Shown: positions 1 through 64,000 of the stretch, piece after piece
How positions within the stretch are numbered: the first letter of the stretch is position 1
Layout of the letters: every line of letters starts with the position of its first letter
NCBI GenBank assembly: GCA_948144175.1
Contig: CANXME010002068.1
Coordinates: 5,227,001-5,291,000 of the forward strand
Direction of reading: 5' to 3'
DNA from: Closterium sp. NIES-65
Taxonomy: Eukaryota > Streptophyta > Zygnematophyceae > Desmidiales > Closteriaceae
DNA length: 64,000 bases
Program-made: the position numbers and the translations under genes
Notes under the pieces: generated by a model
Database searches by the model: none
Told to the model about the DNA's origin: nothing
The model's input: only the letters and a program-made list of their open reading frames with translations

Positions 1-1905
1 ATAGTGACAGCAATAAAAGGGTCGCAGCTGGAATCACTACTACCTCTGGTGAATTTCTCTTACGGTCAACCGTCCACGCTGCACCTAGACGCAGCGTTCA
101 ACCACGCACCTTTGCGCAGCGAGACTGGAGTCCGCCAAGGAGACCCCCTCGGCCCCCTCCTTTTTGCCGCTGCCATGCATCCAGCTCTGAAGGCCGTCGC
201 GGAGGCACATCCGGATGTCATCTGCCTGGCCTACGCAGATGACGTGACCTTCTTGGGCGACCCGCCGTCGTGCACGGCCGCCTTCGATCACTTCACGAGC
301 CTCCTCGCGGAGGTTGGGCTGAGGCACAACCCCGCCAAGTGCGGAGCATGGTCCAATGGGTCAACCGCGGACGTCTCCCTGCCCGATGGAGTTCCACTCA
401 GCAGCGACGGGCTGAAAGTGCTAGGCAGTTACATCGGCACCCCAGGGGCTACCTCCGCGTTCGTGCGCTCTAGTTTGGAGGCAATGGGCACACCGCTAGG
501 ATTGATCGAGCGGATGGAGCCGCAGCTGGCGGGACTGCTGCTGTCTCGGTGCGTTTCGCGCCGTGTATCCTATTTGGCCCGCACGACCCCCCTCCCGTCC
601 CTGCCCAAGGAGGAGTGGTCCGAATGGGGGAGGCAGATGCTGGAAACTATGCTCACAGCGTGTGGCATCATACACCCGCGAGGGACCGAGGAAACCGCGC
701 GCACTTGGGCGCACGCCTCGCTCCCTGTATCGCTTGGTGGCCTTGGGCTCACAGATCCGTCCGTGGAGGGAAGCTACAGCTTCCTCGCCAGCTACACGCA
801 GGCTCACCTTCTCCTTGACTCCCTCGAGGGCGACTGCAATGGCCCTCTGGAGGTCATCCGCGAGCAGATGCGCGGCCCCTACACTCAGTCATCTCCTTTG
901 ACCGAGTGGTTGGCGGAGTGCGAGGGGGAGCTTCCACTGCCGGCGCAAGAAGCACTGCAAGCGGAGAGGACAGCCCCTACCGCGGGAAAGCTGCAGCACG
1001 GGTTAGCCACAGCTATCCAAGGCCAGCGCTACGCAGTTCAGGTGGAAGAGGTGCGGGGGATGAGCCCGAACCCAAACAATGGGCACACACAACGGCTGTT
1101 GTCCCTGTCGGGGTACGGGGCGGGGGATTGGTTGAACGCGGTGCCGCTGCACCGCGCGCTACACCTCGAGGCTCCGCACTACGCCAACGCAGTCCAGTTT
1201 CGGCTGGGGCTCCCCTTTGCGGCCCCCGGGGTCTGCAATTGCTCGAAGCAGGTAGAAATCCCTGACAAGCGTCTCCCAAACCACCTGTTTCGGTGCGGGA
1301 CAGGGGGGGGGCGCACAAACACCCACAACGAACTCAGAGATGAGTGCGCGCGAATGGCGCGCGACGCGGGCTTCATGGTGCACATTGAAACGGCCGCCTT
1401 CAGCCCAGTGGAGGAGAAGAAGGCGGACCTTGCCCTCCGCTGCCGCTCAACAGGAGCCGTCTACATCTGTGATGTGACGGTGACGGACCCCATCAGCACC
1501 CGTGATGAGAATGCAACTAAGGGGCGGGGGTGGGCGGCTCGGGAAGCAGCAGATAAAAAGCACGGCCTCTACAGGGACCACCCCGAGTGGGTGAAGTTTT
1601 TCCCGCTCGCGGTCGAAACTTATGGGTGCCCATGCCCCGAGACTGTGGATTTCCTGAAGCTGCTCGCAGAGACAGCTGCAAGGCGGTTCTTTAACGCCGA
1701 GCCAACCTCCTACCAAGCTGCCAAGCTCTTACACCACTTTCAGCAGCGGTGGTCGGTGGCTCTTCAAAGGGGGCAGTCTATCGGTTATTTGGAAAAATGC
1801 AGCATAGCGGCTGCAGTAGAAAATCCACTGCTCGAGGCAGTGGGGGAGGCTCCGTCCCTAGGGGATTGCCTCACGGTCCTTGAGCCCGTACTGGACCTAG
1901 CTTAG
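1..1905 (+). CDS. LINE ORF, C-terminal part: reverse transcriptase plus restriction-like endonuclease
   Basis: The frame is open from base 1, so the N-terminus and the RT fingers lie outside the window; counting from base 4 there are 633 codons. RT motifs are clear: RQGDPLGPLLF at about residues 44-54, the catalytic YADD at 77-80, GLRHNPAKC at 105-113 and LKVLGSYIG at 138-146. A C-terminal zinc-finger-like set (C411, C413, H427, C431) is followed by a PD-(D/E)XK-like pair (D475 in KKADLALRC, D490 in YICDVTV). That order, finger then restriction-like nuclease after the RT, is the layout of early-branching LINEs (R2, NeSL, CRE, Utopia types) and not of APE-type L1 elements. The clade is inferred, not proven. 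No poly-A tail is visible after the TAG stop at 1903-1905. It lies antisense to the receptor gene next to it. No internal stop is seen in the visible part. Confidence 0.8.
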   Translation: MVTAIKGSQLESLLPLVNFSYGQPSTLHLDAAFNHAPLRSETGVRQGDPLGPLLFAAAMHPALKAVAEAHPDVICLAYADDVTFLGDPPSCTAAFDHFTSLLAEVGLRHNPAKCGAWSNGSTADVSLPDGVPLSSDGLKVLGSYIGTPGATSAFVRSSLEAMGTPLGLIERMEPQLAGLLLSRCVSRRVSYLARTTPLPSLPKEEWSEWGRQMLETMLTACGIIHPRGTEETARTWAHASLPVSLGGLGLTDPSVEGSYSFLASYTQAHLLLDSLEGDCNGPLEVIREQMRGPYTQSSPLTEWLAECEGELPLPAQEALQAERTAPTAGKLQHGLATAIQGQRYAVQVEEVRGMSPNPNNGHTQRLLSLSGYGAGDWLNAVPLHRALHLEAPHYANAVQFRLGLPFAAPGVCNCSKQVEIPDKRLPNHLFRCGTGGGRTNTHNELRDECARMARDAGFMVHIETAAFSPVEEKKADLALRCRSTGAVYICDVTVTDPISTRDENATKGRGWAAREAADKKHGLYRDHPEWVKFFPLAVETYGCPCPETVDFLKLLAETAARRFFNAEPTSYQAAKLLHHFQQRWSVALQRGQSIGYLEKCSIAAAVENPLLEAVGEAPSLGDCLTVLEPVLDLA

Positions 1906-2052
1906 AAAGGGGGGGGGGTTGTATGTTAAGGGAGTCGTAAGGTCTTTCGCACCATACTGACAATAGCTACCTCCTTGCATGCCTGTAAGTCCTATATTTG
2001 TGTATTAATGAAAGGGCCGTTCGAGAGATGACAGGATAGACCGTGCACGTAC
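1906..2052. other. LINE 3' flank and receptor-gene intron, no gene seen
   Basis: This short stretch follows the LINE stop codon with a G tract and ends at the predicted splice donor of the receptor transmembrane exon. The 3' end of the LINE is not marked by a tail or by a target-site duplication that I can recognise. Confidence 0.4.
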
Positions 2053-2223
2053 AGAGAGGCGCAGGGGGAGTGGGAGGCTTGGCCTTGCGTGCACGCGAGT
2101 AGAGCACGGCGAGGACGGCAATGACTGTGAGCAGCAGCAGCAACACCAGCACTATGACCACTATCACCCACATCGCCAGCCCGCCCCCACCACTATCAGC
2201 TGCGTTTGAGGACGAGTTGGAGG
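2053..2223 (-). CDS. Receptor exon: transmembrane helix
   Basis: The exon opens after a CTCACAG acceptor in phase 1 and ends before a GTACGTGC donor, also phase 1. It encodes a Ser/Asn/Gly-rich stalk ([14 protein letters not shown]), a hydrophobic helix of about 24 residues beginning [16 protein letters not shown], and a basic stop-transfer YSRARKAK followed by a proline-rich juxtamembrane piece. This is a type I topology with the cytoplasmic side at the C-terminus. The phase fits the donor of the exon at 11461, which lies 9.2 kb away with a retrotransposon between them. Confidence 0.7.
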
Positions 2224-5200
2224 CTGTGAGGGGGGGGAGAGGGAGGGAAAGGGGAAGGGAGAAGGGAGAGAGAGGGGAAGGGAGAAGGAAAGGGAGAGAG
2301 GCAGGGAGAGAGGCAGAGAAATGGGTGAGGCATCGATGGAGGGAGAAGCGGAGGAAAGAGGGTGCGAGAGAGACAGGAAGGTGAAGGGAGAGGGGCAAGT
2401 GAGAGAGGGGAAAAAGAACAATTGGATGCAAAGACTTGGGACAGGATGTCGCACCCTCTCCCAGTGGATCCGCCCTCCCGTCCTTCTCTTGCTCTGTGCC
2501 CTCTAATCCTTACTTCTCTCCCTGCTTCCCCGCTTCCTTGTGCACACCTCCTCCTCGTCTCTTATAGGTAATGATACTCTCTGGACCCCTGTCATGCCCC
2601 CTCACGACCTGTTCTGCGCCCCTGCCCACAGGTCGTGATGCTGTCGCCTTAGCAGTATTGGAGATATGGTCCTTCACCCTCTTCCCCTGAGAGTCTTCCA
2701 AAAGAACCACCCCTGATTCCCGTAGCTCTCGCACTTTCCACTTCGTTTTGCTCAGCCCGCACTCCAGTGTGTCCTTCCGCCGCTCTCTCAGGTACACCTC
2801 ATCCCCTACTTGCACCCCTCTGTCCTTTCTCACGACTTCCTTCCCCCCTTGTCTCCTCTGACTGTACCGGCGAGCATCTCTCATCTGTGCTACCTCCAGG
2901 TTCTCCAGTGCAGCCGGCATGATCGACCGGAGATACTTCGCCCTGGCCGCTGCGACAGCCGCCCAGGTGTTGGGGTCTTCGTCTCCTACCGCCTCTCTTA
3001 AGACCTTAGGAGCTCCCACGGGTAGCAGGGGCTCCTTTCCGAACAGCAGCTGGTAAGGAGAGTAGCTTTTCAACGCTTGCTGTTTGCTGAAACGGTACCC
3101 TGCTGCCACCCACGGTAATTTCACGTCCCAATCCCGCCTCTCTTCTTCCTCACAATACTTCCTCAGGCCTTTCTTCAACGTCTGAATCATTCTCTCTGTC
3201 AGCCCGTCCGCTTGTGGATGATACCGTGAGGTCCTTCTGTGCACTATACCTACTTCCTTCAGTAATGCCTCAAACTCTCCCGCGAACTCTGTCCCTTGAT
3301 CAGTCAATACTTCTCCACACGCCCCAAACCTGCATAGCACCTGCTGCACGAAAGCCTCTGCCACCGATGCGGCTGTCTTACGCGACAGAGCCGCCACTTC
3401 AATCCATTTGCTAGTGTGCTCTATCATCACCAGGATAAACTGCTTTCCTCTCCTGGACAAGGGCAGCTCCCCCGCCAAGTCCAACGACCATCGGTAGCCG
3501 ATGCTCCCAATAGGCAGCGACTGTAGTTCTGCCTTACTCCTTTCCAGCACCGCCCGATTCCTACTGCAGGGCTCGCATTCTGCTACCTCCCTTTTTACCT
3601 GCCCTCTCATTCCTGGCCACCAATACATGGTTTGCAGCAGCTGGGTGGTCCTCTCCACGGCGTAGTGCCCGAACTTCGTATGGATCTGCAGTATCAAATC
3701 TCTCCTCTCTCCAGGTCTGGGTACGATTCTCCATCCATCCTCCGTTACCAACTGCAGCTGGTCATCCTGCCACCTGTAGTGCACGCCCCTAGCTCTCACC
3801 CTTTCCGGCACTTCCAGCCCCTCTGGTCCCACTCCTTGCACCCAGTCTAGTACTGGTTTATCCTCCCAAATCTCTGCGCACCCCTTCTCAGCATCCCTTC
3901 TCCTCCTCCACCCCTCTTTCTCCGCGGCTACTGCCGAGTATACCAGTGCTGCCTCGGGGGTCACTCCTTCCTTACTCGGTACCGCTGGCCCCTGCCTCGA
4001 CAGGCCGTCGACATGCTGGAGCGTCTTCCCTGGGCGGTGTCTGACTTCGAAATCGAATTCTTGCAACCGCATTGCCCATCTTGCATTCCTTCCCCTCAGC
4101 GTTTGATTAGTCATCAGCCACAAGAGGGGCTGGTGATCTGTGATGAGGGTGAACTTTCTCCCTTGGAGGTAGGGTCTAAACAACTCCACTGCCCACACAG
4201 CTGCCAGCCCCTCTCCTTCGTAGGAGCTGTAGTTGCTTTCTGCTGGGCTGCAGGAACGACTGGCGTATGCCACCACCCGCTCCACTCCCTCTTCCAATTG
4301 GCACAGCACCGCTCCCAACCCCCCGCTACTCCAGTCAGTGTATAGCAGGAAGGGTTCATCTTGTCTTGGCAGCCGCAGTACAGGGGCGGTTTTTACTGCC
4401 TCCTTCAGCACCCTCCAGGCAGCTTCTTGCTCCTCCTTCCACTCCCAGGCGACATCCTCCCTCAGCAGCAAATTCAGTGCTTTCGCCGTCCTGCTGAAGT
4501 TTGGGATGAATTTCCTGTAGTAGTTTAAGAACCCTAGCTGCGCTCTCAGCATGCTTCGGTCGGTCGGCTGCTGGAGGCGGTCCACTACTTCCACCTTGGC
4601 TTGCTGGACCGTCATTCCGCCCTCTCCCACTTGGAACCCGAGATACCCTACCGTTCGTACCCCTAAGGTGCACTTGCCGGGATGGCAGGTCAGCCCAGCC
4701 GCCTCTATGGCCTTCAGTGTTTTGGCCACATCCTCCACATGCTGCTCCCCATCAGGGCTGTAGATGATCACATCATCTATGTAGCAGAGGGCGCACGGCA
4801 ATTCCTGAAGCACCTGATCCATGACCCTCTGGAACCGGGCTGACGCATTCTTCAAACCGAAGGGCATGTAATTCCATTCATAAAGTTTGTCGGGACCATG
4901 AAAGGCCGTCTTGTGCTTATCTGCTTCTCGGATAGGTATCTGATTGAAGCCTTGTCTCAGGTCCAGCGTGGTATATACCCGTCCTTTCGACAACTCATCA
5001 AAGAGCTCTTCAACCACCGGCATGGGATAGCGGTCGCTCTTGGTCACCCTATTCAATCCCCTGTAATCACCGCACATCCGCCTTGATATCGTCTCTCCTG
5101 TTAGGTCCTTGCGAGCTGCCACCACGGTTGCTGCCGCGTACTCGGAGGTGGATTCCCGGATCAATCCCGCTTCTAACAGCTCTTTGCACTTCTCCTCCGC

Positions 5201-8200
5201 AATGTCTCGGTCTCCAGGACTCATCCGTCTCCGCCTCTGGTACACTGGCTCTTGGCTCTGCAGCTCTATGTCCATCACTGCCCGATTACACTTGCCCAAC
5301 TCCTTCACAGAAAATGCAAATGCCCCTCTGGCTGCCCCCAACACTCTCCTCATCTTTTCCTTCTGTCCCTCGTTAAGACCGTCCCCCATTTGCCACTCCC
5401 CGGCTCTGTCCTGTGCTCCCTCCACCGGTGCCTCCTCCCTTCCTTCTACTTCTCCTTCAGTGTTCTCTTTGCTTCTCTCCGCCCTTGCTCCCTTTGCCAT
5501 CAATACCATCCCTTGACGGTTGAACTGGTCCTCTTCTCGCGCTCTCTCCTCCCTCTGATATACTGCCGATTGCCTCCATTGAGCCGCCACCTCCATCGCC
5601 ATCTCCGGTTCCGTGTCCGTCATCTCTATGAAGTCCCTGTACCTCTGCAGCATGAGCAGCTGCGCTCTCAGCGTTTCATGCCTCTTTTCAGCGCGATACA
5701 GCAACCATCCCAAGGCATGCTGGTCAATAGCTCCTCCCAGCGCCTGCCGCCTCACTTCTTCTGACACCCCTTCCGCCGCCGTCGCGTTTCGCAGATAGCC
5801 CATGGCTCTCTCACGTTCCACTGCTAGTGGCTCCTCCCACTCCCCCGTCGCCAGCACCTGTACCATTCCCGGTCCCGGTTGATCCCCTTGCATGCTAAAG
5901 GCATAGCTCCCCGGTGTCGACACCAGAGTTGGCCAGGCCTGCCGTGGTGCCCCCACCTCGTTACACGGGTACTGCGTCCTTATGTCCGGGCTGACCACTG
6001 GGGCCACCCTCCTCCCCGGTTCCAGGATATCCTGCACCAGCAGGGGTAATGGCCGGCGCATGCGACCCAACTGGTCCCGCAGCACTGGTTCTGGGACCAT
6101 GTTCTGCCAATACCGCCGGATCCGATGTGCCCGAGCACCCATCTGTGCTGCGTCCCATGCTACCCCATGGCCCAGCTCCCGTGTGACCGCCCGGTGCGCC
6201 TCCTTCACTAAGCTCCTTTCATCATCCGCCAGGTCAAGATTCTCCACCACGTACGAGAACGGGCCTTGCCTTCGCTTTATTAGCTTCATCACCCGAATTA
6301 ATTCTTGGAATAGAGCCGTCCTGGGGTCTTCTAGTCCTCTCCCTCTTCCTGCTCTGGACAGGCCTTGACACTCCCATCCCGCCACCAGCAGGTCCACTTG
6401 CCCCCAGCTTGCTACCACCTCCTCGGTCACCTCCGTCACATCGCTCATCCTTTCCGCCTCCAACCGGGCCTGCTCGACTACGTCTCTGGATAGCTTGTCT
6501 GGGAATCGCTCGTGCAGTATCATCGCGTGATGCATCGCCATCCTCCTGACCTCTGGGTTCTTCTCTACGTAGGTCCATCGCTCCACCACCATGCCCAGAC
6601 GGACACAGGCGGCCAGCCCCGGGCCGACACCCCCGAACAATTCCACCAGCCGTACCGGCCGATTGAAAGTTTCAAAGTCATAGGCTGGTTCGGCCAGTCC
6701 TCTGGCCTCCCTCAGTTCCTCCACCCTCGCCCCAGCCGCTTCCTCCATTCTTCGTCGACTGGCTGCCCTTTCCAGGTACACTCCCGCATCTTCCCATCGC
6801 TGCTCGGGCACCCGCTGGTGATGCGGCTCTCGATACTCCACCCTTCCTCGCAGAAAGCGCGCCGGTAGGACTGCTCCCTCCTCTCCAGCACGGGTCGCTT
6901 CTGAATCCCAATACAGTGGCTGGTAGGTGACCCTCTCCGCCCACGTATCCACCACTGCCCCCACCTTGTAGAGGAGCTCCATACCGAGCAAGAGGTCATA
7001 GTCTTCCGAGTCGGATACCAGACAGTGTACTCGGATTCTGGTCTCTTCGGCCCTTCCTGGCGCCAACACCACTTCTTGGGGTCGGATGGTTCTCGGTAGC
7101 CATGTTCCATCCCCTCCTTCCGCCGTTTGAATCCTTACTCCTTCCGGCGTCACATTCTCGGCCCGATGCAGTCCCAGCCTTTCGGCCAGTCGCCTTCCCA
7201 CCAGCACTTGGGACGCCCCGGTATCAATAATTGTTGTGCCCGGGTATTTCCCTTCCACTGCTACCGTCCCCTCCAGCGCTTCCACCACGCAAGGACGAGC
7301 CGCCATCCTCTCAAACGGGTGCCTCCTGGGCCCCATTCGGGCCACCGCCCGCTGCACTGCTTCTTCCGCTGCTCCTGCCGCCTCCTCTACGGCCTCGTCT
7401 ACTGTTGCCCGCGGTCCCCTCCTTACTGTCGCCGTGCCCCTTCGGCCGTCTGCGGCACCACTACGCAGGCCCAGGTCTTCCCTCTCCCTCCCCGGGTTTG
7501 CCGCCATGAAGATGGGCTCCGGTCCTTCTTCGTCGGACTCTTCCGCGTACCTTGCGACGTGGACTGGCTTTTCCTCTTCTGCCATCGTGTCCTCTTCCTC
7601 TGCCCGAAGCCTCCTCAGCTCCTCTTCCAGCTCCTCGATCCTTCCTCTCCTTCCCCCTCGACCCTTCTGCTCGCGTTGCTTAGTGTAGCAATTGTCAGCC
7701 TGATGCCCCTTTCTCTGGCAATAGGAGCAGGTTTGCAGCTTGGGGCAGTCCCTCTTGAAGTGCCCCGGCTCCCGGCACTTGTAGCAGACCGGCTCTTCTC
7801 CAGGAGAGTGGGCCGCGCTGCGAGGCTTCCGCGTCCGACTCCTAGAGGCTCGATCCCTTTCCTGGTCTTCCTCTTCCGCCTCCTCCCCAGCCAGTAGGGC
7901 CCCTCCCCAGCCGACTCCCCTGCGCTCTCTCTCCCTGGGCGGCTTCTCGGTCTTCCTCCCCAGGTCATAGAGGCTCAGGGACTGCTCGTGTCGCCATGCG
8001 ATTTCATACGCCTGTCGCAGCGTGGCGTTGGGACCCAGGTCGTATGTCCGATCCCTCACGGTCCGTGCTAGCTCTCCGGCCAGGCCGTCCAAAAATTTGG
8101 CTACTATAATACGCGGTTCGCTGCAGCCGATGTCCTCCGCCAGTTGATGCACTCGCCGATAATAGCCCAGGAGAGACTCTCGTGAACCTCGTCTCAACTG

Positions 8201-11200
8201 GTCGAACTCCCTCATCCTGGCCGGCGTTTGCGTGGGGAAGTGCGCCGCCAATTCTTGCAGGAAGCGCTCCGTCGGGTCCCGTAAGCGGATGGGCTTCCCT
8301 TCTTCGTCCCGTAGCAGTCGGCCCTCCTCGTCTCGCTCTTCCTCCTGCAGCAGCGGGTCCCTAATCTCCAGGTAAAACGCTTCCGCCTCCCCCGCCAGCG
8401 TGTTCCCCAAAGATCTGAAGAAGTGCCGTAAATCCAGGCCGTCCATCTCCCATCCGTATTTCTCGTTCCGCACGTGCATCGCGTAGGTCTTCACTCTCGG
8501 TCCCGACTCTTGATCTCCACTGAAGCGACTCGGAACCTCCACCTTAGGGAGGCTGGTGTATCGGTAGCGTGACCCCTCCTCCCACAGCGAGCGTCTTGAA
8601 TTCCCGCTTCCGGATGGCGTCATCTGCCCTCCCCTTCCTCCTTCTGATCTGGCAACTGGCGCAGCGATGCCCCTCCCCGCCACCGTCGCCTGTTCTTCTG
8701 ACGGCGACAGCTCTCCCTGGGTTCTCTCGGCGCGCATCGCAAATCGTCCCGATCCGCGGGGGGTCATACCACCTCCGCGTCGTTCTTCCCGCCGGCCCTT
8801 GTCCTCGGCGTCATTCCGGGCAGTTACTCGCTCGGGATCGGATCTCTCCCCCGGGCTTCCTTCCACTTCGTTCCCCGCCGGAACTCCTTCCTTCTCCGGT
8901 GGTTCTCCCATTCCGGACAGCTTGGCACCACTACGTAGTGACATGCCCGCCATGACTTTTGTTTGTAAAGAAGCCCTCGACGCGAGTGGCTAGTTTCCTT
9001 CCCTAGGCACAAATGGCCGCACTAGTTTGGCTTCTCCGACGTGGATCTAGCAGTTGCTCAGCTTGACGACAGATCACAACTGAATCACAAGCTTTCCCAC
9101 AATTACGAGAAGACAAACAAAAGTGAATTGGTGTCCTTGCTGTGCTAGTTTTGGCTTCCTGTCACCCCTCGTGAATCTGTGCCTTGGGGTCTGCCAACTA
9201 CCTCTCGCACCGCCCAACCCTTGGGCTCCTTTCCATGCATGCGACTCGGGCAAGCCTCGTCACCCCTGTCCCCTTTCCGCTTCACCGGTGGCCCTTGCCA
9301 GGTCAGCCGTCGTCCCGTCCTCATTTCGAGTGGCCCCGCCTCGATTCTTCTATCCCTGCCACAATTCTAATATCACCACAAAACCCCCCCCCCCCTTACC
9401 CGTACACTCTACAGTACAATTTATAACAACAATACAACAATACTACTTCCCTTACGATTTACCCAACCATACTCACCTTAGGAGCTGTCTCATGAACTTT
9501 TGTGCACTCATTCGCAAGAGTCATGCGACAAGGACAGGGATGGAAGAGGGGACACGGAGTGAAGAGGAGAACACTAAAAACGCATCAAGCAAAGTGACTT
9601 TTGAGTCGACTCAAAAGTCACCTCCTAAGGATGGAAGCCGATGGCGAACACTAAAAACGCATCAAGCGAAGTGACTTTTGAGTCGACTCAAAAGTCACCT
9701 CCTAAGGATGGAAGCCGATGGCGAACACTAAAAACGCATCAAGCAGAACCGTCTCAGAATTCGAGAGTGGTGCAAGAAAATGGCACAAGCGTGTAGTGGA
9801 GAGTAAGGGGGAAAGAAGGGAGCGAGAAGGCAGCGAGATGGCGATACGAAGACATGAGGACATGGATGGGCGGGGATGCAGGGGAAAGGCAGCATAGAGA
9901 TGTGTGGATCGATAGATGCAGGGATGGGAGGGTGGGTGAGAAGAGAGAGAGGCTTACAGGCTGATGAATCTGCAGGGAAAGGGCATGCAGACGACAGCAG
10001 GCACAGGAGCAGCACAAGGGGACGAGAGAATGAGGATGAGAAGAGGTTGTTGGGTATTGCATAGGGAATGATAGACGTTGAGGGGCATAGATGGGTGGGA
10101 GATGACAGAGAGGCGATCATGGGTGATAAAAGGTGGTGCGAAGCAGCAGCATGCGATGCAATGCAATGCAATGGGGTGGAAACGGGTGCTTGCATTGCAT
10201 GCCAGGCAGAGGGCAGCCGCGTCGAGAGAAGAAGCTGATGCAAGGAACAAGCAACCCAATAAGACGAACGGGGCAAGTGATACCTTACAATAGCGGCTAT
10301 GCAGTGCAGTGCAGTGCATACCAGGGGGTGGTGGTGGGCCAGGAGGTGGATCGCTGGGGCCATAGAGTGTGGAGGACGCAGAGGCTGGTGGCGGCAGACA
10401 GGGACGAGGGGTGAGAGGGATGAGGGGGAGGGGGGAAAGGGGAAAGAGGAGGGGGTACAGAGGAGGGGGGAGGGACGAGCGGTGCGGGAGGGGTGGATGT
10501 GAGGGGTGAAAAGTGAGAGGGGTGAGGAGGCAGGAAGGTGGGGGGGTGCAAGGGAGCACAGAGGAAGGCAAGGTGAGTGGATGATTGGATGTGCAAGGAG
10601 AGGTGAAGAAACTAGAACACGAAAGCAAGCGACTGCAGTGAGGATCGAGGCGAGAAGCAGGATGGTGAGGGGTGAGGGGCGAAAAGTGCGAGGGGTGAAG
10701 TGGGGAGGGAAGGCGAGAGGGGGAGGGATGCAAGGAAGCGAGGCAAGGTGAGGGGATGGGCAAGCAATAACAGATGCCCGAGAAAACGACGGTTGACAAG
10801 ACGAGAGGGTTGAGAGGAGAGGAGGGCGAAGAAAGGGAGGACGGGAAGGGGGGAGGGTAGAAAAACGGAGAGAGTGAACATCAGGGCGGACAACATGAGT
10901 TTAGGGTTTGAATTTTTTCCCACCCCCTTTTTTTACCCACTGAAAAATCGCAAGACAGGCCCCTCTGCGTCCAGACCCATTAACAGCATCCCATCCCATC
11001 AAATCCCACCTATCCCCGTCACATCCCCATCCCCATCCGCTCCCCCTTCTCCCATCCCATCCCAACCCCACCCGCCCCATCGCATCCCTTCTCCACATCC
11101 CTACGCCCATCCCATCCCCTTCCTCCACCCTCCCTCTTCCCCCCCCCCCAATCAGCACGCACAGATGAGCACATAGGGGCCGAAGTCGGCGCCGAGCAGC

Positions 11201-14200
11201 TGGTTGTACTTGGAGCCGAGGAAGAGCTGGTTGAGGATGTTGGACTCCACCACCACTCCCACTGCCCCCTGAGCTGCTGCTGCCCTGCTCCCGCCCCTCT
11301 AGTCGACGCAAGCAAAAGCCACCTCCCAACTCCCCACATCCCCCCAAACCCACCCCACCCCTCCTCTCCCCCATCCCACCCCTCCTCTCTCCCATTTCCC
11401 CCAATCCCAATCTTTCCGCCCTCCCTCACCCCCCCTTTCCCCCGCGCAAGCGGCACGCACAGATGAGCACATAGGGGCCGAAGTCGGCGCCAAGCAGCTG
11501 GTTGTACTTGGAGCCGAGGAAGAGCTGGTTGAGGATGTTGGACTCCACGGCCACGTCCCACTGCCCGCCCTGCGGCGTGAAGAAGTGCAGCTCCAACACC
11601 TGCCCTGTGCTCGCCTGCAACGCTGACGCCACCCACACCTGGAGGGGAGGGAACACGGGAGAGAGGGAACAGGGGGGCGTGGGAGTGCCGGGGAAACGGG
11701 GGACGTGGGGGAGTGGAAGGAGGTGGTGGGGAACGGGGAGGGAGAGGTAGGCGGGAGATGGAGAAGAGGTGGGTGGGAGAAAGTCGGAGGGAGGGAGCAC
11801 AGGGGTTGGTTCCATTTCAAGGGAGCAAAGAAGTGCAGCTTTGGAGCTCCAGGGATCTGCTTCGTGCTCGCCTGCTCCACCTGGAGTCGAGGCCACCTAT
11901 ACCTGGGGGAAAACAAGGGAGAGGGCGAACGAGGGAGCAGCAGGGAGGCAGGGAGGTGGGTTCAGTTCAGGTGGGAAATGGTAGAGTTGGAAGGGAGCCA
12001 GAGAGAGGGAGGCAGCCGGCAGGGCAACAACTTGGTTCATTCATGAATCACATAAAAAGCTCAGCCCCAAAGCCACCCCCACACCCACACCCACACCCAC
12101 ACCCACACCCACGCCATCCCCACACCCACACCCACACCCCCTCCCACACCCACACCCACACCCACACCCACGCCCACGCCCACGCCCACGCCCACAACCG
12201 CAGCGGCGCACCTGCGACTGCTCGAGCAGCGGCGCCCCGGAGATATAATTCCTCAGCCGGTCCGCGAGCTCGGCGCGCAGCTTATTCGCAATGTTGCTCG
12301 TGAACACCGAGAAGGGCGCGGACGTGAGCAGCAGCACCACCGACAGATAATCCGAGCACTTGCACGTGCCATTATCAGAGTAGATGGCGGTGTTAGCAGC
12401 CTGTGTCTCCTTGTTGCGGCATGTGAGCCCCGGGCAGATCTCCGGGGGCGTCCATTCCATGGTGGCGTTGCTGATGGCTGCGGAGCAGACTGAGAGCAGC
12501 TGGTTCTCGGGCTCCCTGCACCACGGGTTGCCTGCCAGCCTGGGTACGGCCGCACATGGGTGTTGGGCATGTGGGTTGGTTGGGTGGGAGATCGGGTGTG
12601 GAGTAAGGAGGGATGTTGGGCAGTTGGTTGAGAGGGACGCACAAGGGATGGGTGGTGGACTTGCAAGAAGAATGGAGAGCAGGGGAGATGTGTGTGTGGG
12701 GTGGGGGGGGGGGGAGGGGGGATCGGGGGGGTGTACGAAGAGGGGAGGAGATATTGATGAAAGAGAAAAATCAAGGGATGTGAAGGAGCAGAGGGGGACA
12801 AATGCAGGTAGTAAGAGGGGAGTGCAGCAGGAGTTGCAAGTACGGGCCCTTCGCTTTCCCTCAACTTGCCTCACTGCCACCTCAGTTCCACGGTCCACCT
12901 GGACCCACCTGAGCTCTAGCAAAACTCACCTCAGCTCCACCTGAGCCCGGTTCCTCAACTCCTGCGACACAGGCCCACTGATCATGTTGTTGACGAGCGA
13001 CAAAAAGACAAGCGATGCCGCCCGAGGGAAGTCCGGCACACCCCCTGAGATGTTGTTCCGTGCCATGTCCCTGGATTTTGTGGTCAGCACGGGGATGGAG
13101 AGGGAGGGGGAGGGTGCATGGCGGAGGTAGCAGAAGCGAACAACAAAGAGGGGGATGGAGGGGCAGGGGAGTGGGGGGAGGGGAAGAGGAGAAGAGGGGG
13201 GATGGAGAGGAATGGAGAGGGAGGGAGCGTGACGGATGGATGTGGTGAGAGGAAGAGATTGAATTACAAGAGGTGAGAGAGTGACAAACAGACTAAAGGC
13301 AAACAGTGGTCAACGCTGGAAGGCCATCCAAACCAAAGACCGAGAAATAGTGACCACTGAACATGGGAGCGACGGAGGGTGATAGCGAGTGTGTGTCAGA
13401 GAGAGTGGAACTGTAGGGAGAGTGGTGGGGAGGGGGGTTGAGGGTTGGGAGGAGGGTGAGCTAACAGTGACTGTAGGTTGACGAGGCGAGAGAGGCTGTT
13501 AGGCAGCGACCCTGAGAAGCTGTTGCCGTGCATCTCCCTGTGTGATGATTCCATACACAGACACAGACATACGCATGCACACACATGCACAAGCACACGC
13601 ACGCATGCACGCACACACATACAACCACGAGAATGGGATAGAGACGATGATGAGAAGGGGTATGTGAGAGGCGAGAGCATAGGAAACGGAAGATAAGGCG
13701 AGGAGTGAGACATGGGGCACGGGACGAGGCAGGGAAGCAAACGGCTAGCAGGAAGGTCAGGAGGTATTCAATCAACAAGAATGGGGGACAGAGGGAGCGG
13801 ATGGAACAGAGGGAGCAGATGGAGCAGAGGGAGCAGATGGAAGAACGTACAGAGACACGATGCTTGGTGCGAAGGTGGGGGGAAGGGACCCTGAGAACTG
13901 GTTGGCTACGATGTCCCTGCACGCACAGAGAGGAGGGGCAGGCGGGTCGAGCAGCGCACACCAGTAAGGGACGGGGTGAGGGGGGTAGAGGCAGAGCAGC
14001 AGACATGCAGAGCAGCAGACATGCAGAGCAGCAGACACCAAAGATGATGATAGCACAAGGGGCACAACACAACAAGTGAGATGATTGGGGCCAGGCTGGG
14101 CAACGAGCACGGAGCCAGCCAGGAAAAAGGGCAGGGCTATGCAGGAAAGGCAAAAAAGGGAGCGGCACTTACAGTTTGCGCAGCTTGGTGAGGGCTCCGA

Positions 14201-14800
14201 AGTTAGGAAGACGACCTGTGAAGCTGTTGAATCCGAACGAGCTGGTAGGGGTGGGGAATGGTGGGGAGAAGGGGAGGGAAAGAGGGGAGAGAAGAGGGGG
14301 AGGGAAGGGGCGGGGAGGAAATGGCACGTGTTGGAAGTGGGGCGATAGCTCTTGTCGGATGGCTGCTGCTTTGAGTGGATATGTGAATGTGCATGACGGA
14401 TTGGTAACTATTACTGTCAGACAAACGGAGGAAGGAAGAGTGAGACATGAGTGGAGAGGAGGCAGAGAGATGGAAAAGGGGGAGAAGGGATGGAGGGAGC
14501 GGCGAGAGGTAAGGATTGAAGAGGACTTGATTGGGGGAGGGAGAAGGACTTAAGTGAGTGCACTTTAGAGGGGACGTACAGTTTTTGTGAGATTGTGCAT
14601 ACAGGTTTGTGAGATTGTGCATACAGGTTTGTGAGATTGTGCATACAGGTTTGTGAGATTGTGCCATTTCAAGCGGCGTACAGGTATGTGAGGTTATCCA
14701 TTCTGAAGTAGGATACTGGCAGGGGGCCGACTAGAGCGTTGGAGCTCACATCGCTACAGGCATGGGGAGACGCCATGGGGGAAGACAAGGCATGCACACA

Positions 14801-14897
<97 letters not shown>

Positions 14898-17800
14898 GAC
14901 AGAGGAGATCTGCTAAAAGGCAATGGCACTGTTAAGCCATGTTGCTTGGAAACGCTTGTGTTTAGTGTTTGGAGCTTACACACCTCCAGGCGTTTCCGGT
15001 CATTCATAATGGATATAACTGGCATTGCTACAAAGAACGACAAAGAGTTGCGTGAATGAGAAGGGAAAAGGAAAGGGCAGCAAGCAAAAGCAACCGATGG
15101 TAGAAGCAAGCAAACGGGCAGAACGGGGAATAGGGAGAAACAAGAGTTAAACGAGAGGGGAACAAGGAGAACAGAGTGTGAGAGGGAAAATAAGAAAAGA
15201 GTGTGAACGAAGAGAGGGCACGTGGAGAAAGAGCAGGAGGAAGTGAGGAGGACGCACAGAAAAGAGAGTTGAGGAGCGAGAGAACTGGGAACAGAGCCGT
15301 CCAGGGAGTTAGCCTTCAGCTTGCTGTGGGGCGACGAGAAGAAAAGAAAACAGAAGCGAAGGAAAGAGAAGCAAAAAGAAGGAACAGAATCAGCTAGTGA
15401 AGAATTTTGAAACGGCTAAAGAGCAAAGACGGGTGCAGCGCAGAGGGGTGCAATGGGTCCAATAGAGTGTAGCGGGGTGCAGTGGGGTGCAATACAACAG
15501 TCAGACTGAGGCGCATGCACACGGGATGGAGGAAGCGGCATATGCCAAGTGAGACTATGACAAGTGGTGTAACAGGGGGGCCCAGGCAGCACCCACCCAG
15601 TACACTGCATGCAGGTGATGTGACTGGTGTGTCTGGTGTGACTGTGCCGCATGCTTTGGAATCAGATCAATTCGGATTTCACTCACAGAATGGAGAGCTT
15701 GGGCATTGTGGCCAATGCTGGCAAGAGACCACCTTGAATCTTATTGTGGCTCAGATCCCTGCTCACACACGGGAGCACACGGGAGCACACGAGAGCATAT
15801 GAGTACAGTGGAGTGTGTGGAAAGGAGTGCACAGAAGTGCACATAAGCCCAAACCAGTATAGACGAGTGCACACAGGTCCGTCCCAGTCGTGCACACAGA
15901 GCTGTATGCTCCTCGTCTACTCCCTCCTTCCCATCTGTCTTTGTTTTCTGCTTTTGGTAATACAAAACAGACGCGCTTTCTCTTTTTCCACACGCGATCC
16001 TCGAAAGCTTGGTTTCTCCTGTAAGGTCCGTCCATGATAAGGCTGGTCGGAAGAGGCAAGCACATCTTGCGACCGACCGCGTTCACAAGCCCTTGTGAGA
16101 TGTGCACAAAGAGAGGGAAACGAGCCCGCCGACAGAGAAACAGGCACGCCAGCCACACTCACAGAGAGGCTCAAGCGGGGGAGGTGGGTGCGCCTGAGGA
16201 GGCAGGGCAGGCACAGGAGAGGCGCAGAGAACCTACAGAGTGGTGAGCGAAGAGAGGTACGGGAGGGCCGCGGACAGGCTGGATGAAAAGGAGTTGTAAG
16301 AGAGATCGCTGGTGGACGGGGGAAAGCCGGTAGAAGAGGCAGGTCGGTGGGGTGAAGGCGAGGGGTGCGGTCGTGGGCACAGGGGGATGGGTGGGCGGGG
16401 AGTGTGGGGAAGATGAGGGTGTAGGAGGTAGGGAAGGGGGTTGGTTAGGGAGACGAGGAGGTGGTGTGGGAAGGAGAGAGTAGGGGAGGGCATGAGAAAT
16501 TTCATATCCACAGGACCACAGTTAGATGGGTTCTGAAGGGAAATGGATGCCAAGATACAACATTCGGGAAGTGGGCAAGAGGCAGAGAGAGAAAGCCGCT
16601 TAGATGCTTGGGCTGTAGAGAGTCGTTTACTAGGAAGAGGAAAAAAAATGCTTACACCTGCACATCAGATCAAATCAAATTTGTTCAGATCAGATAAAAA
16701 AGCAAACCAGAGTGAGCCCAAACCAGAGCGCATCGAGCAGCGGCAACAGCTAGCTAGGTACATGGGGCATGGGTAAGTGTGATTGCATGTTCGTGGCACA
16801 GTCGCCTACACGTGCACAAAAACGGTAATATGCGAAAAAAATGTACCGTGGGGTTCAAGGGGACAGGGGGCGAAGGACAAAGGGCAGGGTGCGGAGGGCA
16901 AGAGCCAGGGGGCAGAGGGCAAGGGCAGGGGGAACGGGGCACGGGGCAAAGGGCACTGGAGGAGAAAAAGCAACGGTCAGGGGGCACGACGCAGGGAGCA
17001 GGGAGAGAGCAGGACTGACAGGAGCTGCAGGGACTGCATGGCACTGATGCTGGTAGGCAGCATGCCAGACAGGCTGTTGACACTCGCGTCCCTGCTCAGA
17101 CAGGCAGGGCGGACGCGGAAGAAAAGCACAGGAGAATGGGGAAGAATAATGGGAGAGAATGGGAGAGAATAAGCGAACAGGAGAATGAAGAGTGGGGGGG
17201 AATAGAAACGAGGGGGTACGAGGGGAGGTAAGAGGCAGCTGGATGAAAGGATGGAAAGCTTGAGGACTTGGACAAGACGGAAGCAGGCAATGACCCTTAA
17301 CCACCGCACGGGTAAACACCGAAACCTTGCTAATAGATCTCAGCCAACAAGTGTGCTTGCATGCACTCACAGGTGCTGCAGTGACTCACAGGTGCTGCAG
17401 TGACTCACAGGTGCTGCAGTGACTCACAGGTGCTGCAGTGACTCACAGGTGCTGCAGTGACTCACAGGTGCTTCAGCGTGGTCATCTCCCCCAGGGATGA
17501 GGGCAGGGAGCCGTTCAGATTGTTCTGACTCACATCCCTGATGGCACGGCATGGCAGCAACGTGAGGGGAGGGAGGGGTATTGTCACAGAGCATGGGGGG
17601 GTAAAGGCAGGAGTGGGGGAGAGGTGGACGAGGAGAGAAACGGATGAAGGTAAAGGTGAAAATAGTTTGACCGGAAACAGGAAAAAGAGATTGCAACAAG
17701 AGTGGGCGGATGGGGGGGTAGAGATCTGAGTGAAGGGAGAGTGCATGTGGATGATGCACGTGCAGAGAGCAGGGGAAGGGGGGCGGAGAGAACGCAAAGG

Positions 17801-19524
17801 GAAAGGAAAGGAAAAGTGCACGGCGCATGGTGATTGGTGCATGGTGCAGGGCGCATGGTGCACGTTGCACGTTGCGTGTCACATTGCGCATGGTGCACGG
17901 TTCATAGTGCATGCCGCATGTCGCAGAATGCATGGTGAATGATGCACGGTCAACTCGTACAGGAAGGTGAGGGCCTTGAGGCCGCTGATGGTATCTGGCA
18001 GGCTGCCAGTCAAGCTGTTGCTGGACAGCTGCCTGCTTGGCTCCATGCGAGGAGGCGGCGGGGAGAAGGGAGAGGAGAGAGGGGAGTAGACAGGAGCAGG
18101 TGAGTGTGTAGGAATGGGATAGGTGCAAGCAGGGAATGGGGCAAGGGGGCTGAGAAGGGGGAGGGGGGCGATGGGGAAGGGGAGGGGGGGTGAATGGTTC
18201 GTTCTTTGTTGGGGGATGTGGGGTGAATGGGGCAAGAATGAGGAGGTATGACAGAGAGGGTGATCAACGAGAGAGTGTGATAGGCAAAGGGTGTGTAAAA
18301 GTGGAGAAGGAGAGTGTGACATGGGGAGAGAGAACGAGCAAGAGGGGGCGAGAAGGCGTGCAAAGCTGGAGAAAGAGAGTGCGCAAGAGGGGGGAGAGCG
18401 AGCGTGTGCACGAGCGAGAGGAAGCATGTGCAAGAGCAGGAGGGAGGGAGTGCAAGTGGTGGGGTAGCAAGCAGGTAGCTCACAGCATCCTGAGCGATGT
18501 GAGGCCTGATATGGTGGACGGGATGCTGTCACTGAAGTTGTTGGCGTGTAGCTTCCTGCACTCGCACCATCAGATCAGGTCACCCACGCACACACACAAA
18601 GAAACAATCCACACCACCACAGAGGATAGGAGTATTATGCAGCTTGCATTGCATTGCATTATACGCGCCTCCCATCAGGCACCTCCCTCCCTGCACGTGC
18701 ACATCATAATGTCGCATGTTAGTTTACTGGGCTGAGCTATCCAAGCCTTGACCATGCTGTACCTCACACAACCCAGCCCAACCCAACCCAGCCAGATTGG
18801 CAACATCACAAGATGGTACTTGGGCTGATTTTCCTGCCCAGAGCATGGATGCATGGGTGTCTGTGTGGATGGGTGTACGTGCACATTACTTCTTATGTGC
18901 ACATGGGTGCATGGGTGTGTGTATGTATGGATGTGCAGTACCATGTGTGCACGGCATGGGTGCATGCATGGGTGCATGGGTGCAACCAGGGTGTGAGAGT
19001 GAGTGTGAGCGTGAGCGTGAGAGTGCTTACAAGCTGAAAAGGGAGCGGCAGCCGCCAATGGAGGGAGGGATGGGACCCACAAACTTGTTGTAGAACGCCA
19101 GACTGCCATTGTGCCATACATGGATATCCAGCCCAGCCATACAGACACGGCACAACACGTCACGGTGGAACGGTGTAACTCTTGAGATTATTCAAAAGCA
19201 ACACCACCATACGGACGGTCACATTGAAAGGGATGGCAGCAACAGTGATGGTGACGGTGAGATGAGAAAGGTGCGTGACTGAAAGGTGAGACCAGAGACA
19301 CCCAAGAACCAGCGCTGGTGCAAAGAGATGCAGACGACAGTGTATACATAAAGACTAAGACAAAAGGTCATGCAAACTGAGACAAAGGTGCGGGCAAGGT
19401 TACAGAGTGAGAAGTCCCGTGAGGCCTCCTAGATTGTCGGGAAGGCTGCCAGTGAAACGGTTCATGCTGATGTCACTGCCAGGCAGCAGCAGCAGCAGCA
19501 GACAGCAGCGGCGGCGGCAGCAGC

Positions 19525-19580
<56 letters not shown>

Positions 19581-22500
19581 TATCAGTAGCAACAGACAGC
19601 ACATGGAGGAACAAAATAGAACAGGTAAAAGGACATGAGAGAAAGTGCACAGAAGCAAGAGCAGGCGAGGAAGGGCAAGTGAGAGAAAACGAGACGGATC
19701 TGCATGGCATAGTAATGGAAGGGAGAAACAGCATGGAAGAAAGAAACACGAGCGAGGAGGTGGATGAAGGTCAGGGCGATGGGTGGTTGAGGAAAGGGGG
19801 TGGAGGGCGGGCAACAGACAGAAAAGCTGGATAAAATCCGCCAATCCCTTCACATGTCGGCACATTCCCCATCCCCCATGCCCCCCTCCCCACCACACTA
19901 CTGGCACCCCCGCCCTTATGTCATGTGACTCATGTCTCCCTCTACTGCTTCTGCTGCTGCCTGCTACGCCTGCAGCCTAACACCTGCTCCAGCCTAGGAC
20001 CTGTTGACACCCACTGCAGCCATGCATCCTGCACTACCAGCGCACAGCGCATCCCGCAAGGTATAAAGTTGCTTCACCTGCTGCCCTTTGAACCAAAGGG
20101 CCACGTAATTGCACCCGAAGTGTCAGGACGACGTTCCTCTCCTCTCACCCCCTCTCCTCAGCCCCTCTCCTCCTAGCCCCTCTTCTCTCACCCTCTCTCC
20201 TCTCAACCCCTCTTCTCTCACCCTCTCTCCTCTCACCCCCTCTTCTCTCAACCCCTCCCCTCTGACCCCCTCTCCTCTCAACCCCTCCCCTCTGACCCCC
20301 TCTCCTCTCAACCCCTCCCCTCTCACCCCCTCTCCTCTCAACCCCTCTCCTCTCACCCCCTCACCCCCCCTCCTCTCAACCCCTCTCCTTTCACCCCCTT
20401 TCCTCTCACCCCCTTTCCTCTCTTCTCACCCCCACTCTTCCCGCCCATGCACTCAGCCACTCTCCTCTCCACCGCTCTGAACCGCTGCTCACATGTCACT
20501 GGCAGAGATAAGCGCGCCGAGCTCTGAGGGGATGGAGCCCGACAGCTCGTTGTTGCTCAGCGTGCTGCCGCCCCCATGCACGTGGCAACACAGGAGTGGG
20601 GGGGTTGGGGGGGGGAGAGCGGGGGACGGGGGTGGGAGGGGGGAGGGGAAAGAGGCAAAAAAGGGGACATGTCCGTTGGAGCATAAGAGGAGGGCACTTA
20701 GGGCAGATGGGAGAGGGGAGGAGTTGGGGGAGGGGGGAGGGGGGAGGTTGTGCTGTGTTGTGACGTGATGTGTCATGCTGTGGAGTGCCCTGACGTGTCG
20801 TGACGTGTTGTGCCGTGGCATGGCCTGGGATGGCATGGGATGGCATGGCATGACTCACAGGTACTTGAGCTTGGTGAGTGCACCCACTTGCGGGAAGAGC
20901 GGCCCTGACAGACGGTTGCTCTGTACGTTGCTGCACACACGCATGGCGGCGGCGAGAGGGAGATGAACAAGTGCGGAGGAATGGGAGAGTCGCAGGGGGG
21001 TACGAGGAGAGATGGAGGGGGATTGGGAAAGATGAGGAGAGATGAATCAGATGGGAAGAGTCGGGTGTGTGATGCAGGGAAGGGATGTTGGGAAGAGAGG
21101 TGTCTTGTGAATTGAGCAAGTTCGTGGTTTGGGCTACCAGCAGAAACGACAGGTGCTCTGTGCAGCTGCTTTGAGACTCAAGACGGTTTGAGACTCAATG
21201 CGGCTTGAGACTCTCAAGACAGGGCTTACATCTTGTTGACGTTTTGCAGAGACGACATGGCTTGAGGGAGAGAGCCCTCCAGAGAGTTGAGCTCAAGACT
21301 CCTGGTGCATGCACACGGGCATGGGACAGGCCCGAGCGAGAGGGGGGGACGAAGAAGAGGGGAGAGAGAACAAACGGCAGAGGAAGGGCAATCAATGAGA
21401 CGAGCGGTGGACTTGGAGGAGATTGAAGGCTGCAGGGGAAGACGCATCACAGCCCCTCAGCACAGCACGCAGATGAGAAATGACCATCTAACAAGGGATG
21501 GTGCAAGGTGAACGGATCAAGACATGGGGGGCCGTTTGACCGATGCGCATGGAATGGATGAAAGGTAGATGCAGCGAGGAAGAAAAGCGAAGAGCAGGAG
21601 GGAGGATGGGAGGGTGGGAGAGGGGGAGCGGCGAGAGGGTGATGGCTAAGGTAATGGCAAGGCCGACAGTGTTAGTGAGTGACGTGGTGCGTAAGCTGAT
21701 GGTGTGCTTGAAGGAGAGAAGAGGAGTGGAGTGGCGAAAAGTGGAGTGGAGAGGAGTGGAGTGGAGTGGAGAGAAGTGGAGTGGAGTGGAGAGAAGCGGG
21801 GGGCAATCAACAACTGGCGCGTTCAGTAGTGGCATGGTAAATGAGAGGTGTGCGTACAGCATCTCAAGCGAGGAGAGGGCACCAATGGACGACGGAATGG
21901 AGCCCGAGAGCTGGTTCTGATTCAGAACCCTGCAGGATGTAAGCCAGAGGCGTATAAGCCAGGATGCAGCGTGGGGGAGAGGGGCGGGGAGGGGTGGGGT
22001 TGGATGGCGGGGTGTGACGGGGGGACGGGGAAGATGGGGTTTGAGTTGGAGAAAGAGAGTGGGATTAGTGTGTGCCAGCAGAGTGAGAGTTGGACGGAGG
22101 AAGAGATGCAACGGTGCAACAGCAGAGAGCAGGGGTGAAGTGAGGTCCAGTTGGAGGTTGTAGGAGTGGTTGCCAAGAGGAAGGATGAGGTACAGTGGAA
22201 GGGAAGATGTGTGCGTGAGAGATTAGGTGAACGGGGGAAGGATGGAGAGGGAAAGAGGAGGAGGAGGAGGAGGAGGAGGAGGAGGAGGAGGAGGAGGAGG
22301 AGGAGGAGGAGGAGGAGGAGGAGGAGGAGGAGGAGGAGGAGGAGGAGGAGGAGGAGGAGCAGGAGGAGCAGGAGGAGGAAGAGGAGGAGCAGGAGGAGCA
22401 GGAGGAGCAGGAGGAGGGACGGAAGAAGGAAGAGGTGAGGAGAGGAGCGCATACAGGTTCTTGAGTGAGGAAAGGCCTCCAAGCACATCTGGGATGGAGC

Positions 22501-24538
22501 CCACGAGCTGATTCTCCGACAGGTCCCTGGCAGGGCGAAGAGAAAGGTGGCAGCCAAGTGGGGAAGCGGAGAGTGGGAAAGAGCGGGAAGAAGAGAAGAG
22601 GAGAGGAGAGGAGAGGAGAGAAGAGGAGCGTGAGCACAGAAGTGATGAGGGACAGGTGGGGGGGGGGGGGGGGGGGGGAGTGGGGAAGAGAAAGAGGAGA
22701 AGATCAGCAGGGTGAGAGGAAAAGAGTGGGAGCGCAGGGATGGGAGGCTGAAGGAGAAGCAAGCAGGCTGATAAAGGCAACACGCACCAAAGCCTGCAGG
22801 GCAGCACTTGGAAGGGAGACATTACGGCATGAGAGTGTAGCAGTGTGACTGGGTGGCAGAGTGCAGCGGAGTGGCAGTATGGTGCAGCAGAGTGGCAGGT
22901 GGGTATGTGTGGTGCAGTGGAGGGGACGTACAGGCCAGTGAGCTTGGAGAGGGATCCAATGGCCGGTGGGATGTCGCCAGAGAAGTTGTTCTGCCGCAGC
23001 TGCCTGCTCGCTCACAGCACAGCACAGCGGCGCAGCGCACGATGGAGAGACGGTAGGGGGGCGCGGTGACAGGAGGAGGAAGAGGAGGGAGTTGAGGAGG
23101 AGGAGCGTGGTTGCAAAATGGAAAAGCGGATGCACCATACAGCAGCAGCAGGCACGTACAGGAAGGGCAGGCACGTACAGGAAGGGCAGGCACGTACAGG
23201 AATTGCAGGCACGTACAGGAATTGCAGGCACGTACAGGAATTGCAGGTCAGAGAGAGAGTCAATGGCAGTGGGGAGTGGGCCTGTCAAGTTGTTGGTGCT
23301 CAGATCGCTGGAATGGGTGGCAGTGCACGGAAGGAGGGGGAGGGGAAACGACGAAAAGGAGGGCGGGGATGGAGGGGTGAGGGGAGGGAAGGAAGAAGCG
23401 AGGGAATGAGGAGAGTGGGAGTGAGAGAGGAGAAGTGCAGAGGTGACAAGCTGGTGAGCAGACGTGGAAAGAGCATGTGAGATTGTTGGAACTCTGATGG
23501 TTAAGATCGTGCATGCTGCAAAAGAAGGGATTTTCGTAGTGGGATATGCACACACATAAAGGCAGACACGACACGGGATGGGATGGAGCAAGTCAACAAG
23601 GGTTAGAACATGAAGGGATGCGGAGCAGCGGCATGCATGCATACATGTAGGTGAGTGTGACGAGGGTGGCGACGGCCGAAGGGATGCTGCCGTTGAGTGG
23701 CGGCTGTTGGCTGCCCAACGATCTGCACCACATGGCACCCCAGAGCACCCCAGAGCACCGCATGGCACCCCATGGAACCGCACAACATTGAACATGGACA
23801 GAGACGGCAGGGCATGGGCGCAGTTGAGGAGGGAGGGAGAGATGTGAGGACAAATAGGAGGGGATGGGTCAATACGCAGCGGCAACGGAGGGCGGAAAAG
23901 AGGAAAGACCAACCTCCCTTGCTCACCTACCCATCCGCTCGCCTATCTTAGTGCCCATTGATCCACTACACACCCAACTCAAGCACACACACACTACCTG
24001 CATAGGATGTGCCCATAAGCGCCAAGCTTAAGTCTCTTCGTCAGTCACCATACGCCACATGCCGTCTGTGCCTGCCTCACATGCAACTCCGCCTTCCACC
24101 GCTCCAATATTCGTTACCAGTTCCTACGAAGAACCAGTCACGTGCACAAAATTGCCAGCGCGTGCTCTGAACCAGCACTTGCCGATATGAGGCGACCCCA
24201 CAAGCACTCACGTGCATACTCGCGACCACCCTTACTCTATGATGCTCACGACCATACGTTCCACCCGCGCGCTCAAGACACGACCATCCCGTCTCACATG
24301 CTCACGACCATTCTTTTCACTCACATGCTCACGACCATTCTTTTCACTCACATGCTCACGACCATCCACGTGGACGTGTCACACGTGACGCCCACCCATG
24401 CCCCGCAGTCATCCTCGCTGTTCCATGACGTCAGCACCTGCCCTTTGGGGTCCAGGCTCGTCTTGAGCTCCAATAATGCCGGCACTGCATAGGCACAGGC
24501 ACAGGCACAGACACAGGCACAGGCACAGGCACAGGCAG

Positions 24539-24573
<35 letters not shown>

Positions 24574-24586
24574 GAGGCACAGGCAG

Positions 24587-24621
<35 letters not shown>

Positions 24622-24622
24622 G

Positions 24623-24657
<35 letters not shown>

Positions 24658-24789
24658 GAGGCAGAGGCAGAGGCAGAGGCACAGGCACAGGCAGAGGCAC
24701 AGGCACAGGCACAGGCACAGGCATAGGCAGAGGCAGAGGCAGAGGCACAGGCACAGGCAGAGGCACAGGCACAGGCACAGGCAGAGGCC

Positions 24790-24847
<58 letters not shown>

Positions 24848-25511
24848 TACAGGCAGAGGCAGAGGCAGAGGCAGAGGCAGAGGCACAGGCACAGGCACAG
24901 GCAGAGGCAGAGGCAGAGGCAGAGGCAGAGGCAGAGACACAGGCAGAGGCAGAGGCAGGGGAAGAGGCAGGGGCAGAGGCAGAGGCAGGGGCAGGGGCAG
25001 AGGCAGAGGCAGGGGCAGGGGCAGAGGCAGAGGCAGAGGCAGAGGACGAGGAAGAAGAGGGAGAGGCAGAGGCAGAGGTTGAGGCCGGGGCAGGAGCATG
25101 GAGGGGGAAAAGAGTTGGAGGGCCATGTTGGGGGAGTAGAAAAGGCAACAGCGCTTTAGTGGCTGTTAAGAAACACGGGCTGCTCCGGAAAGGCGGACGG
25201 AGAGGAGAGGCGCATCGGCCGTGAGACATACAAACCACGTGCTTTAAGCGCGTTGCGAAAGAGCGAGACGAGAGGAGAGGAAGAAGGAAGGCCGAAGGGA
25301 GGGGAAGAGGGAGGAGACGGGGGGCGGAGAGAACGTGGGTGGAGGAGCAAGGTGGGAGGAACGGATCTGGTTGGGGGGGAGAAGAGGTACTTTGCGTGGC
25401 GGAAGGCGGAGCGGCGTCCACGAGCGAAACGCGCGCGGAAAACATCATTGTTGATAGGAGCAGTGCAAGAAGGGCCGCGAGTGTTCTCTCGGAGAGCATG
25501 AGCCGACGCAT
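2053..25511 (-). CDS. LRR-VIII-1 (HPCA1-like) receptor kinase gene, ectodomain and transmembrane exons; kinase end outside window
   Basis: Predicted exons read right to left: 25511-25391, 24484-about 24376, 21 LRR exons from 23722 to 12930, 12539-12212, 11638-11461 and 2223-2053. Phases agree from one exon to the next except at the poorly fixed 3' end of exon 2. Together they give about 830 residues: signal peptide, LRR N-cap (residue string [16 protein letters not shown]), about 22 LRRs, a cysteine-rich block, a segment ending in FGPYVLI and one membrane helix. The order and the strings CKCSDYL...SAPFSVF and LELHFFTP...FGPYVLI match the ectodomain end of land-plant LRR-VIII-1 receptor kinases such as Arabidopsis HPCA1, a plasma-membrane H2O2 sensor. 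The kinase should follow beyond base 1. Ligand and function here are inference. Transcription evidence would be needed to settle exon 2 and the start codon. Confidence 0.75.
2510..8953 (-). mobile_element. Ty3/gypsy retrotransposon polyprotein carrying a DNA cytosine methyltransferase; looks whole
   Basis: A single open frame of 2147 codons with no break. Parts in order, in approximate residues: gag to about 380; two zinc knuckles ([19 protein letters not shown]) 390-425; retroviral-type aspartic protease (DTGASQ) near 577; C5-cytosine DNA methyltransferase 765-1085; reverse transcriptase 1235-1430 (YIDD); RNase H about 1530-1645; integrase with zinc-binding N-terminus and core about 1755-1990; and a basic C-terminal part. 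It lies in a receptor-gene intron on the same strand. I could not identify its LTRs, primer site or target duplication, so the outer limits are unknown; the start codon chosen opens MAGMSLRSG. The intact frame suggests a recent or selected copy. Confidence 0.85.
5700..6665 (-). CDS. C5-cytosine DNA methyltransferase domain within the gypsy polyprotein
   Basis: Motifs of the DNMT family occur in the right order: motif [10 protein letters not shown] (SAM binding), motif IV region [20 protein letters not shown] with the Cys-Gln pair, motif [10 protein letters not shown] (ENV equivalent), motif [15 protein letters not shown] (QxRxR equivalent), and a C-terminal motif IX/X region ending [14 protein letters not shown]. 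The domain is in frame between protease and RT, so it would be made as part of the polyprotein and presumably released by the protease. Such fusions have been reported from gypsy elements of a charophyte alga and dinoflagellates. Activity and target sequence are not known from this sequence. Confidence 0.8.
8954..9569. other. Region upstream of the gypsy frame, no gene seen
   Basis: This stretch should hold the gypsy leader and perhaps its 5' LTR, but I found no matching copy on the far side of the element and no convincing primer-binding site. It contains a C run near 9386. No coding exon is apparent. Confidence 0.3.
9570..9746. repeat. 77-bp tandem repeat carrying a 28-bp perfect palindrome
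   Basis: Copies start at 9570 and 9647, and a partial third starts at 9724 (AACACTAAAAACGCATCAAGC). Each full copy contains a perfect 28-bp palindrome (9594-9621 and 9671-9698) centred on GAGTCGACTC. It sits upstream of the gypsy frame, within the receptor intron, and could be part of an LTR enhancer or an independent satellite seed. Confidence 0.8.
9747..11162 (-). other. Receptor intron, no exon seen
   Basis: Strongly strand-biased purine-rich sequence with short repeats (for example GATGCAATGCAATGCAATGG near 10153 and GCAGTGCAGTGCAGTGCAT near 10301). No LRR-type or other recognisable exon was found. Confidence 0.4.
11163..11270 (-). pseudogene. Partial duplicate of the FGPYVLI exon
   Basis: The sequence repeats the 3' half of the exon at 11461-11638 with few differences, including the donor region. 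A one-base length difference near the VESN codons, relative to the good copy, puts the upstream part out of frame, and no clear upstream half is present. It is probably a tandem duplication relic inside the intron. If the donor of the good copy were skipped, this copy could act as a cryptic donor. Confidence 0.6.
11461..11638 (-). CDS. Receptor exon: membrane-proximal FGPYVLI segment
   Basis: This 178-nt exon runs from phase 0 (acceptor CCTCCAG) to phase 1 (donor GTGCGTGCC) and encodes about 59 residues beginning [20 protein letters not shown] and ending FGPYVLI. In land-plant LRR-VIII-1 receptors the same place holds a beta-rich stretch ending FGPY(T/F)FIA just before the membrane. Two damaged partial copies of this exon lie beside it, near 11163-11270 and 11830-11905. 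Confidence 0.7.
11830..11905 (-). pseudogene. Degenerate second duplicate of the FGPYVLI exon (5' half)
   Basis: Read on the minus strand it retains a recognisable match to QASTGQ...LHFFTP (here QASTKQ...LHFFAP) of the neighbouring exon, but the rest has decayed. It sits about 190 bp upstream (in gene direction) of the intact copy. With the copy near 11.2 kb it makes three versions of one exon within about 0.8 kb. Confidence 0.45.
12069..12198. repeat. CCCACA/CCCACG hexamer repeat
   Basis: The repeat begins directly downstream (in gene direction) of the donor of the cysteine-rich exon. The minus-strand reading GTGGGC/GTGGGT is G-rich on the transcribed RNA. Confidence 0.85.
12212..12539 (-). 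CDS. Receptor exon: cysteine-rich block after the LRRs
   Basis: This 328-nt exon (phase 2 in, phase 0 out) encodes 109 residues from LAGNPWC to LLEQSQ. Six cysteines lie at exon residues 7, 18, 35, 40, 59 and 61; the last four form CPGLTC and CKC. The text after them ([18 protein letters not shown]) aligns by eye with the segment after the CxC motif in HPCA1-type receptors. In Arabidopsis HPCA1 extra cysteines in this part are reported to sense H2O2; whether these do is inference. The donor is followed by a long GTGGGC/GTGGGT repeat. Confidence 0.75.
12930..13070 (-). CDS. Receptor exon: last LRRs
   Basis: This 141-nt exon, phase 2 on both sides, encodes 47 residues ([14 protein letters not shown]... 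to ...QVELR) holding two LRR units. It joins in frame to LAGNPWC of the next exon. In LRR-VIII-1 receptors the last repeat likewise runs straight into an NPxC motif. Confidence 0.7.
13466..23722 (-). CDS. Receptor LRR exons: 20 single-repeat exons
   Basis: Each exon encodes one LRR of the plant type (LxxNxLxGxIPxxIGxLxxLxxL) and is phase 2 at both ends. Spans: 23645-23722 (78 nt), 23236-23307, 22932-23003, 22455-22526, 21858-21929, 21230-21301, 20859-20930, 20493-20564, 19404-19475, 19031-19102, 18484-18555, 17961-18032, 17466-17537, 17020-17091, 16237-16308, 15687-15758, 14682-14753 (72 nt each), 14173-14241 (69), 13851-13916 (66), 13466-13537 (72). Every exon has an AG acceptor and a GT donor directly after the final LRR leucine codon. 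Examples: [54 protein letters not shown]. All are whole multiples of three, so skipping or duplicating any one keeps the frame. The introns between them (about 230-1000 bp) show only low-complexity DNA. Confidence 0.85.
14571..14695. repeat. 22-bp minisatellite built from an LRR exon end and its splice donor
   Basis: The unit, in gene sense AATCTCACAAACCTGTATGC plus two bases, is repeated about four times just after the real exon end (AACCTCACATACCT then GTACGCC). Each unit therefore contains a copy of the last codons and a potential GT donor. Confidence 0.8.
14803..14895. repeat. (CA)n microsatellite
   Basis: An almost uninterrupted CA run of about 90 bp in the intron upstream of the LRR exon at 14682-14753. 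Confidence 0.95.
17364..17476. repeat. 19-bp minisatellite built from an LRR exon end and its splice donor
   Basis: The unit GTGACTCACAGGTGCTGCA (plus strand) is repeated about five times next to the genuine exon 3' end at 17466, whose own copy reads GTGCTTCAG. In gene sense every unit offers CAGCACCT followed by the donor GTGAGTCA. Confidence 0.85.
19481..19582. repeat. (CAG)n-type triplet repeat
   Basis: An imperfect CAG/CAGTAG triplet run immediately upstream (in gene direction) of the LRR exon at 19404-19475. Long Leu or Ala readings here are artefacts of the repeat. Confidence 0.9.
20138..20440. repeat. Pyrimidine-rich repeat (CCCCTCTCCTCTCA units)
   Basis: About 300 bp of near-pure pyrimidine on the plus strand in variable 14-18-bp units, in a receptor intron. 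It could form triplex or H-DNA; no coding content. Confidence 0.9.
22252..22425. repeat. (GGA)n triplet repeat
   Basis: A GGA array about 150 bp long with occasional GCA interruptions near its right end, in the intron after the exon at 22455-22526. Confidence 0.95.
23146..23250. repeat. 19-bp minisatellite built from an LRR exon end and its splice donor
   Basis: CACGTACAGG recurs at 23153, 23172, 23191, 23210 and 23229, exactly 19 bp apart. The copy at 23229 overlaps the real exon end (3' border 23236). In gene sense each unit reads CAATTCCT or CCCTTCCT followed by donor GTACGTGCC. Confidence 0.9.
24376..24484 (-). CDS. Receptor exon: LRR N-terminal cap
   Basis: The acceptor is TATGCAG at the edge of a long CCTGTG repeat. 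The exon encodes [20 protein letters not shown] and then [14 protein letters not shown], the typical LRRNT_2 cap with its paired cysteines. Its 3' border is uncertain: phase-2 GT donors occur after 24385, 24376 and slightly lower. A short additional exon before 23722 cannot be ruled out. Confidence 0.65.
24485..25080. repeat. GGCACA/GGCAGA hexamer repeat in receptor intron 1
   Basis: About 600 bp of hexamer repeat, changing from GGCACA to GGCAGA and GGCAGG rightwards. It abuts the acceptor of the LRR cap exon so closely that its last unit supplies the acceptor AG. All three minus frames and the opposite strand are open through it, giving false long ORFs. Confidence 0.95.
25391..25511 (-). CDS. 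Receptor exon 1: signal peptide
   Basis: From the ATG at 25511 it reads [20 protein letters not shown], continuing [13 protein letters not shown], a good signal peptide, and ends in phase 1 at GCAAA before a GTACCT donor, which matches the phase of the LRR cap exon. In-frame ATGs also occur at 25526, 25535 and as far up as 25691. Starting at 25691 would bury the signal peptide, so the start near 25511-25535 is preferred. Confidence 0.55.
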
Positions 25512-25750
25512 CCGATGTACCCCCATCGCTCCCATCCCTCCCGTCGTCCCTGTCGCTACTGTCGCTTCCGTCGCTCCTCTTGTCCGTGTGATAGGGCTGC
25601 GACGGCATTGCACTGTGTGCGACGTTTGTCGCGGGCAGATCGGATGCGCGGCAAGACTTGTGCGACACCGTACAGCCTCCCCCTCCGTCATCCCCGAGCC
25701 GAATAATAATCAATAAGCTATTAGGAGCCGTCAACCTTTCCGAATATACT

Positions 25751-25760
25751 CTTTTTATAG
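25751..25760 (-). promoter_or_regulatory. Candidate TATA box of the receptor gene
   Basis: The minus strand reads CTATAAAAAG here, about 240 bp upstream of the preferred start codon. It implies a 5' leader of roughly 200 nt that contains upstream ATGs. No other core-promoter motif was identified. Confidence 0.35.
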
Positions 25761-25799
25761 TGCTAGTTGGAACGTGCGATCTGAACTTGGCCTATCTAA

Positions 25800-27798
25800 C
25801 CTACTTGAAAAACCGTCTCCGCAGTGTCCGGCGACGATCTCTGCTACAATATATATCCCGGAAACACCCAGCTACGCGTTGCGAAAGCCAGTGATGCTGA
25901 GACGGCGGTGGTCGCAGCGAAGGCAAGCGGACTGCGAACGGATAAATAGCTGGATCTCTGGCGGAGCACTTGGTCCCCTTAAAGATTGGCAGTGTTCCCG
26001 GTACTCACGACGACACCACGCGTAATGTGATAGGCTGCGCGCGACTGGAATGGACCGTTGCTAGTGCGGTTGAGGTCACCCTTTTCGAGTTAACAAGCTT
26101 GAACAACAGGGCCAGAGAGCAGTAGGAAAAAGTTAGGCGACAACATATTCAAAGCAGCAATCGCACGTGTTGAACATAACCATGTTAATGTCCAGCTTGA
26201 CATGCTGGTAAAATGGGATTAGCATCGTTGGATAAGCGACAAAGGTGGTGAGCTAAGGCTGGTACCATCCTTAGTCAACTAACAGCCAGGATAAAGATAC
26301 ACCACCTAAGGAGCTGCACTAGCCAAGAGCACTATGTGACCTAAAGTATCTTCTGGTGCTGAATGGCAGGTAGCTGTGCTGGAGGACACACGTGCGTGTG
26401 TGGATGCCAGGTGTGCTGTGCGTCTGTATCTGTGTGAAACTGGTCTCAAACTCTACCCTACCTGTTCACTCCACTCTCACGGGGACGGCTAGCAAAGATT
26501 CTTCCGTAGGGCGTAGTTCAGCATAGTCGGTTCGGTGAGATCCTCGACGTATTCAAATGGTTTTCGTACGTTCTAGCACGGTTAGGGAGGATGCCCTGCA
26601 AACCTCGTTCAGAACGAGCACCAACGCACGCACGGATTGATTGATGGGCAACTTCCATTCCGCAAGAAAGTAGGCTCGGATTCTGTCGGGGAGGTGCAAG
26701 TGCCAACGACTGCACCCCAATTTCATGCCGTGTTCACCTCTCCCTGACCTCCCAAACTTCCCGCCATGGCTAGCCTTCAGGTGTCAGGCTTTCTGGTTCG
26801 GCCCAGACCAGACAAGCCGGTTGGTATCGGTCGGCAAAACAATTTTCCCGTTCGGTGGATGCGGTTACGTGAGCTTGAACAAGCTTGGCTTGGACCAGGT
26901 CTAGCCGAGCCACCCACGACGGCTTTCTCCGGGCTGGCATAGAACCTCGAGATCTGAGGACGTGTCACAGTTGCAACACCGGGGGGATCGGGATCAAACA
27001 CTGAAAATGGCAGCATCGCTAATGAAATAGCCTGTTGCAATCTGCGTGAGCAGCTTGGCTGCTTCCCCGAGCCACTTGGAACACGGCTGGAATTGCAGGT
27101 AGGGAAGCTCCCATGCCAACTTGTACAACCAGATGCCAGGACGTCGCATTGCTTCGCTGGCGAGTCAATACGATTTCGTGATGCTTGTGACGACGCACGA
27201 AATTTCGTTCTGTGACCGCATCGACGCTGGTCGACTGTGTGCGACCGTGATCGATCGTGCCCATCACTGGTGGCGCGATCTCGATTCCCACACTGCTAAT
27301 CGCACGATCGAGTGGCATTTCAAGTCATCCGATCTCGGCAATCGGAAAGAACTCAAACGAATATAGACGAAAACGAATATAGACGAAAAAGGGATACAAA
27401 GCTTAAAACCAGATTCTATAATGGTGAGGGTTCAAGTTCAAGATTCTTGAACTTGAGTTCGTCAAGAACAGGGTAACCAGGTTGAGAAAGCTTTTTCCTC
27501 GCGACCCACCGAGAAGGAAGTCGGTGGGCCAGAAGGTGATTGGCCAAATGTTCCACAGCAAAACAGCGACGAGCCTCGCCTAGAACAAATAAAAGCAAAA
27601 CTCACTGTTCACACTTTCAGAACTTGAAACTCGAGAATACCTTTCTAGACTCGTAGCATAGTGGGCTCCATAACCCTAGTTCTCGTCATTAGCCTAGCAT
27701 AGTTACGCCTATCTCCGAACTATGCTTAGACAATAGTAGCACATAGAGACTGCCCTTCCCGTCGACTTTTCTGCGCAAAACAAGTACGATCTGGTAGG
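25800..27798. other. Intergenic region, no gene recognised
   Basis: Short ORFs only, none recognisable. Two small structures stand out: a near-perfect 23-bp inverted repeat (CAAGTTCAAG-ATT-CTTGAACTTG) at 27433-27455, and a tandem CGAATATAGACGAAAA pair near 27358-27390. Confidence 0.4.
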
Positions 27799-27855
27799 GC
27801 ACATACAGGAAGGGCTGGCACGTACAGGAAGGGCAGGCACGTACAGGAAGGGCAG
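27799..27855. repeat. Three copies of the receptor-gene 19-bp minisatellite, joined to a copia element
   Basis: GGCACGTACAGGAAGGGCA units run straight into the copia integrase-region sequence at about 27856. The same unit makes up the minisatellite at 23146-23250, with close to 40 bases shared exactly. It stands where the 5' part of the copia element would be expected. Confidence 0.85.
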
Positions 27856-30800
27856 GCACCACCGCCTAGGTCACCCCTCCCTACCTCGTCTCCGAGGCAT
27901 GGCCTCCCGTGTCCTTGTCTCTGGTCTCCCCCGGTCTCTCCCTCCCCTACCTCCGGGGCGTGCTCCTACCTGCGTCCCCTGCGTCGAGGGGCGACAGTGC
28001 GCCGCCCCTCACTCCTCCGAGTTTCCTCCGGCAGAGGCTCCGCTGCAGACTCTTCACATGGACGTTTGGGGCCCCGCCCGCATCCGTGGCCAGAATCACG
28101 AGCGTTACTTCCTGTTGGTGGTCGAAGACTACTTGCGTTACACCACGGTGTTCCCCCTGCGCAGCAAGGGTGACGTCAGTGAGGTGTTGATCGACTGGAT
28201 CCGCACAACTCGTCTCCATCTCAGCGAGAGTTTCGGCTCGGACTTTCCTGTTCTGCGTCTGCACTCTGACAGAGGCGGGGAGTTTTCCTCTGCCCGTCTG
28301 GGAGCCTTCTATCGTGTACAAAGCATCCGCCAGACCTTCACGCTTCCGGCCTCTCCATAGCAAAATGGGATTGGTGAGCGTCGCATTGGCATGGTCATGG
28401 ACGTCGCTCGTATGTCCATGATCCATGCGGCTGCTCCCCATTTTCTGTGGCCGTTTGCGGTTCAGTACGCGGCGCATCAGATCAACCTTCAGCCCCGGGT
28501 CTCTTTGCCAGAGACCTCCCCCACCTTGCGGTGGACAGGGAAGGTTGGCGATGCGTCTACGTTTCGTGTCTGGGGATCTCGGGCGTTTGTCCGCGACTTC
28601 GCTGCGGACAAGCTCTCCCCCCGTGCGGTTCCCTGTGTCTTCCTTGGCTTCCCCCCTGACGCGCATGTTTGGCATTTTTACCACCCCACCTTGCGTCCTC
28701 TTCTGTCCTCCCACGACGTCACGTTTGACGAGTCGGTTCCTTGCTACCATCTCTTCCCCTACCGCACTACACCCCTCCCCCCACCGCTGCTCTTCCTTGC
28801 GCCAGGTCCCCCTCCGGTAGACCCCCTCCTCCCTCAGGGTCGTGTCCCGTCAGATGTGTCCCAGGTAGTCGAAGTCGAGCCTGTCGAGGTAGCTGTTGAC
28901 TCTTGTACTGCCAGGGGTGCTGAGCCTGACGGTGCAGAGCTCAGGGGTGCTTGGTCTGCTCGTGTGGCCTCTTGCGGTGCTGGGTTTGGGGCCCCTTCGG
29001 GTGCTTCGTCGAGGCCGGAGCTACCCTCTCGACAGGAGCTGCACAAGTGGTTTACGCGGCGCTGGAGCCGTGCAGCTGGAGCTGGAGGTGCTGCTGTTAC
29101 TGGTGACCCTGGGGTCGGCACTGGAGTTACTGGAGCCACTAGTCCTGGAGGAGCTCGTACAAGCGGTACTCGAGCTGCTGGGCCTGGGGGTGCTGCTGAG
29201 GCTACTGGAGCTGACGGTCCTACTGGAGTTGGTGCTGCTGGAGCTGGAGCTGCTAGAGCTGGAGCTGCTGGGGGTGTTGACCCTGGAGGTACCGCTGGCG
29301 CTGGTGCTTCTGAGGGTGCTGGAGTTGGCGCTGTTGGAGCTGGAGGTGCTGCTGGCGCTGGTGCTACCGTTGGGGTACTGGTGCTGTCGCTGCTGGTTCT
29401 AGAGACGCTGCGCAGCCGCGGCCGTACTTCGTTCCGCTCCTTGAGCAGGTTCTTGGTCTCCCGCCCTCTACTAGTCCTGCTCCTCCCTTAGAGTGTCCAC
29501 AGCTTGTCCAATCGCGGTCACAGTTACAGCCCGCGTCCCCCTTACCTGCTCCTTCTCCCTACACTGGTCCTACTAGAGGTCTTGCTGAGCGTCGTGAGCC
29601 TGCGTCTCGTCCTGCGTCGCCTGTTCGTGCTGCTCGCACAAGTTGTCGTGCTCCGCGTCCGCGTCCTCCTACAGTCCCAGGCACACACCAGATGGCATTG
29701 CGTCCTTCCAGTGCTCATCTGCGTGTCCCGTTGCCGTCTCCTCCAGAGTCCTCTCTTCCTATCCTTGCTGACTCTCTTCGTGCTGCCAGTCTTACTGTCA
29801 CGCGTCTCCTAGCTACTGTTGTCACTGACCCTTCCTTTGAGTCCACTGCTGGGTCTGCCTTGGTTGCTGAGCTTGTCGACTTTGCTGCTCGCTATCGTCT
29901 AGACTACGCTGCTAGTCTTGTTGCTGAGTCTGAGTCTGTCTGTCCTCCGTCCGTCGGGGGTGAGTGTGCTCTTAGCACGGACGTCCTTGACGATAGGCAG
30001 GAGGAGTTCCAGTGTTTTGCTGTTGCTTTGCCTCATCTCGTGTCCACACTATTTGCCCTTGAGGGAGACCCGGATGCACCAGACATCCCGACTCCTCGAT
30101 CATACGCTGTGGCGATCGAGGGTCCCTACTCCTCACAGTGGCTGTCAGCCATGGACGCAAAGATGGCTTCTTGGAAGTCCACAGGCACCTACGTCGACGA
30201 GGTTCCCCCACCTGGGGCGAACATTGTCAGTGGCATGTGGATTTTCAGGGTGAAGCGGGCGCCGGGTTCTCCGCCTGTCTTCAAGGCGCGTTACGTGGCT
30301 CGAGGCTTCAGTTAGCGGCAGGGAGTTGACTACTTTTAGACCTTCTCTCCCACCCCGAAGATGACCACTCTTCAGGGGGCTACTGCACATAGCCGCTTAG
30401 CGGGACTAAGAGCTTCACTCTCTTGACTTCAACACAGCTTTCCTGCAGGGCAGCCTGCGCGAGGAGATCTTGCTGCACCGCCCACCTGGCTTCACTGGGT
30501 CATTTCCCCGTGGTACCCAGTGGAGCCTCCGGCAGCCAGTCTACGGTCTCCACCAGGCGCCGCGTGAGTGGCACGACACTTGCGGCTCTTGGATTTGCTC
30601 CTTCTACAGCCGACCCGTCCATGTTTCTGCGCACCGACACCTCTTTGCCGCCATTCTACATCCTCGTGTGCGTCGACGACTTGGTTTTTGCCACTGCTGA
30701 CACTGCTGGACTTGCCCTTGTGAAGTCCGAGCTACAAAAGAGACACACGTGCACAGACCTGGGTGAACTGCGCAGCTACCTTGGCTTGCAGATCAACCGG

Positions 30801-31579
30801 GAGAGAGCATAGCGCACCATTACCCTGACTCAGTCACACATGGTGCAGCAGGTCCTTCAACGCTTCGACTTCACGTACTCCTCGCCTCAGGCCACTCCTC
30901 TGTCTACTTGCCACTTGCTCTCAGCTCTGCCTTCGAATGAGTCCGTAGAGCCGAGTGGCCCGTACCCAAAGCTTGTTGGGTGCCTCATGTACCTAATGAC
31001 CTGCACACGACCTGACCTTGCATACCCTCTTAGCATCTTGGCACGCTATGTTGCTCCTGGGAGACACCGACCAGAGCACATGGCTGCAGCAAACAGGGTG
31101 TTGCGCTACTTGTGCGGTACATCGGGCATGGGGCTAGTGCTTTGAGGGGGGCGTTCAGTGGTCCTCACTAGGCACGCAGACGCTTCTTGGGCTGAGGACC
31201 AGGCTATGCAGCGGTCGTCACAGGGTTACACCTTCAGCCTTGGTTCCGGCTCTGTTTCGTAGTGGTCTATCAGCTCGTCTTCTGTTCTCGGCTCGAGTTG
31301 TGAGGCTGAGATCTACGCACGTGTCATGGCTGCACAGGAGCTACGCTGGCTCACCTACCTGTTTACTAACCTAGGAGAGCCACCTCATTCTCCTCCAGTT
31401 CTGTACGTAGACAACAAGGCCATGCTGGCCTTGTGTCGGGAGCACAGACTGGAGCACAGAACGAAGCACATTGCTCTTCCCTACTTCTTTGCTTGTGAGC
31501 TGCAGCAGCGTGGTCAGCTGCGCCTTGCCTACGTGGCCTCTGAGGCCAACACTGCTGATATCTTTACCAGGGCACTTCA

Positions 31580-31715
31580 TGTAGATAATAGAACGAGAAT
31601 GAATGAACTATGAGTGAAGTGAGTACAAATAGCAAAACCCTAATTGGGTTGTACCCCCTATGGTATACCCCACTGTAGCCTACACAACTGCATAAGCTAC
31701 ATATATGTTCTGACA
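31580..31715 (-). repeat. 3' LTR of copia element B
   Basis: 136 bp, paired with 35233-35368; preceded on the plus strand by TSD cttca. Confidence 0.9.
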
Positions 31716-34700
31716 CACCCCCATATGCAAAGTGGGGGAGAACAAGGGGTCACAAGACCAGTCAAGCAAAGCAAAGCAAAGCTCAGGGTGGATCACAAAG
31801 TCACCATTCAGTCCGAGCACAAGAGCAAGGCCACAAGGCCAGTTCACATGCAGGAGTACACACATATATATAAAGCTAGACAAGCAAGAGCAGGTATATA
31901 TATGTGACAGTACAAGTAAAGTCAAGAGGAGAGCAAGTGAGGCAAGACAGGCACAAGACCCAGCTGGGTGCAGAAGCGCTGATGGTCACAAGGCGCGAGT
32001 GCCTTGGTGAACACATCAGCAGTGTTGGCCTCAGAGGCCACGTACGCAAGCCGCAACTGTCCACGCTGCTGTAGCTCACAAGCAAGGAAGTAGCGAAGAG
32101 CAATGTGCTTCGTTCTGTACTCCAGACGCTGCTCTCGACACAAGGCCAGCATGGCCTTGTTGTCTACGTACAGCACTGGAGGAGAACGAGGCGGCTCTCC
32201 AAGATCAGTCAGCAGGTAGGTGAGCCAGCGAAGCTCCTGTGCAGCCATGGCCCCTGCGTAGATCTCAGCCTCACAACTCGAGCTGAGAACCGAAGACGAG
32301 CGAGTAGCCCGCCACGAGACAGAGCCGGAGCCAAGGCTGAAGGTGTAACCCTGTGACGACCGCTGCGTAGCCTGGTCGTCAGCCCAAGAAGCTTCCGCAT
32401 AACCTGTAAGTACCACTAGACTCCGCCCTCCAAGCACTAGCCCCATGCCCGACGTACTGCACAGGTAACGCAATACCCTCTTCGCTGCAGCCATGTGCTC
32501 TGGTCGGTGTCTCCCAGGAGCAACATAGCGTGCAAGAATGCTCAAAGGGTATGCAAGGTCAGGTCGTGTGCAGGTCATCAGGTACATGAGACAGCCAACA
32601 AGCTCTGGGTACGGGCCACTCGACTCTACGGACTCATCCGAAGGCAGAGCTGAGAGCGAGTGACGAGTAGACAGAGGAGTGGCCTGAGGCGAGGAGTACG
32701 TGAAGCCGAAGCGCTGAAGGACCTGCTGCACCATGTGTGACTGAGTCAAGGTAATGGTGCGGCGTGCTCTGTCCCGGGTGATCCGCAAGCCAAGGTAGCT
32801 GCGCAGTTCACCCAGGTCTGTGCACGTGTGTCTCTTCAGCAGCTCGGACTTCACGTAGGCGAGTCCAGCAGTGTCCGCTGTGGCAAAGACCAAGTCGTCG
32901 ACGTACACGAGGATGTAGAACGGTGGCAGTGAAGTGTCGGTGCGCAGAAACAGCGACGGGTCAGCAGTAGAAGGAGCAAACCCAAGGGCCGCAAGCGTAG
33001 TCCTCAGTGTGTCGTGCCACTCACGTGGTGCCTGGCGGAGACCGTAGACTGGCCGTCGGAGGCTCCACTGGGTGCCAGGAGGGAAAGTCCCAGTGAAGCC
33101 AGGTGGACCGCGCAGCCAGATCTCCTCGTGCAGGCTCCCCTGCAAGAACGCAGTACTGAAGTCGAGAGAGTGAAGCTCGTAGTCGCGCTGAGCGGTTATG
33201 TGCAGCAGCACCCGAAGAGTGGTCATCTTCGGGGTGGGAGAGAAGGTCTGAAAGTAGTCAACTCCCTGCCGCTGACTGAAGCCACGAGCGACGTACCGCG
33301 CCTTGAAGACAGGTGGAGAGCCCGGCGGCCGCTTCACCCTGAAGATCCACATGCCACTGACGATGTTCGCCCCAGGAGGGGGAACCGCGTCAACGTAGGT
33401 GCCTGTGGACTTCCAGGAAGCCATCTCTGCATCCATAGCTGCCTGTCACTGAGAGGAGTAGGGACCCTCTACGGCCTCCGCGTAAGAGCGCGGAGTCGGG
33501 ATGTCTAGTGCATCTGGGTCTCCCTCAGGAGCAAGCAGTACAGACGCGAGATGAGGTGAAGCAGCAGCCAGACACTGGAACTCCTCTTGCCTGTCCTTTA
33601 GGACGTCCGTGCCAAGAGCACACTCACCCCTGACGGACGGAGGACAGACAGACGCAGACTCAGCAACAAGACTAGCAGCGTAGTCTAGACGGCAGCGAGC
33701 AGCAAAGTCGACGAGCTCAGCGACAAGAGCAGACGCAGCAGCGGACTCAAAAGAGGGGCCAGTGACGACAGTAGCAAGCAGACGCGTGACAGTAGGACTG
33801 GCAGCACGAAGGGAGTCCGACTCTGGGTCGGTAAGCACAGGAAGGGAGGACTTAGGAGGAGAAGGCAAAAGGGCACGCAGAGGAGCAGTGGACGGACGCA
33901 GAGACATCCGGTGCGTGCCAGGGACAGGAGGAGGACGCGGACGCGAACCACGACCACTAGCGCGGGCAGCACGGACAGGCGACGCGAGACGAGACGCAGG
34001 CTCACGACGCTCAGCAAGACCTCCAGAAGGACCAGTGTAAGGAGAGGGAGCAGGCAGTGGGGAGGTAGGCTCCAACAGTGACTGCGACTGGACAGCCTGT
34101 GGACACTCTACCGGAGGAGAAAGACGAAGAACCTGCTGCAGAAGCGGAACAAAGTACGGCCGAGGTCGCGCGGCAGCTCCAGACTCAGCAGGGACAGCAC
34201 CAGCACCCTCAGCGGCAGCACCTGCGCCACCAACACCTCCAGCGGCAGGACCTCCAGCAGCACCAGCAGCAGAACCACCGGCAGGACAGAGAGCAGCAGA
34301 CTCAGCACCAACGCCCTCAGCAGCCCCAGCTCCAGTAGGACCCGCAGGCGTAGCACCTCCGGGACCGGCGGCACCAGTACCCTCGACGGTCGAAGAAGCT
34401 CCAGCTCCAGCAGTACGCCTCCAGCGGCGAGCAAACCATTCGCGCAACTCCTGCGGAGAGAGGGGCTCCCGCCGAGGCGCAGCACCAGGAGAAACCCCAG
34501 GCTCAGCGGCTCCAGTCATAGCACCCCCAGGCTCAGCAGCTCCAGACTCAGCACCCCCAGGCTCAGCAGCTCCAGACTCAGCACCCCCAGGCTCAGCAGC
34601 TCCAGCTCCAGTAGGACCCGCAGGCCCAGCAGCTCCGGGACCGGCAGCACCAGCACCCTCAGCAGTCGAAGGAGCTCCAGCTCCAGCAGCATGCCTCCAG

Positions 34701-35232
34701 CGGCGAGCAAACCAGTCGCGCAGCTCCTGTGGAGAGAGCGGCTCCCGCCGAGACGGAGCAACCGGAGAGCCCCCAGGTCCAGCAGTCGCAGGCTCCGCAC
34801 CTCCAGGCTCAGCACCCCCAGGCTCAGCAGCTCCTGACGTAGCACCTCCCGGCTCAGCACCCCCAGCAGCAGCACCCCCAAGCTTAGCACCCCCAGCAGC
34901 AGCACCCCCAAGCTCAGCACCCGCAGGCGTAGCACCCCCAGACTCTGCACCCGCAGCAGGACCAGACTCAGCAGCAACCTCGACTGGCTCGACTGTGTCT
35001 ACCTGGGACACACCTGAAGGGGCAGGAACCTGAGGGGGGAGGGGGTCTACCGGGGGGAGAACTGGCACCAGGAAGTCCGGTGGGGGGGGGAGGGAAGGAG
35101 TATGGTAAGGGAAGAGGCGGTAGAAGGGGACTGACTCGTCGAACGTGACGTCCTGGGAGGACTACCGTCTCGGCCACCCCTCCTTGCCCCGTCTTCGGGG
35201 CATGGCTTCCCGTGTCCTTGGCTCTGATACCA

Positions 35233-35368
35233 TGTGGATAATAGAACGAGAATGAATGAACAATGAGTGAAGTGAGTACAAATAGCAAAACCCTAATTGG
35301 GTTGTACCCCCTATGGTATACCCCACTGTAGCCTACACAACAGCATAAGCTGCATATATGTTCTGACA
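35233..35368 (-). repeat. 5' LTR of copia element B
   Basis: 136 bp, followed by TSD cttca at 35369-35373; the Met-tRNA primer site is adjacent at 35221-35232. Confidence 0.9.
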
Positions 35369-35730
35369 CTTCAGCCTTGTGATCATCAGCGGTTTTGTAC
35401 GATACTAGGTCTTGTGCATACTTGGCCTCACTTGCTCACTTCTTGACCTTGCTTGTACTGTAATCTGTCTATACGTGTACTTGCTTGTTTACCTTCATAT
35501 ATAATCTTTCATGTGAACTGGCCTTGTGGCCTTGAACTTGTGCTCAGAATGTGTGGTGACGTTGTGATCCACCCTGACCTTGCTGTGCTTTGCTTGACTG
35601 GTCTTGTGACCACTTGTTCTCCCCCACTTTGCCTATGGGAGTGTGTCAAACTTACATGCTATAGTCTGTGTAGGTTGTAGTGGGGTAGACAATATAGGGT
35701 ACAATAGCAATGCAGAGTTTTTAATGATGT

Positions 35731-37500
35731 AAGGAGTAATTTATAAGGAGGTTGTCCTAGTAAGAGCAAGAACTTAGCAGGCCATTTAATCCACTCTTGC
35801 TGTTATAACTGAAGGATCGCGTTGGATAGTATAAAGTTGCTAAGTATATAAGAGAACTATGAAGTCTCTGCAGTGACCTTGTTTATAAGGTTTGAAAGAA
35901 CAAGATGATTATAAGATAGGAGTATTATAATATAAATAGCAATCCTAGCTAGCCATGTACTCTGAGGGGTACATTCCCCTATTAACCGAATTACATTGCT
36001 ACAGTAACCACGTCTATCGCCATTCTTGACAGTTACCATATTGCATCTTGTAACTGCCTCATGCCTTCCGTTGACTGTCTTCGATTGTAGACCTTCGGGT
36101 GACCCTCTACCTTCCGCGTGCTCTATATGAGCTATCGCGGTACTGATACAGACGTCTACTTCGTTATGAAGTGACGGGAGATTGAAGAACCTTCGGGAAT
36201 GCTTATGATAACCTTTCGGTTATTCCAACACCTATTTGAGAGAACAACCCTTCTGAAGGTTTCCCCCTTTTGTACTCCCCATTCTTGCTAGTCCAGGGTC
36301 CTCGAAATCAGACATTTTTGTCTGTTTGTCTTAGTTTCCAGACGATTTTTTTCCAGTTAATCTGATTTTCAAGGAATGATTCATTTTTTCATCTGATTGA
36401 GTAGAAATGATTTTTTGTCTTCATCTGATTCATCAGAAATGTAATATATGTTTCGTCTGAAATCGAAACATGTTAGAGTACGGGGATTTCCCGCAGAACA
36501 TGCTCTGACAGGGCAAATCGGTTGTCAAAGCGTATCTGCTGTGTTGTGTAAGGTCGAATCTCTTGTGTCAGGACAAGTTTTCTATGAGTGGATGAACATG
36601 TTGCGCTCTGACGTCGCGAATCTGCCGTGTCAGTGAAAATTTGCTCTGATTAGACGAATATTTTGTGCTTTGACAGGGCGAATCTGCCGTGTTAGGGTGA
36701 TTTTGCTGAGACCAGTGAAGTGCGAATCACACCAGTTTGTACTGCGAATGAATGTGAAAGGTCCAGAAATGTCAGACTCACCTTGTTATCCCACGTGCAT
36801 CTACACGCTATAAACTCTAATTTAATTGGTCAGACAAGTTCTTTGGAAATTTCTGATGCATTAGATTCGCAAAGGCGAAATATCTGATGCATCAGACCGG
36901 CCCGAAGGGCCCGTGTGACGCATCAGGGGGGTTCAAATCCTAGCGAGGACTTTGTGCTAGTCACACTCATTCTGCTGTATGAATTGAGACAGTACATATA
37001 TTATATAAAAAACGATACATTCGTTTATGTAGGGTTACAAAGAGATCTGAAAGGTCCTAACTAGCTATGAACTCTTAAAGGTACATTCTCTTACAATAGA
37101 TGTATCGCAACTGTATGGCGTGGAAATAATCATAATCACTTAATTTTTTTCCGAAGGTAATGAACTTCAGTCATAACCATATTCAAATTTTCGCTTCCAT
37201 CGCATCCATTCGTCTTCATAATGAGTATGGTTTCACCGTGTTACGTTTAGGAATATCAGGTGTGTTCTTTATCGCTTCTCTAGCGACCTCTTCATTTCAA
37301 CAAGAATGAAGGGATAGGCAAAGGTGCATCACTAATAATTGGGCACAAGTATCTGCACTACAATCTATGCTAAAATAAGTTTATAATACTAAATTTCAAT
37401 ATGCTTTCGAGAGATAATGCTTTTGGTCTGATTGTTTAGTTCTCTAGATTATTTCTCATTAGGGGAGTATTTTTTTGCCAAGGTAAGGTAATCATAAGCA
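35731..37500. other. AT-rich region with degenerate repeats, no gene recognised
   Basis: Base composition drops sharply in GC compared with the flanks. Imperfect copies of GCTCTGAC...GCGAATCTGCCGTGTCAG recur around 36490-36720. Two stretches about 1.1 kb apart (near 35945-35985 and 37057-37097) match at roughly 78 percent and resemble copia LTR ends on the minus strand, so an old decayed element is possible. No ORF of interest. Confidence 0.35.
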
Positions 37501-37534
37501 TCAATCAAATGAGAAGATTTCTCTGTAGGAGGTT

Positions 37535-38056
37535 GTGCCGTTTCGTCTTCCGCCGTTTCGTCTCCCAATTTCCGAACTCAAACCGCACTCATCGCTCGCA
37601 AGCAACCTTTTTTCCCCAGCCGCCATTCGCGCGTTTTGTCAACCGCATTACTCCCTCCGTTTCAAGGCACTTACTAGCGAGCAATTGCACCCAGCCACCA
37701 TGAACCTCGCATGTAACCGCGCCGCGTCGCAGCTTGCTGCATGCTCCTGTGCCTCGGGATCTCCACAGGCAGACGCCAGGAGACGACGACGGGCGGAATC
37801 GTCTGATCTTAGAGCTCCGCCAGGACCTTTCAACCCATCAGACTCCTGTGAATCGGATTCATCGACTTCCCGCTTTTCCGAGCATTCCCGCAGCCTGCCT
37901 CCTCCGCTTGCCTCCGCGTACCATGGACTGCTGCGTTTGGATACGAGGGGTTGGGTCCCTAGAGTTTTCCGCGCTTACTATCCCGCCCGCCTACCTCTCG
38001 GCGTTCGTCATCCTGGCCCTCCGCCCTCCGCGGCCGACTCGCCGGTTGCATCATGA
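37535..38056 (+). CDS. Hypothetical ORF, 173 codons
   Basis: Open from a start at 37535 with an alternative ATG at 37700. The product is rich in Ser, Pro and Arg with no recognisable domain or signal peptide. The composition suits coding DNA, and it lies between AT-rich DNA and the next gene, but I have no homology support. It could be the first exon of an unrecognised gene or a chance ORF. Confidence 0.2.
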   Translation: MPFRLPPFRLPISELKPHSSLASNLFSPAAIRAFCQPHYSLRFKALTSEQLHPATMNLACNRAASQLAACSCASGSPQADARRRRRAESSDLRAPPGPFNPSDSCESDSSTSRFSEHSRSLPPPLASAYHGLLRLDTRGWVPRVFRAYYPARLPLGVRHPGPPPSAADSPVAS

Positions 38057-38520
38057 ATGATCCTGTCGCGCGCCTTCGCCGGTCCACATGCCTCGCAGAA
38101 TAATCAGAGGCAATTCCGTAAGATAACGATGGGTCTATGTGCATATATATCTCACAGAGAACGGTCGGAAGTATCAGAATTCTCGAGATTATCAATTTTC
38201 TGCCTCACGGGTTTCGTTTCTGGCCCGCCGGGAGAGCCTCTCCCATTTTGACCCTCTCCTCCCAGCCTCTGTTTTCCGTCTGCTGCAAAACGAAGGCACG
38301 GGAGCGTTGTTATTGACGGGAAAGACGGCAGCAGGAGTCGCAATCGCTTTTTTTCCCTCTATCCACTGGCAGCCATATGGCTGTAGTCAGCCTGTACCCG
38401 GCCAGTGCGTGAAGATAAATCAGCGCGGGACTGGATCCACTACAATTTCTAGCGCTACAACTGGCGTACTATTCTTGAAGTACCCGAGACATCTGGTGCT
38501 AGTATAGTTGTGATTATTCT

Positions 38521-38538
38521 ACTTGTATATATACAAGT
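38521..38538 (+). promoter_or_regulatory. Palindromic TATA element upstream of the secreted-protein gene
   Basis: ACTTGTATATATACAAGT is a perfect 18-bp palindrome with TATATATA at its centre, about 70-80 bp before the ATG at 38605. A TSS near 38555-38565 would leave a short leader. Confidence 0.4.
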
Positions 38539-38604
38539 AATAGCTGCACCTTCCATCCTCTGTGTACGCGGACCTCTTCCATCCCAGCCGCTCCCCGTGC
38601 GACC

Positions 38605-39177
38605 ATGGGCGCACACCTCTCCCCCGTGGCCATGTACTGGCGCGCTCTCTCAATGGCGCTGATGCTTGCGGGGACGACGGGGGTGGGAATTTGGGGGGTC
38701 GGGGCGCGCAGAGGAGCGGGAGTTTTGCGCCAAGGAGCGGAGTATGACGGGGACGTGCAGGTGGGGTTGAGGCAGCAGGTGGTGCGGCGGACGTTGCGAG
38801 CTGAGCAGAAGAAGGAAGAGAAGGGAGAAGTGGAGAGAAGGGAGAAGCAGAAAAGTGGTGATGACGGCGGGGAAGGGTGGAATATTAGCAGCGCCGGGAC
38901 AGAGGATGCTGCTGCTGACAGCGATGGAGTCACGATCCTGTTGGGCTCATCTTCTTATGCTGATGCTACTGCCAACGATGCCGCTGCTGCTACTGCCAAT
39001 GATGCCGCTGCTGCTACTGCCAACGATGTCGCTGCTGCTACTGCCAACGATGTCTCTGCTGCTACTGCCAACGATGCCGCTGCTGCTACTGCCAACGATG
39101 TCGCTGCTGCTACTGCCAACGATGCTGCTGCTGGCAATACTTTTGTTGGCAACGATGAAGACAACACACGTGAGGCG

Positions 39178-39212
<35 letters not shown>

Positions 39213-40838
39213 GGCCGGCAGCACCGGCGGTCTGGATCGTGCCATGCATCGGGTGCTAGCATCGGGTAGTGCGGTTGAGGCAGCATCACCATCACCACCA
39301 CTGCTGTCAACGCTGCCATCGCCCTCTCTGGGACGCCCGTTGCAGCAAGCCATTAGCCTGCCGCCAGGTGACCTGTCGCCCTGCCTCCCACCCTCCTTCT
39401 CCTTTCATCCACGTCCCCTCTTCCCCTCTCCCTCGTCCCTCCTCCCCCTTCCCTCCACCCTCCACCCCTATCCGTCCTCCCTCTCCCGTATTCCCACCTC
39501 CCTCCGCACCCTACCATGTTCTCTCACAAACTCCAACTTCCTTCCTAACGTCCCTCAGAACCTCACATCCTGCTGTGCTCCAGATCGTTCTCCTTCCAGC
39601 CTCCTTACTCGCTACCGTCCCTCTCCCTGCTTCTTTTCCTCTTCATCATCTGCGTGCTTGGTGCTCCACTCCCTCTCTCTCTCACCTCTTCCTCCACAAC
39701 CCCATCCCCCTCCTCCCTTTGAGCAGAGTGCAGGGACGGCAGTGCAAATGAAGCAGTGACGGCGAAGTCAGTGCGCTATGACTATCGCTTCCCAACCTCC
39801 TCATCCCAGCTCTCCCTGTACCCTTACGAGGTCTTTCCCGCCCTCTGTTTCCCCACACCATATCCATGCTTCTCTTCTTCCCTTATAAGGTCTCGCCACA
39901 AACACACCAGGAAAAAAATTGAAATATAGGGCGGAATCAAACAAAACTGTAAGCTCGTTTTATAATCACTCACTCCCTACTCGATGGTTTAGCGTGGCTA
40001 CTCACAAACAAGTCCTCTTTTCTCTTCCATCCCTTCTCTTTCCCCCCTATGCAAACCCCCATCTGATCACCTCACATGGTCTCTCATTCTCTACTTCTCA
40101 CCCCCATACCTCTCCACAATCCATTCCTCTATCCCACCCCCTCCCCCTCCCCCCCCCCCCCCACCCCCTCCCCCTCCCCCCCCCCCCCCACCCCCTCCAT
40201 TTCCTCCTATCCCCTCCCTCTCCCCGCCCCCTGCCCCCAACCTTCCCTGCACAGGTGACTCTGACCAACACATGTAAGCAGCGTGCCATCGCTGCCATGA
40301 GCATCAGCTTGACGGGGCTGCGCCTGCGCTCCTACATTCTCCTGCCACGCCTCCTGGTCTCAGAGCCTGACTCCCTCAGCATCGTCACAAACTACAAGGT
40401 CCAACTCCCTCACTCCTGCTCTCCCTCACTCCTTCTTTTCCTCTTGAATGCACTCTTACTCTCCTTCACTCGCTCTCTTCCTCTTTAATTCGCTCCTGCC
40501 CTCCCTCACTTGCTTGTTTCTTTACTCCTTGTCTTGAAGGTTGATTCAGCTTAGGAAGAATCATGTTCCTCCCACTGCCATTCCTTCCTTGTCCCCTCTC
40601 CCTTCTTTCTCTCCCTCTTCCTAGCTCTTCCTCCCCCTGATCTCCATCCATTCCTCCATTTCCACATTCATTTCAACTCCAACATTCTGATTCCTCCTCG
40701 CAGGTACTCCCGCCACTGGGAGAACCCGACAATGCGGTGGTCATCCCACCGGGGGGGTCCCTCAAGTTCAACTGCACTGTCGTGCTCGACCTCATTTATC
40801 CGCTCACTGTTCACGGCGCCTCATTTTCTCCCTTGTAG
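38605..40838 (+). CDS. Secreted protein gene, C-terminal domain TPD1-like
   Basis: Exon 1 starts at ATG 38605 (alternative ATG 38632) and encodes a signal peptide (MYWRALSMALMLAGTTGVGI), a Lys/Glu-rich stretch and a run of ATANDAAA octapeptides (38964-39130). Its 3' end is not fixed, somewhere near 39250-39370. Two further phase-0 exons are clear: 40255-40398 (VTLTNTCKQRAIAAMSISL, ending IVTNYK) and 40704-40838 (VLPPLGEPDN, ending PLTVHGASFSPL, stop). The string of an NTC motif, a GLRLRS turn, PPGGSLKFN and YPLTVHGASF resembles the end of TPD1-family proteins of land plants, small secreted ligands of the LRR kinase EMS1. The match is by eye and partial; some expected cysteines are not where TPD1 has them. 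An additional exon between 39370 and 40254 may exist. Confidence 0.4.
38964..39130 (+). repeat. 24-bp coding tandem repeat (ATANDAAA)
   Basis: About seven units of GCTACTGCCAACGATGCCGC plus four bases, encoding alternating ATANDAAA and ATANDVAA. In-frame length keeps the reading frame; it is followed by a CAG-type Ala/Thr run. Confidence 0.85.
39371..40254 (+). other. Intron or unassigned region of the secreted-protein gene
   Basis: Pyrimidine-rich with C runs near 40148-40190, ending in the acceptor CCTGCACAG at 40254. No further exon could be fixed here. Confidence 0.4.
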
Positions 40839-41188
40839 CTGTAGTTAGTTTGCACTGCAGACCAAGTGTAGCTTGATTATTCATGTTTTCATGGTGTCTC
40901 GTTCACATGCAGAACTCCTAGTTGTATGCATATGTTTCAGTTTCGTTCTCTCGAAGTGTATTGACGCTCGACCATGAAGCACACAAGTTATCTATTCTTT
41001 TCTGGTACCAGCCACCTCTGGAATTGCATTCCTTGCACAACACTCCCTTCAGTGGTTGGCATGGTCTAACTAGCAATTGTACTGGTAAGATGATCCTGAG
41101 ATGTAGCACGTGGAGAGGCGTGGCGCCAAAGCATTTCCAATGAATCGCGAGTCTGTTTTGACGCGCAGCTACAAATGTCATATCTCAT
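40839..41188. other. 3' flank of the secreted-protein gene, no gene seen
   Basis: Lower-GC spacer between the stop codon and the LTR of copia element I. It presumably holds the polyadenylation site; no ORF or repeat of note. Confidence 0.4.
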
Positions 41189-41316
41189 TGTCAAAGTTAT
41201 ATTGCATATGTTAGTTTAGCCTGTAGTGAGTTGCCCCCTTAGGGGTACAACATTTTCTCTCGACATTTGTCTTGTACCCCTCCCTTGACCTAATCTAGTC
41301 ATTCCTAGTTCTCACA
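41189..41316 (+). repeat. 5' LTR of copia element I
   Basis: 128 bp, TG...CA, adjacent to the primer-binding site at 41317; same family layout as the LTRs of C, F and G. Confidence 0.8.
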
Positions 41317-44300
41317 TGATATCAGAGCAGGTCCGGTTCTAGGAGCGTTTTAATTTTTTAAAGGGCCCACCACATTACCGTGGTTTCGTTCCTGCCCGGC
41401 GTTCGTTTTTGCCCCGCCCTGCCTGACGTTTCTGCCCTCCCCAGCGCTTTCGCTGCCCTGCCGCGTAGCCTGTACACCCCGCACGCCGCCCGCGAGCTGC
41501 CCGCACAACCAGCGCGCCGCCCGCGCACAGCCCGTGGTAGCCTGCTCCAGGCCCACGCGCAACCTGTACAGCCCGCGCCAGGTCCGCGCGCAGCCCATAC
41601 AGCCTGCGCGCGCCTGCCCTGCCCTGTGCGCGCCCTGCCTGCGCGCCCTGCCTGGGCACCCTGCCGAGCCGCAGCTGCTTCCTGCTGCTGCCGCCGCTGC
41701 TGCTGGCCACTGCCGCTGCTGCTACTGGCCGCTGCCACTGCTGCCCTGCCTGCACACGCTGCTCAGCGCTCCCCTGCGCTGCCTGGCCGCCGCCAGCGCT
41801 GCCCTGCCAATCCGCAGCTGCTGTCGCCACTACTGCTGGCCACTGCCACTGCTGCTACTGGCTGCTGCCACTGCTGCCCGGCCTACACACGCTGCTCAGC
41901 GCTGCCCTGCCCTGCCTGGCCGCCGCCAGTGCTGCCCTGCCAATCCGCAGCTGCTGCCTGCTGCTGCTGCCACTGCCGCTGCTGCTACTGGCCGCTGCCA
42001 CTGCTGCCCTGCCCTGCCTGCATGCGCTGCTCAGCGCTGCCTTGCCCTACCTGGCCGCCGCCAGCGCTGCCCTGCCAATCCGCAGCTGCTGCCTGCTACT
42101 TCCGCCACTGCTGCTGGCCACTGCCGCTGCTGCTACTGGCTGCTGCCACTGCTGCCCTGCCTTCACGCGCTGCTCAGCGCTGCCCTGCCCTGCCTGGCCG
42201 CCGCCAGCGCTGCCCTGCCAATCCGCAGCTGCTGCCTGCTGCTGGCCCACCGCCCACTGCCCTGCGCGTTGCATTGCTCGCACCGCCTGCGTGCGCCCTG
42301 CCTGAGCCGCCCGCACTTTGCCATGCGCCGCCTGCTCATGCCCCTACCTTGCTCCTGCTGCATTGTTGCACCACCAGCTCGCACCCTGCTCTGTCCTGCT
42401 TGCGCGCTTGCTGCTGCTACTTCCGTGCCGCCAAACTGAGCTGCCCAATCAAGCAGCCCTACTGAGCCACCCTTTTCTGCTGCTACTGCCAACTACCGCT
42501 GCCGCCCTTGCTATCGCCTGCGCGCGCTCCTACAGTTGCTACTGCTACTGCTCCTACCACTGCTGCCATTGCACCTACCATTCCAGCTACCGCTGCTGCA
42601 GACGCTACTTCAGCCCTTGAGCCGCTACTGCTGACTGACACTGCCTACCATGGCCACTTTCACTGTCCCGCATCAGTGGCAGCCAAGTGTGCCGGAGTCT
42701 CTCTCGCCGCAGCAGCTTCGTGAGTGGGCCATCTGGTGGGGCAGCCCAAGTGGCGGAGCTAGCCGTGCTCGTCGGTGGAAGCCGCTTTTGCCACAGCAGC
42801 ATTCTGAGTGGGCGGTCAGGTGGGGCAGCCCCGGTGGAGGGACTTGGGGTACTAGTGCTGAGGGTGTAGAGGCACCTGGTGGTGTAAAGACTACTAGTCT
42901 AGGTGCTTGTGACTCAGATAGGACAGGTGCAGAGCCAGAGGAGGCATTGCAGTCTTTCACTCTAGACTGAGGTGCGTCTCACTCTTCTTCGCGACAGCAC
43001 CACAGTCACACCGCTCGCAGTCCCGGTTCCTATCACTCTGGCTGACCCCACTGGTGGCCCCGTCGTTGCACGGGGCTCCATTGTTCTCCCGTATCCGGCA
43101 GTCCCCTTAGGTACTCTCACAGGTCTCCACCTCCCCTCGTTTGCTAAGAACTTGGTGGCTACCTTTGTCCTCCAGGACTAGTGGGTCACTGTCACCCAGC
43201 CTGGCGGAGAGCTTGTGGCGATCTGTACGGACTCGCGCCCTGGTGAGCACCTTGCCACGTTCACTCGGGGGCCCGGGTCTGGTCTGTACACACTGACTAC
43301 TGAGTCCGCACTGTTCGCTGAGTCGCGTCAGGTAGCTGCGCTGGTTGAGGTCGCAGCGTCCTATTCGTAACGTCTCCTCGCGCACTAGACTCTCCTCTGG
43401 CACCACCGTCTTGGTCACCCCTCCTTCCCACGCCTGTGTGGCATGCACTCCCGTCTCCTTGTGTCTGGTCTCCCCAGGTCCCTGTCCCCACTTCCGAGGT
43501 TGCTTGCAAACCCCTGCCTTTCCTGCGTCGAGGGGCGGCAGCGAGCCGCTCCTCACTCCTCCTCGTTTCCTCCTACCACGGCTCCTCTGCAGACCCTCCG
43601 CATGGAGGTGTGGGGCCTCGCACGTGCACTGGACAGAGTGGGAAGTGCTATTTTTTTCTCGTTGTCGATGACTACATGCGCTACACCACGGTCTTCCCCT
43701 TGCAGAGCAAGGCGGACGTCCGGGGTGTCTTGATCCGCTGGATCCGCGTTGTCCGTCTCGAGCTTAGCGCTCTGTCCCGCCAGGACCTTCCGGTCATGCG
43801 GCTGCACTATGACCGAGGTGGTGAGTTTTCCTCCCGCCTCCTGCAGGACTTCTGTGGTGCTGAGGGCATCCGCCAGATGTTCACGCTTCCGGCCTCTCTA
43901 GAGTAGAATGGGATTGTCGAGCGCCGCATCGGCTTGGTCATGGAGGTTGCTCGTACCTCCATAATTCATGCGACTGCTACCCATTTTCAGTGGCCATTTG
44001 CAGTCCGATACGCCACGCATCAGCTTATCCTCTGGCCCCGTGTCTCCGTGTCGCAGATTTCGCCTATACTGCGTTGGACGGGGAACGTTGGCGATGTGTC
44101 GAAGTTTTGGGTCTGGGGTTCCCTCTCTCTTGTTCGCGATCTGCCTGCGGACAAGCTCTCCCCACGCACTCTTCGGTGCGTGTTCCTTGGCTTTCCCACT
44201 GACGCACCGCCCTGGCAGTTTTACCACCCGGGCTCTTGTCGTGTGCTGTCCTCCCGCGATGTCACTTTTGACGAGTCAGTCTGCTTCTACCGTCTTCACC

Positions 44301-45932
44301 CCCACTGCAGTTCCCCAGTACCCCTCCCGCCGCTCTCCCTGCTTGTCGACCCCCCCCCACCCCCGGTAGCCCCCTTCCCTCCTTCCGGTCCCGCTCCCTC
44401 AAGTGTGTCTCAGGTAGACCCATCCTCCTTGGCTAAGCCTTTGGAGGTCCCCTCTGACACCTCTGGCCCATCTGAGGGGGGTGACCCGACTGCTACCGAC
44501 ACCGTGGTCCCTCGCCGCTGCGTCCGCCTGGCGGTCCCTCCTGGGTTTCCGCCTCGGCCGTCTTCACCGCCTCTGCAGCCCGTTGCTTCGGAATCTGGTG
44601 CTGCTGGGGGTGGTGACTCTGGGGGTGCTGGCTCTGGGGGTGGTGCGAGTCCTACGGGTGTAGTGGGTGCTAGAGGTGCTGCTGTTGGAGGTTCTGGTGG
44701 TGCTGGTGCACGTCGGCAGGGGACTCTCTCGCCGGAGCAGCTTCGCGAGTGGGTTGTCCATTGGGGCAGTCCTGGTGGTGGCGCTGGACGTGCCGGAGCT
44801 GCAGGTACTCGAGGTATTGGCCCTGGAGGTGCTAGTGCTGGTGTTCCTGGTGTTGGAGGTGCTGGTGCTGGAGGTAATGGTGCTAGAGGTGTTAGAGACA
44901 CATGTGCTACTGGAGGTACTGGAAGTGCTACTGCTGTGGGTGCTGCTGCGGGTGGTCCTGTCTCACGTCGATAAGAGCCTCTCTCGCCGGAGCGGCTTCG
45001 AGAGTGGGCTGTCCGGTGGGGCAGCCCCGATGGCTGGGCTGGTCGTGCTGGAGCTGGAGGTACTGGAGGTACTGGCCCTGCAGGAGCTAGTGCTGCTGGT
45101 CTTGGAGTCGGAGGTCCTGGCGATGCTGATAATGGAGGTGCTGCTGTTGCTACTAGAGCTGGAGGTCCTGAGGGTGCGACTACTCAGCCGCAACAGTCTG
45201 CGCTTAGTCACCTTCTCAGTCTCCCGCCTGCTGTTACTGAGTTCCCTGTTGCTGGCACTACTCCATTATTGTTTCCACTGCCTGACCAGTGTTAACCATA
45301 GCTACTCCCTTACTCCCCACTGCCTGTTCCTACTCCACACACTGCGGTGACAGAGTCCCTCACTGAGCGTCGAGAGCCTGCGTCGCGTCCTGTCACGCCT
45401 GTCCGTGCTCGTCGTGCTGTCCGTCCTCGTCCTCCTCCTGTCCCTGGCACACACATCATGGCACTTCGTCCTTCCTCTGTTCCAGAGCGTGTTGTCCTGC
45501 CATCACCTCCTACGTCTTCTCTTCCTCACGTTCCTGACCCTGAGTCTAACCTTGCTGGTGCTGCTAGTCCTACCGTCACACGTCTCCTGGCCTCAGTTGT
45601 GACTGGCCCTTCCTTTGAGTCTGCTGCTACGTCTGCCTTAGTTGCTGAGCTTGTTGACTTTGCTACTTTGTGACGCCTTGACTACACTGCGAGTCTTGTT
45701 TTTTACTCTTCCTGTCCCCCGTCCATCAAGAGTGAGCTTGACCTTGGCTGTGACGTCCTTGAGGTCAGGCAGTTTGAGCTGGAGTGCCTCGCGGCCGCTG
45801 CACCTTATCTCACGTCCATGCTACTTTGCCCTGAGGGAGACCCGGATGCACTGGACATCCCGACCCCGCGCTCTTATGTAGAGGCGATCACGGGCTCGTA
45901 CTCCTCTCTATGGCAGATAGCCATGTGTTGGA
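41189..45932 (+). mobile_element. Ty1/copia element I, broken, 3' part absent
   Basis: The 5' LTR (41189-41316, TGTCAAAG...CTCACA) is followed by the Met-tRNA primer site variant TGATATCAGAGC. A very GC-rich leader (41.38-42.6, CTGC-rich) precedes a gag remnant (42.65), protease region (about 42.9-43.2), GAG-pre-integrase and integrase (43.4-44.3), and a Gly/Val-rich linker (44.6-45.2). The sequence stops shortly before the RT core, where fragment H begins. About ten breaks are visible. No target duplication could be checked because the far end is missing. Confidence 0.8.
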
Positions 45933-47435
45933 AACCTCCTCTCTCTCATGCCTCCCTGCCATGTTCTCTCTTGTCCCACCCTCTCTGCTAGCTCCCAGTC
46001 TCCGCTGAGCCTACTTTCTGCTTGCCAATTCTCTCCGCGCCCTCCTCCCTTGATGCTCTTTTACCCGCTTACCCCACTTGGGCCTTACCCTTGCCTTTGT
46101 CCTTTCTCTGCTCAGGCTCTTCCTTTCCTCAGTCCCTTCCTAACTGATTCTGACTGCAGCTATGGCTTCGTTGCAAACTGTATGATCCTTGAAAGAAGTT
46201 GCAGTAGTTCATGAAAACAAACACGCAGTGGCAGTCCCATGGCCCAGGTGCCTCTTTCCTGTTTCCTACACAACCCTAGCTAAGCAAGGCTACCATCAGA
46301 CAAGTGCCAGCAACCTAGCTTGCCACCCTTACAGCTCTTCTGCCTTCCTCTAGCTGGCGGGTGTGACTTCCTGCTCTCCTGGACTCGGTGTCTGCAAGCA
46401 AGGAAAGAAACAAAACACATGCACCCCAGCAACACTCCATTCGCAACCCTCACGCCACGCTAGCTCGCCGCCCTCTCTATTATTATCACCAGCTCCAGCT
46501 CAACCCCCCCCCCCCACCCCCCCGCTGACCCGTCACTGCCGATAGCTGCCCAGCTGCCAAGTTGCCCACCCTGCTCCTTTGTCGCCCTCCGCACTCCGCT
46601 CTCCCCGGCCCCGATAATGTACAAATGTACATGGTAACCCCCTCCTATCCCTTATACACCCCTTTGTCAGTGTTCTTTAGGCTTAACCTCAGGAACTTTG
46701 ACAACTATCGGAAACCTCCTCTCTCTCATGCTTCCTTGTCATGTTCTCTCTTGTCCCACCCTCTCTGCTAGCTCCTAGTCTCCGCTGTGCCTCTTCTCTG
46801 CTTGCCAATTCTCTCCTTGCCCTCCTCCTTGGGTGCCCTTTTACCCTCTTACCCCACTTGGGCCTTACCCTTGCCTTTGTCTTTTCTCTGCTCAGGCCCT
46901 TCCTGCCCCCTCCCATGACGCATGGCTGCCTTCTGCGCGTGCGTCATGGGACTTGTAGTGCTTTCCTTGCCTCTCTTAGTGCGAATGTTGGCCACATTGG
47001 TCACATGATCTGCCACCCGCTTCCCCTTTCCATCCTCCAGGATTATCACCCCCGACGGCTTCACTTCCTTTACGGTCCACCGTTGCTGTGAGAGTCCCAT
47101 GTCTAGCGCATGCTTCCGTTGCCTCCTGAGGTATACTTCCTCTTCCTCCCGGACACCCGCCAGTGCCCCTCTCCATTCGCCTCCTACCGCTGCTTGTAGC
47201 GCTCGATATCCCTGTGCTGGGCGACGTGAAGGTTGTCCATTTCTGCTGGCAGAAGGTGCCTCAGGTAAGCCGCCCGCGCATCAGCCATCGCCACCCATTT
47301 CTATGCTGCCCCGGTGGTGACTACATCCAGCAGCAGTTGAGGTGCCCCCACTAGCATCACCGGCTCCTTGCCAAACAAGAGGTAGTACGGCAAAACATCT
47401 CTCAGCGCTGCCTGGTTCTTGAAGCGGCACCCTGC
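45933..47435 (-). mobile_element. Ty3/gypsy fragment H (integrase end and 3' region), broken
   Basis: Minus-strand peptides match the end of the gypsy polyprotein at 2.5-9.0 kb: YYLLFGKEPVMLVGAPQLLL near 47.3-47.4 kb and KEVKPSGVIILEDGKGKRV near 46.98-47.09 kb. The rest of the element is not present. A direct repeat of about 200 bp (45936-46130 and 46708-46905) frames about 580 bp that could be LTR-like. Several breaks. It lies between truncated elements I and D. Confidence 0.7.
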
Positions 47436-49722
47436 CATGACCCAGCACAGCTTCCTGAACGACAAGGGCGATGTGGAGCAGTGGCTAGAAAAAAACGAGA
47501 CGTGCAAATTTTGCGGCGCTACAGGACATCGTATCTTGGCGTGTTGGAAAATGAAGAGAAGGCGTGCGGAGCTGAGGGACAAGAACAGTGTGGCACCCCC
47601 GAAGCAGAAAACGGACAACGGGGCAACTTCGGAGAGGGCGAAAAAAGCAGAATATGGTGGCGTAAATTTAAACGTCACGACCAGCCGGCACCAGGGGAAA
47701 TCGCCGAGACAAACGGAGACTCCGCGAAACAAGACCCTGCACCGACTCGGAAACTCTAGCCGCACACCCCGACAAGTAAGAATATTACTTCTTGTGGGTT
47801 TCAAGCCTTTATTAAGGGAGAGTAAAAAATTAAACCGGTACCGGGTAATATGGGGACCCTACTCTGAAGTGCTAATAAGGGTCGAGCGTTCCGATGAGTT
47901 AATATTCTCTCCCAGCTCTCTGCTGAAAGGCTCCATGTTCCCCACAGATGAAGCCTACACAACTCCAAAGGTGTAGGGGAAGGTTCTAAGCTCAAGAGAA
48001 GCTGTACCAATCTCGGATAAATCCTTCTAACCGTACTCAGGTGATACCTGATATTGAAGCTGCATCTTCGAGCGCAGGACCTAGGGATGACATATTCGAC
48101 GTACCCTACGATCCCATAAGCGATACCATCTACGGCTACTCGGAGCAACAGCAGCCACTACTCCTCGAGGTGATCTGCAACGGGCGTCGCCTCCAGGCCC
48201 TGGTGGACAGTGGTGCGTCCCACTCGGTATGCGACCGCGGGACGTTGGAGAAAATTGGAGAATCCTCATAAGAGACCCAGTTTACAGCAACGATGGTGGA
48301 CGGTACAAAGCTTCCCATCCATGGCGAGTCAACACTGCAGCTGCAAATAGGGGCGTTGAGGTGGAAGCCGACGTTGCCGATCACGAACAACAAGGGATTA
48401 GATTTCATCTTGGGGCGTGATTTTCTGAAGCGGTTCAACCCCGACATCAACTACATCAACCGGAAAACGTGCATCTACAACAACGGGAAACGAGTGGAGC
48501 TGCGAAATTGGACGGATATAAGGAATGTTCTTGAGAACGTAAAGGAGTTGCAATAGTTCCTAGGCTTAGCCAACTACTACAAAAGGTTCGTGCCACAGTA
48601 CGCTAAGACAGCAGCGCCACTGACCAACCTACTGAAAAAGGATACGCCCTACAAATGGGATACTCCTCAATAGCAAGCCATGGAGCAGCTACAGACAGCA
48701 CTAACTACAGCGCCAGTAATCATCCTACCGGATCCAGACAGAGACTACGTGGTGGAAGCAGACGCTAGTGACCAAGTAGTCGGAGCAGTACTGATGCATC
48801 ATAACGGACGCAGTTTGCAACCCATCACCTACCTCAGTAAGAAGCTACACGGAGCAAAATTGAATTACCCAATCCATGACAAGGAAGATTTAGTGATATT
48901 CACAACCTTTAAGGCGTGGAGGTGCTACCTACAGGGAGCCAAAACAACAGTTTACACTGACCACTGTAGCCTCAAATACCTGAAGTCGCAGCCGACGCTC
49001 TCACGACGACAGGTGCGGTGGGTGGACTTCATGGAAACTCACTTCCACTATGACATCGCCTACAATCCCGGGCTACACAACAAAGCAGACGCGTTGAGCC
49101 ACTCCGGACATGTAGCAGGCCTCCAGTTTGACGGGATGAACCCTCTGCTCAACATGGGTACTCCGTGGACGCAGAGATTACTACGGCAGAGAAACAGAAG
49201 CTATTACAATGGGAGAAGGACTTAGCTGTAAGAAAGGGATCATGAAATATTTGGGTACCGAACTTTGCCTCGCTCCGATAGATTCTTTTGGAGGAGTTTC
49301 ATGATGTATAGTACGCGGGACATATCGAGAGCAACAAGTCGTTAGCGCGAATAGCAAAGTATTACTACTAGCCCAGGATGGCAGCAGACGTGAATCAGTT
49401 TGTCTCCTCTTGCAACACCTGCCAGCGGATGAAGATTAGCAAGCAGAAAAAAGCAGGGTTACTTTAGCCTCTACCCATACCGAAGCAACCATGGCAGGTC
49501 GTTAGCCTCGACTTCATCACAGGACTGTCCTCGACCTCACACGGACATGATTTCATCTTCATAGTTATCGATAAGTTCTCCAAAACGGGTCACTTCATCC
49601 CGACCAACGCCACAGCTACAGCTGAAGCAATTGCTCGCCTCTTCTTTGACTGCATCATCACCATCCACGGCATCCCCGCAACATTTATCTCAGACAGAGA
49701 CCCAAATTCACGAGTAAGTTCT

Positions 49723-49847
49723 TGTCAAACACTATATGTGTTATTATTGTGTAGGCTATAGTGGGTTAGCCTTTAGGGGGTACACAAAGTTAGGGTTTCC
49801 TACTTGTACTCCAACTTTCATAGTGCAATCACTTCTTGTTCGTCACA
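49723..49847 (+). repeat. 5' LTR of copia element C
   Basis: 125 bp; TSD gttct precedes it and the Met-tRNA primer site follows. Confidence 0.9.
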
Positions 49848-52800
49848 TGGAATCAGAGCAGGTCCTCCGCAAGGACCGATTCCTAGGGCCCACCACTACT
49901 GCTACCTACTAGCGCCCTCGTGCGCCCTACTGTCCGAGCGCCCTCGAGCGCCTCCCCCCTAGCGCCCTCGTGCGCCTCGTTTTTTCACGGCCCCCTAAGG
50001 CCTCGCGACCCGCCTCCCTCTTAGCGACCCGCGCGCTGCCCCTTAGAGGCCCCGTCGACCCCGCGCGCCGCCCCTTAGCGGCCCCGGTTGCCCCGCGCGC
50101 CCACCCTCTAGTGGCCCCGTCGGCCCCGTCGACCCCACGTACCGCCCCTTAGCGGCCCCGCCGGCCCCGTCGACCCCGCGCGTCGCCCCCTTAGAGGCCC
50201 CAGCCGGCCCCATCGACCTCACAAGCCGCCCCTTAGTGGCCCCGCTAGCCCCGTCGACCCCGCGCGTCCCCCCCCTTAGAGGCCCCAGCCGGCCCCGTCG
50301 ACCCTACGAGCCGCCCCTTAGCGGCTCCGCTGGCCCCGTCGACCCCACGCGGGACCCCCTTAGAGGCCCCAGCCGGCCCCGTCAACCCAACGCGCGACCC
50401 CACCTTAGCGGCCCCGTCGGCCCCCACTCGATCCGCGCGCCTCTCCTTAGCACCCACGAGCCGCCCAGCCCGAACCGAGCCGCCCAAACCGAGCCGCTCA
50501 GCCCGAACCAAGCCGCGCCACCCGAACCCAGCCGAGCCGCCCTACCCGAGTCAAGCCGCCTTACCTGAATCGAGCCGCGCCGCCCGTACTGGACTAACCG
50601 CCCTGCCTACTGTTTTTTAGGGTGCAACTACTACTACTCTACTGCTGCTATGGCTAGCCCTCCTGTGCTAGCTTTCGATGCTGAGGGCCGCCCAGAGAAG
50701 TTCGATACCTGGCTAGATGACCTACACCTCTTCCTACAGCTCACTGCCAAGGAGGACATCTCACTGTACGATCACGCCCTAGGCCATGCTACTGCTCCTA
50801 TTGCTACTGCTGACAGCACTGCTCGCTCACAGTGGCAGACTCGTGACGCCCACGCTCGCTTCGCTATTCGCAACTCCCTGCCGATAGACGAGCGCGAGCA
50901 CTTTGGCCAGCACAAGTCTGCACAAGCACTGTACACCGCTGTCGTTGCCTGCTACTCCTCATCTGCCTCTGCCGCACTAGGCCGTCTCTCCCTCCCCTAC
51001 CTGTTTCCTGACCTGGCCTCGTTCCACACAGTCGCTGACCTCATCACGCTCCTCCGTACTAGTGAGGCCCGCTTCCGTGTTGCCATGCCCGATGAGTTTC
51101 CTGCCACGAACCCCCCCCCGCTCAGGCTCACTCTCTACCACCTAGTCACCCGCCTCCCTGATACTCTGCGTGCTCTCAGGGATCACTTCCTAGCTCGCTG
51201 CCTCACTGAGCTCACCATTGCCCTCCTCGAGAAGGAACTGCTTGCAGCTGAGGCTAGCATAGTCGGTGTAGGTGCCTCTCGTGGCGACCCCCGCACCCCT
51301 TTCTTTGAGGGGTGTTCCCCTTCCCCCCTTCTTCCCTCTGTAGCCTCTCCCCTTGTTGTCGACCTCTTTGGTTTTAAGAAGGTCGGGGCCGCGTCTGCCT
51401 CGAGCGGGCGCCAGAGCGGCAAGGGCAAAGGGGGCAAGGGAGGCAGAGGTGACGGCGGGGGAGGCGGTGGTGGGGGTGGTGGCGGCGGTGGGGGTGGTGG
51501 TGGGACTGGTGGGGCTAGTGGCAGCGGTGGGGGTGGTGGCGGCAACGGCGGGGGCGGTGGCAGTGGCAGGGGTGGTGGTGGGGGCGGCGGTGGACGCGGC
51601 GGTGGCAGGGGAGGAGGTGGTCGAGGAGGTGGTGGCGACAGTGGTGGTCGTGGAGGCACTGGCGGTGGCCAGAGCCTACAGCACTCTCCGTCGCCCCACG
51701 AGCTCCGTGAGTGGTACGCTCGGCACGGGGGGGGGGGGGGGGGGGGGGGGGGGTGGCCTTAGCTGCACGTACGTTATCCGCACTGGTCAGACGTGTGGGA
51801 GGGCGCACCCCATGCAGCGCTGCTTCTCATGCCTCGACGACGCTTGGCGTACTCAGTTCCCTGACGCCACTGAGCTGCCCCGCTGGGCTGATCTGATGAA
51901 GCAAAACATTGATGTCTTTGCTCTAGACTTTGATGCTATTCTGTCTGCCATGTATGTGATGTCTATTAGTGGAGAGGGTGCCCAGTACCTGAGTGTTCCG
52001 CCCGACCCGGGCATTCAACCTGGTGAGGCTACCGCTCTAGGTGCTAGAGTGTTTGCTACCCCAGGTGCTGGTGAGGCTGCTGCTCTAGGTGCTGGTGCGT
52101 TTGCGTCCCCTGTTACTGAGTCGACTGAGGCACTGCACACCTTTACACTAGACTCAGGCACCTCCCGCTGTTTCTTTCGTGACCGCACGGCTCTTGAGCA
52201 GCTTGCTCGGCCCGTTGCAGTCTCTCTCGCTGACCCCTCTGGGGGTCCAGACCTTGCGACCTCCTCCATTGTCCTCCCCTGTCCGGCCTACCCGTCAGGC
52301 AGACTGTCCGATCTCTCCCTACGTTCTCTACGAAATTGATGGCGGGTAGTGCGCTCCAGGAAAGGGGTGTCCACCAGTTCACCCCTACCTACGAGCGCGT
52401 GACACACTGCACGTGTTCTCGGACGGGCCGTCACCTGGCAACCTTCACACCGCAGCTCGGGTCGGACCTGTACACACTGACCACTAAGTCCCCTCAGGTA
52501 GCTGCGTCTGCGTCTACGTCAGGTCAGCTGTCGGCCCCCTGCTCATGCCGCTCTCTGGTGCACAAGACAGTCCTCTGGCACCACCGCCTTGGTCACCCGT
52601 CCGTGCAGCGCCTTCGGGCAATGCACAAACGGTACCTTTTCTCTGGTCTTCCCAGGGTTCTCCCTCCCCTCCCACCCTCACCTGCTCCTCCCTGTCTTCC
52701 CTGTGTCGAGGGGCGGCAGCGCGCCGCTCCTCACTCCTCCTTGTTTCCCCCGATGACTGCTCCCTTGCAGACGCTCCACATGGACGTGTGGGGCCCCGCC

Positions 52801-55800
52801 CGCGTCCGTGGTCAGGGTCAGGAGAGGTACGTCCTGATAGTTGTTGACGAATAATCGCGCTACACCACGGTCTTCCCCTTGCGCACCAAGGGTGAGGTCC
52901 CTGATGTTTTGATCCCTTGGATCCGCGCTTCTCGTCTCCAGCTTAGAGAGCGTTTCCACTCGGACTTTCCTGTCCTGCGCTTGCACTCTGACAGAGGTGG
53001 TGAGTTCTCCTCCGCCCTCTTGGCAGCCTACTATGCGGAGCATGGCATCCGCTAGTTGTTCACGCTTCCGGCCTCGCCACAACAGAATGGGGTTGCTGAG
53101 CGCCGCATTGGCTTGGTCATGGAGGTCGCTCGTACCTCCTTGATCCATGCGGTTGCCCCCCACTTTCTGTGGCTGTTTGCGATCCGATACGCTGCGCACC
53201 AGCTCAACCTTTGGCCCTGTGTCTCCTTGCCGGAGACCTCCCCGACACCGCGTTGGACGGGAGAGGTTGGCGATGCGTCGCGTTTTCGGGTCTCGCGATC
53301 CCGAGCTTTTGTTCGCGATACGTTCGCGGACAAGCTCTCCTCCCGCGCTGTTCCGTGTGTCTTCCTAGGCTTTGTTCCGGACGCGTCTCGTTGGCAGTTT
53401 TACCACCCCACCTCGCGCCGTGTCCTCGCCTCTCAGGACGTCACCTTTGACGAGTCGGTACCCTTCTACCGCCTCTTCCCCTACCGCACTGCCCCGCTCC
53501 CTCCCCCGCCTCTCTTCCTCGCGCCAAGTGCTGCTGTCGTAGACCCCCTCACCCCTGAGGGTGCCGCTTCCTCAAGTGTGTCCCAGGTAGACCCGGTTGA
53601 TCCTGTCGAGGTAGTTGTCAACTCTCGTCCTCCTTGGGGTGCTGAGCCTGAGGTTGCTAAGCCTGGGGGTGCTGAGCCTGGGGGTGCAGAGTCTGGGGGT
53701 ACTGAGCCTGGGGGTGCGGAGTCTGGGGGTGCTGAGCCTGGGAGTACGGAGCCTGCTAGTGCTGAGTCTAGGGGTGCTGAGCCTGGGAGTGCTACGCCTG
53801 GAGGAGCTCTCTCCTCAAGGCAGCTGCGTGAGTAGTAGTTAGAGTACTGCAGCCTCAGGAGAGGTGCTTCTGGAGCTAGGGGTGCTGTTGGAGCTGGTGC
53901 TCGTACTTCCTCGCCTAGGCGGGAGCTGCCCTCTCCCCAGCGTCTTAGTGAGTGGTACGCACGGCGCTGTAGTCTCAGGAGTGGCGCTCCTAGTGTCGCG
54001 GACCCTACTACTGGTGCTGCGGACCCTGGAGCTAGAGCTGCTGCTGGTGCTGCGGACCCGGGCGTTGGAGCTGCTGCTGGTGCTGCATACCCGGGCGTTG
54101 GAGCTACTGCTGGTGCTGCGGACCCGGGCGTTGGAGGTGCTGCTGGTGCTGCAGACCCGGGAGTTGGAGTTGCTGCTGAAGCTACGGACCCGGGCGTTGG
54201 AGCTGCTGCTGGTGCTGCGGACCCGGGCGTTGGAGCTGCTGCTGGTGCTGCAGACCCGAGCGTTGGAGCTGCTGCTGGTGCTGCAGACCCGGGCGTTGGA
54301 GGTGCTGGGGGTGCTGCTGGAGCTACTGGAGGTTCTGGTGCTGTCTCTTCTGCTGAAGAGGGCACCTCACAGCCACGGCCGTACTTTGTTCCACTCCTTT
54401 AGCAGGTTCTTGGTGAGTCACCTCCGCCTTGTCCCCCTCCCTCTGTGGAGTGTCCACCGCCGGTCCAGTCGCACTCACAGCTACAGCATGCCTCGCCACT
54501 TCCTCGTCCTTCTCCCTACACTGGTCCTACAGGCGGTCTCACAGAGCATCATCAGCCTGAGTCTCGCCCTGTGTCGCCTAAGTCCCGTCCTCAATCCTCT
54601 GTTCGTACTACTTCCACCAGTCGCCGTACTCCGCGTGAGCGTCTGCCACCAGTCCCTGGCACACACCTGATGTCAGTGCGTCCCTCCACTGCTCCACAGC
54701 GTGTCCCTCTGCTGTCTCCTCCTGAGTCCTCTCTTCTTGCTCTTGCTGACCCTGAGTTGGACTCTCTTCGTGCTGCCAGTCCCACTGTCACGCGTCTTCT
54801 GGCCACTGCTGTCACTGACCCTTTGTTTGAGTCTGCTGCTGCGTCTGTCCTAGCTTATGAGCTTTTCGACTTTGCTTCTCGCTGTCGTCTAGACTACGCT
54901 GCCAGTCTTGTCGCTGAGTCTGAGTCTGTCTGTCCTCCGTCTGTCGGGGGTGAGTGTGCTCTTAGCACGGACGTCCTTGAGGACAGACAGGAGGACCTTG
55001 AGTGTCTTGCAGCCGCTGCGCCCCATCTCGTGTCCATGCTAGTTGCCCCTTAGGGAGACCCGGATGCACTTGACATCCCAACTCCTCGATCGTACGCTGA
55101 GGCGATTGAGGGTCCCTACTCCTCACAGTGGCAGTCAGCCATGGATACAGATATGGCTTCCTAGAAGTCCACAGGCACCTACGTCGACGAGGTTCCCCCA
55201 CCTGGGACGAACATCGTCAGTGGCATGTGGATTTTCAGGGTGAAGCGGCCGCCGGGTTCTCCGCCTGTCTTCAAGGCTCGTTACGTTGCTCGAGGCTTCA
55301 GTCAGCGAGAGGGAGTAGACTTCCTCCAGACCTTCTCCCCCACCCCGAAGATGACCACTCTTCGGGTACTACTTCACGTTGCTGCTCAGCGCGACTACGA
55401 GCTCCACTCTCTTGACTTCAGCACAGCTTTCTTGCAGGGCAGCCTGCACGAGGAGATCTGGCTGCACCGCCCTCCTGGCTTCACTGGGTCGTTCCCTCCT
55501 GGTACCCAGTAAAGCCTCCGCCGGCCGATCTACGGTCTTTGCCAGGCACCACGTGAGTGGCACGACACACTGATGACAACTCTTGCGGCACTTGGGTTCT
55601 CTCCTTCTACTGCTGACCCGTCGTTGTTTCTACGTATCGACACTTCGCTGCCGCCATTCTACATCTTCGTGTACGTCGACGACTTGGTCTTTGCCACAGC
55701 TGACACTGAGTCTCTTGCCCATGTGAAGTCGGCGCTGCAGAAGAGACACACGTGCACAGACCTGGGTGAACTGCGCAGCTACCTTGGCTTGCAGATCACC

Positions 55801-56878
55801 CGGGACAGAGCACGCCGCACCATTACCCTGACTCAGTCACACATGGTGCAGCAGGTCCTTTAGCGATTTGGCTTCACTTGGTCCTCAGCACAGGCCACTC
55901 CTCTGGCTATAGGTCATTCGCTCTCAGCTCTGCCTTCGGATGAGTCCATAGAGTCGAGTGGTCCTTACCCAGAGCTAGTTGGTTGCCTCATGTACCTGAT
56001 GACTGCACTCGTCTTGACCTAGCATACCCTCTTGGCCTTCTGGCTCGCTACGTGGCTCCTGGTCGTCACCAAAAGGTGCACTGGGATGCTGCAAAGAGGG
56101 TATTGCGCTACTTGTGCAGTACATCAGGCATGGGGCTTGTGCTTGGAGGAGGGAGCTCAGTTGTTCTCACTGGTCACTCAGACGCTTCTTGGGCTGACGA
56201 CCAGGCTACTCAGCGGTCGTCATAGGGTTACACCTTCAGCCTTGGCTCAAGTTCAGTTTTGTGGCGCTCTTCTCGTTCGTCTTCGGTTCTCAGCTCCAGT
56301 TGTGAGGCTGAGATCTACGCCACAGCCATGGCTGCACAGGAGTTACGCTGGCTCACCTACCTGCTGACCGACCTTAGAGAGCGGCCTAGTTCTCCTCCAG
56401 TGCTGTACGTCGACAACAAGGCTGCCATTGCCTTGTGTCAGGAGCACATACTGGAGCACAGAACGAAGCATATCGCTCTCCGTTACTTCCTTGCTCGTGA
56501 GCTTCAGCAGCGTGGTCAGCTTCGTCTGTGCTACGTGGCCTCTCAGGCCAACACCGCTAATGTTTTCACCAAGGCACTTCAGCCTGGTGATCATCAGCGC
56601 TTTTGTACTTTGTTGGGGCTAGTGCCCACTTTGTCTCACTTGTTGTAGGCTTTGCGTGTACTGTGATCTCTATATATACTCCTGCCTGTTTGCTCTGCTA
56701 GGTTGAGATCACCCTTACTGTCTCTACTACTTATATATACTTCTGCATGTGAACTGGCCTTGTGGCCCTTTGCTTGTGCTCGGAGTGTGTGGTGACGTTG
56801 TGATCCACCCTGAGCTTGCTTGTCTTTCTTGACTGGTCTTGTGACCCCTTGTTCCCCCCCACTTTGCCTATGGGGGTG

Positions 56879-57003
56879 TGTCAAACACTATATGTGTTAT
56901 TATTGTGTAGGCTATAGTGGGTTAGCCTTTAGAGGGTACACAAAGTTAGGGTTTCCTACTTGTACTCCAACTTTCATAGTGCAATCACTTCTTCTTCGTA
57001 ACA
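56879..57003 (+). repeat. 3' LTR of copia element C
   Basis: 125 bp, about three differences from the 5' copy; preceded by a C-rich/polypurine-type tract and followed by TSD gttct. Confidence 0.9.
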
Positions 57004-58036
57004 GTTCTGGAAGGAGCTCATGGGATTATTGGGGACCAAACTTGTGATGTCCTCGGAATACCACCCACAGACTAACAGACAGACAGAGCGACTCAATCAA
57101 GTGGTTGAACCGTTAGTGCGCACAGCTTGCAAAGACGACGTCAGCCACTGGGACACCCAGTTACCGACCCTAGAGTTCGCTTACAACAACGCGTCACATG
57201 CGGCCACAGGGAAAACTCCTTTTTTCCTGTGTTACGGACGGGAACCACTTACACGACAATAGCCAACTACACCGGCACACGTCCATGCCGCACACCACTT
57301 CGTCACCACCATTCAGCAACTATGGGAGAAGACTCAGTGACGTCTCACCACGATGTAGAACTGCCAGAAGCAGTATGCCAATTGCCAGCGACGTGATCAC
57401 TCAGTAGCAGTCGGAGATCAAGTGCTTCTTCACACGCGCAACTTGAACCTGTCTCACCTACCACCCAAGCTCCGGCCTCGCTTCTGTGGTCCTTTTCGCG
57501 TTGAGGCACAAGTGACACCAGTAACATTCCGCTTGCGCTTACCTACTACGTGGAAGCTTCACAATGCTTTCCATGTTCAGCTACTGAAGCCCTACAAGGA
57601 CCCCAACAAAAAGTTCCAGGGACAGCAGCTACCGCCACCTCCACCTGTCCTCATACATGAGGAACCCGAGTATGAAGTGGAACTTGTTCTCACTCATCGG
57701 AGCCACGGTGGCAAGACCCTTGAGTTCGTGATAAGCTGGAAGGGATATGACCCATCGGAGGACAATTGGGTTGCAGAAGGTGATATGGGCAACGCAGGCC
57801 CTGCTCTCAATGACTATCTTGTCAAGCAGGGTATTTCTCACGCCACCCAGCTTTGAGGGGGGGACGCGTGAGAGTATGACGGTTTATGCTGGCTTTGCTA
57901 GCTTGCCTGGACTTTATTATGTTATTACTAGCTTCGCTTTATTTTATCTTGCATGCTTTTGCTTGATTTCCTAGGTTCGTTGCCTTTACTATAGTTATTA
58001 TATTTGTAGGCACCGAACTAGGTTGAGTGCACCGAA

Positions 58037-58166
58037 TGTCAAAATTAGAAGAAAGAAAGAGGATTGAACTAGCAAGAATGAGGATACAAATAGCAAACCC
58101 TAGAAGGGTTGTACTCGCTATAGAGCACCCCACTACAGGCTAGAACAATAAGATAATATTCTGACA
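58037..58166 (-). repeat. 3' LTR of element F
   Basis: 130 bp, paired with 59429-59558. Confidence 0.9.
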
Positions 58167-59428
58167 CACCCCCATAGCCAAAGTGGGGTGTAATCAGCAG
58201 AGCAGGCAAAGCAAAACAAGCTCAGGGTGGATCACAATGTCACCACACATTCTGAGCACAAGTTCAAGAAGAAATAGTTTAGAGTTTACAATTATAAGCA
58301 AAGCTAGTGGTAGTCACAACGGGCAAGTGAGGAGGAGGAGGGAGAGTGAGGGGAGAGGAGACAGGAGGCGACGGCTGAAGCTGCAGACACACGGGCAACA
58401 GGAGGCAGACTGGCACAGCGGCTACCGGACAGCGCCCGGACTACAGGGGTAACAGGCCCCGCGGCTCAAATAGCGGCGGACGGGCAACGGACCCACGGGC
58501 GGCTGGCACAGCTGGCTACGACTGGGCTACCGGGACAGCGCCCTGGACTACAGGTGCTGCTGACGACAAACTGGCAACCTCCGCTCATCCTCCCGCACAC
58601 AGTCCCACCCCCCTGATACACACCCACTGCTACACCACTAGCTCTACTCCCACGCACCCCCCTAAAACCCTAAACCCCAGTCTCCCACACAACCACCCCC
58701 CTCAGCGACAGCTGCAGCAGTGGGAGACGAAGGAGGAGGAGGAGAAAGGGAGGAAGGCACACCGGCCACCCCCATACCCGCAAGCGGCCCCCTCAGGTCG
58801 CCACGACGGACGACGGGAAATGGGGGAAGGGGAGAAAAGGGGGGGGGGGGGCCCACCACGGACCTGAGGGGAGGGCGGGGCCGCGACAAGGGGCGGGGCC
58901 GCGACGAGCGGGGCGGGGCCGCGACGGTCGGGGTGGGACCGTGACGTAGGGTGGGGCCGCGACAGGTCGGGGCCGCGAAGGTAGGGCGGGGCCGCATAGG
59001 GTCCGGGGCGGGGCCGCGACGTAGGGCGGGGCCGCTTCGAGGGGCGGGGCAGCGACGCAGGGGCGGGGCCGCGACGAGGGGCGGGGCCGCGACGGAGGGG
59101 CGGGACCACGACAGGTAGGGCGGGGCCAAGCCGGGCAGGCGCACGGGCGGCGACGGGCTGGGGCGGGGCCGCGACGAAGGGCGGGGCCGAGCCGGGCAGG
59201 CGCACGGGCGGCGACGGGCCGGGGCGGGGCCGCGACGTAGAGGAGAAGCCCGCCGCGCGCCCCGGGGCGCACAGCGGGCAATGAACCGCCGCGCGCCTCG
59301 GGGCGCACGGCGGGCAGAAAACCGCCGCGCGCCTCGGGGCGCACGGCGGGATGAAAAAGTAGCAGCGGAAGCAAGGTGGGGACACACCCACAGGATCGAT
59401 CCAAGGGGATCGACCTGCTCTGATAGCA

Positions 59429-59558
59429 TGTCAAAATTAGAAGAAATAAAGAGGATTGAACTAGCAAGAATGAGGATACAAATAGCAAACCCTAGAAGGG
59501 TTGTACTCGCTATAGAGCACCCCACTACAGGCTAGAACAATAAGATAATATTCTGACA
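59429..59558 (-). repeat. 5' LTR of element F
   Basis: 130 bp, followed by TSD ccgaa. Confidence 0.9.
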
Positions 59559-59563
59559 CCGAA

Positions 59564-61574
59564 TTCTAGGCTTTTCGGTTGCCACCAAATTGCCTTCTAC
59601 TGAATTCAAGAAGGATCCGTTCGGGACGCTTCGCGACCCGCAGAACCTTCTAGTAACACCCGGGGTTACTGCCTTTGTGTCGAACCTATATATAGCCTCG
59701 CCTTGTACCCAGGTAAAGCATTCAATAGAATCATCTTTCCTGAACCAGATCCTCACACTGCACCAGCGCCTCATCCTCCGTGCCCTGCTAATCCTCAGAA
59801 CTCAATCCACCGCCGGTTTCCACCGAATTGTTTTCTAATGAGTTCGGGAAGGATTTGTTCGGGCCGCTTCGCGATCCTCAGATGACTCGCGTAACACCTG
59901 GGGAACTGGTGTGTCGAGACTATATATAGCCTCGTGTTGTACCCAGATGAATCATTCAATCCAAACTCTCTTTCCTGAGCTCAACCCTAGATCCTCACAC
60001 TTGGTAATCACAGCCGTTTACACGAGAAGTTTTTTCGACCATTAAAACAGAGTGTACAGAAAGCCGCGGGGGCGACGACTGTTGAACACCGATTTCGGGT
60101 ATGTAAAACCGGTTCCGTGTTTTTCACTCCCCCTCAATTTTGGTTTTCGAACGGGCAATGTCAAGAATAGAGGGCTAAGGCGATAACTACGCGACGACGA
60201 GCGACATCGCTAGCCTTCGCACCGACGTGGAACAGACGCAGGCGGCGATTCGGCGAATCGAGGCTCTTATGACAAACCAATCCGTAGCCGCCACCGCAGC
60301 AATCAATGCAGCACTGAACGCAGTAGCGACAGTAGCAGCAGCAGCACAACCTCGAAAAAGCTCGCCCGAGGCTCCCCGAAGCGTTCGATCTAAGCGCAAA
60401 GGGATCGGACGCTCGACGATTTGTGGCGACCCTCGAAATTTACTTCGAGACCATTGGTTGTTCGACCCCAACACACGATGCAAATACAATTCGGCTCGTA
60501 GCAACACTATTGCGAGGACCAGCACTTGAGTAGATTTACTACAGTGACGTGGCCCGCAGGGAGAAAACGTGGGCACAATTTCGGGCAGACCTCATCGAAC
60601 TTTTCGAGCCAATTAATTCGGTGTACATGGCGCGGCAGCAAATTCACCAACACAAGCAACTCGCGAGCGTACCACTGTACACATAGCAAATGGAGCAGCT
60701 CTTGGCCAAGGGCAAAAAAATCCAGGCGTACACAGAAGGGTTAAAATTGGAGATTCGCCAACCGGTCATTGCAGGGAACTACAGTAACTACCGCGACCTC
60801 GTACGCGTAGCCGAACGTTACGACGCGTTGACGCGTGGTCAACTAGAAACATGACGTTACGGGCCAAACCGTACATTCGGCACGTAGCGATCGGCACCAC
60901 CCACGTTCGCCGAACCGATGGATATCGACAGATTTGACACGAAGCAGCAACCGATGAGATGCGAATTTTGCGGAGCAGCCGGATATAAATTTCTATCGTG
61001 CTACAAAATAAAAAAGCACGTGCGGCACTGCTGGGCGGCAACGGTACAGCACCCCCAAAGTAAAAAAAACGGGAATTGTCAGTAGCCGCGGATCGACCTG
61101 GTGATCGTGTAAAGATCCGAAAAGCGAAAAAGGGCGACGACGTTGCGACTTCGGAGCGGGCGAAAAAAGGAGAAAATTATGGTGAGAATATAAAACGTCA
61201 CCACCGGCCGGCATCAGGGGAGATCGCCAAGGCAAATGGAGGCTCCGCGAAAAAAGACTCTGCACCGACCGGGAAACTCCAACCGAACACCCACGAAAGT
61301 AAGAATTCGTTAAAGTTATCCTACAAAGATACTTTAACCAAGAATATTACTTCTCGTGGTTTTCAAACCTTAGAAAAATTCAGGGGAGAGTTAGAGGCCA
61401 AGAAAAAAGCCTTTAGATATTATTCAAGTACCTGAGAAGTTGGGCAAAGCATTACGGATCGTAGAAAAGGGTCGTGCGTTCCGTGGAGTTAATATTCTCT
61501 CCCCGCAGCACAGTGTTAAGGCTCCGTGCTGCCCACAGGTGAAGCCTACACAGCTGCAAAGGCTTAGAGGAAAA
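59564..61574 (+). mobile_element. Chromovirus E: LTR part and gag, broken, cut off by element G
   Basis: The stretch 59564-60000 looks like the later part of a chromovirus LTR, with an internally duplicated unit of about 230 bp, each holding TATATATAGCCTCG (near 59690 and 59920). A gag region follows (60.2-61.0) with a zinc knuckle (CEFCGAAGYKFLSCY) and then a segment matching D (TSERAKK, GEIAKANGGSAKK). It ends abruptly at the LTR of G. Several breaks. It may share its LTR with D, giving a tandem LTR-internal-LTR-internal layout. Confidence 0.6.
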
Positions 61575-61698
61575 TGTCAAAGCTATACTCTAGGCTGTAG
61601 TGGGGCACTCCTTATGGGGTACAACCCTGATAGGTTTTGCCTATACAAACCTTGTACTGTTCTCTTTCTAACCATCATTCTTCGTTCTAACTTTCACA
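61575..61698 (+). repeat. 5' LTR of copia element G
   Basis: 124 bp, TGTCAAAG...TTCACA, adjacent to the primer site. Confidence 0.8.
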
Positions 61699-64000
61699 TG
61701 GTTTCAGAGCAGGTTCCCTAGTGGGAACGTTTTTTTAGGGCCCACCACCACAAACATTTTTTTCCTGCCCTGCCCGAAGCGCACTGCCGTGCCTGCCTGC
61801 CCAGTCACGCACCTTGCGCCTGCCTACCCGCGCCCTTGAGCGCCTGCCCTGCCCGCGCCCTCGAGCGCCTGCCCTACCCGTGCCCTCGATCGCCTGCCCT
61901 GCTCGCGCCCTCGAGCGCGTGCCCTACCCGCGCCCTCGAGCTCGTGCCCGTCGCCCTGCTCTGCAGGCCGTGCGCGGGCCTGCCCTGCACCCACGACGCC
62001 GCCCATGGACCCCGCGGCGCCGCCCCTGGACCTCGCGACGCCGCCCCTGAATCTCGCGACGCCGCCCTTGGACCCCGCGACGTCGCCTTTGGACCCCGCG
62101 ACGCCGCCCCTGGACCCCGCGACGCCCCTGAGGGACCCGGGCGTTGCCCTTGCTCGTCGCGACGCCCCTGCAGGACCCTCGCGGCGCCGCTCCTACTCGA
62201 CGCGATGCCCCTGCGGGACCCGCGCGGCGTCGCCCCTGCTTGTCGCGGCACCCTCTGGGCATCGCCCCTGCTTGTCGCGACGCCCACTGGGCGCCGTCCC
62301 TGCTTGTCGCGGCGCCCCCTGGGCGCCGTCCCTGCTCGTCGCGCCCCCCCCCCCTTGGCCGCCGCGCCCTGCCTCATCAGCGACCCGCCCGCGCCCTGCT
62401 CCACCCCGCGCCCGCCCTTGGGCGGCCGCCCCTACCCTGCCCTGCTGCCGTCGTGCCTGCAGCCTCCGTCGCGGCCCTGCCCCGCCGTTGCCACCTTCGC
62501 GGCCCTGCCCAGCTGCAGCCGCCCGTCGAGCGCCTGCAGCCACCCGTCGAGCGCTGGACCTGCCCTACCCGTGCCCGTTGAGCGCATGCGCACCACCGCC
62601 GGTGGCATCTGCCCTACCCGCCTCTGGTGAGCACCTGCCCTGCCTAAACTGCCCGCGCGCCTGCCTTACCAGCCCGCTCCCGCGCGTACCGCGCCTCCAG
62701 CTGTCACTGCTACCACTGCTGCACTGCCACTTCTGCTGCTACTAGCGGTGGCCAGATGCAGCTCCAGCGATGTCTGCGTGAGTCCCTCACGCCCCAGCAG
62801 CTTCGTGAGTGGTACGCTAGTTGGGGTAGTAGGGGTGGCCGTAGTGGGAGTCACCCTGGAGCGGGTTGTTCGGAATCTTCTGGCAGTGGCCAGCTGCAGC
62901 TGCAGCGGGGTCCGCGCAAGACTCTTCCGCCGAGGTGAGTGGTACGCTCAGAGTCGAGGGTCCCGGAGTACCGTTTGCTGCCCGTACGTCATTCGCACAG
63001 GTGATCGGGCTGGTCAGACTTGTGGGACGGTTGGTCACACATAGTCCTGCTGCTTTGTCTGTCTGAGCGACGACTGGCGTACGGAGTTTGGCGACAAGGC
63101 TGAGCTCCCCGACTGGCTAGAGTTGCTTAGGCCGAGGGTGGATATCTTTGCTCTTGACTATAATACTATCCTCACTGCCATGTGTGCCTTGCCTACTAGT
63201 GCTGAGGGTGCCTGTTACCTGTGTGTGCCGCCTGACCCAGGTAAAGAGTCTGTTGCTCTAGGTAATGGTGAGGGTGCTGCTCTAGGTGTGGTGCATCTAC
63301 TTCTCGAGGTGCCGGTGAGGCTACTGTTCTAGGTGCTAGTGAGTCTCCTGCTCCAGGTGCTGGTGAGTCTGCTCTCTCAGGTACTGCGCCTGCTGAGGCC
63401 TTGCACACTTTCACGCTTGACTCAGCAGCTTCCCGCTCCTTCTTTCGCGACTGCACCACACTCTCGCCGCACAGTCGGCCAGTTGCAATCTCCCTGGCTG
63501 ACCCCTCTGGGGCTCCAGTCCTTGAGCGCTCCTCTACGGTTCTCCCATGTCTGGCGATCCCGTCCGGCTCACTGTCGGGTCTTCACCTCCCCTCGTTCTC
63601 CACGAACATGGTGAGAGGAGCTGACCTTTAGGACGTGTGGGTTGACCAGTTCACTCCTGGAGGTCAACGGGTGACCCACTGTATGTGCACACGGACGGAC
63701 TAGCACCTGGCCACGTTCAACCGTCAGCCGGGGTCGAGCCTGTACACCCTGACTACCGTGTCTCCTCCGGTTGCTGAGTCTGGTCAGGTAGCCGCGTCGG
63801 ATCAGGTGTTTGCTGCAGCATCCCGGTCTGGTCCTGAGTCTGCCCCGTGCTTGTGTTGCCTCCTGTCTCACCAAACTCTCCCCTAGCACCACCGCCTTGG
63901 TCACCCCTCCCTGCCTCGTCTCCGAGGCATGGCCTCCCGTGTCCTTGTCACTGGTCTTCCCCGGTCTCTCCCTCCCCTTCCCCCGGGGCCTGCCCCTACC
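61575..64000 (+). mobile_element. Ty1/copia element G, 5' part, continues beyond the window, broken
   Basis: A 124-bp LTR (61575-61698) is followed by the primer-site variant TGGTTTCAGAGCAGG, a GC-rich leader (61.8-62.7), a gag remnant (SLTPQQLREWYASWG near 62.8), a protease region (63.4-63.6) and GAG-pre-integrase (63.85-64.0). Several breaks. The order and text closely parallel elements C and I. The far LTR is outside the window. Confidence 0.75.

What the first reader, a model, noticed from the sequence alone, without database searches (positions are those of the whole stretch)
2510..8953. Whole-looking gypsy retrotransposon with its own DNA cytosine methyltransferase
The sequence shows one unbroken 2147-codon frame with DNMT motifs I, IV, VI, VIII and IX/X in order between protease and RT. 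A transposon that may methylate DNA could influence its own silencing or protect its cDNA. From memory, DNMT-bearing gypsy elements were reported by de Mendoza and colleagues (2018) in a charophyte alga and dinoflagellates; whether this is the same lineage or an independent capture is open. It lies in an intron of an expressed-type receptor gene, same strand.
Basis: partly seen in the sequence, partly recalled or inferred. Interest (0 to 1): 0.88.

Follow-up and report, generated by a model that had tools for sequence, protein, structure and literature searches.

The report
Algal retrotransposon carrying a DNA methyltransferase
A jumping element in a green alga, probably Closterium, carries what looks like its own DNA-methylating enzyme inside the protein it uses to copy itself; it belongs to the same group of elements as one already described in another alga, and that group also turns up in more distant green algae.

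Summary
Window 2510-8953 (minus strand) is one unbroken 2147-codon frame: gag zinc knuckle, protease, C5-cytosine methyltransferase, RT, RNase H, integrase. The methyltransferase (residues 755-1088) has its motifs in order and ranks DNMT3 first among solved structures. A 98% identical copy is annotated in Closterium sp. NIES-54 and a partial one at 98-99% in NIES-64, so the host is very probably Closterium. The known relative is KnitGypsy-Dnmt3 of Klebsormidium nitens (de Mendoza 2018); a K. nitens protein (P0100) falls in the same clade in the RT-RNaseH-integrase and the methyltransferase trees, so a separate capture is unlikely. New here: chlorophyte members (Cymbomonas; partial domains in Haematococcus); two positions of the enzyme in Pol, probably one relocation; and Glu instead of Pro before the catalytic Cys in 56 of 67 sequences. 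Against "whole-looking": no LTRs or other terminal repeats were found around this copy. Enzyme activity, and methylation of its own cDNA, are inferred. New member of a known kind.

The parts
2510..8953 (-). Single Gag-Pol frame, 2147 codons, ATG to stop
   Evidence: start methionine shared with NIES-64 protein P0058
7739..7789 (-). Gag CCHC zinc knuckle (residues 389-405)
   Evidence: Pfam PF00098
6971..7264 (-). Aspartyl protease (residues 564-661; DTG triplet in the sequence)
   Evidence: Pfam PF13975; sequence
5690..6691 (-). Dnmt3-like C5-cytosine methyltransferase domain (residues 755-1088), motifs I, IV, VI, VIII, IX, X in standard order
   Evidence: Pfam PF00145; family profile; best PDB hits DNMT3A/3B; motif table
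6365..6373 (-). Motif IV codons Glu-Cys-Gln (residues 861-863), Glu in place of Pro
4604..5203 (-). Reverse transcriptase (profile 1251-1450; Pfam 1292-1442)
4055..4360 (-). RNase H (residues 1532-1633)
   Evidence: Pfam PF17917
3554..3712 (-). Integrase zinc-binding domain (residues 1748-1800)
   Evidence: Pfam PF17921
3215..3496 (-). Integrase core (residues 1820-1913)
   Evidence: Pfam PF00665
8954..9525 (-). Probable 5' non-coding part of the element; the limit is only inferred from a change towards pyrimidine-rich intron
   Evidence: no repeat partner found
2430..2509 (-). Probable 3' non-coding part, purine-rich, about 80 nt; no LTR found after it
2052..2221 (-). Host exon encoding a transmembrane segment, downstream of the insertion on the same strand
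13057..23294 (-). Host gene stretch with 11 LRR motifs, upstream of the insertion

Best explanation
This is the intact coding region of a Ty3/gypsy retrotransposon of a Closterium alga whose Gag-Pol polyprotein includes a Dnmt3-like C5-cytosine methyltransferase between protease and reverse transcriptase. It belongs to a clade of methyltransferase-bearing gypsy elements that includes a K. nitens element and elements of chlorophyte algae. Shown: the frame, the domains, clade membership on the sampled trees, conserved catalytic residues. Inferred, in order of decreasing confidence: (1) the polyprotein is cut by its protease, so the methyltransferase travels in the particle with RT and integrase (about 0.7); (2) it methylates DNA, most likely the element's own new cDNA (about 0.4 for cDNA as main target); (3) the benefit is that the new copy arrives already marked like host DNA, which protects the cDNA or damps its expression so that the host tolerates it (about 0.3).
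For: Domain order and intact frame. Profile and single-sequence PDB searches rank DNMT3A/3B first (5e-21; 6e-9), ahead of DRM2 and M.HhaI; no chain named DNMT1 among 57 and 50 hits. Catalytic Cys in 67 of 67 family sequences, motif VI Glu in 66 of 67, a motif VIII Arg in 63 of 63 with letters there. A search with RT to integrase alone, blind to the methyltransferase, listed 61 proteins at E up to 1e-130 (7999 candidates scored), of which 45 carry it. Methyltransferase and RT-RNaseH-integrase distances agree across 43 elements (r 0.80; 0 of 2000 permutations as high). 31 protein clusters named Closterium carry it (7, 22, 2 more). SymbioDIRS-Dnmt3 enzymes methylate CG de novo in yeast (PMC5890265, passages).
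Against: The K. nitens gypsy methyltransferase gave no methylation in yeast, which its authors call inconclusive. The window enzyme has Glu for the Pro next to the catalytic Cys, which could change or abolish activity. No terminal repeats were found, so this copy may be unable to transpose. Phage methyltransferase profiles (PHROGs) match all 7 members scanned, the window at 1.4e-12, and the protein search with A1 listed no protein named as a eukaryotic Dnmt3 among 46 (capped at 8000 candidates and limited in length), so the Dnmt3 label rests on the PDB ranking and on kinship with the published K. nitens element. No Ka/Ks: no second DNA copy was available. No structure model could be made.
Confidence: 0.75

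Rival explanations
1. The domain has lost ordinary methyltransferase activity (Glu in the catalytic motif) and is kept as a DNA- or chromatin-binding module, for instance to steer integration.
For: Glu for Pro in 56 of 67 family sequences. Many relatives have a PHD finger after integrase (22 of the 25 rows with the second domain order), so chromatin reading may be a theme in the clade; the window element has none.
Against: Catalytic Cys in 67 of 67 and motif VI Glu in 66 of 67; a mere binding module would not need them. Pro and Glu rows are interspersed on the RT tree (at least 5 changes among 42 scored rows), which suggests that both forms work.
Confidence: 0.2
2. The enzyme methylates RNA, such as the genomic RNA or the tRNA primer, rather than DNA.
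For: DNMT2, a relative, methylates tRNA (recalled); PMC5890265 raises an RNA role for the LINE-borne enzymes (passage).
Against: Closest solved structures are DNMT3A/3B; DNMT2 scores far lower.
Confidence: 0.1
3. Separate capture in the Closterium lineage, unrelated to the K. nitens event.
For: The published view is of an acquisition in the K. nitens lineage (section 9 read); host Dnmt3 genes of green algae were not sampled here.
Against: Closterium and K. nitens elements lie in one supported clade in both trees (RT part 100/100, methyltransferase part 99/98), with the same domain order.
Confidence: 0.1
4. Two captures from closely related sources, one for each domain order (enzyme before RT; enzyme between RNase H and integrase).
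For: In the methyltransferase tree the two orders form separate groups, though the enzyme-before-RT group has only 52/84 support.
Against: In the RT tree the enzyme-before-RT elements are paraphyletic and the other order is nested (100/100), with K. nitens next to it at 97/89; the methyltransferases are one group against the 7 outgroup rows (99/98).
Confidence: 0.2
5. The enzyme came from a phage- or virus-type C5-methyltransferase, not from a host Dnmt3 gene.
For: PHROGs profiles match 7 of 7 members, best 2.1e-30. Outside the elements, the best-scoring protein of the A1 search is an unnamed 384-aa one (P0055, 1.1e-17) and the one named eukaryotic protein is plant P0059 at 3.8e-8.
Against: PDB ranking puts DNMT3A/3B far above M.HhaI and M.HaeIII. 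The published tree puts the K. nitens relative with Dnmt3 (text only).
Confidence: 0.2

Closest known systems
KnitGypsy-Dnmt3 of Klebsormidium nitens (de Mendoza et al. 2018, PMC5890265)
   Same: Gypsy domain set; unrearranged Dnmt3-like enzyme in the Pol frame; K. nitens protein P0100 has the same order PR-DNMT-RT-RH-INT and lies in the same clade.
   Different: 46.6% identity in RT-RH-INT and 41.3% in DNMT. P0100 has Pro-Cys-Gln, the window Glu-Cys-Gln. The paper describes DIRS-like repeats; none were found here. P0100's gene model lacks part of the domain between motifs I and IV. That P0100 is one of the paper's copies is my inference from species and architecture.
SymbioDIRS-Dnmt3 and SymbioLINE-Dnmt of Symbiodinium (same paper)
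   Same: Retrotransposons that carry a C5-methyltransferase; SymbioDIRS carries a Dnmt3-type one in Pol (passages).
   Different: DIRS and LINE classes; DIRS uses a tyrosine recombinase, this element an rve-type integrase.
Unnamed, Cymbomonas and Haematococcus elements with order RT-RH-DNMT-INT, mostly with a PHD finger (found here)
   Same: Same clade by RT and by DNMT (Haematococcus in the RT tree only).
   Different: Methyltransferase lies after RNase H; many have a PHD finger after integrase.

Membership tests
Ty3/gypsy lineage (coding region) | Pol order PR, RT, RNase H, integrase | tested here: met
Ty3/gypsy lineage (coding region) | Gag with CCHC zinc knuckle | tested here: met
Complete LTR retrotransposon | Paired long terminal repeats | tested here: not met
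   None found around this copy; it is therefore filed as a gypsy coding region, not as a complete LTR element
Dnmt3-type C5-cytosine methyltransferase | Nearest to DNMT3 rather than DNMT1, DNMT2, DRM or bacterial enzymes | tested here: met
   a ranking of PDB hits, not a full DNMT tree; PHROGs matches noted
Dnmt3-type C5-cytosine methyltransferase | Motif order I-IV-VI-VIII-IX-X, not rearranged as in DRM | tested here: met
Dnmt3-type C5-cytosine methyltransferase | Catalytic Cys in motif IV | tested here: met
   67 of 67
Dnmt3-type C5-cytosine methyltransferase | Pro before that Cys (usual, not defining: both states occur within the clade) | tested here: not met
   Glu in the window and in 56 of 67
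Dnmt3-type C5-cytosine methyltransferase | De novo DNA methylation activity | not testable with these tools
   needs an assay
KnitGypsy-Dnmt3 clade | Same clade as a K. nitens element by RT and by DNMT | tested here: met
KnitGypsy-Dnmt3 clade | DIRS-like structure of the repeats | tested here: inconclusive
   no repeats of either kind found at this copy; other copies' DNA not available
KnitGypsy-Dnmt3 clade | Purifying selection (Ka/Ks) on the DNMT | not testable with these tools
   no second DNA copy; only residue conservation

The most novel reading that the evidence does not exclude
One ancient capture of a Dnmt3-type gene founded a gypsy clade that now spans both branches of the green lineage (Closterium and Klebsormidium; Cymbomonas and Haematococcus), by descent or by transfer between algae. 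Its enzyme moved once within Pol, from before RT to after RNase H, and uses a Glu-Cys-Gln active-site motif, with repeated changes between Glu and Pro, as a working variant of the usual Pro-Cys motif. The K. nitens case would then be one branch of this clade, not an isolated acquisition.
Probability: 0.5. Interest if true: 0.7.

Novelty: new member of a known kind. Interest (0 to 1): 0.55.

Why it matters
It moves methyltransferase-bearing gypsy elements from one published alga to a clade seen in four named genera of green algae, two of them streptophytes, and shows that the enzyme is a lasting part of these elements. That makes the question of what a transposon gains by methylating DNA testable in Closterium strains, of which six have long-read assemblies and two have been crossed (PMC10407611, passages). 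The Glu-Cys-Gln motif is a clear biochemical test case.

Tried and rejected
Chance frame or assembly join: rejected, since relatives share the order and the 98% copy spans gag into RT. Terminal repeats: repeat searches over 1-12000 (direct and inverted; direct with shorter limits) and inverted over 1900-9900 (25 longest of 63 pairs shown), and alignments of the flanks 8951-9560 and 2101-2512 with 100 shuffles each, gave no terminal pair; the best direct match of the flanks (score 27, reached by 2 of 100 shuffles) is a CT-rich stretch. NCBIfam: dcm in 6 of 7 members, the window below its cut-off. No tRNA gene in the window, and no primer-site test was made; the bacterial promoter and terminator scan found nothing and is not informative for this host. 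Host gene: of 8 minus-strand pieces given to Pfam, 1 had an LRR match, just under its cut-off, and 7 had none; PDB searches of 2 pieces gave only low-complexity or chance matches. Rows dropped: methyltransferase rows with under 230 profile positions were left out and so (Haematococcus P0094 and P0095 among them), as was P0058; RT rows under 480 residues or with doubled domains out, outgroups excepted; one long-branch outgroup (P0070, first copy) out; 8 of 15 outgroup rows out; 1 of 43 rows had no readable motif IV residue. The quick methyltransferase tree left the place of K. nitens open. Literature: I found no report of this element family in Closterium, Cymbomonas or Haematococcus; the library lacks most subscription papers, and supplements were not available.
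Full report
What is there. Window 2510-8953, minus strand, is one 2147-codon frame from ATG to stop. Pfam gives zinc knuckle, aspartyl protease, DNA_methylase, RT, RNase H, integrase zinc-binding and integrase core, in that order, each above its cut-off. The methyltransferase covers residues 755-1088 by a profile built from the family and has motifs I, IV, VI, VIII, IX and X in the standard order (motif names recalled).

Whose it is. The best protein match is P0002 of Closterium sp. NIES-54: 98% over 1183 residues, from gag into RT. P0058 of NIES-64 has the same start methionine and is 98-99% identical over residues 1-126 and 341-806. The window is therefore very probably from a Closterium alga (Zygnematophyceae), of the C. 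peracerosum-strigosum-littorale complex studied in PMC10407611; the strain is not determined. Across, 31 protein clusters named Closterium (NIES-53, -54, -64, -67, Naga37s-1) carry the methyltransferase, so the family is multicopy. In one search, 2 of these 31 (P0003, P0009) show all six kinds of domain (zinc knuckle, protease, methyltransferase, RT, RNase H, integrase) in one gene model; the rest are partial. A further NIES-68 protein (P0115) matches in RT without a methyltransferase in its gene model.

What the methyltransferase is. Against all PDB chains the family profile scores DNMT3A, 3B and 3C best (from 5e-21), then 4onj and 4onq (1e-13; a plant DRM, recalled), DRM2 (9e-11), M.HhaI (2e-10) and DNMT2; none of the 57 hits is named DNMT1. 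The window sequence alone also puts DNMT3A first (6e-9; 50 hits). Against this, phage methyltransferase profiles of PHROGs match 7 of 7 members scanned (window 1.4e-12, best member 2.1e-30), and the A1 protein search listed no named eukaryotic Dnmt3 among 46 hits (8000 candidates scored, length limits). So 'Dnmt3-like' rests on the PDB ranking and on kinship with the K. nitens element that the literature files under Dnmt3. Over the 67 family sequences with at least 230 profile positions, the catalytic Cys is in 67 of 67, the motif VI Glu in 66 of 67, a motif VIII Arg in 63 of 63 with letters there, and motif X Gly and Asp in 60 of 60. This speaks for a maintained enzyme. No Ka/Ks could be computed, because no second DNA copy was available.

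An odd active site. The residue before the catalytic Cys, where DNMT3A has Pro in the alignment, is Glu in 56 of 67, Pro in 10 and Asp in 1. In the 12 of 14 outgroup proteins of the A1 search whose motif could be read it is Pro. The K. nitens and both Cymbomonas proteins have Pro. On the RT tree the two states need at least 5 changes among 42 scored rows. That this Pro is nearly invariant in C5-methyltransferases is recalled, not from a call. Whether the Glu form is active is unknown.

Same lineage as K. nitens. A search with residues 1230-1960 (RT to integrase, without the methyltransferase) scored 7999 candidates and listed 61 proteins at E up to 1e-130; 45 of 61 carry the methyltransferase by profile. 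Of the 16 without it, 10 are Cordylochernes and 2 Berkeleyomyces, mostly gene models that hold several elements and so have raised scores; the others are Chara P0120, two unnamed proteins (P0081, P0119; P0081 begins shortly before RT and may have lost the part) and the Closterium NIES-68 model P0115. In the RT-RNaseH-integrase tree of 50 rows the 43 methyltransferase-bearing rows and P0081 form one group against 6 outgroup rows (100/100). K. nitens P0100 is inside, next to the second architecture (97/89). In the methyltransferase tree of 50 rows the 43 element rows are one group against 7 outgroup rows (99/98). Pairwise distances of the two parts agree (r 0.80 over 43 elements; 0 of 2000 permutations as high). 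So an independent capture in Closterium is unlikely. Limits: few gypsy outgroups, no green-algal host Dnmt3 genes in the tree, and a K. nitens gene model that lacks part of the domain.

Two architectures. In elements like the window and K. nitens the methyltransferase lies between protease and RT; in 25 of the 43 common rows it lies between RNase H and integrase, 22 of these 25 with a PHD finger after integrase. The second order is one group in both trees (100/100 and 100/96). In the RT tree the first order is paraphyletic, which points to one relocation from before RT to after RNase H. In the methyltransferase tree the first order is itself one group but weakly (52/84), so two captures from close sources are not excluded. 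Named algae with the second order are Cymbomonas tetramitiformis (P0114, P0117) and Haematococcus lacustris (P0094, P0095), both chlorophytes; the Haematococcus domains match only part of the profile and were too short for the methyltransferase tree.

The surroundings. Upstream on the minus strand lie 11 matches to an LRR pattern of mine, none on the plus strand. Downstream is an exon encoding a transmembrane segment behind an AG acceptor read by eye. Pfam supports this weakly: of 8 host pieces 1 had an LRR match, 19.4 against a cut-off of 20.6 bits; no kinase domain was seen. The element therefore most likely sits in an intron of an LRR receptor-like gene, same strand. Pyrimidine content suggests that intron sequence resumes near 9525 and near 2430, leaving about 570 nt before and 80 nt after the frame. 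No direct or inverted terminal repeats were found. So the coding region is intact, but the element is not shown to be complete. de Mendoza et al. describe DIRS-like repeats for the K. nitens element (figure legend), and other Closterium copies are needed to see what the ends of this family look like.

How it may work. Recalled for gypsy elements in general: Gag-Pol is cut by its protease, and cDNA is made in a particle. From anatomy, the methyltransferase would be released beside RT and integrase. The most likely target is then the element's own cDNA, as de Mendoza et al. proposed for DIRS elements (passage). Only the SymbioDIRS enzymes gave methylation in yeast in that paper; the K. nitens one gave none, which the authors call inconclusive. 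Rivals are an inactive binding module and an RNA methyltransferase.

Literature seen: PMC5890265 (outline, abstract, section 9, passages), PMC12344493 (passages; it refers to the reported elements as LTR Copia and DIRS), PMC10407611 (passages on Closterium genomes; the words LTR, gypsy and methylation do not occur in its main text), PMC9915684 (passages). Others only as search listings. I found no report of this family in Closterium or chlorophytes in ten searches of the open library.

Verdict. A real, well-formed case and a new member of a known kind. It argues against an isolated K. nitens capture and adds an unusual active site. Interest 0.55.

Noticed in passing
window 9566-9745: A 77-bp tandem repeat, about 2.3 copies, both full units holding the same 28-bp palindrome, some 600 bp upstream of the frame; it may belong to the element's 5' part or to the host intron.
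   Followed up: partly
window 4-1905 (+): Open frame of 633 aa with a reverse transcriptase match (RVT_1, E 1e-11) on the strand opposite the receptor gene, probably a non-LTR element piece.
   Followed up: partly
window 27740-28357 (+), open frame 28361-29488 follows: Copia-like pieces: GAG-pre-integrase and integrase core matches, both below their cut-offs.
   Followed up: no
proteins P0013, P0014, P0017-P0019, P0079-P0081, P0084-P0088, P0114, P0117 and others: PHD finger after integrase in many relatives of the window element, in the place where chromoviruses have a chromodomain (recalled); no match in the window element.
   Followed up: partly
protein P0110: An element of the second architecture is labelled as from a Minisyncoccia bacterium MAG, probably eukaryotic DNA binned wrongly.
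   Followed up: no
proteins P0016, P0020: Protease-methyltransferase proteins that end soon after the methyltransferase, suggesting elements with the rest of Pol in a separate frame.
   Followed up: no
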